Assembly: GCF_001458775.1 (NCBI RefSeq)
Contig: NZ_CZPZ01000032.1
Location: 169,510-230,428, forward strand
From: Candidatus Nitrospira nitrificans
GTDB taxonomy: Bacteria > Nitrospirota > Nitrospiria > Nitrospirales > Nitrospiraceae
Reading direction: 5' to 3'
DNA length: 60,919 nucleotides
Shown here: one piece after another, positions 1-60,919 of the stretch
Numbering within the stretch: the stretch's first letter is position 1
Layout: every line of letters begins with the position of its first letter
Position numbers and translations under genes: made by a program
Notes under the pieces: generated by a model
The model's database searches: none
What the model was told of the DNA's origin: nothing
Seen by the model: the letters and a program-made list of their open reading frames with translations, nothing else

Positions 1-323
1 ATGGAGAGGCCCTTGAACGGCCCCGGGTCGATCGGCGCGCCCAAGGTTTCAACGATATCGACTGCGCGGTCATTGATATTCGGATCATTGATATCGCCGC
101 CGTTGTCCAGAGACACTTTGAACGCTTGGGTGAATCGTGTTTCAAGAAACAGTCGTTCGCCGACGGCCTCTTCAGCCCCTGGCGTACCAGTAGCGGCGAG
201 AGGCGGTGGCGTGTTCTCATTTCCTGAACAGGCGACGAGTCCGGTGAGGAAGAGAAGCGAAGAGGCGAAGATACGAGCAATCTTTGATTGATGTGTACGC
301 AAGGTCGGATTCATGACAGTCAT
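1..323 (-). CDS. Lipoprotein, N-terminal part, possibly di-haem peroxidase-like
   Basis: This gene runs off the left edge, so only about 107 N-terminal residues are visible. They show a basic N-terminus, a hydrophobic stretch and a lipobox (LVAC, Cys at about residue 32), so the product should be a lipid-anchored periplasmic or outer-membrane protein. The mature part contains GERLFLETRFTQAF, which resembles the start of di-haem cytochrome c peroxidase/MauG-like proteins, but no CxxCH motif lies in the visible part, so this is a weak inference. The start at 323 has a GAAAGGA ribosome-binding site close to it; an in-frame ATG at 314 is nine bases further in and also possible. Confidence 0.6.
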   Translation of the reverse strand, partial: MTVMNPTLRTHQSKIARIFASSLLFLTGLVACSGNENTPPPLAATGTPGAEEAVGERLFLETRFTQAFKVSLDNGGDINDPNINDRAVDIVETLGAPIDPGPFKGLS

Positions 324-442
324 GGTTCCTTTCAACAAAATCAGTGTGACCCTTCCTGGCAAGCCCTCATCCAAGATCAACGGTCGTCTATCGTTATGTA
401 GGGCAGGCACGGGCCCTCGGGAGGTGAGGGTCCATGCTTGCC

Positions 443-468
443 AAGTGGGAGAGGTGGGGCTCCCACTT
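443..468. other. Nine-base-pair hairpin downstream of the HD-GYP gene
   Basis: The arms AAGTGGGAG and CTCCCACTT are perfectly complementary around an eight-base loop. The hairpin sits just beyond the stop of the minus-strand HD-GYP gene, where a terminator would be expected. No run of T follows in either direction, so it may only stabilise a transcript end. Confidence 0.35.
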
Positions 469-499
469 CGATGCCGGCGTAGGTCGTATGCCGACGGCG

Positions 500-1192
500 C
501 TACCGGTGAGGTGGCTCTCTGACATAGATAGGTTCCGGCTCTCTCATGAGTTCGGCCAGGAGATCGACGACCGAGGGGTCAAATTGAGTTCCTGCCGCCA
601 CCCGGAGAATTCGAAGCGCAATGCGATCTCGAAGGGGGCGATCGTAAACCGTGGGGACCTGAATGGCTTCGAATGCATCGGCGACGGCGAGAATTCTTGC
701 TCCCAACGGGATGAACGTTCCCCTGAGCCCATAGGGATATCCCGATCCGTCCCATCGCTCGTGGTGATGGGCGATCATGATGGTGGCCTCACGAAGGAAT
801 GAAAACGGTTCCAGCAGCGTGGCTCCCAGCCGCGGGTGGTTTTGAATCGCCACATAGGAGTCCGGCTCAAACCATTCTCGTTTGGTTTGCAGGCAGGGTG
901 GAAGCATGAGAACGCCGATATCGTGAAGCAGGGACGCCAGCTTGAGCTGATGCAAATCCTCGTCGGTGAGATGGGCAGCCCGTCCGATTTGAAATGCGAT
1001 CGCCGCTGTTCCCTGACCATGCCCGGCTTGCCACGGTAGAAGCCGATCCAGTTCTTTCGCCACTTGCCGAACGAGAATGCTCTCGAGATCGCGCCGTGAG
1101 GCGGACGGCAGATGAAGCCGATCGATCTTTGTGAGCATGCTCTGAATGGGCAAGACGGTTGGCTTGATGCGATCTGCAATGTCGACATGCAT
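500..1192 (-). CDS. HD-GYP domain protein (likely cyclic-di-GMP phosphodiesterase)
   Basis: The 230-residue protein is essentially one HD-GYP domain. Visible are an upstream HGQGTA segment (His58), the metal pair LLHDIG (His90-Asp91), NHP near 119, HHERWDGSGYP with the GYP triad at 151-153, and DAFEAI. In this family those residues bind two or three metals and hydrolyse cyclic-di-GMP. There is no receiver or other sensor domain; about 45 N-terminal residues have no recognised fold. It follows the terminator of the upstream flavoprotein operon, so it is probably transcribed separately. Its partner diguanylate cyclase is not in the window. Confidence 0.85.
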   Translation of the reverse strand: MHVDIADRIKPTVLPIQSMLTKIDRLHLPSASRRDLESILVRQVAKELDRLLPWQAGHGQGTAAIAFQIGRAAHLTDEDLHQLKLASLLHDIGVLMLPPCLQTKREWFEPDSYVAIQNHPRLGATLLEPFSFLREATIMIAHHHERWDGSGYPYGLRGTFIPLGARILAVADAFEAIQVPTVYDRPLRDRIALRILRVAAGTQFDPSVVDLLAELMREPEPIYVREPPHR

Positions 1193-1204
1193 GATGCTGC
1201 CTCC

Positions 1205-1249
1205 TGTAAAAACGAAGAGCCCAGAATCACGTGCGTGATTCTGGGCTCT
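1205..1249 (-). terminator. Rho-independent terminator closing the porin-flavoprotein operon
   Basis: A 16-base-pair perfect hairpin (arms 1216-1231 and 1234-1249, two-base loop) begins AGAGCCCAGAATC and is followed on the minus strand by TTCGTTTTT. It lies about 50 bases beyond the stop of the membrane protein at 1298 and upstream of the HD-GYP gene, so it should end transcription of the operon from 4.8 kb. Confidence 0.8.
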
Positions 1250-1297
1250 GGGCGAATAACCGCTGGCCGCTAAAGGGTGTGCCGCCGACTGAGAAGG

Positions 1298-1816
1298 TTA
1301 GGACCCTTGGGGGCGCTTCCCTCCCATTAACGGCTGTCCACGTATCCACATTTCATACAGTGGGACCACCATCATGACTAAGAAACTGATCGTCATGAGG
1401 GTATCGCCGGCCAACATTGAGATCACAAATAGAGGAGACACGTAGCTGATCAGCCATGGCGATACCAGATCGAGCATCACGCCGCCGAAGCCGGCCCATG
1501 TGGTGACGACCTTGAGGGTGTGACTTGCACTGGTCAAATACATCACGTGGATCAAAATCATGAACACGACCGGCATCGTGAAGAGATGAAAATGGGTAAT
1601 TTCCGCCAGCTCGCGGAACGACATCGGTTCCCCGAACGTCGCATCCGATCCTCGGTAGTGCTCGGCAATGCCTTGCGGCGACAATCCCGTCATGCTATGT
1701 GCCCAAAAAAACGAAAATGTAAATCCAGCCAGCATCAAGAGCAAAAACAACGTGTAGAGCAACCGAATATGGCGATCCGAATCACGGAGCCTGAATTTTT
1801 GATTAAAGTTTCGCAT
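1298..1816 (-). CDS. Small polytopic membrane protein with conserved-looking histidines (cytochrome b-like)
   Basis: About 172 residues with roughly four hydrophobic segments. Histidines lie in or next to membrane segments (FFWAHSM, THFHLFTMP, LIHVMYL), which would suit b-haem or metal binding. This is inference; I do not recognise a named family. The longer frame up to 1900 would overlap the upstream gene, so I chose the ATG at 1816 (MRNFNQKF), 25 bases after that gene's stop. It is the last gene of an operon of porin, lipoprotein, periplasmic FMN-binding protein and this protein. Its position suggests it passes electrons from the quinone pool to the FMN protein. Confidence 0.65.
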   Translation of the reverse strand: MRNFNQKFRLRDSDRHIRLLYTLFLLLMLAGFTFSFFWAHSMTGLSPQGIAEHYRGSDATFGEPMSFRELAEITHFHLFTMPVVFMILIHVMYLTSASHTLKVVTTWAGFGGVMLDLVSPWLISYVSPLFVISMLAGDTLMTISFLVMMVVPLYEMWIRGQPLMGGKRPQGS

Positions 1817-1841
1817 GCCCGGGACGCTGGGTCCGCTTTCG

Positions 1842-2528
1842 CTAGTTCCCGAAAATTGAAGACAAAAACCCTTTATCTTTTTTCGCGGCCAGCGTATCAC
1901 TGCCGAGCCCGGCAGGCTTCAGGTAGAACTCGTCGATCAACACGAGTACCCGTTTCACGCCGGCGCTGATGGAACGGACGGACATCGTGGCGCCGGTGAT
2001 ATTGATGATATCTTTGTTGATGCGAATCGGGTCCAATACGGTCTTGCCTTCGTACTGTACGTTGAACCGCTTCCGGCCGACTTCACTCCCGCGGGCCTCG
2101 CGAAAGACCAGCAGCTCGACATCCGAACAGGCCCCTTTGGTGTCGACCCCGACCATGTAGGTCATATGCTTGTGTTTGCCGATGGTGTTATGAACCATGG
2201 CGTATCCGTCGATCTTCTCGCCCGTTTCGCCGATGTAGACTTCGAACGCTTGTTCGGGGAACTTCCACCCGATGCGTTGTTCCACCAGGTCTTTCCTGTC
2301 CTGCGTGAGTTGGAGGACGTCCTTACGAATTCGTTCGGATTTTGCCAGGATGATCTTGACGGCCGCTTCCTCGCTCATGAAGATCTCGGCATGATTTAAT
2401 TCATCTTCGGTGAGATAACGCTTGAGGTCGTTGTCCCATACTTTTTCTGTTCCGGCCCAAGCGGAAAGCGTCAGACACAGTGAGGCTCCCAGCACAAAAC
2501 CTGAAATGACGCTTACGTGACGGTGCAT
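1842..2528 (-). CDS. Exported FMN-binding domain protein (RnfG/NqrC-type flavinylation motif)
   Basis: A 228-residue protein with a Sec signal (hydrophobic 8-24, AWA-GT cleavage near 26). The C-terminal half matches the FMN-binding domain of NqrC/RnfG. The motif TGATMS at 178-183 fits the ApbE target S/T-G-A-T-x-S/T, whose last residue carries FMN through a phosphoester bond; here that residue would be Ser183. ApbE itself is encoded facing it at 5146. Its start overlaps the end of the upstream lipoprotein gene by 16 bases, so the two are translationally coupled. It probably acts as a one-electron carrier in the periplasm; the acceptor is not known from sequence. Confidence 0.85.
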   Translation of the reverse strand: MHRHVSVISGFVLGASLCLTLSAWAGTEKVWDNDLKRYLTEDELNHAEIFMSEEAAVKIILAKSERIRKDVLQLTQDRKDLVEQRIGWKFPEQAFEVYIGETGEKIDGYAMVHNTIGKHKHMTYMVGVDTKGACSDVELLVFREARGSEVGRKRFNVQYEGKTVLDPIRINKDIINITGATMSVRSISAGVKRVLVLIDEFYLKPAGLGSDTLAAKKDKGFLSSIFGN

Positions 2529-2986
2529 CCGTGCTCCTTCAGTTTGGCGTCGAGACGGTTTTGCACGTCGTGCATGACTTCCTGGGAGGGGTCGGTCGGA
2601 GCCCAGCCAAAGAGACGTGATCCTCCTCGAAAGACCCAGCTCTGTCGCTCTTCGATGAAAGAGATTCTGGTGACATCATCCATCCGCTTCACTTTCAACG
2701 TGAGGCGGGAGCGGTCCTTGCTGTCGCCGACATCTCTCCGAAAAACGCCGTAGGGCCGTCCAGGCATTGGAATTTCAAGCCATTCGGTCACGATCAAGCC
2801 GGCTTCTTTATCCTGCGTGTCGGCTGATCGATCCTTTACGGCATCCATCGCCGCTTCCCATGCGTGGTCATAACTGCACACCGCAAATCGTTGTTGCATG
2901 CCGCTTGTCATCAAGGCACAGCCTCCCACACTTCCGGTCAGCAGGAGTGGGAGGAGTCGCAAGAACAGTTGTCGAAACCTTGTCAT
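2513..2986 (-). CDS. Lipoprotein of unknown function in the flavoprotein operon
   Basis: The chosen start (MTRFRQLFL) gives a signal peptide ending in VGGC with the lipidated Cys near residue 23. The longer frame adds 15 polar residues before it. The mature protein, about 135 residues, is mixed alpha/beta with SYDHAWEAAMDAVKD and a later RISFIEERQSWVFRGG segment. I do not recognise a named family, though the pattern recalls small outer-membrane assembly lipoproteins. It lies between the porin and the FMN-binding protein genes and overlaps the latter, so it is likely a structural partner of one of them. Confidence 0.6.
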   Translation of the reverse strand: MTRFRQLFLRLLPLLLTGSVGGCALMTSGMQQRFAVCSYDHAWEAAMDAVKDRSADTQDKEAGLIVTEWLEIPMPGRPYGVFRRDVGDSKDRSRLTLKVKRMDDVTRISFIEERQSWVFRGGSRLFGWAPTDPSQEVMHDVQNRLDAKLKEHGCTVT

Positions 2987-3033
2987 GTCATCAGCTCCCC
3001 GCCGATCAGGCGGGGAGCCTCCTTGCCGCACAG

Positions 3034-4464
3034 TTAGAAGTAGGTCGCTGCCTGAAATAGAAATCCGTCTCCATCCATCGGACTACTGGCGGTGCCCAGA
3101 TCTCCGGCAGGCGTTAATCCCACCGCGCCGTTCTGCGCATTATGCTGCCAGTTGATTTTGAAGACCGTATCTTCGATCGGCCTGAAGTTGAGACCCACCG
3201 TCAATCGGTCGAGCTCTCGCCGATTTCCAAGCGTGTTTGCCCCGCCGACGGTGCGATTGTCCGTATCGGTGTCGACTTGTTCCCAGCGTACCGTTGCCGT
3301 GAAGGTGGATGCGTCAGAGAAGTGGCTGGGCGCCAGTCTCTTCAAGATCTCCGGCATGAAGTGGTAGTTCCCCTGGACATAATAGCCGAACATGCCGGCA
3401 GGGCCGATGCCGTTGCCGGCCACCCCGGTCGCATTGTTATTGCTGATCCTGACCCAGGCCGCTTCACCGATCAACTCGAAGGGCCCACGTTGCAACGTCC
3501 AGTCAACCGCAAAGATATCAAGATTGCCGGAGCCGACTGTGGCCGTCGAGGGTTTATATTGCCCATGATAACCCGACCCGGCGATTTCAATCCCCAACAT
3601 CGGACTAAAGGCCAAGCGGCCGACGATGGCCTTGCTGTCGTCACGGTCTCGGGATACGCTGCCACGTGCGCTGCGGACGCCCAAATCCGTCATGGCGCCG
3701 GCGGTCTGGGTCATGCCGTTGACCGCATAGAGTTCATAGTCGATTTTGGAGAGAGCCGATGGATAGAACGTGCCATAGATTCCGGCGCCGGCTTCGAACC
3801 AGGTGCTCGGGATAATGATTCTCGAGACCATGGGCCGATCGACAAGGTCGTTCAAGGGGGAATCATGGAGCAAGTTGAATTTGCCGACCGGCATCAGAAG
3901 AATGCCGCCTCGGAGGTTGATTCTCTCATCGACCAGGTAATCCAATTGGGCGAATTCGATTTGAATCGTCCCATCCCCTTGGGGTGAATTGGTCCCTCCG
4001 CGTTCGATTTCAATTTCGGTCGCGAATTTTATGCGATCGGTGATATCGGCGAAAATGAAGGGCACCAATCGCTGCTGGCCGAAACTATTGCGACTAGGAT
4101 TGTCCAAGTTTTGACGAGACAGGATGTTGTACATCACGTCGGCATAACCGCCGACGATGGCTTTGGGCATGCTTAAGAAGGGTTTGGCGTAGAGCAATTT
4201 TCCCGATCCGGTCGATCCAAATCCGAGGGGAACGGTCTCCTCCCCCTTGCGTCCCACTCGAATATCGGTCATCGGCCCCGCCGGCATCGGGTATTGTTTT
4301 GAGGACGAAGCGTCCCTCTGAATCTCGCGAGATTCACGCTCCTGGGCTTTCTGCAACGCCTCTTCAAGTCTCTTCACTCGTTCCTCAAGGCTCTCTTCTG
4401 CGAAGACCGGTGTGACCGCCAGCGCAATGATCGAAAGAGCCCAGAGAATTGACCGCATCTTCAT
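3034..4464 (-). CDS. Outer-membrane porin with N-terminal coiled coil
   Basis: About 476 residues. A signal peptide (MKMRSILWALSIIALAVTPVFA) is followed by a short coiled coil (ESLEERVKRLEEALQKAQ), then a long amphipathic beta-barrel region rich in Gly, Asn and aromatic residues, ending in ATYF with a terminal Phe as in outer-membrane proteins. This resembles the phosphate-selective porin (OprO/P) type often seen in Nitrospira; the true substrate cannot be read. The start at 4464 is set by GGAGG at 4471-4475; upstream in-frame ATG codons would extend past the signal peptide. It is the first large gene of the putative Fur-linked operon. Confidence 0.75.
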   Translation of the reverse strand: MKMRSILWALSIIALAVTPVFAEESLEERVKRLEEALQKAQERESREIQRDASSSKQYPMPAGPMTDIRVGRKGEETVPLGFGSTGSGKLLYAKPFLSMPKAIVGGYADVMYNILSRQNLDNPSRNSFGQQRLVPFIFADITDRIKFATEIEIERGGTNSPQGDGTIQIEFAQLDYLVDERINLRGGILLMPVGKFNLLHDSPLNDLVDRPMVSRIIIPSTWFEAGAGIYGTFYPSALSKIDYELYAVNGMTQTAGAMTDLGVRSARGSVSRDRDDSKAIVGRLAFSPMLGIEIAGSGYHGQYKPSTATVGSGNLDIFAVDWTLQRGPFELIGEAAWVRISNNNATGVAGNGIGPAGMFGYYVQGNYHFMPEILKRLAPSHFSDASTFTATVRWEQVDTDTDNRTVGGANTLGNRRELDRLTVGLNFRPIEDTVFKINWQHNAQNGAVGLTPAGDLGTASSPMDGDGFLFQAATYF

Positions 4465-4587
4465 CGGTATCCTCCCGCATGAGTAAGGTGATGGTCTGAC
4501 TCGGGACTCAACGGTCTCTGGTCTTCGGGTCAACGAAATGTGTGCAACCGCCAAACGTAAGTATGTGCCTCCTTTGTTGACAGGGAA

Positions 4588-4767
4588 TTATGTTGAAGCA
4601 GTTCCCCAGCCTTCGATTGAAGAGAAGGGGATGACGACAATGCGCTTGCAGCGCTTGCACTTCAGTTCCAGCCCTTGTCCGCACACCTTGGCGATCAGCT
4701 GGCCGCACTCACAGCGCGTTTCATGAGTCGGATCGTAGTCCACCGATGAGGCCTTGGCGATAGTCAT
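4588..4767 (-). CDS. Com-like small zinc-ribbon protein
   Basis: A 59-residue protein with two Cys pairs, CECGQLIAK (19-27) and LKCKRCKRIV (36-44), plus Cys29. This is the layout of the Mu Com family of zinc-ribbon translational regulators, which bind mRNA. No phage genes are nearby. A Fur-box-like sequence lies 25-45 bases upstream of the start, and the porin operon begins 120 bases downstream on the same strand, so the gene may lead that operon. A regulatory role for iron-stress mRNA is inference. Confidence 0.7.
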   Translation of the reverse strand: MTIAKASSVDYDPTHETRCECGQLIAKVCGQGLELKCKRCKRIVVIPFSSIEGWGTAST

Positions 4768-4791
4768 GATATGTGATGATCGATAGATTGA

Positions 4792-4810
4792 AATTGAGAA
4801 CGATTATTAA
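4792..4810 (-). promoter_or_regulatory. Putative Fur box upstream of the Com-like/porin operon
   Basis: The sequence ATTGAGAACGATTATTAAT (starting at 4793) resembles the classic Fur box core TTGAGAATGATTATCA. It lies where the promoter of the minus-strand Com-like gene should be. The fur gene is in this window (11884-12315). The match is by eye. Confidence 0.55.
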
Positions 4811-5145
4811 TATCCCGATCAGTGCTCCACTGTCAAGCGGTTAGTTTTCGCCGAGCGGTCTGCCATTTCCAATGCGGCTTGCCATATAATTTCCCCATGA
4901 AGAAGCTCTGGGTGTTCCAGCGAGGCTGCCGGGAGCGCCGATTCTGTGTATGTCAGGCTGTGTGACTGAATTGCCGTGATCCGAGTCAGGTCGCGGGCAG
5001 TCTGGTTGTGGGGGCGAGTCTTGACGGTCTTAACTGGTGAAACGTCCCCGCGCTATCCACCGGAAGCACGGCTCTATGAAGTGCCGCCCTCCCCTCGGTA
5101 TCCAAGGTGTTTTCGGCGGCATCGGTGATAAGGACAATTGTGACC
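4811..5145. other. Intergenic stretch between the divergent Com-like gene and apbE
   Basis: I see no gene here. Short frames on both strands have no ribosome-binding site or family resemblance. It must contain the apbE promoter; I could not find a convincing -35/-10 pair. An AAGGA ribosome-binding site sits near 5130. Confidence 0.4.
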
Positions 5146-6168
5146 ATGAAACTGTCACGAGCCCGCGCCTTTCTTATAATGCTCAGTCTTATCACGGCCT
5201 TCATGGCTGGGTGCGCGGAGATGCGATCGGCTCCTCCGCCCGTCGTCTCGAAACGTACTCAGATGCACATGGGTACTCTGGTTACCCTCACGACTGTAGC
5301 CTCTGAGCAGAACATAGGTGATCGGGCTATGCAGGCTGCATTCGATGAGATCAAGCGGCTTGAACGGTTACTGAGTACCTGGCTTCAAGACAGTGAACTA
5401 TCACAGGTGAATGCAGAAGCCGGCCGTCAGCCTGTGCAAGTGAGCCGAGAGACGTTGGAGTTGGTGGCCCGATCCATTGAAATGGCCCAGCTCACCCACG
5501 GTGGGTTCAATATCGCACTCGGTCCCGCCATCGAAGCCTGGAGTGTAAGCGAACGGCAGCGCATTCCCGATGAGAGGGAATTGCAACAATTGAAGCCTCT
5601 CGTCGATTGGACAGGCATTCAAATCAACAAAGCAGCACGGACTATCTATCTGCCCCATAAGGGAATGCGCATCGATGTGGGTGGGATTGGGAAGGGATAC
5701 GCAGCCGATCGGGCCGTGACGGAGATGAAACGAGTGGGAGTGATGGGTGGGGTGGTTGCGCTATCAGGCGACATCAAAGCGTTCGGTGTCCTGCCGGACC
5801 GAAAGGGGTTTCCGGTTGGTATCAAGCATCCACGCCGGGAGGAAGAGTTGATTGCCATGATCGACCTGAACGACGAAGCCGTGTCGACAGCGGGTGATTA
5901 CGAACGGTTCTTCGAGCGGGACGGAGTCCGCTATCATCACATCTTGGACCCGCAAACCCTGCGCCCGGCTGGTGCTTGTCAGAGTGTCACGGTGATTGCC
6001 AATGAAGGCGCGACGGCTGACGGATTGGATACCGGGATTTTCGTGCTAGGACCGGAACAGGGGATGGCGTTGGTGGAGCGCTTGCCGGGTGTTGAAGCGA
6101 TCATCATCGACCAGGAGGGCAAGATCACTGTCTCGTCGGGACTCCGTGGTCGGCTGTACGCGCCATGA
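5146..6168 (+). CDS. apbE: FAD:protein FMN transferase, lipoprotein form
   Basis: A 340-residue ApbE. The chosen start (MKLSRARAFLIM) gives a lipoprotein signal with lipobox MAGC, so the enzyme is anchored facing the periplasm. Family landmarks in order: TQMHMGTLVTLT, LSTWLQDSELS, GGFNIALGP, MRIDVGGIGKGYAADRA, ALSGDIKAFG, AVSTAGDYERFF, YHHILDP, and ADGLDTGIFVLG with the Mg2+-binding Asp. ApbE moves FMN from FAD onto a Ser/Thr of exported flavoproteins. The obvious substrate is the FMN-binding protein at 1842-2528, whose operon is transcribed away from this gene. It ends 13 bases from the convergent tonB gene. Confidence 0.95.
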   Translation: MKLSRARAFLIMLSLITAFMAGCAEMRSAPPPVVSKRTQMHMGTLVTLTTVASEQNIGDRAMQAAFDEIKRLERLLSTWLQDSELSQVNAEAGRQPVQVSRETLELVARSIEMAQLTHGGFNIALGPAIEAWSVSERQRIPDERELQQLKPLVDWTGIQINKAARTIYLPHKGMRIDVGGIGKGYAADRAVTEMKRVGVMGGVVALSGDIKAFGVLPDRKGFPVGIKHPRREEELIAMIDLNDEAVSTAGDYERFFERDGVRYHHILDPQTLRPAGACQSVTVIANEGATADGLDTGIFVLGPEQGMALVERLPGVEAIIIDQEGKITVSSGLRGRLYAP

Positions 6169-6181
6169 GGTGCCGAGAGGA

Positions 6182-7027
6182 CTACCGCGCCATCTTGAGA
6201 TCGTAACTAATCGAAAATTTTACTGGTAGTTGATCCCGTTCCAGTGGGCGAGAGAGCTTGATCGGGGGGCCGTTTTTTACATCGTCCAAGGCGACTTGAT
6301 CAAGCGCAGGATTGCCTGAGCTCTTCACGATACGCACATCGCTCAAGAGCCCATCTTCATGCAGCATCGCAGCCAGGGTCACTTTCCCCTGAATGCCCTC
6401 CGTTCGTAATGTTGCCGGATATCGTTTGTTGAGATCCTCGATCCACTGTGCCATGAGCTCCGCCAACCATCCGTAGTCGGCTTTGGTTGGCCTGAGTGGG
6501 TTGGACTGTGCCGAGGAGGCCATCACGGAAGACGAGGAGTCGAGCGGAGAGTCCTTGGCCACCTGGGATTCAAGGGGAGTGGTCGAACTCTCGTGAGCAG
6601 GCATCACCAGGTCAGCCGATGGACTCGACAGGTCCTGCCGCGCAACTTGAGGTGTGAGGAGAGTCGCTGTGGACGATATCGAATCAGGGAGAAACTGTTC
6701 CGGACGGGATTCTGAACCCACGTCAGCGATGGGCGCCGGCGCTGAAGTTCCAGGCATCGTCCTTCGTCGATCCTGTTTCCCCACTGGAGGAGTCTGTGGC
6801 TGATGTGCCGGAGTCGGCCGTGCCATCGTTGCAGACTGCGATGAGGATCCTGGTGAAGATGAGAGAGGTGCGACCATCGCCACATCCCATTGGAACGGGT
6901 CAGCCTGCGGCGCCAGCTGCATACGCTGGACGAACAAGACGGCTGCCACGGTTAGGCCTCCGTGTAGCAGGCAGGATACCAGCCAACTAGCCGTCATGGG
7001 GCCGGTCTGATCGTCTGAACGCGGCAT
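6182..7027 (-). CDS. tonB: TonB-family energy transducer
   Basis: A 281-residue protein with one N-terminal membrane anchor (about 12-32), a long Pro/Ser/Gln-rich periplasmic linker and a C-terminal TonB domain (about 195-281) containing IQGKVTLAAMLHEDG and VKSSGNPALDQVALD. It couples the inner-membrane proton-motive force to outer-membrane receptors. It is the third gene after exbB and exbD, with a good ribosome-binding site (AGAGGA). No TonB-dependent receptor is in the window, so the ligand is unknown, but fbpABC and fur next door point to iron. Confidence 0.9.
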   Translation of the reverse strand: MPRSDDQTGPMTASWLVSCLLHGGLTVAAVLFVQRMQLAPQADPFQWDVAMVAPLSSSPGSSSQSATMARPTPAHQPQTPPVGKQDRRRTMPGTSAPAPIADVGSESRPEQFLPDSISSTATLLTPQVARQDLSSPSADLVMPAHESSTTPLESQVAKDSPLDSSSSVMASSAQSNPLRPTKADYGWLAELMAQWIEDLNKRYPATLRTEGIQGKVTLAAMLHEDGLLSDVRIVKSSGNPALDQVALDDVKNGPPIKLSRPLERDQLPVKFSISYDLKMAR

Positions 7028-7039
7028 GGAGTTCCTCTG

Positions 7040-7414
7040 TTACAGTCGAATGACCTCCAGGCTCACTTGCTGAAAGCCTAAGCCGCGAATCTCGTCGACG
7101 AGGGCCACGAATTTTTCGAGCAAGGTCACCTTGTCAGCCCGCACGACCACCGCCGATTCGCGCGGCTGAGAGCTGAGGGCAGAGGGAAGGCCTCCGGCGG
7201 GAATCGGAGAGTCATTGAAGAACAGATTTCCATCGGCCGTCAAGGAGATCACGATCGGGACATCTTTCCGATCGCCCACCTCCTTGGCTTTGGCGAGGTT
7301 GACGGGAATTTGCCCGGTGCTGATGAAAGTGGCGGTGGTCAACACGATCACGAGCAAGACCAGCATCACATCCACGAGTGGGATCACGTTGATCTGATCA
7401 ATGTTCCGTTCCAT
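7040..7414 (-). CDS. exbD: ExbD/TolR-family biopolymer transport protein
   Basis: A 124-residue protein: a short cytoplasmic N-terminus (MERNIDQINVIPLVDVML), one transmembrane helix carrying the proton-path Asp (LVDVMLVLLVI, Asp15), then a periplasmic domain. It partners ExbB in the TonB motor. The gene overlaps the end of exbB by 17 bases and stops 12 bases before tonB, so the three are one operon. Confidence 0.93.
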   Translation of the reverse strand: MERNIDQINVIPLVDVMLVLLVIVLTTATFISTGQIPVNLAKAKEVGDRKDVPIVISLTADGNLFFNDSPIPAGGLPSALSSQPRESAVVVRADKVTLLEKFVALVDEIRGLGFQQVSLEVIRL

Positions 7415-7829
7415 GTTGGGCCTTATACTCGGTGAGGATCTCGCTCACACGACGACGCAGCACGTTATTCATCACGACACAAGGTATGGCGACCAGGAGA
7501 CCGATAGCGGTTGCTTTCAACGCCAGGCTCAAGCCGATCATGATGGTACTCACGGCCATCGTACCCGACGTTCCCATCGTATGGAATGTCAACATGATGC
7601 CAAGGACAGTTCCCAGGAGGCCGATATACGGGGCGTTGGCAGCCACCGTGCCGATAATCACGAGATGTTTGGTCAGAGTGATTTCCAGCAGCTGAGCGTT
7701 CGAAAATTGCTTGAGATTCACACGCTTATAGAAGAGCCATCGTTCGATCGCGACAGCGACGGACCACACGCTCAGGACGAGTAACAGGCCGACGATTCCA
7801 TAGTCAATGGCGTCTTTCAACGCGTCCAT
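7398..7829 (-). CDS. exbB: ExbB/TolQ-family proton channel, short form
   Basis: A 143-residue MotA/TolQ/ExbB-domain protein with three hydrophobic segments: near 10-30, ANAPYIGLLGTVLGIMLTF (about 66-84) and LSLALKATAIGLLVAIP (about 100-116). It is shorter than E. coli ExbB (244 residues) but keeps the pore helices. An AAGGAG ribosome-binding site precedes the ATG. First gene of exbB-exbD-tonB, 120 bases after the fbp operon on the same strand, so read-through is possible. Confidence 0.92.
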   Translation of the reverse strand: MDALKDAIDYGIVGLLLVLSVWSVAVAIERWLFYKRVNLKQFSNAQLLEITLTKHLVIIGTVAANAPYIGLLGTVLGIMLTFHTMGTSGTMAVSTIMIGLSLALKATAIGLLVAIPCVVMNNVLRRRVSEILTEYKAQHGTEH

Positions 7830-7948
7830 CGAAACTCCTTACATCGTGAAGGTGCAACTCAAACCGGTGGGGTGGGAACCGGAGTACCGGTCCATCCATG
7901 CCAGATCACAAGGGGAGCTGTCAATGTGTACACGCATTCAGCCTAGAC

Positions 7949-9079
7949 CTATGCATCTGATGAAGGCGGTTCGATTGGGAAGAGCACCGTGTGGGTGGCA
8001 GAAACTCGGAGTTGGACGGCGGTGCCCTCCTGGTAGACACAGGTTGAGCTCTCGCTGCTGTGGATAATCTGCCCGGACGGGAGCTGGATCGTGTAGAGAT
8101 TTTCAGAGCCCCTGAACTGGCGGGCCACGACCCGGGATTCGGCTGATTTATTGGGTATGAGCTGGATGTCGTCGGGGCGGATCATGACGACGACCCTGCT
8201 TCCCTCGACACTGCCAAGCGTATCGGGGAACTCTCCCAGCTCGGTATGCACCAGACCTTGTTGAATCTGCCCGGTGACAAAGTCGGCCTGGCCCACAAAA
8301 TCGGCTACGAACCGCGTGGCTGGGAGATGATAAATCACCTCCGGCGAATCCATTTGTTCGAGCACTCCCTGATTCAAGACGGCGATGCGGTCCGCCATGG
8401 CGAAGGCTTCGTCATGATCATGCGTCACGAGAATAGTCGTGGTTTTCATCCGGCGTAACAGGGTGTGCACTTCCTGCCGCATACGGCCGGCCATATCAGG
8501 GTCAAGGTTGCTGAACGGCTCATCCAGGAGGAGTAAAACGGGATTTTGCACCAGCGCCCGTGAGAGAGCCACTCGTTGTTGCTGCCCTCCCGACAACTCA
8601 TGCGGGTAGCGTCGGTCGAGCCCTTCGAGACCGGTCAGCCGCAGCATTTCTTGGACGCGACATGCCCGTTCCGCCCGCGACAGATGATGAAGCCCGAAGG
8701 CGATGTTATCGGCGACGCGCAGGTGTGGGAAAAGGGCGTACTCCTGAAAAACCATCCCGATACGACGCTCTTCCGTTGGAATCGTTCCCGAGGAAGAGGA
8801 AATCAATCGGCCCGATAAAAATATTTGTCCGGACCGGACCGGTTCAAACCCGGCGATCGCTCGCAGGACGGTCGTCTTGCCACAGCCGGACGGTCCCAGC
8901 AAGCAGAGAATTTCGCCTTCTCGCGCGGAAAATGAAATCTCACGGATCGCGGGTCTGCTTGGATCATAGGCACAAGACACAGAACGGAGTTCCAAGATAG
9001 AAGAGGCCGGTGGATTGAGGTCGGCGTGCCCTTCGAGCCGGTCGGCATCCGCCTGTGTCCTGTGCAACGGTAGGTTCAT
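7949..9079 (-). CDS. fbpC: Ferric iron ABC transporter ATPase (FbpC-like)
   Basis: A 376-residue ABC ATPase with Walker A GPSGCGKTT, Q-loop FQEYALFPH, signature LSGGQQQRVALSRAL, Walker B LLLLDEPFSNLD and the switch His in ILVTHDHDEA. A C-terminal TOBE-like part follows (about 250-376). It powers the permease encoded just upstream. The track frame could begin at 9139 inside that gene; the ATG at 9079, just after the permease stop at 9087-9089, is more likely. The family also transports thiamine, spermidine or sulphate, but the gene set and the Fur box favour iron. Confidence 0.88.
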   Translation of the reverse strand: MNLPLHRTQADADRLEGHADLNPPASSILELRSVSCAYDPSRPAIREISFSAREGEILCLLGPSGCGKTTVLRAIAGFEPVRSGQIFLSGRLISSSSGTIPTEERRIGMVFQEYALFPHLRVADNIAFGLHHLSRAERACRVQEMLRLTGLEGLDRRYPHELSGGQQQRVALSRALVQNPVLLLLDEPFSNLDPDMAGRMRQEVHTLLRRMKTTTILVTHDHDEAFAMADRIAVLNQGVLEQMDSPEVIYHLPATRFVADFVGQADFVTGQIQQGLVHTELGEFPDTLGSVEGSRVVVMIRPDDIQLIPNKSAESRVVARQFRGSENLYTIQLPSGQIIHSSESSTCVYQEGTAVQLRVSATHTVLFPIEPPSSDA

Positions 9080-9086
9080 AGTCGTT

Positions 9087-10670
9087 TTAGGCGGCCCGCC
9101 AATCACGGGACAGCAACAAGACGAGCGCAGGCAAGCCAACGAGCACGATCAATAAAGCGGATGGGGCTGCCAGCTGATAATACTCTTCACTTGCTTCCAG
9201 CCACACACGGATCGCTAAGGTGTCAAACCCCACCGGTCGCAACAGCAGCGTCGCCGGGAGCTCTTTCATCGTCTGCAAAAAAATCAAGACCCATGCCACG
9301 ATGACCCCGTTGCGAATGAGCGGCAACGTCACGCGGCGCCAGGTCTCCCGAACGGTCAGACCGAGGGTGCGGGCGACTTCTTCAAGATTCGGCGTGATTT
9401 GTTGAATCGAGGGTTCGAGTGATTGGAGGCCGGCCGGAAGATAATGCAGGACATAGGCGACGATCAACACGATGACCGTCCCATAGAAGAACGGCATGAC
9501 GTCGAGAAAGAGGACCAACACCGCCAGCGCAGCGACCGGACCCGGCAAGACATAACCGGCATAGGCGGCTTGCAGACAACCGGTATTGAGCCAGGTCGGT
9601 TTTCGGCTGGCGAGGTAGGCGAGGGGCAGTCCAACCAACACGCCGGCCGTGGCGGCCAAAGTCGATAGAAAGGCACTGTTCCAGACGAAGCCGAAGAACC
9701 GGCCGTCGAGAATCGCCAGGGCCTCCGGGGTCAGGCTCCATGTCACCAGCAGATAGACAGGGATTCCGAAGGCCAAGCCGATTACGGTGGTCAAGCAGGC
9801 CGTCAGTGTTGTCGTGTGCACCCATCCGCATCGGATTCGTTGCGGAGCTCGAAAGCGCCCCGTGGTCTGGTAAAACCGGCTCTTTCGACGGAACCATCGT
9901 TCGGTCAACAAGAACAGGAGCGCCAAGACGACCAATAAGATACTCAAGATACTGGCGGCCTGGTTGTCGGACCGTCCGGTCATCTGCTGAAACACGGCGT
10001 AGGTCAATGTTTGGTAACGCAGCAGAGAGACGGCGCCGAAGTCGGAGACAACGTACAGGATGACGAGGGCGACGCCGGCGACGATGGATGGGCGGAGCAA
10101 CGGGAGCGTGACGAACAGCATTCTCCGAAGTGGTGATGCGCCACAGGTGCGGGCGACTTCTTCAAACGATACGTTGAAGCTCAGAAGCGCACTGCGCGTG
10201 AGCAAGTAGACGAAGGGGAACGTGTCGAGCGCCATCACCAAGGTGACGCCCCAAAAACTTTGGGGCGAGAAGATCCTGGCTTGAGGCCCGGCGACCATCT
10301 GCCAGAGATGCTCTACGGGACCGCCGAACCCCAAGAGATAGTTGTACACATAGGCCAAGACGTAGGTCGGCATGGCGAGCGGCAACACAAGACCGACTTC
10401 CCACAGCCGGCGGCCGGGGAATTCAAATCGTGTCACCATCCAGGCGGTCGATAGACCGAGCACGAGCGTGAGCAAGGCCACGGCGCCCGCCAAGGAAACC
10501 GTATTCCACAACAGTTCCGGGACTCGAGTGGTCCAGAGCCGATGCCACACCGAGAAATCGGCCGACAAGGCGAGGATCGTGACATAGCCGAGCGGCAGCA
10601 GGATAAGCGCCGCGCTGGCCAGGGCGGCGAGTTGGAGCGGAGAAACAGCTGATCGACGTACGGCAATCAC
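9087..10670 (-). CDS. fbpB: Ferric iron ABC transporter permease, two fused permease halves (FbpB-like)
   Basis: A 527-residue inner-membrane protein with about twelve membrane segments and two repeated permease halves. Each half has the EAA loop that contacts the ATPase: FEEVARTCGASPLRRMLFVTLP (about 171-192) and LEEVARTLGLTVRETWRRVTLP (about 435-456). This fused layout is typical of FbpB/SfuB. The start codon is GTG at 10670, 15 bases after the fbpA stop. Confidence 0.92.
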   Translation of the reverse strand: MIAVRRSAVSPLQLAALASAALILLPLGYVTILALSADFSVWHRLWTTRVPELLWNTVSLAGAVALLTLVLGLSTAWMVTRFEFPGRRLWEVGLVLPLAMPTYVLAYVYNYLLGFGGPVEHLWQMVAGPQARIFSPQSFWGVTLVMALDTFPFVYLLTRSALLSFNVSFEEVARTCGASPLRRMLFVTLPLLRPSIVAGVALVILYVVSDFGAVSLLRYQTLTYAVFQQMTGRSDNQAASILSILLVVLALLFLLTERWFRRKSRFYQTTGRFRAPQRIRCGWVHTTTLTACLTTVIGLAFGIPVYLLVTWSLTPEALAILDGRFFGFVWNSAFLSTLAATAGVLVGLPLAYLASRKPTWLNTGCLQAAYAGYVLPGPVAALAVLVLFLDVMPFFYGTVIVLIVAYVLHYLPAGLQSLEPSIQQITPNLEEVARTLGLTVRETWRRVTLPLIRNGVIVAWVLIFLQTMKELPATLLLRPVGFDTLAIRVWLEASEEYYQLAAPSALLIVLVGLPALVLLLSRDWRAA

Positions 10671-10685
10671 GAGGCGCTCGCGGCG

Positions 10686-11753
10686 TTACCGCATCCCGAC
10701 TTGTTCGATGAGCAGCAACGTCGGCTCTCGGAGTTCGGCGAGCTTGGTCAAGGGGACTAAGGCTGCCCGGAAGCTCTTCCGCTCGACCAGTATGGGGTCG
10801 GCCTTCACTTCTGGGTGGAGCGGGTATTCCTTGTCGAGGTCCGCAAACATCTTCTGACCTGCTTGCGCCACGAGAAATTCCACGAGCAATTTGGCGTTTT
10901 CCACACGGGGTGTGTGTTTCAAGATGCCGATCCCCGCCACGTTCATGATGGCCCCCATGCCCCCTTCCTGTTGATCGGGCATGACAACCGCCAGGGGGGC
11001 AGCCGGTTGCGCGGCGAGATGGCGGTAGACGTAATAGTGATTCACGATTCCCATGGCGACCTGACCCTTGGCGACAGCGTCGACGATCTGCGAACTTTTT
11101 TGGTAGACCTGCGTGCCGGCATTGTCCCGAATGCCCTCAAGAAATTTCTTGGTGTGATCGTCGCCGAGGCTGGCTCGGATCACTGAGACGCCTGCCTGCA
11201 GATATTCGCTGCCGGCGTTGGGAACAGCGATCTTGTCTTTCCACATCGGATCAGCCAAGTCCAGCAGCGACTTAATCTGATCAGGCTTCACCAGTGTCGT
11301 GTTGTACACGACGATCCAAAACCGTCCTGACAAGCCGATCCAACTGTTGTCCGCCGCGCGAAATTGAGCAGGAATAGCCCGTTCGACTTCCCGCATGTTC
11401 AACGGGCGAAAGAGTCCCGCCGTGCGGGCCATTTCCAAGCTGCCGGCATCATTGGTGATGAAGGCATCGGCGGGGCTGCGGTCTCCTTCGGCTTTCATCC
11501 GGTTCACCAACTCGGTGGTACCGGAGGAGAGTAACTCGATTTGAATCCCGGTCTTTGCCGTGAAGGCATCCAAGACCGGCTTGATCAATCGTTCAGCCCG
11601 TCCGGAGTAGACGGTCAACTTGTCGGCGGCAGAGGTGACGGTCGGCATGATCAGCCCGAAAAGCATCAGAAAACAGGCGGCTGAAACGCCGAAGGCCCTC
11701 AGTCGACGGGCAAGGGCCGTGGCACGAGAGGAACGGTGTTGGAACAGGCGCAT
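10686..11753 (-). CDS. fbpA: Periplasmic ferric iron-binding protein (FbpA-like)
   Basis: A 355-residue extracellular solute-binding protein. The N-terminus has a basic region, a hydrophobic core and a cleavage site near SAADKLTVYSG. The mature part begins LTVYSGRAERLIKPVLDAF, the usual opening of FbpA/FutA proteins, and later has GIVNHYYVYRH with adjacent Tyr residues of the kind that bind Fe3+. It delivers iron to the permease. It is the first gene of fbpABC, with a Fur-box-like palindrome 44-62 bases upstream. Confidence 0.9.
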   Translation of the reverse strand: MRLFQHRSSRATALARRLRAFGVSAACFLMLFGLIMPTVTSAADKLTVYSGRAERLIKPVLDAFTAKTGIQIELLSSGTTELVNRMKAEGDRSPADAFITNDAGSLEMARTAGLFRPLNMREVERAIPAQFRAADNSWIGLSGRFWIVVYNTTLVKPDQIKSLLDLADPMWKDKIAVPNAGSEYLQAGVSVIRASLGDDHTKKFLEGIRDNAGTQVYQKSSQIVDAVAKGQVAMGIVNHYYVYRHLAAQPAAPLAVVMPDQQEGGMGAIMNVAGIGILKHTPRVENAKLLVEFLVAQAGQKMFADLDKEYPLHPEVKADPILVERKSFRAALVPLTKLAELREPTLLLIEQVGMR

Positions 11754-11796
11754 GATTGAACCTTTTATTTCAATGTTGGGAAGAAGGTGAGGTGAA

Positions 11797-11815
11797 ATTG
11801 ATAAGCCGTCTCAAT
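11797..11815 (-). promoter_or_regulatory. Putative Fur box upstream of fbpA
   Basis: ATTGATAAGCCGTCTCAAT is a near-perfect inverted repeat (ATTGATA / TCTCAAT around five bases), matching the 7-1-7 style Fur operator and the site at 4792. It lies between fur and fbpA, in the expected promoter region of the fbp operon. Confidence 0.6.
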
Positions 11816-11883
11816 ACAAGAATACCAGAAGCCCACCCAGAGGTCAACGCGTGATGCCCCCCCGGAGCAAGCTGCGGGGAGCG

Positions 11884-12315
11884 TCACTGGCGACAGCGGG
11901 AACAGAGACCGTAGAGCTCGAGGCGGTGGGTTTGGATCGTAAAGCCGTTCCGGGAGGCCACCTCTTCCTGGAGGCGCTCAATGTCGCAGTTCTCAAACTC
12001 CACAATCTTTCCGCAGCCGGTGCAAATGAGGTGATCGTGGTGGCCTTTGTGCGAGATGTTGTCGTACTGCGTTTGAGTCCCGAAGTGGCGGGCTTGAGCC
12101 AGACCGGCTTCGCAGAAGAGATTCAGCGTGCGGTAGATGGTTGCCAAACCCAAGTGCGGATCCTTGCGGGCCAGTTGGTGGTACATCTCCTCGGCCGTAA
12201 TATGCTCTTGCTTGAGGAATGCGTCGAGGATCAGTTCACGCTGGCGTGTGAACTTCAGCTGGTGCTTCCCGAGGTGTTCCTTCAGGACACCCATTTCTTT
12301 GACATGTTTGGACAT
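11884..12315 (-). CDS. fur: Ferric uptake regulator
   Basis: A 143-residue Fur-family repressor. The N-terminal winged helix includes KFTRQRELILDAF and the recognition segment LGLATIYRTLNLFCEAGL. The metal-binding core is HKGHHDHLICTGCGKIVEFEN with the His cluster and a CxxC pair; a second CxxC (CSRC) lies near the C-terminus, giving the structural zinc site. It lies upstream of fbpABC on the same strand and should repress the iron operons of this region when Fe2+ is bound. GGAGGAG lies about 14 bases before the ATG, slightly far. Confidence 0.94.
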   Translation of the reverse strand: MSKHVKEMGVLKEHLGKHQLKFTRQRELILDAFLKQEHITAEEMYHQLARKDPHLGLATIYRTLNLFCEAGLAQARHFGTQTQYDNISHKGHHDHLICTGCGKIVEFENCDIERLQEEVASRNGFTIQTHRLELYGLCSRCRQ

Positions 12316-12412
12316 GGTAATGAGGCTGCTCCTCCTGGAGCGGGGATTAAAGACGAAATGAAGCGGCGGGTCAAGAGTGTTTCTGCAAATCGATCTGAAA
12401 ATCCCTCCGCCT

Positions 12413-12442
12413 TTGACGGTTGCGTTTCCGGCTGGCTATAGT
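12413..12442 (+). promoter_or_regulatory. Sigma-70 promoter for the gene at 12470
   Basis: TTGACG at 12413-12418 and TATAGT at 12437-12442 are 18 bases apart. This places transcription start near 12449 and supports the downstream GTG at 12470 as the true translation start. Confidence 0.7.
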
Positions 12443-12469
12443 GAAATCTTCACGCATAGCGAGGAGACC

Positions 12470-13066
12470 GTGAGAACGCCCAACCAGATTGCCGTCGATC
12501 GTGCCCTGCTCCTGTATGTCCTGCAACTCGTTGAGCCACTTGGACAACTGAGCGATGTCAAGCTGCAGCAGCTCTGTTTTCTGTGTGAGCTCCAAACCTT
12601 CGCCAAAGGTCTGAAAGCGTTCCATTTTGAATTCTTTCGCTTTGCGTACGGCGCGTTCAGCAAGGATCTCGATAATGACCTGACCTCCCTCCGCCGGAAA
12701 GGCCGGATCGAAAATTTCACGGTATCGGATCAGGCCAAGGAGGAAGCGATTCCTTTACTCCTGCGTGCAATCAACGGGGTGGAGGCCAATGAAAAGGTCA
12801 AAGACATCCTCGATGCCGTCGTCGCGGCCTATGGACCGCAAGATAGCGGCACGATCACGAATTCCGTCGAGTCGGTTCAGCTGAGCACGCCCCAAGACCC
12901 TGAGCTCAAGATTCCCATTCGCGATATCGTGTTCCACACCACGTTGCTCGTGCCGCATCGGATCGAGGTGCAGGCTGAATTTACGTTGCCTCAGGTTACC
13001 GTCACAAAGCTCAATGCCGTGATGGGGTATGACAGCCGACCTGTCATCGATGCTCAGAGTTGGTAG
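12470..13066 (+). CDS. YwgA/DUF4065-like winged-helix protein (tentative)
   Basis: 198 residues from a GTG start preceded by GAGGAG; a longer frame from 12377 begins upstream of the promoter and is unlikely. The N-terminal region (LLLYVLQLVEPLGQLSDVKL, LQQLCFLCEL, then FRFAYGAFSKDLDNDLTSLRRKGRIE) has the pattern of YwgA or Panacea/DUF4065 proteins: a helical domain with a K-LQ-L-F core and a Y/F-G-P/A-F-S segment. The C-terminal 90 residues are not recognised. Some Panacea proteins are antitoxins, but no toxin gene is adjacent. Its last 13 bases overlap the convergent carboxypeptidase gene. Confidence 0.55.
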   Translation: MRTPNQIAVDRALLLYVLQLVEPLGQLSDVKLQQLCFLCELQTFAKGLKAFHFEFFRFAYGAFSKDLDNDLTSLRRKGRIENFTVSDQAKEEAIPLLLRAINGVEANEKVKDILDAVVAAYGPQDSGTITNSVESVQLSTPQDPELKIPIRDIVFHTTLLVPHRIEVQAEFTLPQVTVTKLNAVMGYDSRPVIDAQSW

Positions 13067-14586
13067 AGCTCGCCGTATTTCTTTTCCACATAGTTGAGAA
13101 AGGGATCGGGACTCACCGTCGATCCCGTCACGCGCTGGGCGAGGTGGGCCGGCGTGAACGTGCGACCCCAACGGTGAATCTTCTGCTCGAGCCACCGGCG
13201 CAAGCTTAACAATCGGCCGGCTGCGATCTCATCCTCCAGTTGCGGGATCTCCAGCTTCGCCTGTTCGAAAAATTGCACGGAGTAGAGGTTGCCCAAGGTA
13301 TAGGTGGGGAAATAGCCGAACGCGCCGAATGACCAGTGCACGTCCTGCAGCACGCCTTCCGCGTCGGAAGGCGGAACGATTCCCAAGTAGTCCTTCATCT
13401 TCTGATTCCAGATCGCCGGCAAGTCCTCGGGTTGAGTCTGGCCTTCCACGAGGGCTTGCTCGATCTCGAACCGCAGCATGATGTGGAGATTGTAGGTCAG
13501 CTCGTCGGCTTCCACGCGAATCAACGATGGCTTGACGCAATTGATCGCGGCATAGAACCGGTCGATCTCCACGCCGCGCAGCTGGTCGTGAAAGGTCTGT
13601 TGTAAAACCGGGTAGAAGAAGCGCCAAAACGGCCGCGAACGTCCCACGCAGTTTTCCCACAGGCGGGACTGACTCTCATGAATACCGAGGGAAACCGAGT
13701 CACCTAACGGAGTGCCGAAATGCCGTTGATCCAATCCTTGATCGTACAGCCCGTGTCCTCCTTCGTGGATGCAACTGAAGAGGCAGGATTGCAATTCATG
13801 TTCATGAACACGGGTGGTCACGCGCACATCAGTCGGATGAAACGATGTGGTGAAGGGATGGGCCGACAGGTCCAGACGGCCACGCTCGAAGTCATATCCC
13901 ATCGCCGTCAAGACCAGCCGTCCGAACTCCAGCTGTCGGGCGTGATCGTAGGAGTGGTGCAAAACGCTATCGTCGATCTGGACCCGGCTCTGGGTGATCT
14001 TTTTGAGCAACGGCACCAGGCGGGCCTTGAGTGCGGCAAACACCGGTCGGAGATTGGCAATGGTCGCGCCTGGTTCATAGACATCCAGCAGGGCGTCATA
14101 GGGCGAGTCGTGATAGCCGAGATATTCGGCTTCTTCGCGCTTGAGCCGGAGTATCGTTCGGAGATTCGGCAAAAACAGAGAGAACATGTTCTTCGTCTTG
14201 GCTTCGGCCCAGACCTGTTGCGCGAGGGAGCATTCACGGCTCAGCGTGACCACGAAATCCGATGGCAGCTTTTGGGCTCGGCTGAAATCCCGCCACACTT
14301 CTCGCAAGAGGGAGCGTGACGGTTCATCCCAGGTCTCACTCCCTTGGTCCGACGCTTGCCCAGTGCCAGGGTCCACCCATTGCGACAAGAGCGATTGCAC
14401 GTCCGGCGAGACCAGCTTCTGATGGGCGATGCCTTGGAGCACGGCGATCTGTTCAGCTCTCGCTTCCCCTCCGCCGACCGGCATGTAGGTTTCCTGATCC
14501 CACGAGAGGACCGAGGCGGCGCTATTGATGCGCTGAATTTCCAGCAGCTTGGCGGTGAGGGGGGCCAACGTGGCGAGTGTTTTCAA
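13054..14586 (-). CDS. Carboxypeptidase Taq, M32 metallopeptidase
   Basis: A 510-residue protein of the normal M32 length. The catalytic motif HEGGH (in CIHEGGHGLYDQGL) is visible, with the N-terminal SVLSWDQETYMP, the middle GDSVSLGIHESQSRLWENCVGRS (third metal ligand Glu in HESQS) and RVEADELTYNLHIMLRFE. It removes C-terminal amino acids in the cytoplasm using a metal ion. It has no signal peptide. It is divergent from the O-methyltransferase and convergent with the gene at 12470. Confidence 0.93.
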   Translation of the reverse strand: MKTLATLAPLTAKLLEIQRINSAASVLSWDQETYMPVGGGEARAEQIAVLQGIAHQKLVSPDVQSLLSQWVDPGTGQASDQGSETWDEPSRSLLREVWRDFSRAQKLPSDFVVTLSRECSLAQQVWAEAKTKNMFSLFLPNLRTILRLKREEAEYLGYHDSPYDALLDVYEPGATIANLRPVFAALKARLVPLLKKITQSRVQIDDSVLHHSYDHARQLEFGRLVLTAMGYDFERGRLDLSAHPFTTSFHPTDVRVTTRVHEHELQSCLFSCIHEGGHGLYDQGLDQRHFGTPLGDSVSLGIHESQSRLWENCVGRSRPFWRFFYPVLQQTFHDQLRGVEIDRFYAAINCVKPSLIRVEADELTYNLHIMLRFEIEQALVEGQTQPEDLPAIWNQKMKDYLGIVPPSDAEGVLQDVHWSFGAFGYFPTYTLGNLYSVQFFEQAKLEIPQLEDEIAAGRLLSLRRWLEQKIHRWGRTFTPAHLAQRVTGSTVSPDPFLNYVEKKYGELYQL

Positions 14587-14691
14587 TTCAACCTCCGGTT
14601 CACTGTGCTAAGATTCGCGTCCGTGATTCGGTCCTCGGGCGCAGTGTACGCAAGGGGCGACGCGTTTTTCAAACCATCCAAGAGAATCCCA

Positions 14692-15336
14692 ATGAACAGA
14701 CTGGTTCCACCCGAAATCGAAGCCTATGCAGAGGCCCATTCCATGTCGGAGTCGTCGGTCTGTCGCGCGCTTCGCGAAGAGACCCATCGGACCATGGAGT
14801 ATCCTCAGATGCTGGTCGGTCCCTTGGAAGGGGCGTTTCTCAAAATGATGACGCAGCTGGTGGGCGCCAAGCGGGTGCTCGAAATCGGGATGTTCACCGG
14901 TTACAGCGCCCTCTGCTTTGCCGAGGCCTTGCCGGCAGATGGAACGGTGATCACCTGCGAGATCAACGAGAAGTCAGCGGCGGTGGCTCGACGGTATTTT
15001 GCGCAGATTCCATTCGGGAACAAGATCAACATTCGGATGGGCCCGGCGCTGGAGACAATGAGGACCCTGACTGATCAATTTGATCTCATCTTCATCGATG
15101 CGGACAAAACCAATTACCTCAATTATTACCGCCGTTCGCTCGATTTGCTCGCTCCCTGGGGGGTGATCTTGATCGACAACGTATTGTGGAGCGGCGAGGT
15201 GTTGACACAACCACCGCCGGATGAATCGACCGCCGCGATTCAGGAACTGAACCGTACCGTCTCAGCCGATTCCCACGTGACCGCCGTACTGGTCACGATT
15301 CGGGACGGAATTTTGGTGGTGAGAAGGGCGAGTTAG
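14692..15336 (+). CDS. Class I SAM-dependent O-methyltransferase (CCoAOMT/YrrM-like)
   Basis: A 214-residue methyltransferase of the caffeoyl-CoA/YrrM type. Motif I is VLEIGMFTGYSALCFAEALP (about 60-79). The family's metal-site residues appear as DLIFIDADKTNYLNYY and VILIDNVLWSGEV. The start at 14692 was chosen for the family-typical N-terminus (MNRLVPPEIEAYAE); the frame is open upstream into the divergent gene. The substrate is unknown. Confidence 0.88.
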   Translation: MNRLVPPEIEAYAEAHSMSESSVCRALREETHRTMEYPQMLVGPLEGAFLKMMTQLVGAKRVLEIGMFTGYSALCFAEALPADGTVITCEINEKSAAVARRYFAQIPFGNKINIRMGPALETMRTLTDQFDLIFIDADKTNYLNYYRRSLDLLAPWGVILIDNVLWSGEVLTQPPPDESTAAIQELNRTVSADSHVTAVLVTIRDGILVVRRAS

Positions 15337-15372
15337 AGCCGGAAAACCAGGCTGAGGGAAGAACAATCCTAT

Positions 15373-15720
15373 TCAAGGCCGCAAGGCGAGCGTAATGCGA
15401 ACCGCATCTTCCACAGCCGCCAGCTCATCGTGGCTTAACGTGTCGATCCTCGACCGCAATCGTGATTTATCCAAAGATCGGATCTGATCGCCCAAGACAC
15501 GAGCCGGCTTGCCGTCAACAACAACCATAGCCTCACCTGGATACAGTGAATCCACGTTGCTGGTAAGCGGCACAACCACGACCCGAGAGCCAAACGTATT
15601 GCAAGAATTATTCGAGACGATTACAGCAGGTCTGGTCTTTTTGACTTCAGATCCGACTGTCGGGTCCAGTACAACCCAGTAGACATCACCTCGACGGGCC
15701 AGCTTTCTCACTCTGGCCAT
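15373..15720 (-). CDS. MazF/PemK-type mRNA endoribonuclease toxin
   Basis: A 115-residue toxin: RRGDVYWVVLDPTVGSEVKKTRPAVIVSNN (residues 9-38) carries the conserved RGD-W and K-TRP-V segments, followed by VVVPLTSN. MazF cleaves single-stranded mRNA at short sites. Its start overlaps the antitoxin stop by 13 bases (15708-15720), the usual coupling of toxin-antitoxin pairs. Confidence 0.92.
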   Translation of the reverse strand: MARVRKLARRGDVYWVVLDPTVGSEVKKTRPAVIVSNNSCNTFGSRVVVVPLTSNVDSLYPGEAMVVVDGKPARVLGDQIRSLDKSRLRSRIDTLSHDELAAVEDAVRITLALRP

Positions 15721-15935
15721 CCTTCGTCCTCCGTGCTTTTCCAGTCATCCTCCAGTTTGGTCCGCCAACTCTCTTTCCGAGCGGCACGATAGGCTGCATC
15801 AAGAGATTTTGTATCGGGATGGAGTTTTGCTCGAACAGCGGAGGAAATGAACGCACTGAGCTTCTTAGGAGGGACTTCCTTCTTGAGTCTCGCGTAGATA
15901 TCGTCGTCCATCGTGATGTTCAGCCGGATAGCCAT
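15708..15935 (-). CDS. MazE-like ribbon-helix-helix antitoxin
   Basis: A 75-residue protein. The N-terminal IRLNITMDDDIYARLKKEV matches a ribbon-helix-helix DNA-binding strand and helix; the acidic, Trp-rich C-terminus (WRTKLEDDWKSTEDEGWPE) is suited to wrap the toxin. It precedes and overlaps the MazF gene and probably represses the operon through the palindrome at 15960. Confidence 0.88.
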   Translation of the reverse strand: MAIRLNITMDDDIYARLKKEVPPKKLSAFISSAVRAKLHPDTKSLDAAYRAARKESWRTKLEDDWKSTEDEGWPE

Positions 15936-15959
15936 GGGTTCTCCTGTGCCATGTAGATG

Positions 15960-15992
15960 CTGTATTGTATACAGGATTCATCATTCTAACAA
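15960..15992 (-). promoter_or_regulatory. Promoter and palindromic operator of the mazEF pair
   Basis: On the minus strand, TTGTTA (15987-15992) and TACAAT (15964-15969) are 17 bases apart. A perfect palindrome, CTGTAT-TGT-ATACAG at 15960-15974, covers the -10 element. This is the expected arrangement for autorepression by the antitoxin. Confidence 0.65.
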
Positions 15993-16487
15993 GACGGACA
16001 ACATTGGTTCCAGCGAAGAACGATCGTGGCCTCAGGCAGGTAGGCCCTGGTTCCGTAACCGCGCCCACTTATGGTATCTGTACGGATATAGATCGTATCT
16101 CGTGTGGTGCCTCATTATGGCGACATGGTCTCATCGCCACCTTCCCTCCTTCTCTCAGCATAGATCCTTGCTCTGTCGGTTCATAGGTCTTTGCACCTGC
16201 TACAGGGAGATAGGGCCACTCTGCTTGGGCGGGCGCTGGTATTACTGAGGGGATGGAGATGAAGGGTGAGGTTTGAGTGAAGAGACTCGCGGGGTGTCGG
16301 GAGCATGAGTAGGATGATCATCTCTTGTCGGCTTGAGGGCAGTGTCGATGTGATCGGCTTCATCTACGATCAGCCCATCCAGATGCTGAGCGACAATCCG
16401 TTGGGTCGGTACTTCCGGCGATTCAACACAAAGACCGTAGGAACCACATGGCCTTCCCTTGTTATGAACGACTCAGTGGAGGAGCGT
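15993..16487. other. Long intergenic stretch upstream of the DUF4231 gene
   Basis: Several open frames exist on both strands but none has a credible ribosome-binding site together with protein-like composition. The frame of the downstream gene is open back to 16305, but the ATG at 16488 has the ribosome-binding site. I see no repeat or RNA gene. Confidence 0.4.
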
Positions 16488-17039
16488 ATGAACAATATGA
16501 ATGAGACAACCGGCCATGAGCATATGCGGGCCGAGATGGACAAGCTTATCGCGGCCTTGGAGTTGCCGGAGCTGAACAAGGAGTTTATGCGGGCGCGGTG
16601 GTTGGAATTGGTCATTTGGATGGATGGGAAGGCGAAGGAGTCCGTGTGGTGGTATCGGAGGCTACGCCTGGCGACGATCATCGGCGGCGTGATCGTGCCG
16701 GCGCTGGTCAGCCTGAACGTCGGCGATGACGTTACATCTCTCATCAAAACGCTCACCTTCATCGTCAGTCTTGTCGTGGCATTGAGTGCCGCTGTCGAGG
16801 AGTTCTTTCGCTACGGGGAGCGATGGCGACACTACCGTCGGATGACTGAATCACTCAAGAGCGAAGGCTGGCATTTTCTACAGTTGAGCGGAGTCTACGC
16901 CAACCACACCCATATCCAGGCCTATCCGACCTTCGCGACTCGAGTCGAGGAACTCAGCGGTGAAGAGGTTGAATCTTACATCACCCACGTGTTCAGAGAA
17001 AAAAAGGTTGGAGATGAGAAGGCGCCCTCTGTGTCGTGA
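16488..17039 (+). CDS. DUF4231 (SLATT-like) two-helix membrane protein
   Basis: 183 residues from an ATG preceded by GGAGGAG. A soluble N-terminal helix region contains MRARWLELVIWMDGKAKESVWWYRRLRLAT (split over about 35-65). Two adjacent membrane helices follow (TIIGGVIVPALVSLNVG and LIKTLTFIVSLVVALSAAVEEF), then a helical tail with WRHYRRMTESLKSEGWHF. This is the DUF4231 pattern, related to the SLATT pore-forming effector families of predicted conflict systems. Here it stands alone beside a MazEF pair; a defence role is inference only. Confidence 0.75.
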   Translation: MNNMNETTGHEHMRAEMDKLIAALELPELNKEFMRARWLELVIWMDGKAKESVWWYRRLRLATIIGGVIVPALVSLNVGDDVTSLIKTLTFIVSLVVALSAAVEEFFRYGERWRHYRRMTESLKSEGWHFLQLSGVYANHTHIQAYPTFATRVEELSGEEVESYITHVFREKKVGDEKAPSVS

Positions 17040-17146
17040 AGTACGGCTGAGCGGGGTCCTGTGAGCTTGATGATATCCAGCAGGGTATGTGCACGGCTGG
17101 TGCGAAGCGGTGAGCGCCCCGCACCAGGTCGATAAGAATTAAAGAA

Positions 17147-17689
17147 TTACTTCGACGAGGCTTGCGCGATGTCCAGCACTTTGACGTCGAAGTGGAGTGT
17201 CTTGCCGGCGAGCGGGTGGTTGAAATCGAGCACCACTGTCTCGTTCTTCACTTCTGAAATCCGCGGAAAGACTTTTTGTCCATTGGCGGTTTTTCCTTCG
17301 AGTTGTGTCCCCACCTTCAGAGAGTCAGGCGGGAGCAGTTTCTTGTCCACCTCCTGAAACGCTTGAGGGTCGACCGTGCCGTAGGCTTCGGGCGGCGTGA
17401 GGGTGACGTTCTTTTTCTCTCCTGTCGCCATGCCTTCGAGCGCCTTCTCCAGTCCAGGAACCACCTCGTGCCGGCCTTGCGTGAATTTCAACGGCTCTCC
17501 GCCCACGTTGGAATCCACGACCGATTGATCGTCCAGCTTCAGTGTGTATTGTAGTGTGACTTGTTTTCCGTGCGAGACTGTCATGGCCGATGCTCCTTTC
17601 TTGGTATCTCCTGCTGAGACACAAGCCGCAGACAGGAACAGAATGACGCTCCAACCGCAGAATGAAGAAAATAGGAATGCGCGTCTCAT
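17147..17689 (-). CDS. Exported FKBP-type peptidyl-prolyl isomerase (SlyD-like)
   Basis: A 180-residue protein with a signal peptide (hydrophobic 4-26, CVSAGD; possibly a lipoprotein at AAC) followed by an FKBP domain of the SlyD arrangement: VTLQYTLKLDDQSVVDSNVGGEPLKFTQG, VVPGLEKALEGMATGEKK, TPPEAYG, then the insert-in-flap region and VLDFNHPLAGKTLHFDV. It catalyses proline isomerisation and chaperones exported proteins. Monocistronic as far as can be seen. Confidence 0.9.
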   Translation of the reverse strand: MRRAFLFSSFCGWSVILFLSAACVSAGDTKKGASAMTVSHGKQVTLQYTLKLDDQSVVDSNVGGEPLKFTQGRHEVVPGLEKALEGMATGEKKNVTLTPPEAYGTVDPQAFQEVDKKLLPPDSLKVGTQLEGKTANGQKVFPRISEVKNETVVLDFNHPLAGKTLHFDVKVLDIAQASSK

Positions 17690-18048
17690 AGGAACCTCCC
17701 TGTGAGAAGTGGGTTGTGTGTAGACCGGAATGGGTCACGGGACGAATGCGAGAGGCGGGCGACCGATTCCAGCCGTAGTTGTGTGGATATGTTTTACGCT
17801 ACCACATGAGCGCACGTGATACTACCCGCAATGTATCGTCCGTTCTAAACGTGAAACAGCGCGAAGAGACGGCGCGTCAAGACGATCGGTGACCAATCCG
17901 CTGTTGTGGGGCCGAGGACGGATTCTGAAATCCATGAAGAAGGTGGTAGGGAGGGCTGATCGGGGTACAATGCGAACGAAGAGGTGTCGAGGGGGCCGTC
18001 CCCTTGGCAAGGGAGATGCGAAAAATTGTCACAGATGTAGGAGGGGGT
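17690..18048. other. Intergenic stretch with no gene seen
   Basis: This stretch separates the divergent FKBP and DUF2934 genes and presumably holds both promoters. Open frames here are short, overlap one another and lack ribosome-binding sites. Confidence 0.4.
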
Positions 18049-18348
18049 ATGGCGCGTCGGGTGAGCGGTGAAAACAGGGCAGCAAAAACTAATGGGCGCA
18101 GCGCATCGGCGGTCAAGGCCGGTGGGACACTTGGCTCCGGCCGAGTTGGTCGGCCGGAAGCGTCTTCAGCCGGATTTCCCAACGGCAGGTCGAAGGATCA
18201 GGCGGAGGAAGGGGAGCCTATGCATCAACGAATCGCCGAACTCGCCCATGCCCTGTATGAGCGAAGCGGGTTCCAGCAGGGGAAAGATGTGGAGCATTGG
18301 CTGGAAGCAGAACGGCAGGTGAAGGCGGCGCGTGGCCTTGCCGCGTAA
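18049..18348 (+). CDS. Small DUF2934 protein
   Basis: A 99-residue protein. The start follows AGGAGGGGG, a near-ideal ribosome-binding site. The first half is a basic, Ala/Gly/Ser-rich linker (MARRVSGENRAAKTNGRSA). The C-terminal 42 residues, IAELAHALYERSGFQQGKDVEHWLEAER, match the DUF2934 motif. The function of the family is unknown; such genes are abundant in Nitrospira and other soil bacteria. A shorter ATG start at 18220 would give the domain alone. Confidence 0.75.
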   Translation: MARRVSGENRAAKTNGRSASAVKAGGTLGSGRVGRPEASSAGFPNGRSKDQAEEGEPMHQRIAELAHALYERSGFQQGKDVEHWLEAERQVKAARGLAA

Positions 18349-18501
18349 CGCATAATAAGGAATCCGGCCTCCTTCCCTCATTGCGTCTGGGCCGTCGATA
18401 ATCCGGTGTCAGCGCGAGATGCCTCCTGTTGAGTGGACTACATGTCATGGCTCGCGGGGTGTCCTCGCTGACGCCGGACCATCGACTCCTTGTGAAATGG
18501 C

Positions 18502-19101
18502 CTATTCTTTCCGCGTGTAGACGATCTCCAGGAACTTCATTTCCTTTTCCTTGCCGTGGGCACCGTACATCTCGAATGTCTGACTGTTGTCGTCAATGAT
18601 TTTCCACAGGGCGCGATGACGCATCTGTCCTCCGCCAGGCTCCGGGTGCGACCCTCGCAACGTGATGGTCTTGCCGTCCGGGCTCGCCGTGCCGTCCATG
18701 AAGAAGATGCCGGTGCCCATCGTATCGATCCAGACCGTGACATATTTCTTTGTCAGGTTGTCATACCCGTCGATGCCGACTCCCGAATAGGGCTGCCCCA
18801 TCATCTGACCGTTGTATTCCTGATAGAGAAATCGTCCGTCGAGCAGCGTCTTCATCTCAGCGGTGCCGGTGGATTCGGTCGGTGGCTTGCCCGGCTCCAT
18901 CCATTCCTTGGTCTGGGTCGTCCAGCTGCCGGCCAATGTCGCGAACAGCTTGTGCGGCTCACCCGGTGTCGCCAGCTTCTTCCAGACGTCCATCATCTCT
19001 TGGGGGTCCATCGGTTTCTCATGCTTCTTCTCTTTCGCGAAGCCAGGCGAGACGGTGAGCACGACGCATAACGTGGTGATTGCTAGAGCTATGAAACGCA
19101 T
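18502..19101 (-). CDS. Exported DUF1579 protein, copy A
   Basis: A 199-residue protein with a signal peptide (MRFIALAITTLCVVLTVSPGFA) and a DUF1579 domain (about 50-199): FATLAGSWTTQTKEWMEPGK, LLDGRFLYQEYNGQMMGQP, WIDTMGTGIFFMDGTASPDGKT and the C-terminal FEMYGAHGKEKEMKFLEIVYTRK. The family has a lipocalin-like beta fold of unknown role. A second copy of equal length lies at 30058-30657 and a broken third at 26105-26472. Downstream of two VOC genes and an SRPBCC gene on the same strand. Confidence 0.85.
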   Translation of the reverse strand: MRFIALAITTLCVVLTVSPGFAKEKKHEKPMDPQEMMDVWKKLATPGEPHKLFATLAGSWTTQTKEWMEPGKPPTESTGTAEMKTLLDGRFLYQEYNGQMMGQPYSGVGIDGYDNLTKKYVTVWIDTMGTGIFFMDGTASPDGKTITLRGSHPEPGGGQMRHRALWKIIDDNSQTFEMYGAHGKEKEMKFLEIVYTRKE

Positions 19102-19158
19102 GGCGGCCTCCTTATAGCTAGGCTATCAAGTCTCGACTGTAGGCTTGTATGCTCCTTG

Positions 19159-19614
19159 TCAGCAGCCCTTCTGTTGCTTCATCCATACTTCGGCGCGCTT
19201 CTTGATTTCTTCGTGAGGCACATCTTCGATATGTGTGTGAATCCACCAATGATTGCCGGAGAAGTCTTTGACGCCGGCGCTGCGGTCTCCATAGAACTGA
19301 TCGCTCGGTTCTCTGACCGAGGTCGCTCCGGCGCGCAGCGCGCGTCGGTACCAGCCATCTGCGTCGTCCACATACAGCGCGACCGTCGCAGGCATCGGCT
19401 TCCATTGGTCGGTGGCTTCACCGATCATCACCATGGAATCGCCGACTTTCATCTCCGCGTGCAGTACCGTCCCGTTCGGACCATCGAGGCGGTACGTTTC
19501 TTTGGCATTGAACGCTTGTTTCAAAAAGTCGATCAACTTCCCCGCTTCTTGAACAATGAGGACCGGCGTCACGGTACGATAGCCATCGGGGATGGGGTTG
19601 ACTTTGGTCGCCAT
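19159..19614 (-). CDS. VOC (PhnB-like) family protein
   Basis: 151 residues. The opening IPDGYRTVTPVLIVQEAGKLIDFLKQAF and the later VLHAEMKVGDSMVMIGEA, VALYVDDADGWYRRALRAGATS and KDFSGNHWWIHTHIEDV are typical of the PhnB-like glyoxalase/bleomycin-resistance (VOC) group. VOC proteins bind a metal or a ligand between paired beta-alpha modules; the substrate here is unknown. One of seven intact VOC genes in the window, and one of four close relatives that share the IPxGYxxxTP opening (19159, 26523, 44514 and the fragment at 43723). Confidence 0.85.
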   Translation of the reverse strand: MATKVNPIPDGYRTVTPVLIVQEAGKLIDFLKQAFNAKETYRLDGPNGTVLHAEMKVGDSMVMIGEATDQWKPMPATVALYVDDADGWYRRALRAGATSVREPSDQFYGDRSAGVKDFSGNHWWIHTHIEDVPHEEIKKRAEVWMKQQKGC

Positions 19615-19645
19615 GGGTCTCTCCTTTCGTTCAACTCATGCCGGC

Positions 19646-20032
19646 TCACCTGCCCGTGCGATGACAGATTTCCAGGCGATTGCCGCTGGGATCCTCGAAA
19701 AAGACGGCATAGTAATTCACATCGTCGTACGACATGGGACCTTCAATGTTCCGTGCGCCCGCTTGTCTGAGAATCGCCGCCAGCCGATCGACTTGTTCTT
19801 TGCTGTCCACCCAAAACGCGACGCGACACTCATTGGCCATATGCGTCGGTGACTCGGTCACCCCGAAAAATTCCGTCGCGCCATCGGTCTTATCGGCCTG
19901 ATACGTCAACCAGTCTGGAAAGGGGGCATAGCGCGTAAAACCGAGCGCGGGCAAGAGCACTTCATAAAATGGTCGTGCTTCGGTGAGGCTCCGCACCCGG
20001 AGATCGATGTGATCATATAGACGCGCCATCAC
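19646..20032 (-). CDS. VOC (glyoxalase-fold) family protein
   Basis: 128 residues: LYDHIDLRVRSLTEARPFYEVLLPALGF at the start, AFWVDSKEQVDRLAAILRQAGARN in the middle and YYAVFFEDPSGNRLEICHR at the end. These give the two VOC modules with the candidate metal ligands His8 and Glu in LEICH. A ribosome-binding site (GGAGGTGA) precedes the start. Possibly transcribed with the VOC gene at 19159. Confidence 0.87.
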   Translation of the reverse strand: MMARLYDHIDLRVRSLTEARPFYEVLLPALGFTRYAPFPDWLTYQADKTDGATEFFGVTESPTHMANECRVAFWVDSKEQVDRLAAILRQAGARNIEGPMSYDDVNYYAVFFEDPSGNRLEICHRTGR

Positions 20033-20322
20033 TCACCTCCGAGTACGTGGTTTTGATCGTAGGATTCAGTTCGATGGTCACGGCGGCACTGGTGGCGACA
20101 GTGCCGCTCTGAAAAACTTCATGCACCGCACCGCTGCGCCCTCTCCAGTCAAACAACGGCCAGCCATCGATACAACTCTCGAAACCTCTAGCCTATGAGG
20201 AGTTGTCCACGATCGCGCCGGGCGACGGCGGACCTGTTCAACCATCTGCCACGGCGTGTAGTCGCAGCTCGCCCTCCAGAAGAATCACTCGGCAAGCGAG
20301 CTTTGTCGATGACTCCTTCGAG

Positions 20323-20772
20323 CTAATCCTTGATGTCCGGTTCGACGAGTCGCGCCAAGTTCCGTAGCGATTCCTGCCAACCCAGATAGCATGCTTCGAG
20401 CGGTATCACCTTCGGAATCCCTTCTTGCTCAACGCTGAGATCCGTGCCGACCGACACTTCCTTGAGCGTGACCGTAACCCGCATTTCTCCCGGCAGATTC
20501 GGATCGTCGAACTTGTCCGTGTAGCGAAGACGCGCATGGGGCGCGAGTTCGAGATACTCGCCGCCGAAGGAGTGACCCTTGCCGGTGGTGAAGTTGGTGA
20601 ACGACATCTTGAATTTGCCTCCGACCCGCGCATCCATCTGATGCATCTTGCCCGTGAAGCCGTTGGGTGGCAGCCACTTGGTCATGGCATCGGCATCGAG
20701 GAATGCCCGATAGACCTTTTCCGGCTTGGCGGCCAAGACCCGATGCAGGCGGACAGTATTGTTTGTGGACAT
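20323..20772 (-). CDS. SRPBCC/AHSA1-domain protein
   Basis: 149 residues of the START-like AHSA1 type: VRLHRVLAAKPEKVYRAFLDADAMTKWLPPNGF at 7-39, then GGKFKMSFTNFTTGKGHSFGGEYLEL, LPGEMRVTVTLKEV and the C-terminal LGWQESLRNLARLVE. These proteins form a hydrophobic cavity for small ligands; the role is unknown. Such genes commonly travel with VOC, DoxX and YCII genes, as here. The 290 bases between it and the VOC gene at 20032 hold no recognisable gene. Confidence 0.88.
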   Translation of the reverse strand: MSTNNTVRLHRVLAAKPEKVYRAFLDADAMTKWLPPNGFTGKMHQMDARVGGKFKMSFTNFTTGKGHSFGGEYLELAPHARLRYTDKFDDPNLPGEMRVTVTLKEVSVGTDLSVEQEGIPKVIPLEACYLGWQESLRNLARLVEPDIKD

Positions 20773-21177
20773 CGGCGCTTCTCCTTTTCGTCCAGAGATT
20801 GACGATGAAAACTGTTCTTACTCAATTGTCGAACGAGAGACCGGAAGATCGACATCCCCTAACCGGCGGTCATTCAATGTTTGAGGCAATGTATCAGGCG
20901 AGTTGCAAAGCTACGAGAAGGAACAGTCATGGGCAAGCCGAAACGGCTCGTCGGGATCGGAGTCAATGGGTATCTGTTTGATTTTCATGTCGCCCACTCC
21001 TCATATCTGGACGCGCCGGGGGGATCGTACCAAGGTTGGGCACCTTGCTCTCGGGGGTTCCCTAGCCTGCTGCTTTTATCAATGTCCGATCGAATCCAGA
21101 GGTTTCACCAGTGTCATCACCGGTTTGCCGAATGGGACAATCCACGAGAAAGAATACATCCGGGAAGGAGTCACAAT
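20773..21177. other. Intergenic stretch with no gene seen
   Basis: The frame of the basic protein at 21178 is open back to 20881 and contains another ATG at 20929, but that upstream part has irregular composition and no family resemblance. The downstream start has the better ribosome-binding site. Confidence 0.35.
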
Positions 21178-21387
21178 ATGCCCAATAACAAACAACGTAA
21201 GAAGAAAGGCGGACGGAACAAATCCAAGAAGCTGAAGGCCATGCGGCTCTCCATCGAAGAGCGTCGGGCCAATCGACGCCGTCCTTCGCGACGAGGCCCG
21301 TTCAGAAAAGGTCTCTCGGACCAGCCGGACATTCAAGAATTCAAGCCTGGCGCCTCCAACGACCGATACAGCCGCCAGGCCGAGTGA
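21178..21387 (+). CDS. Small, very basic protein of unknown function
   Basis: 69 residues from an ATG preceded by GGAAGGAG. The N-terminal 45 residues are dominated by Lys and Arg (MPNNKQRKKKGGRNKSKK, then IEERRANRRRPSRRG), suggesting nucleic-acid or polyphosphate binding. It has no hydrophobic segment and no Cys pair. I do not recognise a family. Confidence 0.5.
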   Translation: MPNNKQRKKKGGRNKSKKLKAMRLSIEERRANRRRPSRRGPFRKGLSDQPDIQEFKPGASNDRYSRQAE

Positions 21388-21461
21388 GCTCACGTGGCGC
21401 ACAAGCTAGGTGGAGGATCAAATCTTCTACTTTTGGATGGTGCTAAAACCTACAACACGAT

Positions 21462-21740
21462 ATGCACATTGCTAGAATGATATGGCTCATCTGCTTAGTC
21501 GTCCTCTTTGGATTCCGGCCATCGGTAGCCACTCCTGTCGAATCCTCCATGGTGGTTGATCCCTTACCGCCACAGCCGATTCCACCCGCTCCTTTACCAA
21601 AACCGGAGCCGATTCCACCGTCGCCGGTCCCTGCTCCGAGGCCGGAGCCGTTGCCCCCTTCTCCGGTTCCGCCTCCCAAGGCCGAACCCATTCCTCCGGC
21701 TGAGCCACGACTGCCGCGGACGCCGTCGATTCCCAAATAG
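21462..21740 (+). CDS. Short exported proline-rich protein
   Basis: 92 residues: a signal peptide or anchor (MIWLICLVVLFGFRPSVA) followed by about 60 residues of a repeating Pro-Glu-Pro-[IL]-Pro-Pro pattern. Such runs usually span the periplasm or cell wall. No structured domain follows. The repeat may inflate the open frame, but the signal peptide makes a real gene likely. Confidence 0.5.
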   Translation: MHIARMIWLICLVVLFGFRPSVATPVESSMVVDPLPPQPIPPAPLPKPEPIPPSPVPAPRPEPLPPSPVPPPKAEPIPPAEPRLPRTPSIPK

Positions 21741-21858
21741 GATGCGAACACTATGTGCTCCCTTGAATCAAGAGCGCCGATATCGCGGAATCAGTCGGGA
21801 TCTCACGGTTCATCCAGACGTCGATGTTGGGCTACTGGAATGGAGGTGTAATATTGTC

Positions 21859-23127
21859 ATGTCACGCATCTCAGTACGCCGAAATCGACAACGTGTCACA
21901 CCAACCGCAGAGGGAAGGAGTTGGCATGTGGAACGGCAACGACACCATCAATGGAGGATGTTGGCAGCGGCCGGCGCAGGGGCCACATGTATGTACTTGT
22001 TCGATCCGCGAACGGGGGCACGCCGCCGAGCGCTGATTCGAGCTCGGCTTGCGCGATCGGCGCGACGGATACAGGATGGAATGGCGACGACGTGGGGTGA
22101 TGCGCGCAACCGTGGGCAAGGGCTCCTTGCCGAGGTCAAAGCGTTGTTCGACCGCCGATTGGTCGACGATACTATTCTTGTCGAACGGGTGCGAGCCAAA
22201 CTAGGAGGTCTGGTTCGATATCCTCGATATATCGAGGTTGAGGCTGAACAGGGCCGAGTCGTGCTGCGAGGCCGGATTCTTTCGGGCGAGGTGGACCGCT
22301 TGCTCGATGGTGTCGGCCGTGTCAACGGCGTAAAGGACGTTGAAAACCGTCTGGAACTGCATGAGAAGCTCCGTGACGTTCCAGGATTACAAGGCGATCA
22401 CGGTCATGTTCTAGGCGGTGATCGCTTTGAACTCCGGCAAGAAAACTGGTCACCGACTGCGCGGACGTCAGTCGGATTGGCCGGCACCGCGCTGGCTGTC
22501 CACGGAATCATGCGGCGGGATATATCCGGCATGGTACTCGCAGGACTTGGCTCGGGTGCCGTCCTCCGCGCCTTCGTCAACCGACCATGGAAACAGATCA
22601 CCGGACTGTGGGCCGGGCATCGAGCTGTCGATGTGAATAAGACTATTCGTTTCGCGGCTCCGATCGAGAACGTGTTTGCATTCTGGGCACGGTATGCGGA
22701 GTTTCCACAATACACGACGCATGTGCGGGAAGTGCTCGAACAGGGGGAAAGGCGTTCGCGCTGGCGAGTCATCGGACCGGCGGGGATCGAGACGGTCTGG
22801 AACGCCGTGATCACAACCTATGTTCCCAATCGGGAAATTGCCTGGCGGACGGAGCCTGACTCACTCGTGCAACATGCCGGAGTCTTGAAATTTCATGACA
22901 ACGAAGACGGCACCACGACCATGCACCTGAGGATCACCTACAATCCTGTCGCCGGCATCATCGGCCATGGCATCGCGCGCTTGATTGGAGGCGATTTCAA
23001 AACGTTGCTGGAAGAAGATTTGCTGCGTATCAAGACGGTGCTCGATGACGGGGTGATTCCACGCGATGTGCAACAGCGCGCCTCTCAGCCCAAAACAGAG
23101 CAATTCGAGCGCTATACCACGGATTAA
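21859..23127 (+). CDS. Membrane protein with BON and SRPBCC (polyketide cyclase-like) domains
   Basis: 422 residues. Near the N-terminus is MLAAAGAGATCMYLFDPRTGARRRALIR, a membrane segment and basic stop common to this family. A BON domain follows (about 95-165: VRAKLGGLVRYPRYIEVEAEQGRVVLRGRI then GVKDVENRL), a second hydrophobic region (about 200-230), then an SRPBCC domain (about 250-395) beginning VNKTIRFAAPIENVFAFWARYAEFPQY. BON domains bind phospholipid membranes; the SRPBCC part would bind a lipid-like ligand. GGAGGTG lies ten bases before the ATG. The frame is open far upstream as a shadow of the proline-rich gene. Confidence 0.85.
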   Translation: MSRISVRRNRQRVTPTAEGRSWHVERQRHHQWRMLAAAGAGATCMYLFDPRTGARRRALIRARLARSARRIQDGMATTWGDARNRGQGLLAEVKALFDRRLVDDTILVERVRAKLGGLVRYPRYIEVEAEQGRVVLRGRILSGEVDRLLDGVGRVNGVKDVENRLELHEKLRDVPGLQGDHGHVLGGDRFELRQENWSPTARTSVGLAGTALAVHGIMRRDISGMVLAGLGSGAVLRAFVNRPWKQITGLWAGHRAVDVNKTIRFAAPIENVFAFWARYAEFPQYTTHVREVLEQGERRSRWRVIGPAGIETVWNAVITTYVPNREIAWRTEPDSLVQHAGVLKFHDNEDGTTTMHLRITYNPVAGIIGHGIARLIGGDFKTLLEEDLLRIKTVLDDGVIPRDVQQRASQPKTEQFERYTTD

Positions 23128-23320
23128 TACGATATGGGCCTAGACCCGCTTCTTGAGCGTGCCGGCGAGGCGTTGGCGCCTGTCGGCTTCGGCAAGAGCC
23201 TGGTTCCCTGGAATTTTGGCTGTGGACGACGTGGCGAACACCATTCTTCTGCCGCCGGAGCGAAGGGCTTGGCACTCTGGATCATTGAATAACTTCGGAG
23301 GAGAAAAGGGAGAATTGCCT

Positions 23321-23979
23321 ATGTGCGGATATCGATGCCTCAGGCCCTCGGCGCGATTTCTCCTCGCGAGCCGGTCGGGGATGGTCGTTCTCGCGCTGCT
23401 GGTGATGGTAGGCGTGCCCACATGGAGCGTCGCGGCGCTCCAGCAAGGATCGGAGTCTGCGCTGGCCGTGGTCAAGGCGACGCTTTCCGACGTGTTTGCC
23501 ATACTGGACGATCCGAAGTTGCGAGAGTCGGAGAAACGGCGGCGCATTGAAGAGATTGTGGCGACCAGGTTCGACTATCGAGAAATGTCCAAACGAACGC
23601 TGGCCTCGCACTGGGCCCGTCTGACCGAGACGGAACGAACGGAGTTCGTCGACTCGTTTAAAATGTTTCTCTCGGACCGGTATGCGGTAAAAATTCGTGA
23701 CTATGCGGGGAACAGGTCGAATATCTCGGCGAGCGGTTGGAAGGTGACTATGCGGAAATTCGGACCAAACTGGTCTCCAGCAAGACCAATTATCCTCTCG
23801 ATTATCGTCTGATCAAAAAGGACGGAAGATGGTATGCCTATGATCTCGTGATTGATGGGGTGAGTCTGGTAAAAAATTACCGAAGCCAATTCGACCGGAT
23901 CATTCGAGCTGATTCCCACGAAGAACTGGTCCGGCGAATGAAAAATCGCAGCCTGGCCGAAGAACAGAAAGGAGAGTAA
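23321..23979 (+). pseudogene. MlaC-like phospholipid transport protein, broken by one frameshift
   Basis: The first part (signal peptide, then ALAVVKATLSDVFAILDD, RFDYREMSKRTLASHWARL, FVDSFKMFLSDRYAVKIRDYAG) and the second part (GDYAEIRTKLVSSKTNYPLDYRLIKKDGRWYAYDLVIDGVSLVKNYRSQF) are the two halves of one MlaC/Ttg2D protein. They lie in different frames. The break is at the G run at 23706-23710: one extra G would restore EQVEYLGERLEGDYAEIR. MlaC carries phospholipid between outer- and inner-membrane Mla components. It may be a true pseudogene, an assembly error in a homopolymer, or slippage. No mlaD, mlaE or mlaF is adjacent. Confidence 0.8.
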
Positions 23980-24068
23980 TGATGGCGATCGCCCTCCAAT
24001 CCGGTTCCCAGAAGGCCATCGATCGAGCCAAGAAATCGGCCCTGTTTTTGCGTCGAGAGTTTGCATGA
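23979..24068 (+). pseudogene. Short 29-codon frame after mlaC, possibly a truncated gene
   Basis: The ATG overlaps the mlaC stop (TAATG) and follows GGAGAG, so it looks like a genuinely coupled start. After 29 codons it ends in ATGA, overlapping the pyrophosphatase start. The peptide (MMAIALQSGSQKAIDRAKKS...) is not recognised. It may be the stump of a longer mlaC-operon gene cut where the pyrophosphatase-CHAD block begins. Confidence 0.4.
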
Positions 24069-24601
24069 CCACGCCATTTGAGAACATTCCGCCTCGGGAA
24101 CCCAAAACAGGACTGGTAAACGTCGTCATCGACACGCCCCGCGGGAGCCGTAACAAGTTCAAGTTCGACGAACAGCTGGGCTGTTTCAAGCTGTCGCGCA
24201 TACTGCCTGCCGGACACGTCTTTCCTTACGATTTCGGCTCGATACCCGGCACGCGCGGTGAAGACGGCGACGCGCTCGACGTGCTCGTGGTCATGGAGGA
24301 GCCGGCATTCCCGGGCTGCCTCATCACGGTGCGCCTGATAGGCGTCATTGTCGCATCCCAGACCGAGAAGGGGCGCACGATTTCCAACGACCGGCTCGTC
24401 GGTGTGCCGCAGACCATGGCCAACAAGCCTGCGATGCGGGAGCTTTCGGAGCTCGGAACAACCAGGCTCAAGCAGATTGAGCACTTTTTCATTTCCTATA
24501 ATGCTGCCCAGAACCGGCGATTCCAACCATCGCGCCGCCTCGGCGCCGCGCAAGCGGAGCGCATCCTGCGCCGGGCGATCGCCGCCGGCGCGCCAAGGTA
24601 G
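24065..24601 (+). CDS. Family I inorganic pyrophosphatase-like protein
   Basis: 178 residues. The signature DGDALDVLV (about 69-77) has the three metal-binding Asp of family I, and earlier NKFKFDEQLGCFKLSRILPAGHVFPYDFGSIPGT matches the family. It hydrolyses pyrophosphate to two phosphates. The later part is less conserved, and the sequence resembles the divergent pyrophosphatase-like group often next to CHAD genes. The ATG overlaps the preceding stop (ATGA) with a weak ribosome-binding site. Higher GC than its neighbours suggests transfer. Confidence 0.85.
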   Translation: MTTPFENIPPREPKTGLVNVVIDTPRGSRNKFKFDEQLGCFKLSRILPAGHVFPYDFGSIPGTRGEDGDALDVLVVMEEPAFPGCLITVRLIGVIVASQTEKGRTISNDRLVGVPQTMANKPAMRELSELGTTRLKQIEHFFISYNAAQNRRFQPSRRLGAAQAERILRRAIAAGAPR

Positions 24602-24605
24602 GGGC

Positions 24606-25478
24606 ATGAAGCGACAGGCTGCGAATGGAACCGTACAAGCTGCAACCGTGCGCGAGGAATTGCTGCGCCACGTCGAGACGGCGGTCAAGGCGCTCCGCGC
24701 GCGTGATCCTTCAGACGAGCAGATCCATCGCGCGCGCAAAGAACTCAAGCGGGCCCGCGCGAATCTGCGTCTACTGCGGGACGCAGTCGGCAACGCGGCG
24801 TACATCCGTGAGAACGCCGCATTGCGCGACGCCGCGCGGCCGCTGAGCGGAGTGCGCGACGCTGCGGTTCTTCGCGAGACGGCAGATACGATGACCAGCG
24901 GGGTGGGGCGCGGCGCCCGTCGAAAATTGCTCCTGAAAGTGCGCCGAGCGCTGGAACAGGCCCGGCGTGAGGCTCGCGCGGAATTGCGCGTGATGCATGC
25001 CGCCAGGGAAAGTGTGGCGCGCCTCGTTGCCGCTGCCGCGCGCATGCGCAAGTGGCGGCTCGATCAGTCTGATAGGGCATCGGTGTGCAGGGGATTGCAA
25101 AGGGTCTACCGGCGAGGACGCGAAGCCCTTGCGATCGCTTGCGCCGATCCCACGACCGAAAATCTTCACGAGTGGCGCAAGCAAGTGAAATACCTGGGCC
25201 AAGCGATGGCGGTATGGAAGGTACACGAGGCGAACGGCGTGAAGAGACTTGTCGAGCGCGCGGAGAAGGTGGCCGACCTCCTTGGCACGGACCACGATCT
25301 CGCAGTCTTCGAAGGGCGATTGGAGAAGCTCGACTCACCTCATCCGATCCGACCCGCCATTACCCGCGATATCGGCCGCCGACGGCGCGATCTGCAAGAC
25401 AACGCGCTGAAGAAGGGCCGCCGGCTTTTCAAGGTAACACCTCGCTCGTTCGTCCGTGGAATCGCACCACGGGGCTGA
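24606..25478 (+). CDS. CHAD domain protein (polyphosphate-binding)
   Basis: 290 residues of helical CHAD domain with the conserved basic-His pattern: IHRARKELKRARANLRLLRD, a repeat-like second half HEWRKQVKYLGQAMAV, and LADLLGTDHDLAVF-like segment (VADLLGTDHDLAVFEG). CHAD domains bind inorganic polyphosphate through these His/Arg/Lys residues. It follows the pyrophosphatase by four bases, so the pair is an operon. Rich in Arg and Ala with high GC, unlike the flanking genes. Confidence 0.88.
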   Translation: MKRQAANGTVQAATVREELLRHVETAVKALRARDPSDEQIHRARKELKRARANLRLLRDAVGNAAYIRENAALRDAARPLSGVRDAAVLRETADTMTSGVGRGARRKLLLKVRRALEQARREARAELRVMHAARESVARLVAAAARMRKWRLDQSDRASVCRGLQRVYRRGREALAIACADPTTENLHEWRKQVKYLGQAMAVWKVHEANGVKRLVERAEKVADLLGTDHDLAVFEGRLEKLDSPHPIRPAITRDIGRRRRDLQDNALKKGRRLFKVTPRSFVRGIAPRG

Positions 25479-25548
25479 TGCCCATGATATGGCGCTTGTT
25501 CATGCGGCTGGCGTTGCCAGTGGGAGCGGCAATGATCAGGAATCGCAT
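25429..25548 (-). pseudogene. 39-codon frame coupled to the VOC gene, possibly a truncated gene
   Basis: The ATG at 25548 lies three bases after the VOC stop, with GGAGG seven bases upstream, so translation should start here. The peptide opens MRFLIIAAPTGNASR, vaguely like YCII proteins, and then runs antisense into the end of the CHAD gene before stopping. It may be the stump of a gene cut by the arrival of the pyrophosphatase-CHAD block. Confidence 0.35.
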
Positions 25549-25551
25549 GTG

Positions 25552-26055
25552 TCAACCTCCTTCTTGCCCTTCATAGGCTTGCCGCACACGTTGTAGATCT
25601 GGCTTGCTCATTTGAAGGATCGCGGCCATGGCGCGCTCCACCTTCGCGGTGTCCTTGTCTCTCAACATCTCATCCCAAGCGGGCACCACGATTTGCCAGG
25701 ACAGGCCATATTTGTCCTTCAGCCAGCCGCAGGGCCCTTCCTCGCCGCCGTCGGAGAGCTTACTCCACATCTCATCGATTTCCGTTTGCGAATTGCACTT
25801 CACCATGAACGAGACGGCTTCGGTGAATTTGAAGATGGGACCGCCGTTCAAGGCCACGAATTCCTGGTTTTGGATCTCGAACGTGACGGTCATTACCGAT
25901 CCTTTCGGTCGTCCGGAGACCTGGGCGCCGGCTTCTCCATAGCGTGTGATGACTCCCATTTTCGAATTCTGGAAAACCGACACGTAGAACTTCGCGGCTT
26001 CCTCGGCCTTGTCATCGAACCAAAGGCAAGGGGTAATTCGTTGTATGGTCGGCAT
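25552..26055 (-). CDS. VOC family protein (PhnB/3-dmu-9-3-mt type)
   Basis: 167 residues from the ATG at 26055 (MPTIQRITPCLWFDDKAEEAAKFYVSVF). The motifs VTFEIQNQEFVALNGGPIFKF, SFMVKCNSQTEIDEMWSKL and GWLKDKYGLSWQIVPA-like ending (SWQIVVPAWDEML) are typical of the group formerly annotated 3-demethylubiquinone-9 methyltransferase. That enzyme activity is not implied. Related in type to the VOC gene at 50115. The substrate is unknown. Confidence 0.87.
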   Translation of the reverse strand: MPTIQRITPCLWFDDKAEEAAKFYVSVFQNSKMGVITRYGEAGAQVSGRPKGSVMTVTFEIQNQEFVALNGGPIFKFTEAVSFMVKCNSQTEIDEMWSKLSDGGEEGPCGWLKDKYGLSWQIVVPAWDEMLRDKDTAKVERAMAAILQMSKPDLQRVRQAYEGQEGG

Positions 26056-26104
26056 CGTGCCTCTCTTTCCTCTTCTCACATGGATATGTTGAATGAGGAC
26101 GCGA

Positions 26105-26472
26105 TCATTCTTTCCTGGTATAGATGATCTCCATGCCCTTCATTTCCTTCTCGCCCTTGTGAGCCCCGTACATCTCGAAGATCTGGGTATTGCTGTCGAC
26201 GAGTTTCCGGATCCCCCGATGGGTCATATGTACTCCGCCTGGTTCGCCATGGCCTCCCTTGAGCGTGATGGTCTTGCCGTCGGGGCCGGACGTCCCTTCC
26301 ATGAAGAACATTCCCGTGCCCATCGAATCGATCCAGGTCGACACATATTTCTTGCGTAAATTGTCATGGCTGGTCGTCCCCGATGCCCGAATAAGGCCGG
26401 CCCATCATGTTGCCGGTGAATTCCTGTTGGAGAAACCGTCCGCGTGGTAATGGTAAGAGACATGACACGCAT
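26105..26472 (-). pseudogene. Decayed third copy of the DUF1579 gene
   Basis: The C-terminal 79 codons (WIDSMGTGMFFMEGTSGPDGKT ... EMYGAHKGEKEMKGMEIIYTRKE) clearly match the copies at 18502 and 30058. Upstream, GRFLQQEFTGNMMGRPYSGIG is in another frame and ends at a stop near the joint, and the whole N-terminal half with the signal peptide is missing. The gene has therefore lost its 5' part and gained a frameshift. Confidence 0.8.
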
Positions 26473-26522
26473 GGTGACCTCCTTCTTTGAATGATGCGTA
26501 CATTCAGATGAGGGTCGAACTG

Positions 26523-26987
26523 TCAGCCGCAGGCTTTTCGTGCTTCCTTTTGTAATTCGTCCGGATTCACGTCACGAACATGTGTGGCGACCGACCACTG
26601 ATGCCCAAAGGGATCTTCGAGTACGCCGTAACGATCCCCCCAGAACATGTCGGCGACCGGCATCATGATTGTCGCGCCGGCTGCCACGGCTTGGTTGAAG
26701 ACAGATTCCACATCCTGGACATAGAGATGGATGGTGACGGGTGAACCTTTGAGCGACTTCGGCCCGAGCGAGTTGTGATCGGGAAATTCATCGACGAGCA
26801 TGACGGGAGAGTCGCCGATTCGGATCAAGGCATGGAGGAGCTTTCCTTCCGGCCCTGGTACCTTGCCCAACTCCACGGCATTGAAGGCCTTCTTGTAAAA
26901 TTCAATGGCCTTGGCTGCCCCGGCGCACACCAAGTGCGGGGTCACGGTATGCATCCCGTCCGGAATCGGCTTGACCGGTTTATTCAT
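26523..26987 (-). CDS. VOC (PhnB-like) family protein
   Basis: 154 residues: IPDGMHTVTPHLVCAGAAKAIEFYKKAF, LLHALIRIGDSPVMLVDEFP, VTIHLYVQDVESVFNQAVAAGATI, and EDPFGHQWSVATHVRDV. It is closely similar to the VOC proteins at 19159 and 44514. An AAAGGAGA ribosome-binding site precedes the ATG. Candidate ligand-binding residues are the paired His/Glu of the two modules; the substrate is unknown. Confidence 0.88.
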   Translation of the reverse strand: MNKPVKPIPDGMHTVTPHLVCAGAAKAIEFYKKAFNAVELGKVPGPEGKLLHALIRIGDSPVMLVDEFPDHNSLGPKSLKGSPVTIHLYVQDVESVFNQAVAAGATIMMPVADMFWGDRYGVLEDPFGHQWSVATHVRDVNPDELQKEARKACG

Positions 26988-27195
26988 TGCGTTCTCCTTT
27001 CAATTGCTATGGTTGGAAGGTTTTCGGAATACACGTCGTAGGCGGTTTCTTTCTCCTTCGAGGTGTACCGTGACATATGAATAGTCGTCCCGATTGGTTC
27101 AGATCGACCGCCGAATCTATCCATGCACTCGTCGGAGGAGATCGCGGGACGACGCGACGATTTCGTTTAGATTTGTTTCGAGCGCCCAGTGGCCT

Positions 27196-27621
27196 CTACG
27201 TCGCGCGAGCATTCATCTCCCACAAAGCGAACTCGTTGCCTTCCGTATCCTGGCAGATCGCGAAATAGCCCATCTGTGGTATCGCCGTCTTGGGCTTGCA
27301 GATTGTGCCGCCGAGCTTCTCAACCTTTGCTGCGGATTTCTCCACCGACGACACGGCCACGTAGTTGGTGATGGAATGCTCAGGATGCTTGCGCGCCATC
27401 AACCCGCCGTCACGCATTCTGTCACCGCTGCCTGTGTCGATATGCCAGTAGTCCTCCGCTCCGGGGAACTTCTGAATTTTCCAGCCGAACAACGAACCAT
27501 AAAATTTCTTGGCACGCTGGGGATCGTCCGCAGGGATCTCAAACCAGCAAATGGTCGGGGTGGTGTGCCTGCTTTTTGTGGGTTTCCGTTTTGTTGCCGA
27601 TTTGGATTTGGATTGGGCACT
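27196..27621 (-). CDS. VOC family protein with basic N-terminal tail
   Basis: 141 residues from the ATG after AAAGGAGGAACGA. A Lys/Ser-rich tail of about 20 residues is followed by a VOC domain of the type TICWFEIPADDPQRAKKFYGSLFGWKIQ, then NYVAVSSVEKSAAKVEKLGGTI and YFAICQDTEGNEFALWE. The same pattern occurs in proteins annotated as glyoxalase or lactoylglutathione-lyase-like. The substrate is unknown. Confidence 0.88.
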   Translation of the reverse strand, partial: SAQSKSKSATKRKPTKSRHTTPTICWFEIPADDPQRAKKFYGSLFGWKIQKFPGAEDYWHIDTGSGDRMRDGGLMARKHPEHSITNYVAVSSVEKSAAKVEKLGGTICKPKTAIPQMGYFAICQDTEGNEFALWEMNARAT

Positions 27622-27689
27622 CATTCGTTCCTCCTTTGCCGAGTTGATCATTGGTCCGCTCGTTTGTCAGATGGCATGGCATTCATCCG

Positions 27690-28292
27690 TCATGGTTTGC
27701 TCGCTAGAGCGCAAAATCCCGGATCTGATTCCACGATGCATATGTTCACGAAGCCTGCCGCCGCAAGCTTTTCAGGCACCCCGTTCTTCGATTGTCCTGA
27801 GTAGGGGGTAAACCCAAGGACGATCTTGCAATTCGCCTTTAAAACGCGATGTATTTCTCGAAGTCCGGCCACTGCGTCCGGCCAGGCCTGCATGGAGTTA
27901 ATTGCCAGAGCCTTATCGAAGGTGTTGTCATCAAACGGCAAGCGATCTACAGATCCGATCCGCAGGTCGACATGACCACTCTTAATCGCTTTTCCATTCC
28001 GAGCCGTGGCTGCTTCGACCATTTCTTTAGATGGATCAACACCCGCAACATACCCCGCCGGTGTGGATCGGTTCAGAAGCTCGATGCCCACTCCGGGACC
28101 GAACCCAACCTCCAGTATCTTATCGTTCGGCAGGACCTCCAACAGATCGATAACCCAAGCGGCGCACTTCTGATTGGTACGCGCCATGATCACACCGCCT
28201 AGCCTGCCGAGTACGCCATGAGGATGACCGAACATCCGCATCAAGATTTGTCTCACCTGCCGACTCCCTGGCACCCGCCATGAGGCACCCAT
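27690..28292 (-). CDS. Class I SAM-dependent methyltransferase
   Basis: 200 residues. Motif I is KILEVGFGPGVGIELL; downstream are VAGVDPSKEMVEAA, SVDRLPFDDNTFDKALAINSMQAW and a HRVLKANCKIVLGFTPYSG segment. This is the UbiE/COQ5-like small-molecule group. I chose the ATG at 28292 over a TTG at 28307. A leading FGHPHGVLGRLGGVIMAR segment is common to this subgroup. The substrate is unknown. Confidence 0.85.
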   Translation of the reverse strand: MGASWRVPGSRQVRQILMRMFGHPHGVLGRLGGVIMARTNQKCAAWVIDLLEVLPNDKILEVGFGPGVGIELLNRSTPAGYVAGVDPSKEMVEAATARNGKAIKSGHVDLRIGSVDRLPFDDNTFDKALAINSMQAWPDAVAGLREIHRVLKANCKIVLGFTPYSGQSKNGVPEKLAAAGFVNICIVESDPGFCALASKP

Positions 28293-28357
28293 GCTCCGTC
28301 GCTGCAATAAGTCCAGGCAACCAGTGCAATGCGACGAATTATCATGATTGATGTGGC

Positions 28358-28654
28358 TTAGCCTCCCGCCATGGCTCCCACGATTAAGAATGGCTCGCTT
28401 CCCGTTACGACGGCGTCGGGTAGCGGCACATCCGGCGATTCATGGGACAGATCCTGCTCGCAGGCAAAGAACCGGACGAAGGGACGCCGTTTGAGCGTGG
28501 CGTGATCGCGGACCGTCCCGCGCAACATTGGATAGCGGGCTTCAAGCGCGTCGAGGACCGCACGTTGCGTCACCGGACTTGAGACTTCAAGCGTCACTTC
28601 ACCGCTGACACGCGCCAGAGTTCGTAGATGTTGCGGCAACACTACTCTGATCAT
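28358..28654 (-). CDS. MoaD/ThiS-family ubiquitin-like protein
   Basis: 98 residues of beta-grasp fold: [31 protein letters not shown], and a C-terminal tail [10 protein letters not shown] ending in Gly-Gly, which in the family is adenylated and thiocarboxylated as a sulphur donor. It is next to the BNR-repeat gene on the same strand and has no molybdopterin or thiamine biosynthesis genes near it, so its job is unclear. Ends in AMAGG rather than the usual VSGG or AGG. Confidence 0.8.
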
Positions 28655-28677
28655 TTCGCATCTCGTCGTTCGTATTT

Positions 28678-28719
28678 CGTATCTCGTTGGATTGAACGCT
28701 TCACGCTTAACGAGATACG
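28678..28719. repeat. Intergenic inverted repeat made of cgtatctcg/cgcttcacg words
   Basis: CGTATCTCGTT and AACGAGATACG are perfect 11-base arms around a 20-base loop that contains CGCTTCACGCTT. Flanking bases repeat the same words (TTCGTATTTCG, CGCTTCACG). Similar wording occurs at 29925-29990 and between nxrA and nxrB. It could act as a transcript-end or processing hairpin between the BNR and MoaD genes. Confidence 0.6.
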
Positions 28720-28731
28720 CTTCACGTTTCT

Positions 28732-29913
28732 TTAGAGTGTCTGCACTTCAACCGAGAGCACCGCCGGCAGATCCCGTACGATCGGCTCCCAACTGTCTCC
28801 ACCGTCGGCTGATCCATAAACCTGGCCACCGGTCGTTCCGAAATAGATGCCGCAGGGATCGAGCTGATCGATCGCCATCGCATCCCGCAGAATGTTGACG
28901 TAGCAATGTTCTTGCGGCAGGCCCTTCGTCAGCGGCTCCCACTCGTTGCCTCCGGTGCGACTGCGGTACACACGTAATTTCCCCTCAGGCGGGTAATGTT
29001 CGGAGTCGCTCTTGATCGGCACGACATAGATCGTGTTCGGTTCGTGGGCGTGGACGGCGATGGGAAATCCGAAATCGCTCGGCAAGTTTCCGCTGATCTC
29101 GTGCCAAGACTCGCCGGCATCGTCGCTCCGCAACACATCCCAGTGCTTCTGCATGAACAGAACGTTCGGGCGCGACGGATGCATCGTGATGCAGTGGACA
29201 CAATGCCCGACTTCGGCATCCGGGTCGGGGAGCTCGTATTGAGACTTCAGACCTTTGTTTACAGGGTGCCATGTCCGGCCTGCGTCATCGCTGCGGAACG
29301 CGCCGGCGGCTGAGATGGCCGCGTACATCCGATCCGGACGGCTATCGTCCAACAAAATCGTGTGCAGGCACATCCCGCCCGCCCCCGGTTGCCAGAGTCG
29401 GCCCTTCGCGTTTCTCAGCCCCGCCAGTTCCTTCCACGTCTTTCCTCCGTCCGTGGATTTGAAGATCGACGCGTCTTCGACGCCCGCGTAGACCGTGTTC
29501 GGATCGTTCAGCGACGGTTCGAGGTGCCACACTCGCTTGAACTCCCAGGGACGCTGCGAGCCGTCATAATGCTGGTGTGTCGTGAGCGGTTTTCCCGTCT
29601 CCGCGGAAGTGTCGTACACAAACATATTACTCTCACCCTTCGGCGTGCCGTCGGGCCCCATGAGATCTTCAGGTTTGTTTCCTGGGGCATTCCAGGTTTG
29701 CCCGCCGTCATCCGAGCGTTGAATGACTTGCCCGAACCAGCTGCTGGTTTGCGAGGCATACAGCCGGTTCGGATCCGCCGGTGAGCCTTTGATATGGTAC
29801 AGCTCCCATCCTCCGAAGTGCGGCCCTTGCACGTCCCACCGCTTGCGAGCTCCGTCGGACGTGAGAATGAACGCACCCTTGCGGGTGCCGACCAGTACTC
29901 GAACGCTACTCAT
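28732..29913 (-). CDS. BNR/sialidase-like beta-propeller protein
   Basis: 393 residues with repeated Asp-box motifs (S-x-D-x-G-x-x-W): [44 protein letters not shown] and [11 protein letters not shown], spaced as in a beta-propeller. It opens [18 protein letters not shown]. There is no signal peptide. Catalytic residues of a true sialidase were not identified, so I call only the fold. It is upstream of the MoaD-like gene on the same strand. Confidence 0.85.
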
Positions 29914-30057
29914 AGTATGCCTCCCCGTTGTGCGTTCCTCGTCGCTCGTATCTCGAACGCATCAAGAATATGCGTCACGAATGAGCTTCGCGAGAAACGC
30001 TTCTGCAGCTAGTCGTCCGACCGCAAGAAAATCGACAGGGCGCCTCAACTTCCCCGA

Positions 30058-30657
30058 TTACTGTTTTCTGGTATAGATGATCTCCAGGAACTTCATTTCT
30101 TTTTCCTTTCCGTGGGCGCCGTACATCTCGAACGTGGGGTTGTCGGTATCGGCGATCTTCCAGACAGCGCGGTGTGTCATCTTCCCGCCCCCCGGTTCCG
30201 GATGCGAGCCTCGCAGCGTAATGGTCTTGCCGTCCGGGCTTGCCGTGCCTTCCATAAAGAAGATGCCGGTGCTCATGGTATCGATCCAGGCGGTCACGTA
30301 TTTCTTGGTCAAATTATCGTAGCCATCGATCCCGATGCCGGAGAATGGTTGCCCCATCATCTGAGCGTTGTATTCCTGATAGAGAAATCGTCCGTCGAGC
30401 AGCATCTTCATCTCCGCCGTGCCGGTGGATTCCGTCGGTGGCTTGCCCGGCTCCATCCATTCCTTGGTCTGTGTCGTCCAGCTGCCGGCCAATGATGCGA
30501 AATGTTTATGCGGCTCGCCGGGTTGAGCCAGTTTCTTCCAGACTTCCATCATCTGCTGCGGGTCCATGGCCTTTTCATGCTTTTTCTCTTTTGCGAAAAC
30601 CGGCACGACAGTCAGCATGATGCACAATGTGGTTACCGCCAATCGTTTCACCTGCAT
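30058..30657 (-). CDS. Exported DUF1579 protein, copy B
   Basis: 199 residues with a signal peptide (MQVKRLAVTTLCIMLTVVPVFA) and a DUF1579 domain. By eye it is about five-sixths identical to copy A at 18502-19101; most changes are in the signal peptide and near the C-terminus (KIADTDNPTF). The same length and similar nucleotide sequence point to recent duplication. Function unknown. GGAGGCC precedes the ATG. Confidence 0.85.
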   Translation of the reverse strand: MQVKRLAVTTLCIMLTVVPVFAKEKKHEKAMDPQQMMEVWKKLAQPGEPHKHFASLAGSWTTQTKEWMEPGKPPTESTGTAEMKMLLDGRFLYQEYNAQMMGQPFSGIGIDGYDNLTKKYVTAWIDTMSTGIFFMEGTASPDGKTITLRGSHPEPGGGKMTHRAVWKIADTDNPTFEMYGAHGKEKEMKFLEIIYTRKQ

Positions 30658-30765
30658 GGTGGCCTCCTTCTGGTTTGGTTAGGTGATGGGCTAGGCTGCA
30701 TTCGATACGACCGATAGCCGGTTGCATCGGCCGGTTCCTCAGCATGATGCTCGTTCGTGAAGCGG

Positions 30766-31125
30766 CTAGGCCTCGACGAGGATTTTGAATCCACCGTAGG
30801 CCATACGTTTATAATCAAAGGGCATATCCTGTGGATCGCACATCTCATGGATACGCGGGTCTTTCATCACTTTGGCGTTGACGCGGTCGCGGTGGGCACG
30901 CGACGTGAACAGGATGTACGCGAAGATCACTGTCTCGCCGGCTTTGGCCTTGGCGTGTTTTGTAAACGGTACGCCCATCTTCGTTGTGAGATCGTCGCCG
31001 ACGCACTCTTTGTAGTCGAGGGCGCCGTGCTCGCGCCAGATCTTCGCCGCTTGCTGCGCGAGACGTCGATACGCTTTCAGGTTTTTCCTTGGAACGGGCA
31101 GGACGTATCCATCGACATATCCCAT
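30766..31125 (-). CDS. DUF1428 family protein
   Basis: 119 residues from the ATG at 31125 (MGYVDGYVLPVPRKNLKAYRR), which has AGAAAGGA eight bases upstream; a Met two codons earlier is also possible. The pattern IWREHGALDYKECVGDD, ETVIFAYILFTSRAHRDRVNAKVM and DMPFDYKRMAYGGF is characteristic of DUF1428, a ferredoxin-like dimeric alpha-beta barrel family of unknown function. It belongs to the same group of small genes as the VOC and YCII genes. Confidence 0.9.
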   Translation of the reverse strand: MGYVDGYVLPVPRKNLKAYRRLAQQAAKIWREHGALDYKECVGDDLTTKMGVPFTKHAKAKAGETVIFAYILFTSRAHRDRVNAKVMKDPRIHEMCDPQDMPFDYKRMAYGGFKILVEA

Positions 31126-31155
31126 GAGCATCGTCCTTTCTTCTTGTCTCACCAT

Positions 31156-31466
31156 GAGTTTGACTGTACAGCCGGCTCGTGTGGCCTCGGCCTTTGAGCG
31201 AGACCTCTCTATTTCTTCGTGGTCGCCTCCGCCCGCGATCGTTCTTCTTGGGCTCGCATATCAACCTCCTATGTCGTCTCGTTTGTCGGTTTGGCCAGTG
31301 CATCCGTTATCTGTAGTCGAACAGGGAGGCCTGAAATCGACAGCGATCTTCAAATTTCTTCCTCACCGCAAACGCTTTGTGATTTCCATACTTGGGTCAA
31401 ACGATTACGAGGGCGCCACGTCGCGCGCCGGAAGGTCGCTACGTCGGCAATGTCTTCGACGTTCCC
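31156..31466. other. Intergenic stretch, one 16-codon frame with a strong ribosome-binding site
   Basis: No full gene is visible. On the minus strand at 31209-31259 there is AGGAGGTTGAT directly before an ATG followed by only 16 codons (MRAQEERSRAEATTKK), then a stop. It may be a gene stump or a chance match. The end of the outer-membrane factor gene bounds the stretch at 31467. Confidence 0.35.
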
Positions 31467-32915
31467 TTAGCCCTTCCCGGCTTCGACGACTTGGGCCGTC
31501 GGCAGCTGTTGAGCGGAATTGTCGGGCGACCAGCCACCTCCCAGCGCTTTGTACAGTTGCACGACCGACGCCAGGAGAAACCGGCGTGTGCTGGTCCAGG
31601 CGAGTTCCGCCTCAAACAGGCTTCGTCGGGCCACGAGCACGTCCAGATAGTTCGCCAGCCCGCCCTTGTAGCGGAGTTCCGCCAGCTTCAGGGCCGACTG
31701 CAAGGCGGTCACTTGTTGCTGTTGCGCGTCGCTCTGGCGGCGGGCCGTCCGCACCGCGATGAGCGAGTCCTCGACTTCGCGAAAGGCGGTCAACACCGTC
31801 TGTTGGTACTGCGCCAAGGCTTCTTGGCTTTGGGCCTCGATCGCTTCTTGCTGGAAGCCCAGAATTTGCGCGTTGAACAGCGGCGCGGCCAGGCCGGCCC
31901 CGAACACCCCGAAGGAGGACGCCTCCGTGAAGATCAGCGATAATTCGGGATGCGCGAGCCCCGCCAACCCGGTCAAGGTGATGCGGGGGAAGCGTTCGGC
32001 CTTGGCGACCCCGATCCGGGCGGTGACGGCCGCCAACTGGCGCTCCGCGACCAGCAGATCCGGCCGCCGCTGCAGGAGCTCCGACGGCAGCCCCGCCGGC
32101 ACGTCCGGGGGAATCACTTGCTGGTCCAAGGCCCGCCCGCGCGCGACGGCAAACGGGGTGCGCCCCAGCAAAAGGCTCAGGTGGTTCTCCGCTTGCACCA
32201 TCTGCCGCTGGAGTTCCGCCGCGCGGGCCGCGGCATTCGCGCGCTCCGCCTCAAACTGATCCGCGTCCAGCTTGGAGGTCATCCCTTGCCGCAACCGCGC
32301 CTGGGCGATCCGCACCGACTCTTCCCACGACTGGAGCGTCCGCTCCGCGATGTCGAGCTGAAGATCGAATTGGAGCACCGTGAAGTAGGCTTCCGCGACC
32401 GCGCTGACCAGTTGGATCGTCACGGCGCGGCGGTTCTCTTCCTTGGACAACAGCTCGGCGCGCGCCGCTTCGTTCGTGCGCCGCACGCGCCCCCACAGAT
32501 CCACCTCCCACGACAGGTTGCCGAGCAAGTAATAATTAAACGGACTGGCAAAGCCGGGAAACAAAAACACCGCGCTGCGCCCGGCCGGCGCGTTCGCGGC
32601 CACCGACAGTTGCGGCAACCAGTCGGTGCGCGCGATCAGCGCCCGCGCCCGAAATTCCTCGACGGTCGCGACGGCCCGCCGGAGATCGTTGTTGTCCGCG
32701 AGCGCCGACCGAATGAGTTGCTGCAACTGCGCATCGTGCAGAAGCTCCCACCAGGGCAAGTTGGCCACCGAGGGGAGATCCGCCGGCCCCTCCGCCATGC
32801 GAAACCGGTCCTCCACCTCCGTCGGGGGCCGCCGGTAGTCCGGCCCCACGGCGCAGGCAACGAGCAAGCAGGATCCTATGAACAGACCGACCGCGCGTAT
32901 GATGCTCTCACTCAT
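31467..32915 (-). CDS. Outer-membrane efflux lipoprotein (OprM/NodT family)
   Basis: About 482 residues. Signal MSESIIRAVGLFIGSCLLVAC ends in a lipobox, so Cys21 is lipidated, as in OprM. The start of the mature part (AVGPDYRRPPTEVEDRF) and two repeated TolC-type helical hairpins (each beginning about LQQLIRSALADNNDLRRAVATVEEFRA and LLQRRPDLLVAERQLAAVTARIGVAKAE) are typical. It forms the trimeric outer-membrane channel for the RND pump encoded upstream. ATG at 32927 overlaps the previous stop (ATGA); the ATG at 32915 has GAGGAAAG and gives the shorter signal peptide. Confidence 0.92.
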   Translation of the reverse strand: MSESIIRAVGLFIGSCLLVACAVGPDYRRPPTEVEDRFRMAEGPADLPSVANLPWWELLHDAQLQQLIRSALADNNDLRRAVATVEEFRARALIARTDWLPQLSVAANAPAGRSAVFLFPGFASPFNYYLLGNLSWEVDLWGRVRRTNEAARAELLSKEENRRAVTIQLVSAVAEAYFTVLQFDLQLDIAERTLQSWEESVRIAQARLRQGMTSKLDADQFEAERANAAARAAELQRQMVQAENHLSLLLGRTPFAVARGRALDQQVIPPDVPAGLPSELLQRRPDLLVAERQLAAVTARIGVAKAERFPRITLTGLAGLAHPELSLIFTEASSFGVFGAGLAAPLFNAQILGFQQEAIEAQSQEALAQYQQTVLTAFREVEDSLIAVRTARRQSDAQQQQVTALQSALKLAELRYKGGLANYLDVLVARRSLFEAELAWTSTRRFLLASVVQLYKALGGGWSPDNSAQQLPTAQVVEAGKG

Positions 32916-32923
32916 TTCTTTCC

Positions 32924-33217
32924 TCATCCGACGGAAGACCTATCCGGTTCTGACCGGGTGATCTCGTTCACAAGGTGACCGATGCAACATCCTGTGGCAA
33001 TCAATTGCGCGCCTTCTTTCCACATCCGCTTCAAGAGGAGCTTGCCGTCCTCTCCCACAAAGGTGACGTTCGTGAGATCCACGACAAGAGGGAGTCCATC
33101 AGCCGGTCGGGTGGTTCGCCACTCATGCTCCAGTTCACCGACCCACGGTCCGGTCAGGCTGCCCTCCAGTCTGAGTCGCACCGAGTTTCGATTCTTCTCC
33201 GCGGTAATCTTCAGCAT
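32924..33217 (-). CDS. STAS-like (anti-sigma antagonist fold) protein in the RND operon
   Basis: 97 residues: a beta strand MLKITAEKNRNSVRLRLEGSL, then LPLVVDLTNVTFVGEDGKLLLKRMWKEGAQL, the STAS core. SpoIIAA-type proteins have a phosphorylatable Ser in the DxSG segment; here the loop reads FVGEDGKLLL, with acidic residues and no Ser, so it probably cannot be phosphorylated. Its stop overlaps the next gene's possible ATG (ATGA). It lies between the pump and the outer-membrane factor genes, an unusual place for a STAS protein. Confidence 0.7.
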   Translation of the reverse strand: MLKITAEKNRNSVRLRLEGSLTGPWVGELEHEWRTTRPADGLPLVVDLTNVTFVGEDGKLLLKRMWKEGAQLIATGCCIGHLVNEITRSEPDRSSVG

Positions 33218-33241
33218 GGCAAGAAGTTTTCAAACCTTCCT

Positions 33242-36200
33242 TCAGTTCTGTGCTCCAACCGGGAGCAGTTCTGCATCATCGGCCTCGAGCGCGATCTCTT
33301 CAGGCTCCAGATCCGGCTGGTGCTGGGCCGCGATCAGCGAGTAAAACACCGGCACAACGAACAGCGTGAAGAGCGTGCCGACCGTCATGCCGGTGACCAA
33401 CACCATGCCGATGCTGTTGCGGGCGGCCGCGCCGGGTCCTGTCGCCAGCACCAACGGGAGATGGCCGAAGACGGTGGCAGCCGAGGTCATCAGCACCGGC
33501 CTCAGTCTGGTCAACGAGGCTTCGCGCACCGCCATCGCCTTGGCGAGCCCGCGTACTTGGAGTTGATTCGCGAACTCCACGATGAGAATGCCGTTCTTCG
33601 CGATCAATCCGACCAGCGTGATCAATCCCACCTGCGAATAGATATTGATCGTCGTCAGGTCCAGGAAGCTGAAGACCAGAGCGCCGGAGATGGCAAGCGG
33701 CACGGATCCCAGCAGAACGATCAACGGATCGCGGAAGCTTTTGAATTGGGCGGCCAGCACCAGATAGATCAGGACCACGGCAAAGCCGAGCGTCACGGTA
33801 AGCGCCGCTCCCTCCTGGCGCAGTTGCCGCGATTCGCCGGCATAGTCGAGGACGATGCGTGACCCCCCTGCCGCCGCCGCGGTCTCGAGGACACGCAATC
33901 CTTCTTCCTTCGTCACGCCCGGTTTCACGCCGCCGAAGATCCGAACGGAGTTGCGCTGTTGAAAGCGGTTCAAGGTGCGAGGCGCGGTGCTCGTCTCGAT
34001 GTGCGTGAACGTGGACACCGGCACCAGCTGGCCGCCCGGCGTCTTGATCTTCAAATCGAGCAGGGGACCGACGGTCGCGCGGTCGCTGTCCCCGAGCTGC
34101 GGGATAACTTTGTAACTGCGATCGAAATAGTTGAACCGGTTGACATAGGCCCCGCCGAGCATGGTGCCGAGCTCCCGGCCGACGCCCGCCAGATCAAACC
34201 CTAAGTCGGCCAGACGCTCGCGGTCGAGAATGACACGCGCCTCAGGGAGATCGATTTTGAGATCGGTGTCCACGTACATGAACTTGCCGCTTTGCCAGCC
34301 GGCCCCGAGCACGGCGCCGACCGTGTCGAGCAATTGCTCAGCCGGCAGGTCGCTTTCCAGCACCAACTCGACATCGTACTGACCGGGCGTCGGCAAGGGC
34401 GGGTCCAATCGGGGAAACACGCGCAGTCCGGGCACCTGCGAGACGGCGCCGTAGACTTCGCCGTACATCTGCTCGGTGGAACGCGTCCGTTCATGCCAGT
34501 CCTTCGCGACCAATCCCCCGAAGCCACCCCAGGCGGTTGTGAGCCCCCATGTGAATTCCGTTTCAGGGAATGCCGTGATCGCTCGTACGATCTGTAGGTG
34601 CTCACGGTTCGTGGCCGCCAACGTGGAGTCAGGCGATGCTTCGAAGAAAAGGCTGATGTGGCTCTGATCCTCCACGGGGGCGAGTTCTTGGCGCGAAAAG
34701 AGATACAGCGGCCAGATTGATGCCATGATTAAGAGTGCCGCCGTGACGATGCCCCAGCGCATGGTGAGCGCCCCGTCGAGCAGTTTCGCGTACAGACGCC
34801 GCACCTCTTCGAAGCGTCGATTGACGAAGGCCGTCAGCCGGCCTTCTTTTCCTTGAGGATGCACGAACCGGGAACTCATGACCGGCGAGAGCGTGATCGC
34901 GACGACACCGGACAGGACCACGGCGACCGCAAGCGTGATGGCAAATTCCAGGAACAGGGACCCGGTCAGCCCGCCTTGAAAGGCGATGGGGGTATAGACC
35001 GTCGCGAGGGTAATCGTCATCGCGATGATCGGGCCGACGAGCTCGCGCGCGCCGATCAACGCCGCCTCGATTCGCGATCGCCCCAGACGCACATGCCGTT
35101 CCACGTTTTCAACGACGACGATCGCATCGTCCACGACCAGCCCGACCGACAAGACGATGGCGAGCAGCGTCAGAAGATTGAGACTGAAGCCGAACGCGAA
35201 CATGAAGATAGCGGCCCCGATCAGCGACACCGGCATGGCCACGAGCGGCACGAGCGCCGTGCGCACCGATCCCATGAAGAGAAACACCACCACCGCGACG
35301 ATGAGAATCGTTTCCGACAACGTCTTGGTGATTTCCGCCAGCGCGTTTCGCATGAACATCGTGCCGTCCCACACGAGTTTCATGTCGATGTCGCTCGGCA
35401 GGGTCGGCCGGATGCGTTCCATCTCGTCGCGGAGCCGGTGCGCGATATCGATCTCGTTCGTGCCCGGCACGGGCCAGATCCCAAGATACACACCCTGAGC
35501 CTGGTTGTACTTTGCGACCATGTCCGCTTCTTCGGCCTCTCGCTCGACCTTCGCAATATCTTTTAGCCGGACGATGGCGCCGCCCCTGTCCGCGACGATG
35601 AGCTCCTCGAATTCCTGGGCCGATCGCAGGTCGGTATTCGCGAGCAGGTTGATCTGGGCGAAGTTGCCCTTCGTCCGTCCCACCGCGGCCAGATAGTTGT
35701 TCCGGAGCAGCGCGCCTTGCACATCACCCGGCGAGAGATTGAACGAGGCAAGACGGTCCGGATCGATCCAGATGCGCATGGCGATCTGACGGCCTCCCTC
35801 GATGGTCACCTTCTGCACGCCGGACAGCGTCGAGAATTGCGGTTGCAACGTGCGCAGGAGCCAATCAGTGAGAGCCGGGACCGGGCGTTCCGTCGACGTG
35901 AAGCTGAGATAGAACGAGGCATACGGCCGGTCGGCCCTCTGGACCTCGATGACGGGTGGTTCGGCTTGAGGCGGCAATTCGGCGCGCACCTGTTGGAGCC
36001 GTGCCGTGACTTCGGCGAGGGCCGCCGTGCTGCTGTGGTTCAACTTCAAATGCACGGTCACGGTACTGACACCGGCTCGACTCGTCGACTCCACGTAGTC
36101 GACGCCGCTGATCGCGGAGACCACCCGCTCGATCGGCGTGCTGAGGAACCCGCGCACGGTCTCGGCGCTCGCGCCGTAGTAGACGGTTGTGATGATGACC

Positions 36201-36334
36201 GATGAGCTTTCGATCTTCGGATATTGCTGCACCGGCAGGGTCATGAGCGCCCGCCATCCTGCAAGCATGATGACAAGATTGATGACCACGGCCAGGACCG
36301 GATGTTTCACGAAGATATCGGTGAAGGATCGCAT
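33242..36334 (-). CDS. RND efflux pump (HAE1/AcrB family)
   Basis: A 1,030-residue inner-membrane pump of the usual length. It begins MRSFTDIFVKHPVLAVVINLVIMLAGW, has the porter-domain half with PVQQYPKIESSSVIITT, and contains the transmembrane proton-relay Asp pair in SVGLVVDDAIVVVENVERH. The second half has LITLVGLIAKNGILIVEFANQ. It uses the proton gradient to export substrates through the fusion protein and the outer-membrane channel. Drug or metal specificity cannot be told. Confidence 0.95.
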   Translation of the reverse strand: MRSFTDIFVKHPVLAVVINLVIMLAGWRALMTLPVQQYPKIESSSVIITTVYYGASAETVRGFLSTPIERVVSAISGVDYVESTSRAGVSTVTVHLKLNHSSTAALAEVTARLQQVRAELPPQAEPPVIEVQRADRPYASFYLSFTSTERPVPALTDWLLRTLQPQFSTLSGVQKVTIEGGRQIAMRIWIDPDRLASFNLSPGDVQGALLRNNYLAAVGRTKGNFAQINLLANTDLRSAQEFEELIVADRGGAIVRLKDIAKVEREAEEADMVAKYNQAQGVYLGIWPVPGTNEIDIAHRLRDEMERIRPTLPSDIDMKLVWDGTMFMRNALAEITKTLSETILIVAVVVFLFMGSVRTALVPLVAMPVSLIGAAIFMFAFGFSLNLLTLLAIVLSVGLVVDDAIVVVENVERHVRLGRSRIEAALIGARELVGPIIAMTITLATVYTPIAFQGGLTGSLFLEFAITLAVAVVLSGVVAITLSPVMSSRFVHPQGKEGRLTAFVNRRFEEVRRLYAKLLDGALTMRWGIVTAALLIMASIWPLYLFSRQELAPVEDQSHISLFFEASPDSTLAATNREHLQIVRAITAFPETEFTWGLTTAWGGFGGLVAKDWHERTRSTEQMYGEVYGAVSQVPGLRVFPRLDPPLPTPGQYDVELVLESDLPAEQLLDTVGAVLGAGWQSGKFMYVDTDLKIDLPEARVILDRERLADLGFDLAGVGRELGTMLGGAYVNRFNYFDRSYKVIPQLGDSDRATVGPLLDLKIKTPGGQLVPVSTFTHIETSTAPRTLNRFQQRNSVRIFGGVKPGVTKEEGLRVLETAAAAGGSRIVLDYAGESRQLRQEGAALTVTLGFAVVLIYLVLAAQFKSFRDPLIVLLGSVPLAISGALVFSFLDLTTINIYSQVGLITLVGLIAKNGILIVEFANQLQVRGLAKAMAVREASLTRLRPVLMTSAATVFGHLPLVLATGPGAAARNSIGMVLVTGMTVGTLFTLFVVPVFYSLIAAQHQPDLEPEEIALEADDAELLPVGAQN

Positions 36335-36372
36335 GGGTATATCCCTATTTCTTCTTCGACGGGTGAATCGAT

Positions 36373-37503
36373 TCAGTCGTTGTGGACCGTTCGCGCTTGG
36401 GCCTGCTTTTGCGAGGAAGAGTCGGGCGCAATCGCGACGAGCACGCCTTCGCGCAACTTGAACGATCCCGACGCGGCAACGGTCTCGCCGACGTCGAGTC
36501 CGGCGTGAATCACGACTTGATCGCCGACCATCGTGCCGCTTTCCACTCGCCGCACATGCGCTCGAGTCTTGAGATCCTGGTCCGGCGCGATTACGAACAC
36601 CTGATCGCCCCCTGGCCCTTTGCGCAGCGCGCTGACCGGGATGGCGACGGCCTTGCGCGAGAGGCCGACGGGAACTTGAACCCGAACCGACGCGCCGGGG
36701 GCCAGCAGATGGCGCGTATCCTCCACCCGCGCCCGCACCACGGCATTTCGAGTCGTGGGATCCACGCGCGCATCGAGCGCGACGATGGCGGCTTTGATGG
36801 CGAGGGCTTCGCCCGGCGCCAGCACGTCGACCGTCTCGCCGCTCCGTAAGCCGGCCGCAACCTGCTGGGCAACCGTGAAATCGACATGGACCGCTTCGCC
36901 GACGCCCTGCAACGTCGTGAGCAAGGTCCCTTCGTCCAGATATTGACCGGGGTGAACATCGGCGATGCCGACGCGCGCCCGGAACGGCGCACGGAGGGTC
37001 TTCTTGGCGATGATCGCCCTGGTGCGGGCGATTTGGGCCCGGGCAATATCCAAATCGGCGCGAGCCCGGTCGACTTCCTCCTGAGTCGTGGCGAGTTCCT
37101 GATTGAGGTTCTGTCGGCGAGTGAGCACCGTCCTGGTAAGAGCGGCCTGCGCCTCCTGCGCCTTGAGTTCGGCTTCTTCGACGGAAACATCGAGCGCGAC
37201 CAGCAAGGTGCCGGCTTCCACGATCTGGCCCGGCGTGAGCCGGACTTCACGGACCGTTCCGGCGAGTTCGTTCTTCAGCATGACCGAGCGTAAGGCCAGA
37301 ACCGTTCCGATGGAGGTGGTGGTCTGGCGATGATCCATCTCGCGCGCGACGGCGACCGTGATGGATTCCATCGGCTCCGGTTGGTTGGCAGAGGCTGCAA
37401 CGGAATCTTGAATGGATTCATACTTCCAGGCGATCAGCCCGATGCCCGTGGAGAGTACCAATGCGAGAAGCAAGACTGTTCCGATCCAGTTACGACGATT
37501 CAT
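36373..37503 (-). CDS. RND periplasmic membrane fusion protein
   Basis: 376 residues from MNRRNWIGTVLLLALVLSTGIG, a single N-terminal anchor and no lipobox. Then comes a lipoyl/barrel-sandwich domain split by a helical hairpin: LKNELAGTVREVRLTPGQIVEAGTLLVALD, the coiled coil about 105-160, and KKTLRAPFRARVGIADVHPGQYLDEGTLL. Beta-barrel and membrane-proximal domains follow. First gene of the efflux operon. The frame is open five codons upstream, but the second Met is preferred. Confidence 0.93.
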   Translation of the reverse strand: MNRRNWIGTVLLLALVLSTGIGLIAWKYESIQDSVAASANQPEPMESITVAVAREMDHRQTTTSIGTVLALRSVMLKNELAGTVREVRLTPGQIVEAGTLLVALDVSVEEAELKAQEAQAALTRTVLTRRQNLNQELATTQEEVDRARADLDIARAQIARTRAIIAKKTLRAPFRARVGIADVHPGQYLDEGTLLTTLQGVGEAVHVDFTVAQQVAAGLRSGETVDVLAPGEALAIKAAIVALDARVDPTTRNAVVRARVEDTRHLLAPGASVRVQVPVGLSRKAVAIPVSALRKGPGGDQVFVIAPDQDLKTRAHVRRVESGTMVGDQVVIHAGLDVGETVAASGSFKLREGVLVAIAPDSSSQKQAQARTVHND

Positions 37504-37575
37504 GAGAACAACCTCCAACGTGCTTGTACCCGAGCATCATGTAGACCTCCGATCAATGCTATGTTTTGAGGGAAC

Positions 37576-37591
37576 AGCAATGACTGTTCCA
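37576..37591 (-). promoter_or_regulatory. Sigma-54 type (-24/-12) promoter of the RND efflux operon
   Basis: On the minus strand, TGGAACAGTCATTGCT matches the consensus TGGCACG-N4-TTGCW: GG and GC are ten bases apart and 10 of the 12 specified positions agree. It lies 73-88 bases before the fusion protein start. The perfect palindrome GGAACAG-N6-CTGTTCC (37571-37590) overlaps it. Confidence 0.65.
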
Positions 37592-37689
37592 GTCAAAGTT
37601 TGAACAAAGACGGCGCTCTCAACTATATGAATATGAAAATGAACTGTTATGAACCCTACCTTGAGTGTGGAAGGAAATAAGGTGAGGGT

Positions 37690-37727
37690 GACGAAGTCCA
37701 TTCGTCGTCTATTCGTCAGATGACGAA
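37690..37727. promoter_or_regulatory. Tandem palindromes, likely upstream activator site
   Basis: Two palindromes share the half-site TTCGTC: GACGAA-N5-TTCGTC (37690-37706) and TTCGTCA-GA-TGACGAA (37712-37727). They lie 99-151 bases upstream of the sigma-54 promoter, where the activator of such a promoter usually binds, and immediately after the stop of the activator gene. Confidence 0.6.
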
Positions 37728-37773
37728 ATATCGACACGGGGATATTCCAGGGATCTCGACAGAGAAGTAGAGG

Positions 37774-40413
37774 CTACGATGGACGGACAATGCCCAGCTT
37801 CCGCATCTTGGAATGGAGAGTCGTCCGTTTCATTCCGAGCCTAGCGGCGGCCCCCCCGGGACCACCGAGGGTCCACTTCGAATCACGCAATACGTGCAGA
37901 ATGTGCTTCCGCTCGGCCGCTTCCAGCGTCAAGACCGAATCGTGCGACGCAGTCGTCGGTGACTTGAGCTCAGACAGTTGCACGACCAGATCGGAGCCGG
38001 TCGACAAAATCACTGCCCGTTCGATGAAGTTTCCCAGTTCGCGCACGTTACCCGGCCAGGGATAGGCCTGCATGGCTTTCATCGCTTCGACAGGAATCGT
38101 TTCAACGCGTTTCTTCATCCGCATGGCGAATTTATGGGCAAAGTGTCGGGCCAGGACAGAGATGTCCTCTACACGCTCGCGCAGCGGGGGAACGGTAACG
38201 GGGAAGACTTTGAGCCGGTAGTAGAGGTCACTGCGAAACTTCTGTTCATCCACCATTTGATCGAGGTCGCGATTGGTGGCCGCGACGACCCGTACGTTCG
38301 TACGAATCGTGCGAGTGCCACCCAGCCGTTCGAATTCCTGCTCCTGGAGCACTCGGAGAAGCTTGACCTGGAGTTCCAGGGGAATTTCTCCGACTTCGTC
38401 GAGGAACAGCGTTCCTCGGTCGGCCAATTCAAACCGGCCGACCTTGGTCGCAATCGCCCCGGTGAAGGCTCCCTTTTCGTGCCCGAATAGTTCGCTTTCG
38501 AGCAAGCCGGTCGGAATCGCGGCGCAATTCAGCTTCACGAACGTGCGCTCCCGCCGGGTGCTCAAATTGTGGAGCGCGCGAGCGACGAGCTCTTTCCCGC
38601 TGCCCGTTTCGCCCAGGATCAAGACCGTAGAGTCCGTGGGGGCGACCGTCTCGATCTGCTTGAGGACCTGTTTGAGCGCGCGGCTCTCGCCGACAATTTC
38701 TTCAAAGTTGTAGTTGGTCTGAATTTCTTCTTCAAGATACAGTTTTTCTTCCGTTAACTTGTCCTTCAGTTGGGCAATCTGCTTATAAGCCAAGGCGTTC
38801 TCGACCGCAATGGCGACTTGCTGCGCGACCTGGCCGAGCAACTCGACGTCCTCCGACGTAAAGCCGTCATCTCTTCGTCGCCCCACGTTCAATGCGCCTA
38901 ATGCGCGTTTGTGCGCAAGGAGCGGGAGAGAGCAGAACGATTTCACGCCACGGTCAAGGAGGTTCTGCGCGCAAGGCGAAGAGCTTGCCATCTCTTTCAG
39001 ATCCGGTTCTCTGAACAACGCGGCTTTGCCCGTGTTGATCGCGAGGCAGGACGGGGACTCCGTACTTTCTTCGAGTGTTCCTTCCTCGATGAAACTTTCG
39101 TTTCTCTGAAAATCCAATACGTGAATACGCCACTCGCCGGTCCGTTCGTCGCAGAGCAGCAGGCTGGAGCCGTCGTGCTGGATCACTTTTCTCAAGCACT
39201 CACTGACGGCCGTGAACAAGTCGTTGAGATCCAGATGGGTGATGACGGCATTGTTCACTTCAAGCAGCAACCGCTGATGATCACGCTCACGCGTGAGTTG
39301 CGATTGAGTGGACTGCGCTCGTTCGTAGTTCAACGCATTTTCGACGGCGATGGCCACCTGTTTCGCGATTTGGTGCATGAATTCGATCTCGGATACGTCG
39401 TAGGTTCGGCGCTCCAGGCTGCCGAATCCCAGGGCGCCGAGGCGTTGGTTCGCGGTGGTCAGCGGCACGACGCAAAAAGACTGGACGCCGTTCTCCCGCA
39501 GCATTGCGATCAATTTGGAGAAGCGACGTTCGCTCGCAATGTCGGGCACGGTCAACGGTTGCTGCGTTTTCCAGACGAGACCGCCGGGGGACTCCTCGAT
39601 CGGCAATTCGAGACCCGGCTTGATCGTTGCGGGCATCGACGTGACCAACAACCGGAGCCGCATGACATTCTTGGCCGGATCGTGCAGCACGATGTTGATG
39701 TAGTCGAAGGGCACGATGCGGGGAAGCCGCTGCGCGAGATCGCGCAAAAAGCGGTCCGCGTCGTGATGTAAAGCGATGGATTCCGTGACCTCCAGCAGAA
39801 GGCGCAGTCGATCCCGATCACTGACCAGATCCTGATGGTGCAGGACGTTGTCGACCGCCACTGCGACTTGCTTCCCGACCTGCCGGAGAAACTCCACGTC
39901 CGACTCGCTATAGGCGTCTCTCCGCAGGCTCGAAAATCCCATGGCGCCCAGTTGTCGCACGGCGGTGGTCAAGGGAACGACGCAAAATGAATTGACGCCG
40001 TCCTCCCGCATGCGATGAAGGACTTGCGGCCAGCGATGTTCGGCGGCAAGGTCGGACACGAGAACCGGCCGCTGCGTGAGGAAGACCAAGCCGGCGGGAG
40101 TTTCATCGACAGGCTCTTCATGGCCGCCCAAGAGCTCAGCCGGCACATTCGCTTGAATGGTCTGGAGGCGGATATGGTTGCGCATCGGGTCGTGCAAGGA
40201 GAGAGACACGAAATTCACCTGCATCACGCGGGAGAGCCGCTGAACGAGATCTCGAAAAAGTTCGTGTAGATCGCGGTGCGCCGAGATCGCTTCCGCGACC
40301 TCCAAGAGCGCCTGGTGCCGCTCGGTCAGCGCGCCATCCGGCGATGCAAAAGTGGGATCCATAGTTTCCGCGTAGTATGACGCATCGGATTGTCGCGGCT
40401 CAATAGGGGGCAT
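37774..40413 (-). CDS. Sigma-54-dependent activator with three GAF domains (FhlA-like)
   Basis: 879 residues. Three GAF sensor domains in tandem (about 35-190, 205-360, 385-540) share patterns such as [10 protein letters not shown] and [12 protein letters not shown] central AAA+ domain (about 575-800) has Walker [10 protein letters not shown], the sigma-54-contact loop GAFTGA, and Walker [13 protein letters not shown] Fis-type helix-turn-helix closes the protein ([20 protein letters not shown]). It stimulates sigma-54 promoters in response to a GAF ligand. The RND operon starts 270 bases downstream with a sigma-54-type promoter and palindromes, so that operon is the likely target. It is similar in plan to FhlA. 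Confidence 0.92.
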
Positions 40414-40504
40414 TCCACCGGCTTGCGGAGGCCTCTGTTCGGTGGGCTTGCCGTTGGCTTGGTGAGAGAATCAAAAGGCGATGACTGCACCGGATATCAT
40501 GAAG

Positions 40505-40882
40505 TCATGGTTGCTTCTCTTCGCCCGGCAGACCGGTGATCTCTCTTAGTGGCCTCACTTCGACTGTCCCGATCCGAGCGCCCGGCACCAGCTTGGCGAT
40601 ACGAACGGCGTCATCCTGATCCTGGGCTTCGATGAGAAAGTAGCCGGCGAGCTGCTCTTTCGTCTCGGCGAATGGCCCATCGGTGACCGTCGCCTTTCCG
40701 TTGCGCACCCGAACGACGATTCCTGTCGCCTCAGATCGCAGCGGGGAGGCATGAACGTATTGCCCTTTCCCGTCGAGCTGGTGGCAGAGCCGGATTGATT
40801 CCGCGAGCATGTCCTTCCGTTCGGTTTCTGGGATCTTGTTAAACATGTCTTCGTTGTGGTGGACCAGCAATAGATATTTCAT
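40505..40882 (-). CDS. YCII/DGPF-domain protein
   Basis: 125 residues: MKYLLLVHHNEDMF at the start, TVTDGPFAETKEQLAGYFLIEAQDQDDAVRIAKLVPGA in the middle, and VEVRPLREI. The DGPF motif is characteristic of YCII-related proteins, often found next to ECF sigma factors. No sigma factor is in the window. The function is unknown. Confidence 0.92.
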   Translation of the reverse strand: MKYLLLVHHNEDMFNKIPETERKDMLAESIRLCHQLDGKGQYVHASPLRSEATGIVVRVRNGKATVTDGPFAETKEQLAGYFLIEAQDQDDAVRIAKLVPGARIGTVEVRPLREITGLPGEEKQP

Positions 40883-40966
40883 GAGTAACCTCCCTCCGGT
40901 GACATAATAAGATGAACTGAAAATCGACAGGTTGATTCTGCGACTGCCTCAGGGCAAAAAGCGCCA

Positions 40967-41680
40967 TCAACGGTTCTGCATTTTTTGGGCGTACCAAGCC
41001 CGGATGAGCAGTGACTGGAAGAACGGGATCGGCATCGGCAATCCGCTACTCCGGAACAGATGTTCCGTCGAGGCGGGCGGCAACACTGCGACGTCCTCTT
41101 GTAATGTTTTTAGAATATTCGCCACCCGTTCTTCCGATGCGCCTGCCGCCCTGTGGAGGGCTTTCCATTTTTCACCGATGTCCGGAAATTCATCTCCCGA
41201 CAGATCGTAGCTAATTTCTGCATGGATCACATACCCAGCCACCTTCAACCGTGCCGCCATTCCATTGAAGAGGGCCTGTCGTTCTTGGCTATCTTTGATG
41301 AAATGAGCCACGAGCAGACAGAGAATGGCGTCAAACTGTTCGATCATCGGCAGGTCCGACAGATATCCATGACGCAACTCACAACGAGTCAGAAGCCCGC
41401 TCTGCTGCAGGCGCTTCCGGCAGACATCGAGCATCGATGCGGAGGGATCGATCCCGGTAAACCGCCAAGAAGGAAACGTGTGCGCTAATTCCAAGATCTC
41501 CGTTCCGGTTCCGACTCCGACGCAGAGAATGTGTGCGTCGGAGGGGAGGTCTTTCAGGATCAAGCGTATCAAGAAATGCAGGTTATCGATGCTCGGGGCG
41601 ATCGGTTTGATACGTTGATCATAGGTCTCCGAAGCCTGTTTATCAAAAAAATCCCTCGCCATTTTGTTCTCTTGTGACAT
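40967..41680 (-). CDS. Class I SAM-dependent methyltransferase
   Basis: 237 residues from MSQENKMARDFFDKQASETYDQRI. Motif I is ILCVGVGTGTEILELAHTFP, then FTGIDPSASMLDVCRKRL and DAILCLLVAHFI. It resembles trans-aconitate or tellurite-resistance-type methyltransferases; the substrate is unknown. Divergent from the LysR gene with 156 bases between starts. The upstream in-frame Met at 41710 is less likely. Confidence 0.83.
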   Translation of the reverse strand: MSQENKMARDFFDKQASETYDQRIKPIAPSIDNLHFLIRLILKDLPSDAHILCVGVGTGTEILELAHTFPSWRFTGIDPSASMLDVCRKRLQQSGLLTRCELRHGYLSDLPMIEQFDAILCLLVAHFIKDSQERQALFNGMAARLKVAGYVIHAEISYDLSGDEFPDIGEKWKALHRAAGASEERVANILKTLQEDVAVLPPASTEHLFRSSGLPMPIPFFQSLLIRAWYAQKMQNR

Positions 41681-41836
41681 TTCCCCATCTCGTAAAACTC
41701 GGCGTTCCACGCTCCTCCCGAAGTTCCATCATGTAATCCCTTCGAATTGTTACCGCGTCGCGATAGTAGCATGGACGCTGACTTCGATCGTTCCTCATTC
41801 ATTGATCTATTGATACTGAAAAGGTAATAATGCAGC

Positions 41837-42772
41837 ATGGACGTTGGCAAGTTGAAGGCATTCATCGTTGTTGCCGAGGAACTAAACTTTAGAAGAAGTG
41901 CCGAGATTCTCGGGATGTCTCAGCCGCCACTTACGAGACTTATTGCTTCGTTGGAACATGAACTGGACACCAAGTTGTTTGAAAGAACTACGAGACGCGT
42001 TCGGTTGACCGGAGCGGGCGTTCTGCTTCTGAGAGAAGCACGGGAGATTGCGTCGGCTATTTCAAGGATTGAATCGGATGTCCGTGCCGTCGGGAAAAAG
42101 ACGACCGGCGTCCTTAAGATTGGATTTTCGAGGGCGGCATTTATGGCTCGCTTCCCTGCGGTTATTGACGAGTTTCAAGTTCGTTTCCCAAAAATCACGC
42201 TGGATCTTCGAGAGAAAACGAGTAAAGAAATCGTCAAGCTCGTAAAGAATGGGTGTCTTGATGTGGGCTTTGTGGAAGGAGTGATCTCCGACCCCGAGAT
42301 CGAAAGCCATGAGGTCGATTCAGAAAATTTGGGTGTTCTTCTTCACAAAAAACATCCGCTATCAACACGAAAGGAAATTCAGCTTTCCGACCTGAAGGAT
42401 GACACGATCATTCTTCATCACCGAGGAGAGGTCGAGGAATGGCATGACAGAGTCGCCCGTCTGATCAAAGGGATGAGCAGGAGGCCTAAGATTTACGTGA
42501 AAGGCGATGGAGAATGTTGCCCAATTCTAGTGGCGACAGGAAGAGGGGTTGCATTAACCATCGCTGGATCTCAAAACATTGCCTCGCATCACACTCGATT
42601 TGTTCCGATTAGGGACATGTTCTTGCCCGTACGAGTCTTTTGGAAAGGAGAAAACGAAAATCCTTATTTGCGAACGTTTGTGAGCTTTGCCATGGAAAAG
42701 AGATCGGTTCTTTCCCGGAAAACGGAATGCTTGGTGCTGTCAAAGGAGAAGGGTGTTGAACCTGACTGTTGA
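41837..42772 (+). CDS. LysR-family transcriptional regulator
   Basis: 311 residues. The winged helix is KLKAFIVVAEELNFRRSAEILGMSQPPLTRLIASLEHELDTKLFERTTRRVRLT, followed by the linker helix and the effector-binding domain (KIGFSRAAFMARFPAVIDEFQ). LysR proteins usually control a neighbouring gene; here the carbonic anhydrase 19 bases downstream or the divergent methyltransferase. The gene has lower GC and more AAA/TTT runs than its neighbours, which suggests transfer. Confidence 0.92.
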   Translation: MDVGKLKAFIVVAEELNFRRSAEILGMSQPPLTRLIASLEHELDTKLFERTTRRVRLTGAGVLLLREAREIASAISRIESDVRAVGKKTTGVLKIGFSRAAFMARFPAVIDEFQVRFPKITLDLREKTSKEIVKLVKNGCLDVGFVEGVISDPEIESHEVDSENLGVLLHKKHPLSTRKEIQLSDLKDDTIILHHRGEVEEWHDRVARLIKGMSRRPKIYVKGDGECCPILVATGRGVALTIAGSQNIASHHTRFVPIRDMFLPVRVFWKGENENPYLRTFVSFAMEKRSVLSRKTECLVLSKEKGVEPDC

Positions 42773-42790
42773 TTTTGAAGGAGGCATGTC

Positions 42791-43507
42791 ATGCAAGTTC
42801 CGAAACCGGTGTCTCGGCGTGAGTTTATGCGGCTTTCCGGACTAGCGGCCGGCGCGACCGGTCTCGCCCTTTCGACGATGGGACGGGCAGCCGATCTACC
42901 GACGGGCGGACGGGATGCGGATACGGTGCTGGCTCAATTGTTCGAGGGCAACAAGCGGTTCATGGAGGGGGATCTCGCTCATCCGCGCCGGAAGCCGGAG
43001 GATTTCGTGCCACTGGCGGAGGGTCAGGCTCCCATCACCGTTATCGTTTGCTGCGCGGACTCGCGGGTTGCGCCTGAACTGATCTTCGATCAAGGCATAG
43101 GAGACCTTTTCGTGGTTCGTGTGGCCGGAAACGTCATCACCGGCGCAGGCGATTCCGTGAAGGGAAGCATCGAGTATGCGGTTGCGGAACTCGACGTACG
43201 GCTGATCCTGGTGCTGGGTCATAGCCAGTGCGGCGCGGTCAAGGCTGCCATCAAGCACATTGACGCCAAAGACACCCTGCCTGGTTCCATCGGCGGTCTT
43301 GTCGATCTGATCAGGCCGGCCGTGGCATCGGTGAAGAATAAGCAGGGCAACATACTCGATAACGCCATCAAAGCCAACGTTGAGCGGGGTGTGGAGCGGC
43401 TCACGCGTCTGGAGCCGATCCTGGCCGGTTCGGTAAAGAAGGGAACGCTGAAGGTCGTCGGCGCTGTCTATGACTTACACAGTGGCAAGGTCACGACGTT
43501 CGGGTGA
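42791..43507 (+). CDS. Tat-exported beta-carbonic anhydrase
   Basis: 238 residues. The N-terminus has a twin-arginine signal (SRREFMRLSGLAAGATGLALS), so the folded enzyme with its metal goes to the periplasm. The zinc site is visible as CCADSRVAPE (Cys and Asp-Arg pair) and GHSQCGAVKAA (His and Cys). It interconverts CO2 and bicarbonate. It follows the LysR gene by 19 bases. Most beta-carbonic anhydrases are cytoplasmic, so export is notable in an autotroph of this kind. Confidence 0.93.
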   Translation: MQVPKPVSRREFMRLSGLAAGATGLALSTMGRAADLPTGGRDADTVLAQLFEGNKRFMEGDLAHPRRKPEDFVPLAEGQAPITVIVCCADSRVAPELIFDQGIGDLFVVRVAGNVITGAGDSVKGSIEYAVAELDVRLILVLGHSQCGAVKAAIKHIDAKDTLPGSIGGLVDLIRPAVASVKNKQGNILDNAIKANVERGVERLTRLEPILAGSVKKGTLKVVGAVYDLHSGKVTTFG

Positions 43508-43722
43508 TGAGTCCGTGGGGCCTTAAGTTTAGATGCCGTAACGTGTTTGGTGCCTTATTATGGGGAAACGTGCCATGGACAATAGGTTCTATCTATGGGC
43601 TCTAAAACGTCGGTCCTCCAGTCGGAGGTTCATCTTGAAACCGTCTTAAAATGTTGGTGATCTAAAACGAATCGGTCCGAGAGGGTTCCCTCAAGTCCGT
43701 TCTCTCAAAAAGGAGATGATCT

Positions 43723-43890
43723 ATGTCTCGCAAAGTGGATGCGATTCCGAAGGGCTATGAAGGCGCAACAGAACATCCGGGATCGGCGTATCGCTCTTGG
43801 CAACATCGGGCACAGGACGCTAATCGTTTACTCGATAGAGACGCTGTGATCGGCGCGTTTGGGTTCGGTCAAATTGGGCAATTGCTGTAA
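43723..43890 (+). pseudogene. Fragment of a VOC gene with its leader
   Basis: MSRKVDAIPKGYEGAT matches the start of the intact VOC protein at 44514 (MAGKVKAIPAGYEGAT), after which the sequence diverges and stops at codon 56. The bases before both starts are also alike (GGTTCC then TCTCAA, AGGAG), so this is the remnant of a duplication with its regulatory leader. It is 791 bases upstream of the intact copy. Confidence 0.7.
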
Positions 43891-43915
43891 CTCCTGTGTG
43901 AGCGAAAGGAGCCCC

Positions 43916-44332
43916 ATGACAATTCGAGGGGGATGTCGTTGCGGGGCGGTTCGTTACGAGATTGACGGCTCGCTACGAAACGCACGATGTTGTCACTGTC
44001 CCGACTGTCGTAAGGCCTTTAGTAGCGCGTCGTCTGCATATGCCGAAGTGGATGCAGACTCGTTTTCATGGAAACTCGGCGAACACGATGTGACTCATTA
44101 TCGTTCAGTTGAAGGGTGGGGCCTAGGGTTCTGTCGAGTGTGTGGCTCGACGCTCTGTGGACTCTATAATGGGAAGCTCCATGGGGTGACTCTGGGTAGT
44201 GTAGATGGAGATCCTGGCGTTCGGATCACCATGCACATCTTTGTCGGGTCGAAGGCTCCGTGGCATGAAATTGGCGGTCATGCACCGCAGTATGCTGAAC
44301 GACCACCGAAACCGGGTCCCATTGGGGAGTAA
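43916..44332 (+). CDS. GFA/Mss4-like zinc-binding protein
   Basis: 138 residues from MTIRGGCRCGAVRYEIDG, after AAAGGAG. Zinc ligands fit the GFA fold: CRCG at the start, CCHCPDCRKAF, and CRVCGSTLC later. GFA proteins include glutathione-dependent formaldehyde-activating enzymes, but most members have no proven activity. The frame is open back to 43859 and overlaps the VOC fragment. Confidence 0.87.
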   Translation: MTIRGGCRCGAVRYEIDGSLRNARCCHCPDCRKAFSSASSAYAEVDADSFSWKLGEHDVTHYRSVEGWGLGFCRVCGSTLCGLYNGKLHGVTLGSVDGDPGVRITMHIFVGSKAPWHEIGGHAPQYAERPPKPGPIGE

Positions 44333-44513
44333 CGCCGCACAACCAGACGCAGAAGACGTGCGCCGATGGGCGAGATCGAGAGGCATCCATCACGCACACA
44401 ACCAGGCTGCCACGCTGGGCATTGTGATTGAAGTCGGTCGACTTTCGAGTTCACGTTCGGAAGAAGATACAGCAGCGCGGAGCGGTTCCGTTCTCTCAAT
44501 AAGGAGGTTATTT

Positions 44514-44996
44514 ATGGCAGGTAAGGTAAAGGCAATTCCAGCGGGCTACGAAGGCGCGACGCCATATCTCATCATCAAGGATGCCGCCCGCGCGCTGGAG
44601 TTTTATCAGAAGGCGTTCGGCGCGATGGAAGTCATGCGCATCGCAGGTCCCAATGGATCCGTGGGCCATGCGGAAATCAAGATCGGACAGGCGCTCATCA
44701 TGCTGGCGGATGAATTCCCTGAGATGAATTGCAAGAGCCCTCAATCGTTCGGGGGCTCGCCCGTAAGCATCATGGTGTACGTGCAGGACGTAGACGCGTT
44801 TGTGAAACAGGCCGTCGCGGCCGGCGCGAAGGTGATCACTCCGGTTGAGAACAAGTTCTACGGCGATCGTTCCTGCAGCTTGGAAGATCCCTTCGGACAT
44901 CACTGGCACTTCGCCACGCATGTGGAGGACGTACCTTCCGACGAGATGGCGAAACGTGCGGAAGCGTTCATGAAACAACAGGACTCTTTTTCGTGA
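44514..44996 (+). CDS. VOC (PhnB-like) family protein
   Basis: 160 residues from an ATG with AAGGAGG eight bases before it. Motifs: GYEGATPYLIIKDAARALEFYQKAF, GHAEIKIGQALIMLADEFPE, IMVYVQDVDAFVKQAVAAGAKV and EDPFGHHWHFATHVEDV. It is the closest relative of the VOC proteins at 19159 and 26523. The frame is open far upstream but the ribosome-binding site fixes this start. The substrate is unknown. Confidence 0.92.
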   Translation: MAGKVKAIPAGYEGATPYLIIKDAARALEFYQKAFGAMEVMRIAGPNGSVGHAEIKIGQALIMLADEFPEMNCKSPQSFGGSPVSIMVYVQDVDAFVKQAVAAGAKVITPVENKFYGDRSCSLEDPFGHHWHFATHVEDVPSDEMAKRAEAFMKQQDSFS

Positions 44997-45204
44997 ATGG
45001 AGCGCGACGAGGAGCGAATCTCCTTTTATCGCCTCCTCTGGGACAACGAAGGCAAGGTTGATATGAAGGAAGCAAAATAGAGTTTAGAAAACTCTTCGGA
45101 CTGCTCAGATCTGGTGCCTGGGACGTTGACGACAAGATGCCCAGAATTTGACGGCAGGTCCAAGCCCGCTGCGAAAATAGCTAGTATCGATTTGTTTCTA
45201 TCTT

Positions 45205-46068
45205 CTATTTCGCAAATTTCTTCGCGCCGACGACGCACAAGACGACAGCGGTCGTCACAGCGATCATAACGGGACTGACCTGCTCATGCAGCAGCGTAGC
45301 CGCCAATCCGAAGCCGAAGAACGGTTGGAAGAGTTGTAATTGTCCTACGGCGGCGATGCCGCCTTGCGCCAGCCCGCGATACCAGAACACAAACCCGATC
45401 AGCATGCTGAACAGCGAGACATAGACGAGGCCGATCCACGCGGGCCAGCCTATTTCCATAAAAGTAGGCGGCGCGGTGATGATCGCCGACACCAGCATGA
45501 TCGGCAACGACAACACGAGCGCCCAGGAGATCACCTGCCAGCCCCCAAGTTTGCGAGACAGTCTGGCCCCTTCCGCGTAGCCCAGCCCGCAGACGACAAT
45601 CGCTGTCAGCATTAGGGAATCTCCGACCGGCGAGGCTGAAAAGTCTTGCGTCATCATGAAGCCGGCTACAAGTGCGCTGCCCAGGCACGAGAACAGCCAA
45701 AAGGCCGGGCGTGGACGCTCACCACCGCGCAGCACACCGAAGATCGCCGTTGCGAGCGGCAAGAGACCGATGAAGACAATGGAATGAGCGGAGGTGATAT
45801 GTGTGAGCGCCAGCGCCGACAGCAGAGGAAAGCCCACCACGACACCGAACGCCACGATGCCCAGCGAGCGCAGGTCGCTGCGCGCAGGACGCTTTTCGCG
45901 GAACGTCATCAGGAGCGCAATTCCCAACAGCCCGGCGATGGCCGCCCGCGCGACGGTCAGGAAGACAGGATCGAAATCCATCACCGCTACCCGCGTGGCC
46001 GGTAGCGAACCGCTGAAAATCAATACGCCAAGAAACCCGTTGACCCAGCCGCTCACCGTTTTGTCCAT
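45205..46068 (-). CDS. EamA/DMT-family exporter
   Basis: 287 residues with about ten membrane helices in two EamA repeats: FLGVLIFSGSLPATRVAVMDFDPVFLTVARAAIAG and the second half beginning SLMLTAIVVCGLGYAEGARL. These transporters export amino acids, purines or other metabolites. It is divergent from a MocR regulator, 107 bases between starts, so that regulator probably controls it. Confidence 0.9.
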   Translation of the reverse strand: MDKTVSGWVNGFLGVLIFSGSLPATRVAVMDFDPVFLTVARAAIAGLLGIALLMTFREKRPARSDLRSLGIVAFGVVVGFPLLSALALTHITSAHSIVFIGLLPLATAIFGVLRGGERPRPAFWLFSCLGSALVAGFMMTQDFSASPVGDSLMLTAIVVCGLGYAEGARLSRKLGGWQVISWALVLSLPIMLVSAIITAPPTFMEIGWPAWIGLVYVSLFSMLIGFVFWYRGLAQGGIAAVGQLQLFQPFFGFGLAATLLHEQVSPVMIAVTTAVVLCVVGAKKFAK

Positions 46069-46175
46069 CCATGGCCCCCGTTCGTGTTCGTGTTGTATAG
46101 GACCGAAGGCATGGCGGTTCCAGAGACGGTCGGATACAATTCCGCAAAACTGTCATGGCGATCGGAGCAGTACGG

Positions 46176-47585
46176 ATGGAGAGTCAAACGATAAGGAATG
46201 AGGATGGCGTCACGTTGATCGGCCACGTCATGGCGATCATCAGGCAGAGAATAGCCCGGCGCACCTTGACACCTGGAGCACAGTTGCCGTCAGTCCGCGC
46301 CTTCGCCAAGACCATGCAGGTTTCGAAATCCACGATCGTCGAAGCCTATGAGCGTCTTGCGGCGGAAGGCGTGATCCGCTCCCGTCCGGGCTCGGGGTTC
46401 TATGTCGTGGCGCCGCTCGCTCCACTGTCGTTGGCGGAGATCGGCCCTCAACTCGACCGCGCGGTCGACCCGCTCTGGATCTCGCGCCAGTCGTTGGAAG
46501 CCGGCCATAACATTCTGAAACCCGGTTGTGGGTGGCTGCCGGCATCATGGATGCCTGAGACAGCCTTGCGCCGTGCGCTCCGGACGTTGGCGCGTTCGGA
46601 TGGCGCCACACTCACCGATTATGGAACGCCGCTCGGATTGCCGCCCCTGCGCCGGCTCCTCGCCCGACGTATGGGTGAGCACGGCATAGAAGTGTCCCCC
46701 GAACACATCATGCTGACGGAATCCGGCACACAGGCGATCGATCTTTTGTGCCGCTTTCTGCTCCAACCTGGCGATACGGTGCTGGTGGACGATCCCTGCT
46801 ACTTCAACTTTCATGCGTTGCTGCGCGTTCATAGGGCCAAGGTTATCGGCGTCCCCTATACACCGTCCGGACCGGACATCGATCTCTTTGCGCAGGCGTT
46901 AGCCGAACATCGGCCGCGCCTGTACATCACGAATTCCGCCCTTCACAATCCGACCGGCGCGATCCTCTCCCCCGTCGTCGCGCACCGATTGCTGAAGATC
47001 GCAGATCAATCTGGATTGACCATTATCGAGGACGACATTTTTACCGATTTTGAACACAGGCCTGCCCCAAGGTTGGCTGCCTTTGACGGTCTCAAGCGGG
47101 TCGTCCATATCGGGAGTTTTTCCAAATCGCTTTCGGCGTCGGTGCGTTGCGGCTTCATCGCGGCTCCGCGCGATTGGATCGAAGGATTGACGGACCTCAA
47201 GATCGCCACGTCCTTCGGCAGCGGACGGTGTTCAGCCGAGCTGGTGCTGGCGCTTCTGAAGGACGGCAGCTATCGGAAGCACATGGATGCGGTTCGCGCG
47301 CGGCTTTCACGCGCCATGAGCAAAACCATCGCCCGCCTGAAGGCGATCGGCATCACGCCATGGATAGAGCAGCAGGCAGGCATGTTTCTCTGGTGCAGCC
47401 TCCCGAAGGGCGTCGATGCGGCGGATATTGCCCGCAGCGCCTTAACGGCTGGCGTTGTTTTGGCTCCCGGCAACGCATTCAGCCTCTCTCGAACGGCCAA
47501 CGGCTTCGTACGTTTCAATGTAGCCCAGTCGGACGACGAGCGAATTTTCAAGGTGCTGAAAGCGGCATTAACCAAGAGTGGGTAA
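46176..47585 (+). CDS. MocR/PdxR-type regulator (GntR winged helix fused to aminotransferase)
   Basis: About 469 residues from MESQTIRNEDG. The GntR helix-turn-helix (about 16-77) is VMAIIRQRIARRTLTPGAQLPSVRAFAKTMQVSKSTIVEAYERLAAEGVIRSRPGSGFYV. The aminotransferase class I domain has PLRRLLARRMGEHG, DEP-like region LVDDPCYFNF, NPTG and the PLP-Lys in GSFSKSLSASVR. MocR proteins sense PLP or an amino-acid derivative. The divergent DMT exporter is the probable target. Confidence 0.93.
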   Translation: MESQTIRNEDGVTLIGHVMAIIRQRIARRTLTPGAQLPSVRAFAKTMQVSKSTIVEAYERLAAEGVIRSRPGSGFYVVAPLAPLSLAEIGPQLDRAVDPLWISRQSLEAGHNILKPGCGWLPASWMPETALRRALRTLARSDGATLTDYGTPLGLPPLRRLLARRMGEHGIEVSPEHIMLTESGTQAIDLLCRFLLQPGDTVLVDDPCYFNFHALLRVHRAKVIGVPYTPSGPDIDLFAQALAEHRPRLYITNSALHNPTGAILSPVVAHRLLKIADQSGLTIIEDDIFTDFEHRPAPRLAAFDGLKRVVHIGSFSKSLSASVRCGFIAAPRDWIEGLTDLKIATSFGSGRCSAELVLALLKDGSYRKHMDAVRARLSRAMSKTIARLKAIGITPWIEQQAGMFLWCSLPKGVDAADIARSALTAGVVLAPGNAFSLSRTANGFVRFNVAQSDDERIFKVLKAALTKSG

Positions 47586-47879
47586 ATCGGGAATTTCGGG
47601 AAGATGTGTCATCGGCTTGGGTGGCAGAAAAGCTGACGGGCAAACGAAGTCGATTGCATCTCGATCTCTATACGAACGACCGGGAGTATGATAGTGGAGC
47701 CGTTGATCAAGATCGGAGCGACTCGGTGTTCATGGCGATATCGTCCAGGTGACGATTTCGTGGTGTCAGCAGACCCCGATGGCAACCTCATCTGTGTGGT
47801 TCAGACCTAGGTTTCGACTCGGGTCGTCATGTCCGAAAACGGCGAGCAGGCCCTCGAAGGCGATAGTTATAATCTTCCC

Positions 47880-49325
47880 ATGACGCTCGATCCCACCACT
47901 TGCTATCGCGCGCTTCGATCGCGCGATGCTCGCTTCGACGGACGCTTCTTTGTCGCGGTCTCGTCGACACGCATCTATTGCCGCCCGGTCTGCACAGTGA
48001 AACCGCCCAGGCTTGAGAACTGCCGTTTCTATCCGAGCGCCGCTGCGGCCGAAGTCGCCGGCTACCGGCCTTGTCTGCGTTGCCGTCCCGAGCTCGCGCC
48101 GGGCAATGCGAGTGTGGATGCGACCACGCGCTTGGCACAGGCCGCCGCGGGCCTGATCGAAGATCGCGCGCTCGATTGTGATGGATTGGGAAGCGTTGCA
48201 TCGAGCCTGGGCATCACCGACCGACATTTGCGCCGGACATTCGCCGCCGAGTTCGGTGTCTCGCCCGTCGAGTTCGCTCAGACGCAGCGCCTGCTGCTCG
48301 CCAAACGCCTGCTCACCGATACCAATTTGCCGGTCACCGAAGTCGCGTTTGCGAGCGGTTTTGGAAGTCTGCGACGCTTCAACACGCTCTTCAGGCAACG
48401 CTATCGCTTGCAGCCTGGACAGTTGCGCCGGCGCGCGAATGATAAGGCGATGCCGGTCGCCGATGCCCTGCGCTTCGATCTCAGTTTCCGTCCGCCCTAC
48501 GATTGGCCGGCGATGAGGGCGTTTCTCAGCGCGCGGGCGATAGCCGGTGTCGAGATGTTCGATCGCTTTTGTTACCGCCGCACGGTGCGTGTGACATCGG
48601 AGGGCAAGGACCATCTGGGATGGATCGAGATCGGATTGTCGCCGACAAAACAGGCGCTCCATGTCGTTGCCTCTTCACCGCTCGCGCTGGTTCTACCTCC
48701 TCTGCTTGGACGTATCAAGACGCTTATGGATCTCTCTTGCAATCCGATCGAGGTAGCGAAGGTGTTGGGCGAGTTGGCGCAGCGTCGTCCCGGCATGCGT
48801 GTTCCCGGCGCGTTCGACGGATTCGAAGTCGCGGTACGCGCGATTATTGGGCAACAAGTCACAGTAGCTGGGGCACGGACCATTGCGGGTCGCTTCGCTG
48901 CCGCGTTGGGGGATCCGATCGAGACGCCGTTTGAGGCTCTGACGACGGTATTTCCCTCCGCGGCGCGCGTGGCCGGAGTGGCGGTCGACCTCATCGCGCG
49001 ACTGGGCATGCCGGCGGCGCGCGCACGCACGGTGGTCGCGCTTGCGCGCGCCGTAGCGGACGGCGACCTGATCCTGACGCCTCACACGGATCTCGATGCG
49101 ACATTAGAGCGGCTGCGCTTGCTGCCCGGAGTAGGGGAGTGGACGGCGCAGTATATCGCCATGCGGGCGCTTGCATGGCCGGATGCATTTCCCCATACCG
49201 ATCTCGGCGTCATGAAGGCGCTGAAGGAGAACGATGCACGTCGCGTGCTCGAAGTCGGTGAAGCCTGGCGGCCGTGGCGCGCGTATGCCGTGATGCAGCT
49301 CTGGCATTCACTGACCAAGGAGTGA
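47880..49325 (+). CDS. Ada-AlkA fusion: methyl-phosphotriester sensor with 3-methyladenine DNA glycosylase
   Basis: 481 residues from MTLDPTTCYRALRSRDARF. The N-terminal Ada domain has the zinc Cys residues (IYCRPVCTVKPPR, YRPCLRCRPE) including the methyl-accepting Cys. An AraC-type helix-turn-helix follows (about 85-185: LGITDRHLRRTFAAEFGVSP). The C-terminal AlkA glycosylase (about 200-480) has the helix-hairpin-helix LRLLPGVGEWTAQYIAMRALAWPDAFPHTDLGV with the catalytic Asp. It both induces and performs alkylation repair. An upstream Met at 47829 is possible. The Ogt gene follows by two bases. Confidence 0.94.
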   Translation: MTLDPTTCYRALRSRDARFDGRFFVAVSSTRIYCRPVCTVKPPRLENCRFYPSAAAAEVAGYRPCLRCRPELAPGNASVDATTRLAQAAAGLIEDRALDCDGLGSVASSLGITDRHLRRTFAAEFGVSPVEFAQTQRLLLAKRLLTDTNLPVTEVAFASGFGSLRRFNTLFRQRYRLQPGQLRRRANDKAMPVADALRFDLSFRPPYDWPAMRAFLSARAIAGVEMFDRFCYRRTVRVTSEGKDHLGWIEIGLSPTKQALHVVASSPLALVLPPLLGRIKTLMDLSCNPIEVAKVLGELAQRRPGMRVPGAFDGFEVAVRAIIGQQVTVAGARTIAGRFAAALGDPIETPFEALTTVFPSAARVAGVAVDLIARLGMPAARARTVVALARAVADGDLILTPHTDLDATLERLRLLPGVGEWTAQYIAMRALAWPDAFPHTDLGVMKALKENDARRVLEVGEAWRPWRAYAVMQLWHSLTKE

Positions 49326-49327
49326 TC

Positions 49328-49813
49328 ATGTTGTACTACGACTACTATCAAAGCCCCCGTGGACGCATATTGCTGGTTGCGGATGACCACGCGTTGACGG
49401 GCGTCTATTTTACCGGGCAGAAGTATCACCCCCGCATCGACGAGACATGGAAACGAACCGATCAGCATGCACCGCTCCGCCAGGCCAAGCACGAACTGTC
49501 GGAATATTTCGACGGCAAGCGGACGCGGTTTACGGTCAAACTCGCGCCGCAAGGCACACCATTTCAGCGCGCGGTCTGGAAGGCGATTGTGGGTGTCCGG
49601 TTCGGTCACACCATCGCGTATGCCGAACTGGCACAGCGCGCAGGTTATCCCGGTAGCGCGCGAGCGGCCGGCGCAGCCACCGGCCGCAACCCGATCGGTA
49701 TCATTGTGCCCTGCCACCGCATCGTCGGCTCGAACGGTTCGCTTACCGGCTACGCCGGGGGCTTGTCGAAAAAGCGCGCCCTTCTGGCGTTGGAAGGGCG
49801 CGCCTCGAGTTAG
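49328..49813 (+). CDS. ogt: Methylated-DNA-protein cysteine methyltransferase (Ogt/Ada-C type)
   Basis: 161 residues. The active-site segment IGIIVPCHRIVGSNGSLTGYAGG holds the methyl-accepting Cys, and GTPFQRAVWKAIVGVRFGHTIAYAELAQRAGYP is the DNA-binding helix-turn-helix. It directly removes methyl groups from O6-methylguanine. It starts two bases after the Ada-AlkA gene, so the two make a repair operon. The same frame is open 18 codons upstream but overlaps that gene. Confidence 0.95.
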   Translation: MLYYDYYQSPRGRILLVADDHALTGVYFTGQKYHPRIDETWKRTDQHAPLRQAKHELSEYFDGKRTRFTVKLAPQGTPFQRAVWKAIVGVRFGHTIAYAELAQRAGYPGSARAAGAATGRNPIGIIVPCHRIVGSNGSLTGYAGGLSKKRALLALEGRASS

Positions 49814-50114
49814 TCCCAGCCACGGCCGGCGCCTGACGGAGCTGTGCATCGTTCTGCAGGTGTGTGTTGGCGATGCAGAGCCGATCCTAAGTCCCTGCCT
49901 TGGAACACAAGGCTGGCTTCGTTCATGGGTTTGCATTGCTCTGGGTGACTTTCTCCAATATGAAACCAAGGCTTGGGAGGGCATGGTTCTCGACGTGGTA
50001 TTTGACACGGGACCTCTCACTGACGATAGTGTCCATGGCTTAGGTTCGAAAAGAGACAAGGGACTACCCCTATGTCCCCTTGCAGCTCACTTCATACATC
50101 AGTGGAGTCGGACT
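49814..50114. other. Intergenic stretch with no gene seen
   Basis: The frame of the next gene is open across this stretch but reads as a shadow of the ogt gene upstream. I see no ribosome-binding site, hairpin or repeat that would support a feature here. Confidence 0.35.
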
Positions 50115-50543
50115 ATGCCGCTTACTCAACAGAAGCCCGCAGCTACTGTCTCGACGTTTCTCATGTTCCAAGAAGGCAACGCGCAGGAAGCGATGGCCCT
50201 CTACGAATCCGTTTTTCCAAGCGCGCGCATCGAACGGATTGAACGGTACGGGCCGGGGGAGCCGGGCACTGAAGGCACCGTGAAGGTGGCGCATTTCGAC
50301 CTGAACGGTCATCGACTGGTCTTCAGCGACAGCTACGTGAAGCACGAGTTCACGTTCACGCCGTCGATCTCGCTGTTCGTCGACTTCACATCTGCCGAGG
50401 AACTGGATTCGACGTTCGCCAAACTCGCCGATGGGGGGAAGGTCTTCATGCCGCCGGACAACTACGGCTTCAGTCGGCGCTTCAGCTGGTGCAGTGACCG
50501 GTTTGGCGTGTCCTGGCAATTGAATTTTCCAGAAAAGTCCTAG
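50115..50543 (+). CDS. VOC family protein (PhnB/3-dmu-9-3-mt type)
   Basis: 142 residues from MPLTQQKPAATVSTFLMFQEGNAQEAMALYESVF. Later motifs: KVAHFDLNGHRLVFSDS, SISLFVDFTSAEELDSTFAKLADGGK and RRFSWCSDRFGVSWQLNF. It is of the same group as the VOC gene at 25552. Nothing in the sequence shows the substrate. Confidence 0.87.
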   Translation: MPLTQQKPAATVSTFLMFQEGNAQEAMALYESVFPSARIERIERYGPGEPGTEGTVKVAHFDLNGHRLVFSDSYVKHEFTFTPSISLFVDFTSAEELDSTFAKLADGGKVFMPPDNYGFSRRFSWCSDRFGVSWQLNFPEKS

Positions 50544-50699
50544 GAGACGACTCGACCAGCAGTCATTCCTCGATGCCGGTCCAACAGAACCGCTTCTCTC
50601 CCTCTGTGAGGTTCGCTAGCATGGACGTCTGTCTCAGTACAGGGCAAAAACTTGGAAAAGTTCCTAGATGATGTGAAGTCAAGTCAGCAAGGAGGAAAG

Positions 50700-51233
50700 A
50701 TGCAAACCAACTCGTCCTACTCAGATCAAGACGGTCGAGCTTTCCCACAAGGTTTCCGGGTATTACTCATCGTGCTCTTTCTTGTTTTTGCCGGCGTTGT
50801 AAACGGGAGCGCCGAGGACAAAGTGGCTACCAACAAGCAACCCCTGTCATTTGGGAAGGATCAAACCATCATCGATCTCAATAAGGTGGTCTGGGAACCG
50901 CTCACGGGCGAGGGCATCCCGCCTGGTCCTGAGATCGGAACGTTGCGTGGGAGTCTGGCAGCCGGAGGCGGGGAAGTGGTCGTGCGACTGCCGGCCAACT
51001 ATACGTTTCCCAACCACAGTCATATCAGCGACGAACTCATTGTTTGGATCAAGGGCGACTTCACCTATATCGCTGAAGACGGCACGGCGGCGGATCTCAG
51101 TGGACAGACTTTCATTAGTCTTCCTGGGGGTGTGCCGCACGCTGTGAAGTGCGGCAAGGAGCCATGTGTCTTTTACTTGCGCTATTCACGGCCGTTTGAT
51201 TACCACATTCATCCCGCGCCGAGTAAAAAATAG
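50700..51233 (+). CDS. Exported cupin-domain protein
   Basis: 177 residues from MQTNSSYSDQDG after AAGGAGGAAAG. A signal or anchor (FRVLLIVLFLVFAGVVNGSAED, about 19-40) precedes a single cupin domain. Motif 1 is PNHSHISDELIVWIKGDF with His, His and Glu metal ligands; motif 2 is LPGGVPHAVKCG. Such proteins bind a metal and act as small oxygenases or sensors, or are inactive. It seems to be on its own transcription unit. Confidence 0.85.
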   Translation: MQTNSSYSDQDGRAFPQGFRVLLIVLFLVFAGVVNGSAEDKVATNKQPLSFGKDQTIIDLNKVVWEPLTGEGIPPGPEIGTLRGSLAAGGGEVVVRLPANYTFPNHSHISDELIVWIKGDFTYIAEDGTAADLSGQTFISLPGGVPHAVKCGKEPCVFYLRYSRPFDYHIHPAPSKK

Positions 51234-51301
51234 CCGGCGCTTCACAGAGTTGGATTGCGACGCAAGCACTCAGGTCCCCAAAGGTCGGAACTGCCTTCAC
51301 T

Positions 51302-51853
51302 ATGACTATGCCGCGTGAAATCAAAACTGATCGACTGCGGCTTCGTCGCTGGATTCCGGCCGACCTGGCGCCGTTCGCGGCCCTCAATGCCGATCCGAGG
51401 GTCACCGAATATCTGCCGAAACCACTCTCACAAGCGGAAAGCGACGCCTTTGTTGCGCGCATAGAGGCCCATTTCGACGAGCATGGCTTCGGTCTTTGGG
51501 CCGTGGAAATTCGTCGGACCGCATCCTTCGCGGGGTTCATCGGTCTCTTGGTGCCGCATTTCCAATCCCACTTCACCCCCTGTGTGGAGATTGGATGGCG
51601 CTTCGGCACGGAGCATTGGGGGCAGGGGTACGCTACGGAGGGAGCTCGAGCCGTGCTTGCGTTCGGCTTCGAGGTCCTCGGGCTTACGGAGGTCGTATCG
51701 TTCACGGTGCCGGAAAATGTGCGCTCGCGTCGCGTGATGGAACGGATCGGGATGGCCCACAAGGCGTCGGACGATTTTGACCACCCGTTGCTGCCGGATG
51801 GGCATCCGCTTCGGCGCCATGTCCTCTATAGATTGTTCGCGAGGAAGAAATAG
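51302..51853 (+). CDS. GNAT acetyltransferase (RimJ/RimL-like)
   Basis: 183 residues: IKTDRLRLRRWIPADLAPFAAL, GFIGLLVPHFQSHFTPCVEIGWRFGTEHWGQGYATEGARAVLAFGF (the acetyl-CoA loop is GQGYATEG), and VPENVRSRRVMERIGM. RimJ/RimL-type enzymes acetylate protein N-termini or small amines. The start has no clear ribosome-binding site. The second GNAT follows four bases after this stop. Confidence 0.92.
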   Translation: MTMPREIKTDRLRLRRWIPADLAPFAALNADPRVTEYLPKPLSQAESDAFVARIEAHFDEHGFGLWAVEIRRTASFAGFIGLLVPHFQSHFTPCVEIGWRFGTEHWGQGYATEGARAVLAFGFEVLGLTEVVSFTVPENVRSRRVMERIGMAHKASDDFDHPLLPDGHPLRRHVLYRLFARKK

Positions 51854-51857
51854 CCAC

Positions 51858-52307
51858 ATGAACAGTTTAATTTCTTGCCGTGCAGCGTCAAAGGCCGATC
51901 TTCCCGAAATACTTCGTCTCTATGCGCAGCCTGATTTAGATGATGGGAAGGTGCTTTCTCTATCCGAGGCCGAGCGCATCTTCGAACGCATGGCGCGCTA
52001 CCCCGACTACACGATCTATGTAGCGGTTTGCGACGACCAAATCGTGGGCACGTTCGCTCTGCTTAGCATGGACAATTTGGGCCATTTAGGGACGCCGTCG
52101 GCTGTCATCGATGACGTGGCGGTCGATCCGGCTTGGCAGAATCGCGGCGTTGGAAACATGATGATCCGCTATGCACTCGAAGTGGCACGCCAAAAGGGTT
52201 GCTATAGGGCCGCGCTTTCCTCCAACCTAAAGCGTGAGCGCGCGCACGCTTTCTATGAGTCACTGGGCTTCGAGCGTCACGGGTACAGTTTTCGTATCAG
52301 CACCTAA
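51858..52307 (+). CDS. GNAT acetyltransferase
   Basis: 149 residues: RAASKADLPEILRLYAQPDLDD, IVGTFALLSMDNLGHLGTPSAVIDDVAVDPAWQNRGVGNMMIRYALEVARQKGC, with the acetyl-CoA loop QNRGVG, and HAFYESLGFERHGYSFRI. It begins four bases after the preceding GNAT stop, so the two are one operon. It belongs to the general GNAT group; the acceptor is unknown. Confidence 0.93.
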   Translation: MNSLISCRAASKADLPEILRLYAQPDLDDGKVLSLSEAERIFERMARYPDYTIYVAVCDDQIVGTFALLSMDNLGHLGTPSAVIDDVAVDPAWQNRGVGNMMIRYALEVARQKGCYRAALSSNLKRERAHAFYESLGFERHGYSFRIST

Positions 52308-52321
52308 CGCTCCGGCTGCTC

Positions 52322-52605
52322 GTGGATGGCGCGATGACATTGGTGAAACCGGAGATCGTTATCAAGGCGTCCATGGAGCTAGATACGCCGAGTCCGTGAT
52401 TGTCCCTCTGGGAATCGCTCTGTTGACAGATACCATTCTCTATCTGATTCCACGGACTGCGGTTCTCGGTGCCGTCCTGTTGACGGGCCATTTAGGCGGC
52501 GCCGCGGCTACCCATGTAAGCGCCGGACAAGACTGTTCGAAGTCTTCTTTCCCGTCCTGTTCGGCGCTGCGCGAACGCCCTCTCTTGCGGGGATTAGCCA
52601 GCACA
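52322..52605 (+). pseudogene. DoxX-family membrane protein, truncated and frameshifted
   Basis: The sequence VDGAMTLVKPEIVIKASMEL, then YAESVIVPLGIALLTDTILYLIPRTAVLGAVLLTGHLGGAAATHV and LFEVFFPVLFGA matches the central part of DoxX-like four-helix proteins. They lie in three different frames: the first shift is near 52382 and the second near 52532, each one base short. The N-terminal helix and the C-terminal end are missing. DoxX genes often travel with VOC and SRPBCC genes. Confidence 0.7.
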
Positions 52606-52684
52606 GCGACGAGGCAACTCGGTGACTATCCATGGGAGAAACTGGGCGTTGACATCTATATGACCAATGGATATGCTTTGATGC

Positions 52685-52942
52685 ATGAGGACGACAATTA
52701 ATCTACCCGACGACCTTATGACGCAGATCAAGAAACTGGCGGCGGCATCCCGCTCCACGGTGACCGGTCTCATTGAAGATACTCTGCGTGAGAGCTTGGC
52801 AAGGCGCCGTCGCTCGCGGCGTTCAGGACGAGTAACTTTGCCGACATATGGGAAGAAAGGACCGCTTCCTGGGGTGGATATCGACGATACCGCCTCCCTG
52901 CTCGATGTGATGGAGTCATCTGTTGATACTGCCCGACGTTAA
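52685..52942 (+). CDS. Ribbon-helix-helix antitoxin (VapB/CopG-like)
   Basis: 85 residues: MRTTINLPDDLMTQIKKLAAASRSTVTGLIEDTLRESL matches a ribbon-helix-helix domain (1-38), followed by a basic linker RRRRSRRSG and a C-terminal tail (GVDIDDTASLLDVMES) that would contact the toxin. The toxin start overlaps its end by 20 bases. Confidence 0.87.
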   Translation: MRTTINLPDDLMTQIKKLAAASRSTVTGLIEDTLRESLARRRRSRRSGRVTLPTYGKKGPLPGVDIDDTASLLDVMESSVDTARR

Positions 52943-53351
52943 TGTTCTCGTATATGCCCACCGGCACGATTCGGCGCGCCATTCAGATTACCGAGGTTGG
53001 CTGAACCAGATTCTCAGATCGGATGCGGCTTTCGGGATTTCGGATCTGGTACTGAGCGGGTTCCTCCGAATTGTGACCCATCCGCGAATCTTCGGCGATC
53101 CGACTCCTCTTAACGTCGCTATGGAATTTGCCGTGTCGGTACGTGAGCATCCCAACGCGGTGACATTGACGCCCGGCGAGCGACATTGGGAAATCTTCCA
53201 ACGCTTATGTCGTGAGGCGAATGCGAAGGGCAACCTCGTCGCCGATGCGTACTTGGCCGCTCTCGCCATTGAGACCGGTGCGGAGTGGATTACGACAGAC
53301 CGCGACTACGCGCGGTTTCCGGGTCTGCGGTGGAGACATCCTTTCAACTGA
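52923..53351 (+). CDS. PIN-domain ribonuclease toxin (VapC)
   Basis: 142 residues from a TTG start, preceded by GGAG seven bases upstream. Acidic active-site residues fit a PIN domain: LPDVNVLVYAHR (first Asp), SDLVLSGFLRI, NLVADAYLAALAIE (second Asp) and WITTDRDYARFPGL (third Asp). VapC toxins cut tRNA or rRNA. There is no ATG alternative in a sensible position. Confidence 0.9.
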   Translation: MILPDVNVLVYAHRHDSARHSDYRGWLNQILRSDAAFGISDLVLSGFLRIVTHPRIFGDPTPLNVAMEFAVSVREHPNAVTLTPGERHWEIFQRLCREANAKGNLVADAYLAALAIETGAEWITTDRDYARFPGLRWRHPFN

Positions 53352-53541
53352 TGCGACGGCATGCGGAGGAATTGATACAGGTTCACACCTTATCGCCTCA
53401 ATCAAGCCGACTACTCACAGCCGACATTCGGCCGCGCGCGCATGATTGCGAGGCATCGCAACGCCATTTTGGGAACTGACCTGGCCTCCACTCTTCAGCT
53501 GCATCCCGCTCCGCACCTGTCCGTTTGTCGATAAGACCCAT

Positions 53542-53572
53542 TTGACGCAAGCCGACCATTCTCGCTTACAAT
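53542..53572 (+). promoter_or_regulatory. Possible sigma-70 promoter of the histidine kinase gene
   Basis: TTGACG at 53542-53547 and TACAAT at 53567-53572 are 19 bases apart, slightly long (TTACAA at 53566 gives 18). It lies 56 bases before the kinase start; no other convincing promoter is visible between the VapC gene and the kinase. Confidence 0.5.
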
Positions 53573-53627
53573 AGACACGATCACACCCCGTTTTAGGTAA
53601 CCGTTCAAGGGCTGATCGGCGATCAGC

Positions 53628-55145
53628 ATGCGCATGAATGCTCAATTGAGAGAATACATCCTGCTCAGCTTCATGGCCCTGCTCCTGGCCGGACTCTTTT
53701 CTTTCGACATTTATTCGCCCACCGCCTTCGCCGACCATGAGTTTTATGTCATCGTCGTGTTGGTCGCTACGGCCTCGCGTTTTTCATGGATGCCGGCCAT
53801 AGCCGCTGGAGCAGGCACGATCCTCACCTTGGTGGGAGGGCTGGGGACTCCATGGTTTGCCTACTTGCCGCCGTGGATTCAGATGGGAAACAGATCGATT
53901 ACGATCGTCATCTTATGGGTTCTCGTGTGGTTTGCCTGGAAACGGCGACAGGCCGAGACGGCCCTGCAGAAGGCAAACGATGATCTCGAACGCAAGGTCG
54001 CGGCGAGAACCCAGGAACTCGCCACCCTCAATCAAACCTTGGTCATGGAGATCACAGAACACATTCAGACCGAACAAGCGCTGCGCCTATCACAAGGTCG
54101 GCTGGCCGGCATCCTTGACATCGCCGAGGACGCCATCATCGTCACCGAACATGACCGCTCGATCACGCTCTTCAACCAAGGGGCGGTGAAACTGTTCGGT
54201 TATGATCCGGGCGAGGTGCTGGGGAAACCGATCGACCTGCTGCTTCCCAAACGATTTCAGATCGATCATACAGACCAGATTAATATGCTCGCCCAAGTGC
54301 TTGATTCCGCTCCTCACATGGCGCAACGGCATGAAGTCTTCGGCATGAAGCGGGATGGAAGTGAGTTCCCCGCCGAGGCGAGCATTTCACGGCTGAGCGT
54401 GGGCGAGCGATCCACTTTTACCGTAATCGTCCGAGACATCACGGAGCGCCTGAGGAAAGAGCAGCAACTTCAATCGTTGACCGCACAATTGATGATGGCG
54501 CAAGAAGAAGAACGTCGGCGCATCGCCCGGGAGCTCCACGACGACATCAATCAACGGCTGGCCTTGGCGGTCATTGAAATCGGGACCATGTTGTCCGACC
54601 CGTCGACGATGACCAGCGAAGCCATCCAAGCGATGGCTCGACGGCTGGCGAGAATCTCCGACGATGTCCGTCGCATGGCCTACCAATTTCATTCCTCCAT
54701 CCTCGACGACCTCGGTCTGCCCGCGGCGCTCAAACACATGGCAACTGAATGGTCGGCCAAGACGGGAATCAAAATGGTGCTCGTGCAGCAAGAGATAGTT
54801 GATGATTCCTTGTCACGCGACATTGCCTCTTGCCTCTATCGGGTGACACAGGAAAGTCTTGCCAACGTCATGAAACATGCCCACGCGAGTCGTGTCGAGC
54901 TCGAATTGACCTGCGACGAGCAAGAGATTACGCTGTCGATCTACGATACCGGTGTCGGATTCGATCTCAAGGAGATTCAGGCTCGTCATCCCGGGTTGGG
55001 TCTTGTGAACATGCAGGAGAGAGTCAGATCCGTGCGAGGCCGATTCGACATTCAGTCGGAGCCGGGCCAAGGCACACATATTACTGTGCAGATTCCACTC
55101 TCAGGAGCGCCACATGAAGAAGCCGCGAGTTCTTTTGGCCGATGA
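53628..55145 (+). CDS. Membrane-bound NarL-type sensor histidine kinase
   Basis: 505 residues. Three or four N-terminal membrane helices (about 10-25, 40-75, 85-100) are followed by a coiled coil (ALQKANDDLERKVAARTQELATLNQTL), one PAS domain (about 155-280, RLAGILDIAEDAIIVTEHDRSI), a HisKA_3 dimerisation domain with EEERRRIARELHDDINQRL (phosphoacceptor His) and a HATPase (about 400-495: ESLANVMKHAHAS, YDTGVGFD, GLGLVNMQERV). Its end overlaps the response regulator by 32 bases. It directly precedes nxrA. Confidence 0.93.
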   Translation: MRMNAQLREYILLSFMALLLAGLFSFDIYSPTAFADHEFYVIVVLVATASRFSWMPAIAAGAGTILTLVGGLGTPWFAYLPPWIQMGNRSITIVILWVLVWFAWKRRQAETALQKANDDLERKVAARTQELATLNQTLVMEITEHIQTEQALRLSQGRLAGILDIAEDAIIVTEHDRSITLFNQGAVKLFGYDPGEVLGKPIDLLLPKRFQIDHTDQINMLAQVLDSAPHMAQRHEVFGMKRDGSEFPAEASISRLSVGERSTFTVIVRDITERLRKEQQLQSLTAQLMMAQEEERRRIARELHDDINQRLALAVIEIGTMLSDPSTMTSEAIQAMARRLARISDDVRRMAYQFHSSILDDLGLPAALKHMATEWSAKTGIKMVLVQQEIVDDSLSRDIASCLYRVTQESLANVMKHAHASRVELELTCDEQEITLSIYDTGVGFDLKEIQARHPGLGLVNMQERVRSVRGRFDIQSEPGQGTHITVQIPLSGAPHEEAASSFGR

Positions 55146-55758
55146 CCATACCTTCGTCCTTGAAGGATTCAAGAAGTTGCTGGAAGGACATTGTGAATTG
55201 GTGGGGGCCGTCGAGGACGGTCGCGCCCTCATCGCCGCCGCTGTAGAGCTCCAGCCACAGATCGTCATATTGGACATTTCGATGCCTCGGCTGAACGGCA
55301 TCGAGGCGGCGAAGAAGCTCAAGAAGCAGTCGCCCGAAGTGAAACTGATCTTCGTCACAATGCACGCAGAAACGGTGTATGTCAACGAGGCCTTCAGAGC
55401 AGGGGCCTCAGGCTATTTGTTGAAACAATCGGCCGCCACGGAATTGGCGCAGGCGGTTCAGTCGGTAATGAACGGCGATTTTTACGTGACCCCGCTCATT
55501 ACGCGAGATGTCGTCACGTCCTTCCTTAAACCGGAGCAATCCCGTTCAGCCACGATGGACGACTTGACGACCAGGCAGCGCGAAATTCTACAACTGGTTG
55601 CCGAGGGGTTCTCCGCGAAAGAAATCGCTCACCAGTTGAAGATTTCACATCGAACCGTCGAATTTCACAAAGCCAAGATCATGGAGCAACTCCATCTCCA
55701 CACGACCATCGACCTTGTCAAATATGCCTTGGCCCAAGGCCTTGTCACGTCACCATGA
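55114..55758 (+). CDS. NarL/FixJ-type response regulator
   Basis: 214 residues. The receiver domain (about 4-120) has the acidic pair DD at 10-11, the phosphoacceptor Asp54 in VILDISMPRLNG and the switch Thr and Lys in FVTMHAET and LLKQS. The LuxR-type helix-turn-helix (about 148-210) reads LTTRQREILQLVAEGFSAKEIAHQLKISHRTVEFHKAKIMEQL. Coupled to the kinase by a 32-base overlap. The regulon is not known; nxrAB begins 327 bases downstream. Confidence 0.94.
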   Translation: MKKPRVLLADDHTFVLEGFKKLLEGHCELVGAVEDGRALIAAAVELQPQIVILDISMPRLNGIEAAKKLKKQSPEVKLIFVTMHAETVYVNEAFRAGASGYLLKQSAATELAQAVQSVMNGDFYVTPLITRDVVTSFLKPEQSRSATMDDLTTRQREILQLVAEGFSAKEIAHQLKISHRTVEFHKAKIMEQLHLHTTIDLVKYALAQGLVTSP

Positions 55759-56085
55759 CGGCTTTGGGAACTATACGGTAGCCGTTCCGCAAAAACCACG
55801 TAGTTTTCACAGGTCCAGCCGGTAGTCTTCCGCGCTCTCTTCCGATGCTGACTTCGCTATTATGCGTCCCCGATGCATGCCCGCACGTCGATATGTCGTA
55901 CGCTCTGCCTTGATGGCGTGGGGAAAAGCCGACCCGACAACCCAAAATCTTTGAGCGATATAGACAGCGGCTGCCGGCGTGAATGCACGGCAGTTGTCTC
56001 CGCTGTCACACGGGAACTGACATGAGCCTAGGTCTAGGAAGGAAGAGAATTCAGATCTCTATACTGAAACAGGGAGGTTCACCAT
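55759..56085. promoter_or_regulatory. nxrA upstream region with a small palindrome
   Basis: This 327-base gap has no gene. CCTAGGTCTAGG (56027-56038) is a perfect palindrome with a two-base centre and lies 48-59 bases before nxrA. TATACT is at 56060-56065 but too close to the start codon to be a sensible -10 given AGGGAGG at 56071. The promoter could not be placed. Confidence 0.45.
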
Positions 56086-59000
56086 ATGCTTGTCTCGCGT
56101 AGACAATTCATGAAAGCCACTGCGGGGACCATCGCCGCCGCAGCCGTGGCGGATAAAGTCTTGGCATTGACGGCGCTCCAGCCGGTCATCGAGGTCGGCA
56201 ACCCCTTAGGGGAGTATCCCGACCGATCCTGGGAGCGGGTGTATCACGACCAATATCGGTACGATTCGTCTTTTACATGGGTCTGCTCCCCGAATGACAC
56301 GCACGCCTGTCGCATTCGAGCCTTCGTTCGGAACGGCGTGGTCATGCGGGTCGAGCAGAACTACGACCACCAGACCTATGAAGATCTGTATGGAAACCGG
56401 GGCACGTTCGCTCACAACCCGCGTATGTGTCTGAAAGGATTCACCTTCCACCGGCGAGTGTACGGGCCCTACCGATTGAAGGGGCCTTTGATGCGGAAGG
56501 GGTGGAAACAATGGGCCGACGACGGATCCCCGGAGTTAACCCCCGAAGCCAAGCGCAAATATAAGTTTGACAGTCGTTTTTTAGACGATATGCTTCGCGT
56601 TTCCTGGGATACGGCCTTTACCTATGCCGCCAAGGCCATGATTGTGATTGCCACGCGGTATAGTGGCGAGGCCGGCGCGCGACGCCTTCGCGAGCAGGGT
56701 TATGCGCCGGAGATGATTGAAATGATGAAGGGCGCTGGAGTGCGCTGCTTCAAGCACCGGGCAGGCATGCCCATTCTCGGGTTCATCGGCAAACACTCCA
56801 ACACCCGTTTCAACAACAGCGTCCTGCCGTTGCTGGATACATGGATACGCAAGGTCGGGCCGGACCAAGCGCAAGGCGGTCGGTATTGGAACAATTACAC
56901 CTGGCATGGGGACCAAGATCCCTCACAGCCGTTTTGGAACGGCACGCAAAACTGCGACGTTGACTTGAGCGATATGCGCTTCACGAAGTTCAACACGAGC
57001 TGGGGCAAGAATTTCGTCGAGAACAAGATGCCGGAAGCGCACTGGAAGCTCGAATCGATCGAGCGCGGCGCGCGCATCGCGGTGATCACTCCGGAGTACA
57101 ATCCGACGGCCCAGCGAGCCGACTACTGGATTCCCCTTCGCCCGCAATCGGACGGGGCGTTGTTCCTCGGGGCCTGCAAAATCATTCTCGATGAGAACAT
57201 GCAGGACATCGACTATCTCAAGCAGTTCACGGATATGCCCCTGTTGGTCCGCACGGATACTCTCCAGTATCTGGACCCACGGGATGTGATCCAGGATTAT
57301 AAATTCCCTGATTTCTCACACAGTTATTCCGGCCGGATCCAAGCGTTGAAGCCGGAATACATCGAACGGCTAGGCGGTTTCATGGTGTGGGACATGGCCA
57401 AGAAGCAGGCCGTCCCGCTTCATCGTGAGCAGGTCGGCTGGCATTTCGATAAGAGCGGGATTGAGCCGGCCTTGACGGGTACCTATCGAGTCAAGCTGCT
57501 GAACGGACGCGAAATCGACGCGCTGCCCATCTACCAGCTGTACCTGATCCACCTCCAAGACTACGATCTCGATACCACGCATCAGATCACCCGCTCTCCC
57601 AAGGATCTCCTGGTCCGCTGGGCGCGCGACTCGGGCACCATTAAACCAGCCGCGATCCACAACGGCGAAGGAGTCTGTCACTATTTCCATATGACGGCGA
57701 ACGGGCGGGCGGCTGCCCTTGTCCTGACCTTGACCGGCAATATCGGCAAGTTCGGCTCCGGTTGCCATACCTGGTCCGGCAATTACAAGGTGGGAATTTG
57801 GAATGCGACGCCCTGGTCTGGCGTCGGTGGCGGCGTACACTTATCGGAAGATCCCTGGCACATCAATTTGGACGCCAATGCCCATGGGAAAGAAATCAAG
57901 TACAGGAACTACTATTACGGCGAAGAGCCTGCGTACTGGAATCACGGGGATACCGCGTTGATTGTCAATACGCCGAAGTATGGACGCAAGGTCTTCACCG
58001 GCAAGACCCACATGCCGACGCCGAGCAAGTTCCGTTGGGTCGTCAACGTCAACCTGTTGAACAACGCCAAGCACCATTACGATATGGTGCGGAACGTCGA
58101 CCCCAACATCGAATGTCTCATCACCCAGGACATCGAAATGACGTCCGACGTCAACCACGCCGACATCGCCTTTGCCGTGAACTCCTGGATGGAATTCACC
58201 TATCCGGAAATGACGGCCACCGTGTCGAATCCGTGGGTGCAGATTTGGAAGGGTGGGATCAGGCCGCTGTACGACACGCGGAACGATGCAGATACGTTTG
58301 CGGGGGTGGCGGCAAAACTCGCCGAGATCACGGGCGAGAAACGAATGAGAGACGTCTTCCACTTTGTCTATGAGAATCGCGTGGACGTGTATGCACAACG
58401 CCTCCTTGACGCATCCAGCACGTTTTACGGCTACAGTGCCGATGTGCTCTTGAAGTCGGAAAAGGGCTGGATGGTGATGGTCAGGACCTATCCGCGACAT
58501 CCACTCTGGGAGGAGACCAACGAGTCGAAGCCGATGTGGACCAGATCAGGGCGCATCGAGAGCTATCGTATCGAACCGGAAGCCATCGAGTACGGCGAAA
58601 ACTTTATCTCCCATCGGGAAGGTCCGGAGGCGACGCCCTACTTGCCGAACGCGATCTTCACGACGAACCCCTACGTTCGGCCGGACGACTATGGCATTCC
58701 GATTGCGGCCCAACATCACGACGACAAAATGATTAGGAACATCAAGCTTGCGTGGCAGGAAATCAAACGCCACAGCAATCCCTTGTGGGAGAAGGGGTAC
58801 CAGTTCTACTGCGTGACCCCGAAAACGCGCCATCGCGTGCACAGTCAGTGGTCGGTGAACGACTGGGTGCAGATTTACGAGTCCAACTTCGGCGATCCGT
58901 ACCGGATGGACAAGCGAACGCCGGGGGTCGGCGAACATCAGGTGCATATCAATCCTCAAGCGGCCAAAGATCGTGGGATCAACGACGGGGACTATGTCTA

Positions 59001-59523
59001 CATCGACGGGAATCCGGTGGACCGGCCTTACCGCGGGTGGAAACCCAGCGATCCCTACTACAAGGTCGCGCGGTTGATGATTCGCGCGAAGTACAATCCG
59101 GCCTATCCGTACCACGTCACGATGGCCAAGCATGCGCCCTATGTGTCGACCGCGAAGTCCGTCAAGGGCCATGAAACCCGGCCGGATGGGCGCGCGATCG
59201 CGATCGACACCGGGTATCAGTCGAACTTCCGGTATGGCGCGCAGCAGTCCTTTACGCGCAGCTGGCTGATGCCGATGCATCAAACCGACTCGCTCCCCGG
59301 TAAATCTGCAAACGGGCTGAAGTTTAAGTGGGGGTTTGAAATCGATCACCACGCGGTCAATACGGTGCCGAAGGAATGTCTCATCCGGATCACCAAGGCG
59401 GAAGACGGCGGCATCGGGGCCCGTGGGCCGTGGGAACCGGTCCGGACGGGGTTCACGCCGGGGCAAGAAAACGAGTTCATGATCAAGTGGCTCAAGGGCG
59501 AACATATCAAGATTAAAGTCTGA
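56086..59523 (+). CDS. nxrA: Nitrite oxidoreductase alpha subunit
   Basis: 1,145 residues of a type II DMSO-reductase-family molybdopterin enzyme. A twin-arginine signal (SRRQFMK at 4-10) shows export of the folded enzyme. FS0 iron-sulphur ligands are candidates Cys67, His73, Cys75 and Cys115 (WVCSPNDTHACRI, PRMCLKG). The Mo-ligand Asp is probably Asp296 in SDMRFTKFNTSWG, which aligns by eye with the equivalent Asp of NarG. It oxidises nitrite to nitrate in the periplasm with NxrB. AGGGAGG at 56071 precedes the ATG by eight bases. Confidence 0.96.
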   Translation: MLVSRRQFMKATAGTIAAAAVADKVLALTALQPVIEVGNPLGEYPDRSWERVYHDQYRYDSSFTWVCSPNDTHACRIRAFVRNGVVMRVEQNYDHQTYEDLYGNRGTFAHNPRMCLKGFTFHRRVYGPYRLKGPLMRKGWKQWADDGSPELTPEAKRKYKFDSRFLDDMLRVSWDTAFTYAAKAMIVIATRYSGEAGARRLREQGYAPEMIEMMKGAGVRCFKHRAGMPILGFIGKHSNTRFNNSVLPLLDTWIRKVGPDQAQGGRYWNNYTWHGDQDPSQPFWNGTQNCDVDLSDMRFTKFNTSWGKNFVENKMPEAHWKLESIERGARIAVITPEYNPTAQRADYWIPLRPQSDGALFLGACKIILDENMQDIDYLKQFTDMPLLVRTDTLQYLDPRDVIQDYKFPDFSHSYSGRIQALKPEYIERLGGFMVWDMAKKQAVPLHREQVGWHFDKSGIEPALTGTYRVKLLNGREIDALPIYQLYLIHLQDYDLDTTHQITRSPKDLLVRWARDSGTIKPAAIHNGEGVCHYFHMTANGRAAALVLTLTGNIGKFGSGCHTWSGNYKVGIWNATPWSGVGGGVHLSEDPWHINLDANAHGKEIKYRNYYYGEEPAYWNHGDTALIVNTPKYGRKVFTGKTHMPTPSKFRWVVNVNLLNNAKHHYDMVRNVDPNIECLITQDIEMTSDVNHADIAFAVNSWMEFTYPEMTATVSNPWVQIWKGGIRPLYDTRNDADTFAGVAAKLAEITGEKRMRDVFHFVYENRVDVYAQRLLDASSTFYGYSADVLLKSEKGWMVMVRTYPRHPLWEETNESKPMWTRSGRIESYRIEPEAIEYGENFISHREGPEATPYLPNAIFTTNPYVRPDDYGIPIAAQHHDDKMIRNIKLAWQEIKRHSNPLWEKGYQFYCVTPKTRHRVHSQWSVNDWVQIYESNFGDPYRMDKRTPGVGEHQVHINPQAAKDRGINDGDYVYIDGNPVDRPYRGWKPSDPYYKVARLMIRAKYNPAYPYHVTMAKHAPYVSTAKSVKGHETRPDGRAIAIDTGYQSNFRYGAQQSFTRSWLMPMHQTDSLPGKSANGLKFKWGFEIDHHAVNTVPKECLIRITKAEDGGIGARGPWEPVRTGFTPGQENEFMIKWLKGEHIKIKV

Positions 59524-59529
59524 GGAAGA

Positions 59530-59585
59530 CGTGAACCGTGAGGCGTGAACCGTGAAGCGCAGGAGTGGGTCTCCAACGGTTCACG
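59530..59585. repeat. Direct and inverted repeats between nxrA and nxrB
   Basis: CGTGAACCGTGA is repeated at 59530-59541 and 59544-59555. CGTGAACCGT (59544-59553) and ACGGTTCACG (59576-59585) are perfect 10-base arms around a 22-base loop. No T run follows, so this may be a processing or stability hairpin rather than a terminator. nxrB begins 44 bases after it. Confidence 0.7.
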
Positions 59586-59629
59586 ATTCACGCGTAACGA
59601 ATAACGGTTGCGACTGAAAGGAGCACACG

Positions 59630-60919
59630 ATGCCGGAAGTCTATAATTGGCAGCTGGGCCGCAAGATGTTGTATCCCTACGAGGAACGGCATCCGAAGTG
59701 GCAGTTTGCCTTTGTCTTCAACATCAATCGCTGTTTAGCCTGTCAGACCTGCAGCATGGCGGATAAGTCGACCTGGCTCTTTTCCAAAGGGCAGGAATAC
59801 ATGTGGTGGAACAACGTGGAAACCAAGCCCTATGGCGGGTATCCCCAGTTCTACGACGTCAAGATCACGCAGTTGATCGAGCAGGTGAATCCGGGGGGGC
59901 AAGTCTGGAACGTTCGGGTGGGGCGGAAACACCATGCGCCCTACGGCGTCTTTGAAGGGATGACCATTTTTGATGCCGGGGCCAAAGTGGGCCAGGCCGC
60001 CATCGGCTACATTCCGACGGACCAGGAGTGGCGGTTCGTCAACATCTACGAAGACACGGCCACCTCGATGCGAGCGTTGGTCGAAGGCATCGACAAGACC
60101 GGCTTCTCGCGGGATGAGCCGTGGAAAATGACCGGGAGCAGCTTGCCGGAGCACGAGACCTTCTTCTTCTATCTCCAGCGGATTTGCAATCACTGCACCT
60201 ATCCGGGGTGCTTGGCGGCCTGCCCCCGCAAGGCCATTTACAAGCGGCCGGAGGACGGCATCGTCCTCATCGATCAGAACCGGTGCCGGGGCTACAAGAA
60301 GTGCGTCGAGCAGTGTCCCTACAAGAAGCCGATGTATCGCGGGACGACGCGGGTGAGCGAGAAGTGTATCGCCTGTTATCCCCGGATCGAGGGCAAGGAT
60401 CCGCTGACCGGCGGCGAGCCGATGGAGACGCGCTGTATGGCCGCCTGTGTCGGCAAGATTCGCATGCAGAGCTTGATGCGGATCGGCGAGGACGGCTTGT
60501 GGGCGGAAGATCGGTGGCATCCGCTGTACTACGCCATTCGGGTAGAGCAAGTCGCCTTGCCGCTGTACCCGCAATGGGGCACCGAGCCCAATGGCTTCTA
60601 CATCCCCCCCCGGCATTCCCCGCGGGGCTATGCCCGGCAGATGTTCGGGCCCGGCGTGGACAATGCCATTGAGAAATACTTGGTCCCCAGTCGCGAACTG
60701 TTGGCCGTGCTGCAGCTCTGGCGGGCCAGTCAGCAGATTGTGTTCCGCTACGATGTCATCCCGGGGCCCAAAGTCTTTGAAACGCAGATCCACGGGAAGC
60801 GGTTCGAAATGTACAACGACACCGTCTTGGGCTTCAATAAGTCGGGCAAGGAAGTGGCCCGGATTCAGGTCGAAGAGCCGATCTACATCCGGCCGGCTGA
60901 ACGGGTCACCTGGTTATCA
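59630..60919 (+). CDS. nxrB: Nitrite oxidoreductase beta subunit, 3' end beyond the window
   Basis: 430 codons are visible; the stop lies beyond the window. Four groups of Cys coordinate three [4Fe-4S] and one [3Fe-4S] cluster: NRCLACQTC (35-41), CNHCTYPGCLAACP, CRGYKKCVEQCP and CIACYPRIEG with TRCMAACVG further on. It has no signal peptide and would be exported with NxrA through its Tat signal. It passes electrons from the molybdenum site to the membrane partner. AAGGAG lies six bases before the ATG. NxrB is used as the marker gene of Nitrospira. Confidence 0.96.
   Translation, partial: MPEVYNWQLGRKMLYPYEERHPKWQFAFVFNINRCLACQTCSMADKSTWLFSKGQEYMWWNNVETKPYGGYPQFYDVKITQLIEQVNPGGQVWNVRVGRKHHAPYGVFEGMTIFDAGAKVGQAAIGYIPTDQEWRFVNIYEDTATSMRALVEGIDKTGFSRDEPWKMTGSSLPEHETFFFYLQRICNHCTYPGCLAACPRKAIYKRPEDGIVLIDQNRCRGYKKCVEQCPYKKPMYRGTTRVSEKCIACYPRIEGKDPLTGGEPMETRCMAACVGKIRMQSLMRIGEDGLWAEDRWHPLYYAIRVEQVALPLYPQWGTEPNGFYIPPRHSPRGYARQMFGPGVDNAIEKYLVPSRELLAVLQLWRASQQIVFRYDVIPGPKVFETQIHGKRFEMYNDTVLGFNKSGKEVARIQVEEPIYIRPAERVTWLS

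Follow-up and report, generated by a model that had tools for sequence, protein, structure and literature searches.

A probably polyphosphate-related pyrophosphatase-CHAD gene pair within a reshuffled, partly decayed block of small stress-type genes in Nitrospira

The window, the whole stretch of 60,919 nucleotides that was analyzed (G000:C32:169510-230428), belongs to a genome of the genus Nitrospira. It includes a gene pair composed of a pyrophosphatase-family gene (PPase) and a stand-alone CHAD gene, which lie among the following features.

17147..17689, minus strand: FKBP-type peptidyl-prolyl isomerase gene; native left flank, common to relatives without the block
18502..19101, minus strand: DUF1579 gene; native left flank in G007 and G029
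19127..25533, no strand: block absent from this site in the loci of eight relatives; edges approximate
19657..20030, minus strand: glyoxalase-like stretch common to G059 and G073; an open gene in G073, open frame here not established
20323..20772, minus strand: AHSA1 (SRPBCC-type) gene; nearest match in G001
21556..23127, plus strand: BON and polyketide-cyclase-like gene; true start uncertain
23146..23289, plus strand: universal stress protein (USP) remnant, C-terminal part with internal deletions; intact in G059
23321..23979, plus strand: mlaC-like gene with a frameshift near 23707-23737
23979..24068, plus strand: 29-codon frame, the left "stump" of the initial annotation
24065..24601, plus strand: pyrophosphatase-family gene, intact; second paralogue beside a housekeeping one
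24606..25478, plus strand: stand-alone CHAD gene, intact; likely polyphosphate binder
25492..25533, plus strand: DUF4010/MgtC-like 3'-terminal remnant, last ~14 codons; intact gene in G059
25429..25548, minus strand: 39-codon frame with an MRFLI start, running antisense via the DUF4010 remnant into the CHAD 3' end
25552..26079, minus strand: 3-dmu-9_3-mt (VOC-type) gene; native right flank

Both members of the pair were confirmed as intact genes on the plus strand. The PPase, of 178 aa, matches PF00719 with the E-value 3e-30, and the CHAD protein, of 290 aa, matches PF05235 with the E-value 8.1e-26. Four bases lie between the PPase stop and the CHAD start in the window, while the two genes overlap by 4 bases in two other Nitrospira genomes, G007 and G090. 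The raised GC content reported earlier was reproduced, with 62.0% for the PPase gene and 64.6% for the CHAD gene against 57.5% for the window. GC of 62-67% is also observed in four other ORFs of the window (31467-32927, 33242-36334, 36373-37518, and 47829-49325), and in G007, G073, and G090 the GC of the pair is just slightly above that of the surrounding locus. The GC3 values, 0.765 for PPase and 0.701 for CHAD, are within about 1.3 s.d. of the window ORFs (0.659 +/- 0.080 for 52 ORFs, shadow frames among them). Codon usage was ranked among 45 genes, obtained from the 52 window ORFs by removing nine judged to be shadow, broken or uncertain and adding the pair. Counted from the least typical, PPase is the 30th and CHAD the 23rd, both in the mid-range. 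Ordinary codon usage had been named in advance as contrary to the initial annotation, and the pair is typical of the window genes in this respect; foreign codon usage of the pair was rejected on this ground.

The two short frames had been interpreted as stumps of host genes, and thus as the footprint of an insertion between them. Both frames exist as described, and a crude ribosome-site motif accompanies 55 frames in the window that are 25-60 codons long. The left frame opens on the mlaC stop, and its ribosome-site-like lead consists of the last mlaC codons. It showed no match to Pfam or NCBIfam and no relative among the loci compared (best other E-value 0.26), and it is judged to be either a chance frame or a short coupling frame. 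It does not mark a boundary; the unit missing from relatives begins near 19127. The right frame, of 120 bp, is mostly antisense, 50 bp to the CHAD 3' end and 42 bp (25492-25533) to a stretch 90% identical (E-value 2e-9) to the 3' end of the DUF4010/MgtC-like gene of G059. A strong ribosome site and the MRFLI start precede the antisense part. The frame is not a broken host gene read in frame; at most its ribosome site and first ~5 codons may derive from the beginning of a host gene that was cut. A host gene beginning with MRFLI after the VOC gene was looked for, and none was found. YCII-like genes beginning with MRFM are present in similar clusters, and a match to the MRFLI start in G093 lies inside an unrelated gene. 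The frames thus do not serve as a footprint, the left one being without a relative among the loci compared and the right one mostly antisense to the CHAD end and the DUF4010 tail.

The comparison with relatives was based on both flanks, which were searched in 79 genomes of the genus; the best few candidates per genome (mostly three or five) were scored, and the counts are therefore lower bounds. Seven loci with right-flank DNA (G101, G029, G007, G016, G012, G018, and G091) were compared whole with the window, and G001:C239 was added as the eighth; there FKBP is 111 bp from a VOC gene that is truncated. These eight Nitrospira loci place the missing unit at ~19127-25533, about 6.4 kb. The flanks are 78-188 bp apart in five of the loci. 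Window segments 17144-19115 and 25565-26036 are separated by 129 bp in G029, and segments 17144-19113 and 25575-26036 by 173 bp in G007. In G016, G012, and G018, where the left neighbour is FKBP, the gap from window positions 17832-17867 to 25568-25591 is 188 bp, 170 bp, and 78 bp, respectively. The left homology stops at 19126 in G029 and at 19138 in G007, and the right homology starts at 25565 and 25552. DUF1428 is found between the flanks in G101, and the order is FKBP-DUF1428-VOC in G091. In the first seven loci, no blastn match (E-value 1e-3) has its centre in 19147-25550, and mlaC, PPase, CHAD, DUF4010, and USP gave no match as tblastn queries. Regarding the sequence between the flanks, G007 and G029 have a common 68-bp piece (79%), G012 and G018 have 44 bp in common, and G016 and G101 match no other.

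An unoccupied site, the comparison proposed in the initial annotation, is thus present in relatives for the larger block and not for 24065-25478 alone. Of the proposed insertion, the presence/absence difference stands, with a right edge near the claimed one, and the size is revised from 1.4 kb to ~6.4 kb. A 1.4 kb insertion between two stumps was rejected by the flank comparison together with the make-up of the right frame. The block shows none of the features of a mobile element that were looked for. No recombinase was found among the block proteins put to Pfam (part of the frames), the window contains no tRNA that could be a target, and no repeats, terminal or direct, were found flanking the block or at its edges.

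The window PPase is matched at 74% identity or more in four of the 79 genus genomes, G000 (the genome of the window), G007, G090, and G073, where the copy of G073 is frameshifted. A CHAD relict is present in G059 in addition to these four PPase carriers. The neighbourhoods of the pair differ among the carriers, and the DNA homology between the Nitrospira copies begins no more than 20 bases from the PPase start and runs to the CHAD end. In G007, the pair follows DUF1579 and precedes a Gly/Pro-rich/DUF4142/OsmC stretch. The same order without the pair is observed on another contig of the window's genome, G000:C35 (84% and 72-82% identity), where the homology to G007 resumes about 40 bp past the CHAD stop. 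G091, whose rpoB is almost the same as that of G090, lacks a PPase of this kind; its only match (45% over 38 residues) is one that G090 has as well. No clean unoccupied site for the G090 pair was recognized in G091, the loci not being collinear.

The rpoB tree includes 23 of 30 genomes (four were without a match and three had partial loci only; G001 was left out). G000 groups with G007, G029, and G088, and G059 and G073 are in a separate clade. Topologies of the CHAD tree were compared with the non-Nitrospira sequence L082 left out. Neither the rpoB topology (AU 0.138) nor a topology with G000+G007 and G073+G090 (AU 0.428) is rejected, the topology (((G000,G007),G090),G073) is rejected (AU 0.0097), and G000 and G007 are not sisters in the best tree. 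The CHAD tree is uninformative as a test of transfer.

The gene order in the window is USP remnant, broken mlaC, PPase, CHAD, DUF4010 tail, and VOC. In G059, it is USP, mlaC, CHAD relict with a stop, DUF4010, DUF1428, and VOC. The frameshifted mlaC of the window matches the MlaC profile in two pieces, 2-88 and 99-165, and the gene is open in G059 and G073. The glyoxalase, AHSA1, mlaC, and PPase-CHAD genes of G073 are all within ~5 kb. The block is 78-83% identical to G059, against 82.6% for rpoB, and no recent donor is visible because the block identities are no higher than that of rpoB. DNA of 19116-23127 is matched in at least 25 of the 79 genomes (its own included), mostly to AHSA1. The best AHSA1 match (88%) is in G001:C69; there the gene has DUF1579 and the 28.4-29.9 kb gene as neighbours and falls in the same region, but across the VOC genes from its position here. 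With the nearest AHSA1 match in G001, the block resembles a mosaic. G024 has, at another place, the 19151-19628 stretch ~6 kb from a USP gene that is intact; part of the same stretch is beside USP in G084, also at another place, and G016 has a USP gene. No mlaC, PPase or CHAD was found in the stretches examined of G024, G084, and G016. A single clean import from a G059-like genome was given up because of the matches in G001, G024, and G084. Taken together, the block is made up of small stress-type genes that were reshuffled and have partly decayed; its assembly was perhaps stepwise.

The PPase belongs by sequence to Family I inorganic pyrophosphatases (PF00719; the best solved chain by sequence is 2prd), with 105.5 bits against the cut-off of 23.5, and it keeps the aspartate triad. 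The NCBIfam inorganic diphosphatase models gave 84.1 of 200, 70.6 of 246, and 26.5 of 247 bits, all below their cut-offs. At the aligned positions that we take to be canonical catalytic residues, D67, D69, D72, K31, R45, and Y145 are present in the window PPase, while K33, F57, N108/R110, and N146 are changes; the full canonical active-site set is thus not retained. These substitutions characterize a clade. Among 11 aligned members, D67, D69, and D72 are kept in all, E is replaced by K in 10, Y by F in 11, D-x-K by N-D-R in 11, and the K after the conserved Y by N in 10, and R45 is kept in only seven. The window PPase differs from Family I enzymes in belonging to this clade with several changed canonical positions and in standing beside a separate housekeeping enzyme, which is encoded elsewhere in the same genome (G000:C17). 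The idea that the pair supplies the only soluble pyrophosphatase was rejected, as that genome has this other one. A PF00719 match is present in 61 of the 79 genus genomes, and that of G073 is the broken copy of the pair only.

The CHAD match covers profile positions 4-227 of 228, that is, the whole domain. H41, R44, K48, and R84 are invariant in the four Nitrospira copies. Their spacing (+3, +7, +43) is that of H253, R256, R260, and R296, given as polyphosphate contacts of CtCHAD in PMC6537752; K48 is a Lys for Arg, and the correspondence was mapped by spacing, not by structure. The CHAD protein is, judged from its sequence, likely to be a polyphosphate binder. According to PMC6537752 and PMC10892726, stand-alone CHAD genes often share operons with polyphosphate enzymes, and ppk is linked with CHAD in Acidithiobacillus. 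The locus resembles these CHAD proteins, or phosins (PF05235), in its stand-alone CHAD, the conserved His/basic spacing, and a phosphate-enzyme neighbour, with PPK2 nearby in one related locus. It differs in its partner gene, which encodes a protein resembling Family I pyrophosphatases; neither article uses the word "pyrophosphatase" in its main text. The literature search, in which subscription journals were mostly outside the scope, found no description of the PPase-CHAD pair, nothing on the CHAD domain in Nitrospira, and nothing relevant on Nitrospira transfer with a universal stress protein or on the Family I pyrophosphatase active site. One published case includes CHAD, polyphosphate and an inorganic pyrophosphatase, and in its passages on them the CHAD and pyrophosphatase genes are separate.

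Two peptide patterns revealed nine PPase-related loci, two from Nitrospira and seven from others. CHAD adjoins PPase in three of the seven (L082, L083, and L084). It was not matched in L081, a 3.4-kb contig, nor in ~5 kb on each side in L086, L087, and L088. L082 is a betaproteobacterial contig with the order PPK2-PPase-CHAD, the upstream PPK2 being recognized with the E-value 8e-108, and this order supports a polyphosphate role. The PPK1 core domain was found in six of nine genomes searched, and among the four carriers in G007 and G090; no match was obtained in G000, G073, and G101. The lack of a PPK1 core-domain match weakens a simple polyphosphate-granule story here unless PPK2 or another source exists, and the changed catalytic positions of the PPase clade also count against a polyphosphate role. 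Pyrophosphatases 32-46% identical are encoded in stress-type gene clusters on plasmids from soil- and plant-dwelling bacteria. A ferritin-like gene is a neighbour in Bradyrhizobium, Mesorhizobium B2-1-8 and Acidisarcina, and the last also has DUF3147 and YsnF/AvaK there. A pyrophosphatase of a Clavibacter plasmid cluster accompanies USP, CrcB, and OsmC genes, and the plasmid stretch of Mesorhizobium AR02 has none of such neighbours. These clusters differ from the window locus in that a CHAD gene is annotated in none of the five stretches, for which the gene table is incomplete; a plasmid search with the window CHAD gave one record.

The initial annotation had also called the pair a transferred polyphosphate module. 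In favour of this are the four carriers among 79 genomes in differing contexts, the unoccupied counterpart of the G007 site in G000, and the betaproteobacterial PPK2-PPase-CHAD order; on the other side, gain rather than loss is what we infer, and the rpoB topology is not rejected in the CHAD comparison. With moderate confidence, the pair is considered to be a probably polyphosphate-related two-gene cassette from a reshuffled stress-gene pool, residing in a ~6.4 kb block that was gained and then decayed. Small stress-type genes, the pair among them, would form a pool that is reshuffled among Nitrospira chromosomes. The block would have been gained in the G000 lineage, at once or in steps, most likely by recombination, and deletions and the frameshift would then have eroded it and left the pair intact. 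The CHAD protein may bind polyphosphate by its conserved basic residues and hold or present it, and the pyrophosphatase-fold partner, probably translated from the same message, may cut phosphoanhydrides there, such as pyrophosphate or short polyphosphate ends.

Repeated loss after vertical inheritance is a serious, if less probable, account of the same distribution. It assumes that USP-mlaC-PPase-CHAD-DUF4010 stood near the VOC genes in the ancestor of the G000 group, G059, and G073, and was deleted elsewhere. The cluster of G059 also adjoins DUF1428 and a VOC gene homologous to window 26529-27001, G059 and G000 appear as differing partial deletions of one gene set, and the rpoB topology is compatible with the CHAD tree, all of which agree with loss. 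However, loss would have had to occur about three times independently in the G000 group (in the rpoB tree, with G001 left out), no block remnant is seen at the site in the relatives examined, and G007 carries the pair at another place, which in G000 is unoccupied. It is very improbable that a 1.4 kb PPase-CHAD element was inserted alone between two host genes and broke both. The raised GC, the restriction of homology among Nitrospira copies to the pair, and the G007 pair, flanked left and right by collinear sequence, fit such an element, but the difference from relatives here is ~6.4 kb, most of the right "stump" lies antisense to the end of CHAD and to a DUF4010 3' end that follows the CHAD relict in G059, the left frame has no relative, and codon usage is ordinary. 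It is possible that the pair arrived stepwise inside an older block.

A separate question, independent of the origin of the block, is whether the PPase acts as a plain pyrophosphatase. That it is a CHAD-linked enzyme for polyphosphate or another phosphoanhydride, or a non-catalytic partner, is a tentative proposal. The clade-wide changes at canonical active-site positions, the scores below the NCBIfam cut-offs, and the housekeeping pyrophosphatase elsewhere in the genome point in this direction, against which stand the aspartates kept throughout the clade and the strong PF00719 match. A bolder combination is rather unlikely, namely that a CHAD-linked clade with the pyrophosphatase fold and a re-built active site acts on a polyphosphate-bound substrate and moves from one bacterium to another as a compact, recombinase-less PPase-CHAD cassette, occupying differing sites even in sister species.

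Short open frames where GC changes make a tempting insertion footprint; here a direct comparison of the flanks takes its place. If the pair is indeed a cassette, the occupied site in G007 and the unoccupied one in G000:C35 would be a clean site pair for the movement of a small unit in Nitrospira. The most useful lead is the CHAD-adjacent clade of pyrophosphatases with its altered catalytic positions, and it is easily tested biochemically.

The mlaC-like gene just upstream of the pyrophosphatase-family (PPase) and CHAD gene pair, at positions 23321-23979 of the window, carries a frameshift near 23707-23737, whereas its copies in the Nitrospira genomes G059 and G073 are open. This frameshift may be a sequencing error. 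Ahead of mlaC, positions 23146-23289 hold what is left of a gene for a universal stress protein, and this stretch matches an intact gene at the equivalent position of G059. The universal stress protein gene found near the pair in G007 is 76% identical to that of G059.

In another pair carrier, G073 (Nitrospira ACE_NIT10), the PPase copy is frameshifted (L073 7822-8368) and the CHAD gene is open. Near the pair in G007, an acetolactate-synthase-like gene is spread over several frames (L074 12530-14197), and an open relative of it is likewise located near the pair in G073 (L073 4070-5755); the name was assigned from the sequence itself.

A match to the PPK1 core domain was found in six of the nine genomes searched. 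No such match was found in the whole source genome (G000), which is listed as 99.77% complete.

On three plasmids from soil or rhizobial bacteria (L120, L147, and L149), relatives of the PPase are grouped with ferritin-like genes, and their other stress-type neighbours are DUF3147, YsnF/AvaK, CsbD, and cysteine hydrolase genes.

On the right side of the block, immediately past the VOC stop, a strong ribosome site, AAGGAGG, is followed by an MRFLI start (25540-25575, minus strand), perhaps the opening codons of a host gene that has been lost. Similar clusters contain YCII-type genes with an MRFM start. Further right, a DUF1579 gene is apparently split (26105-26344 and 26224-26472, minus strand), and its 79-aa frame matches profile positions 78-155 only.

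At this site G001, which by DNA may be the closest relative, retains only a fragment of the VOC gene, adjoining FKBP (contig C239, L156 606-775). The FKBP/VOC site is a recurrent place of gene turnover.
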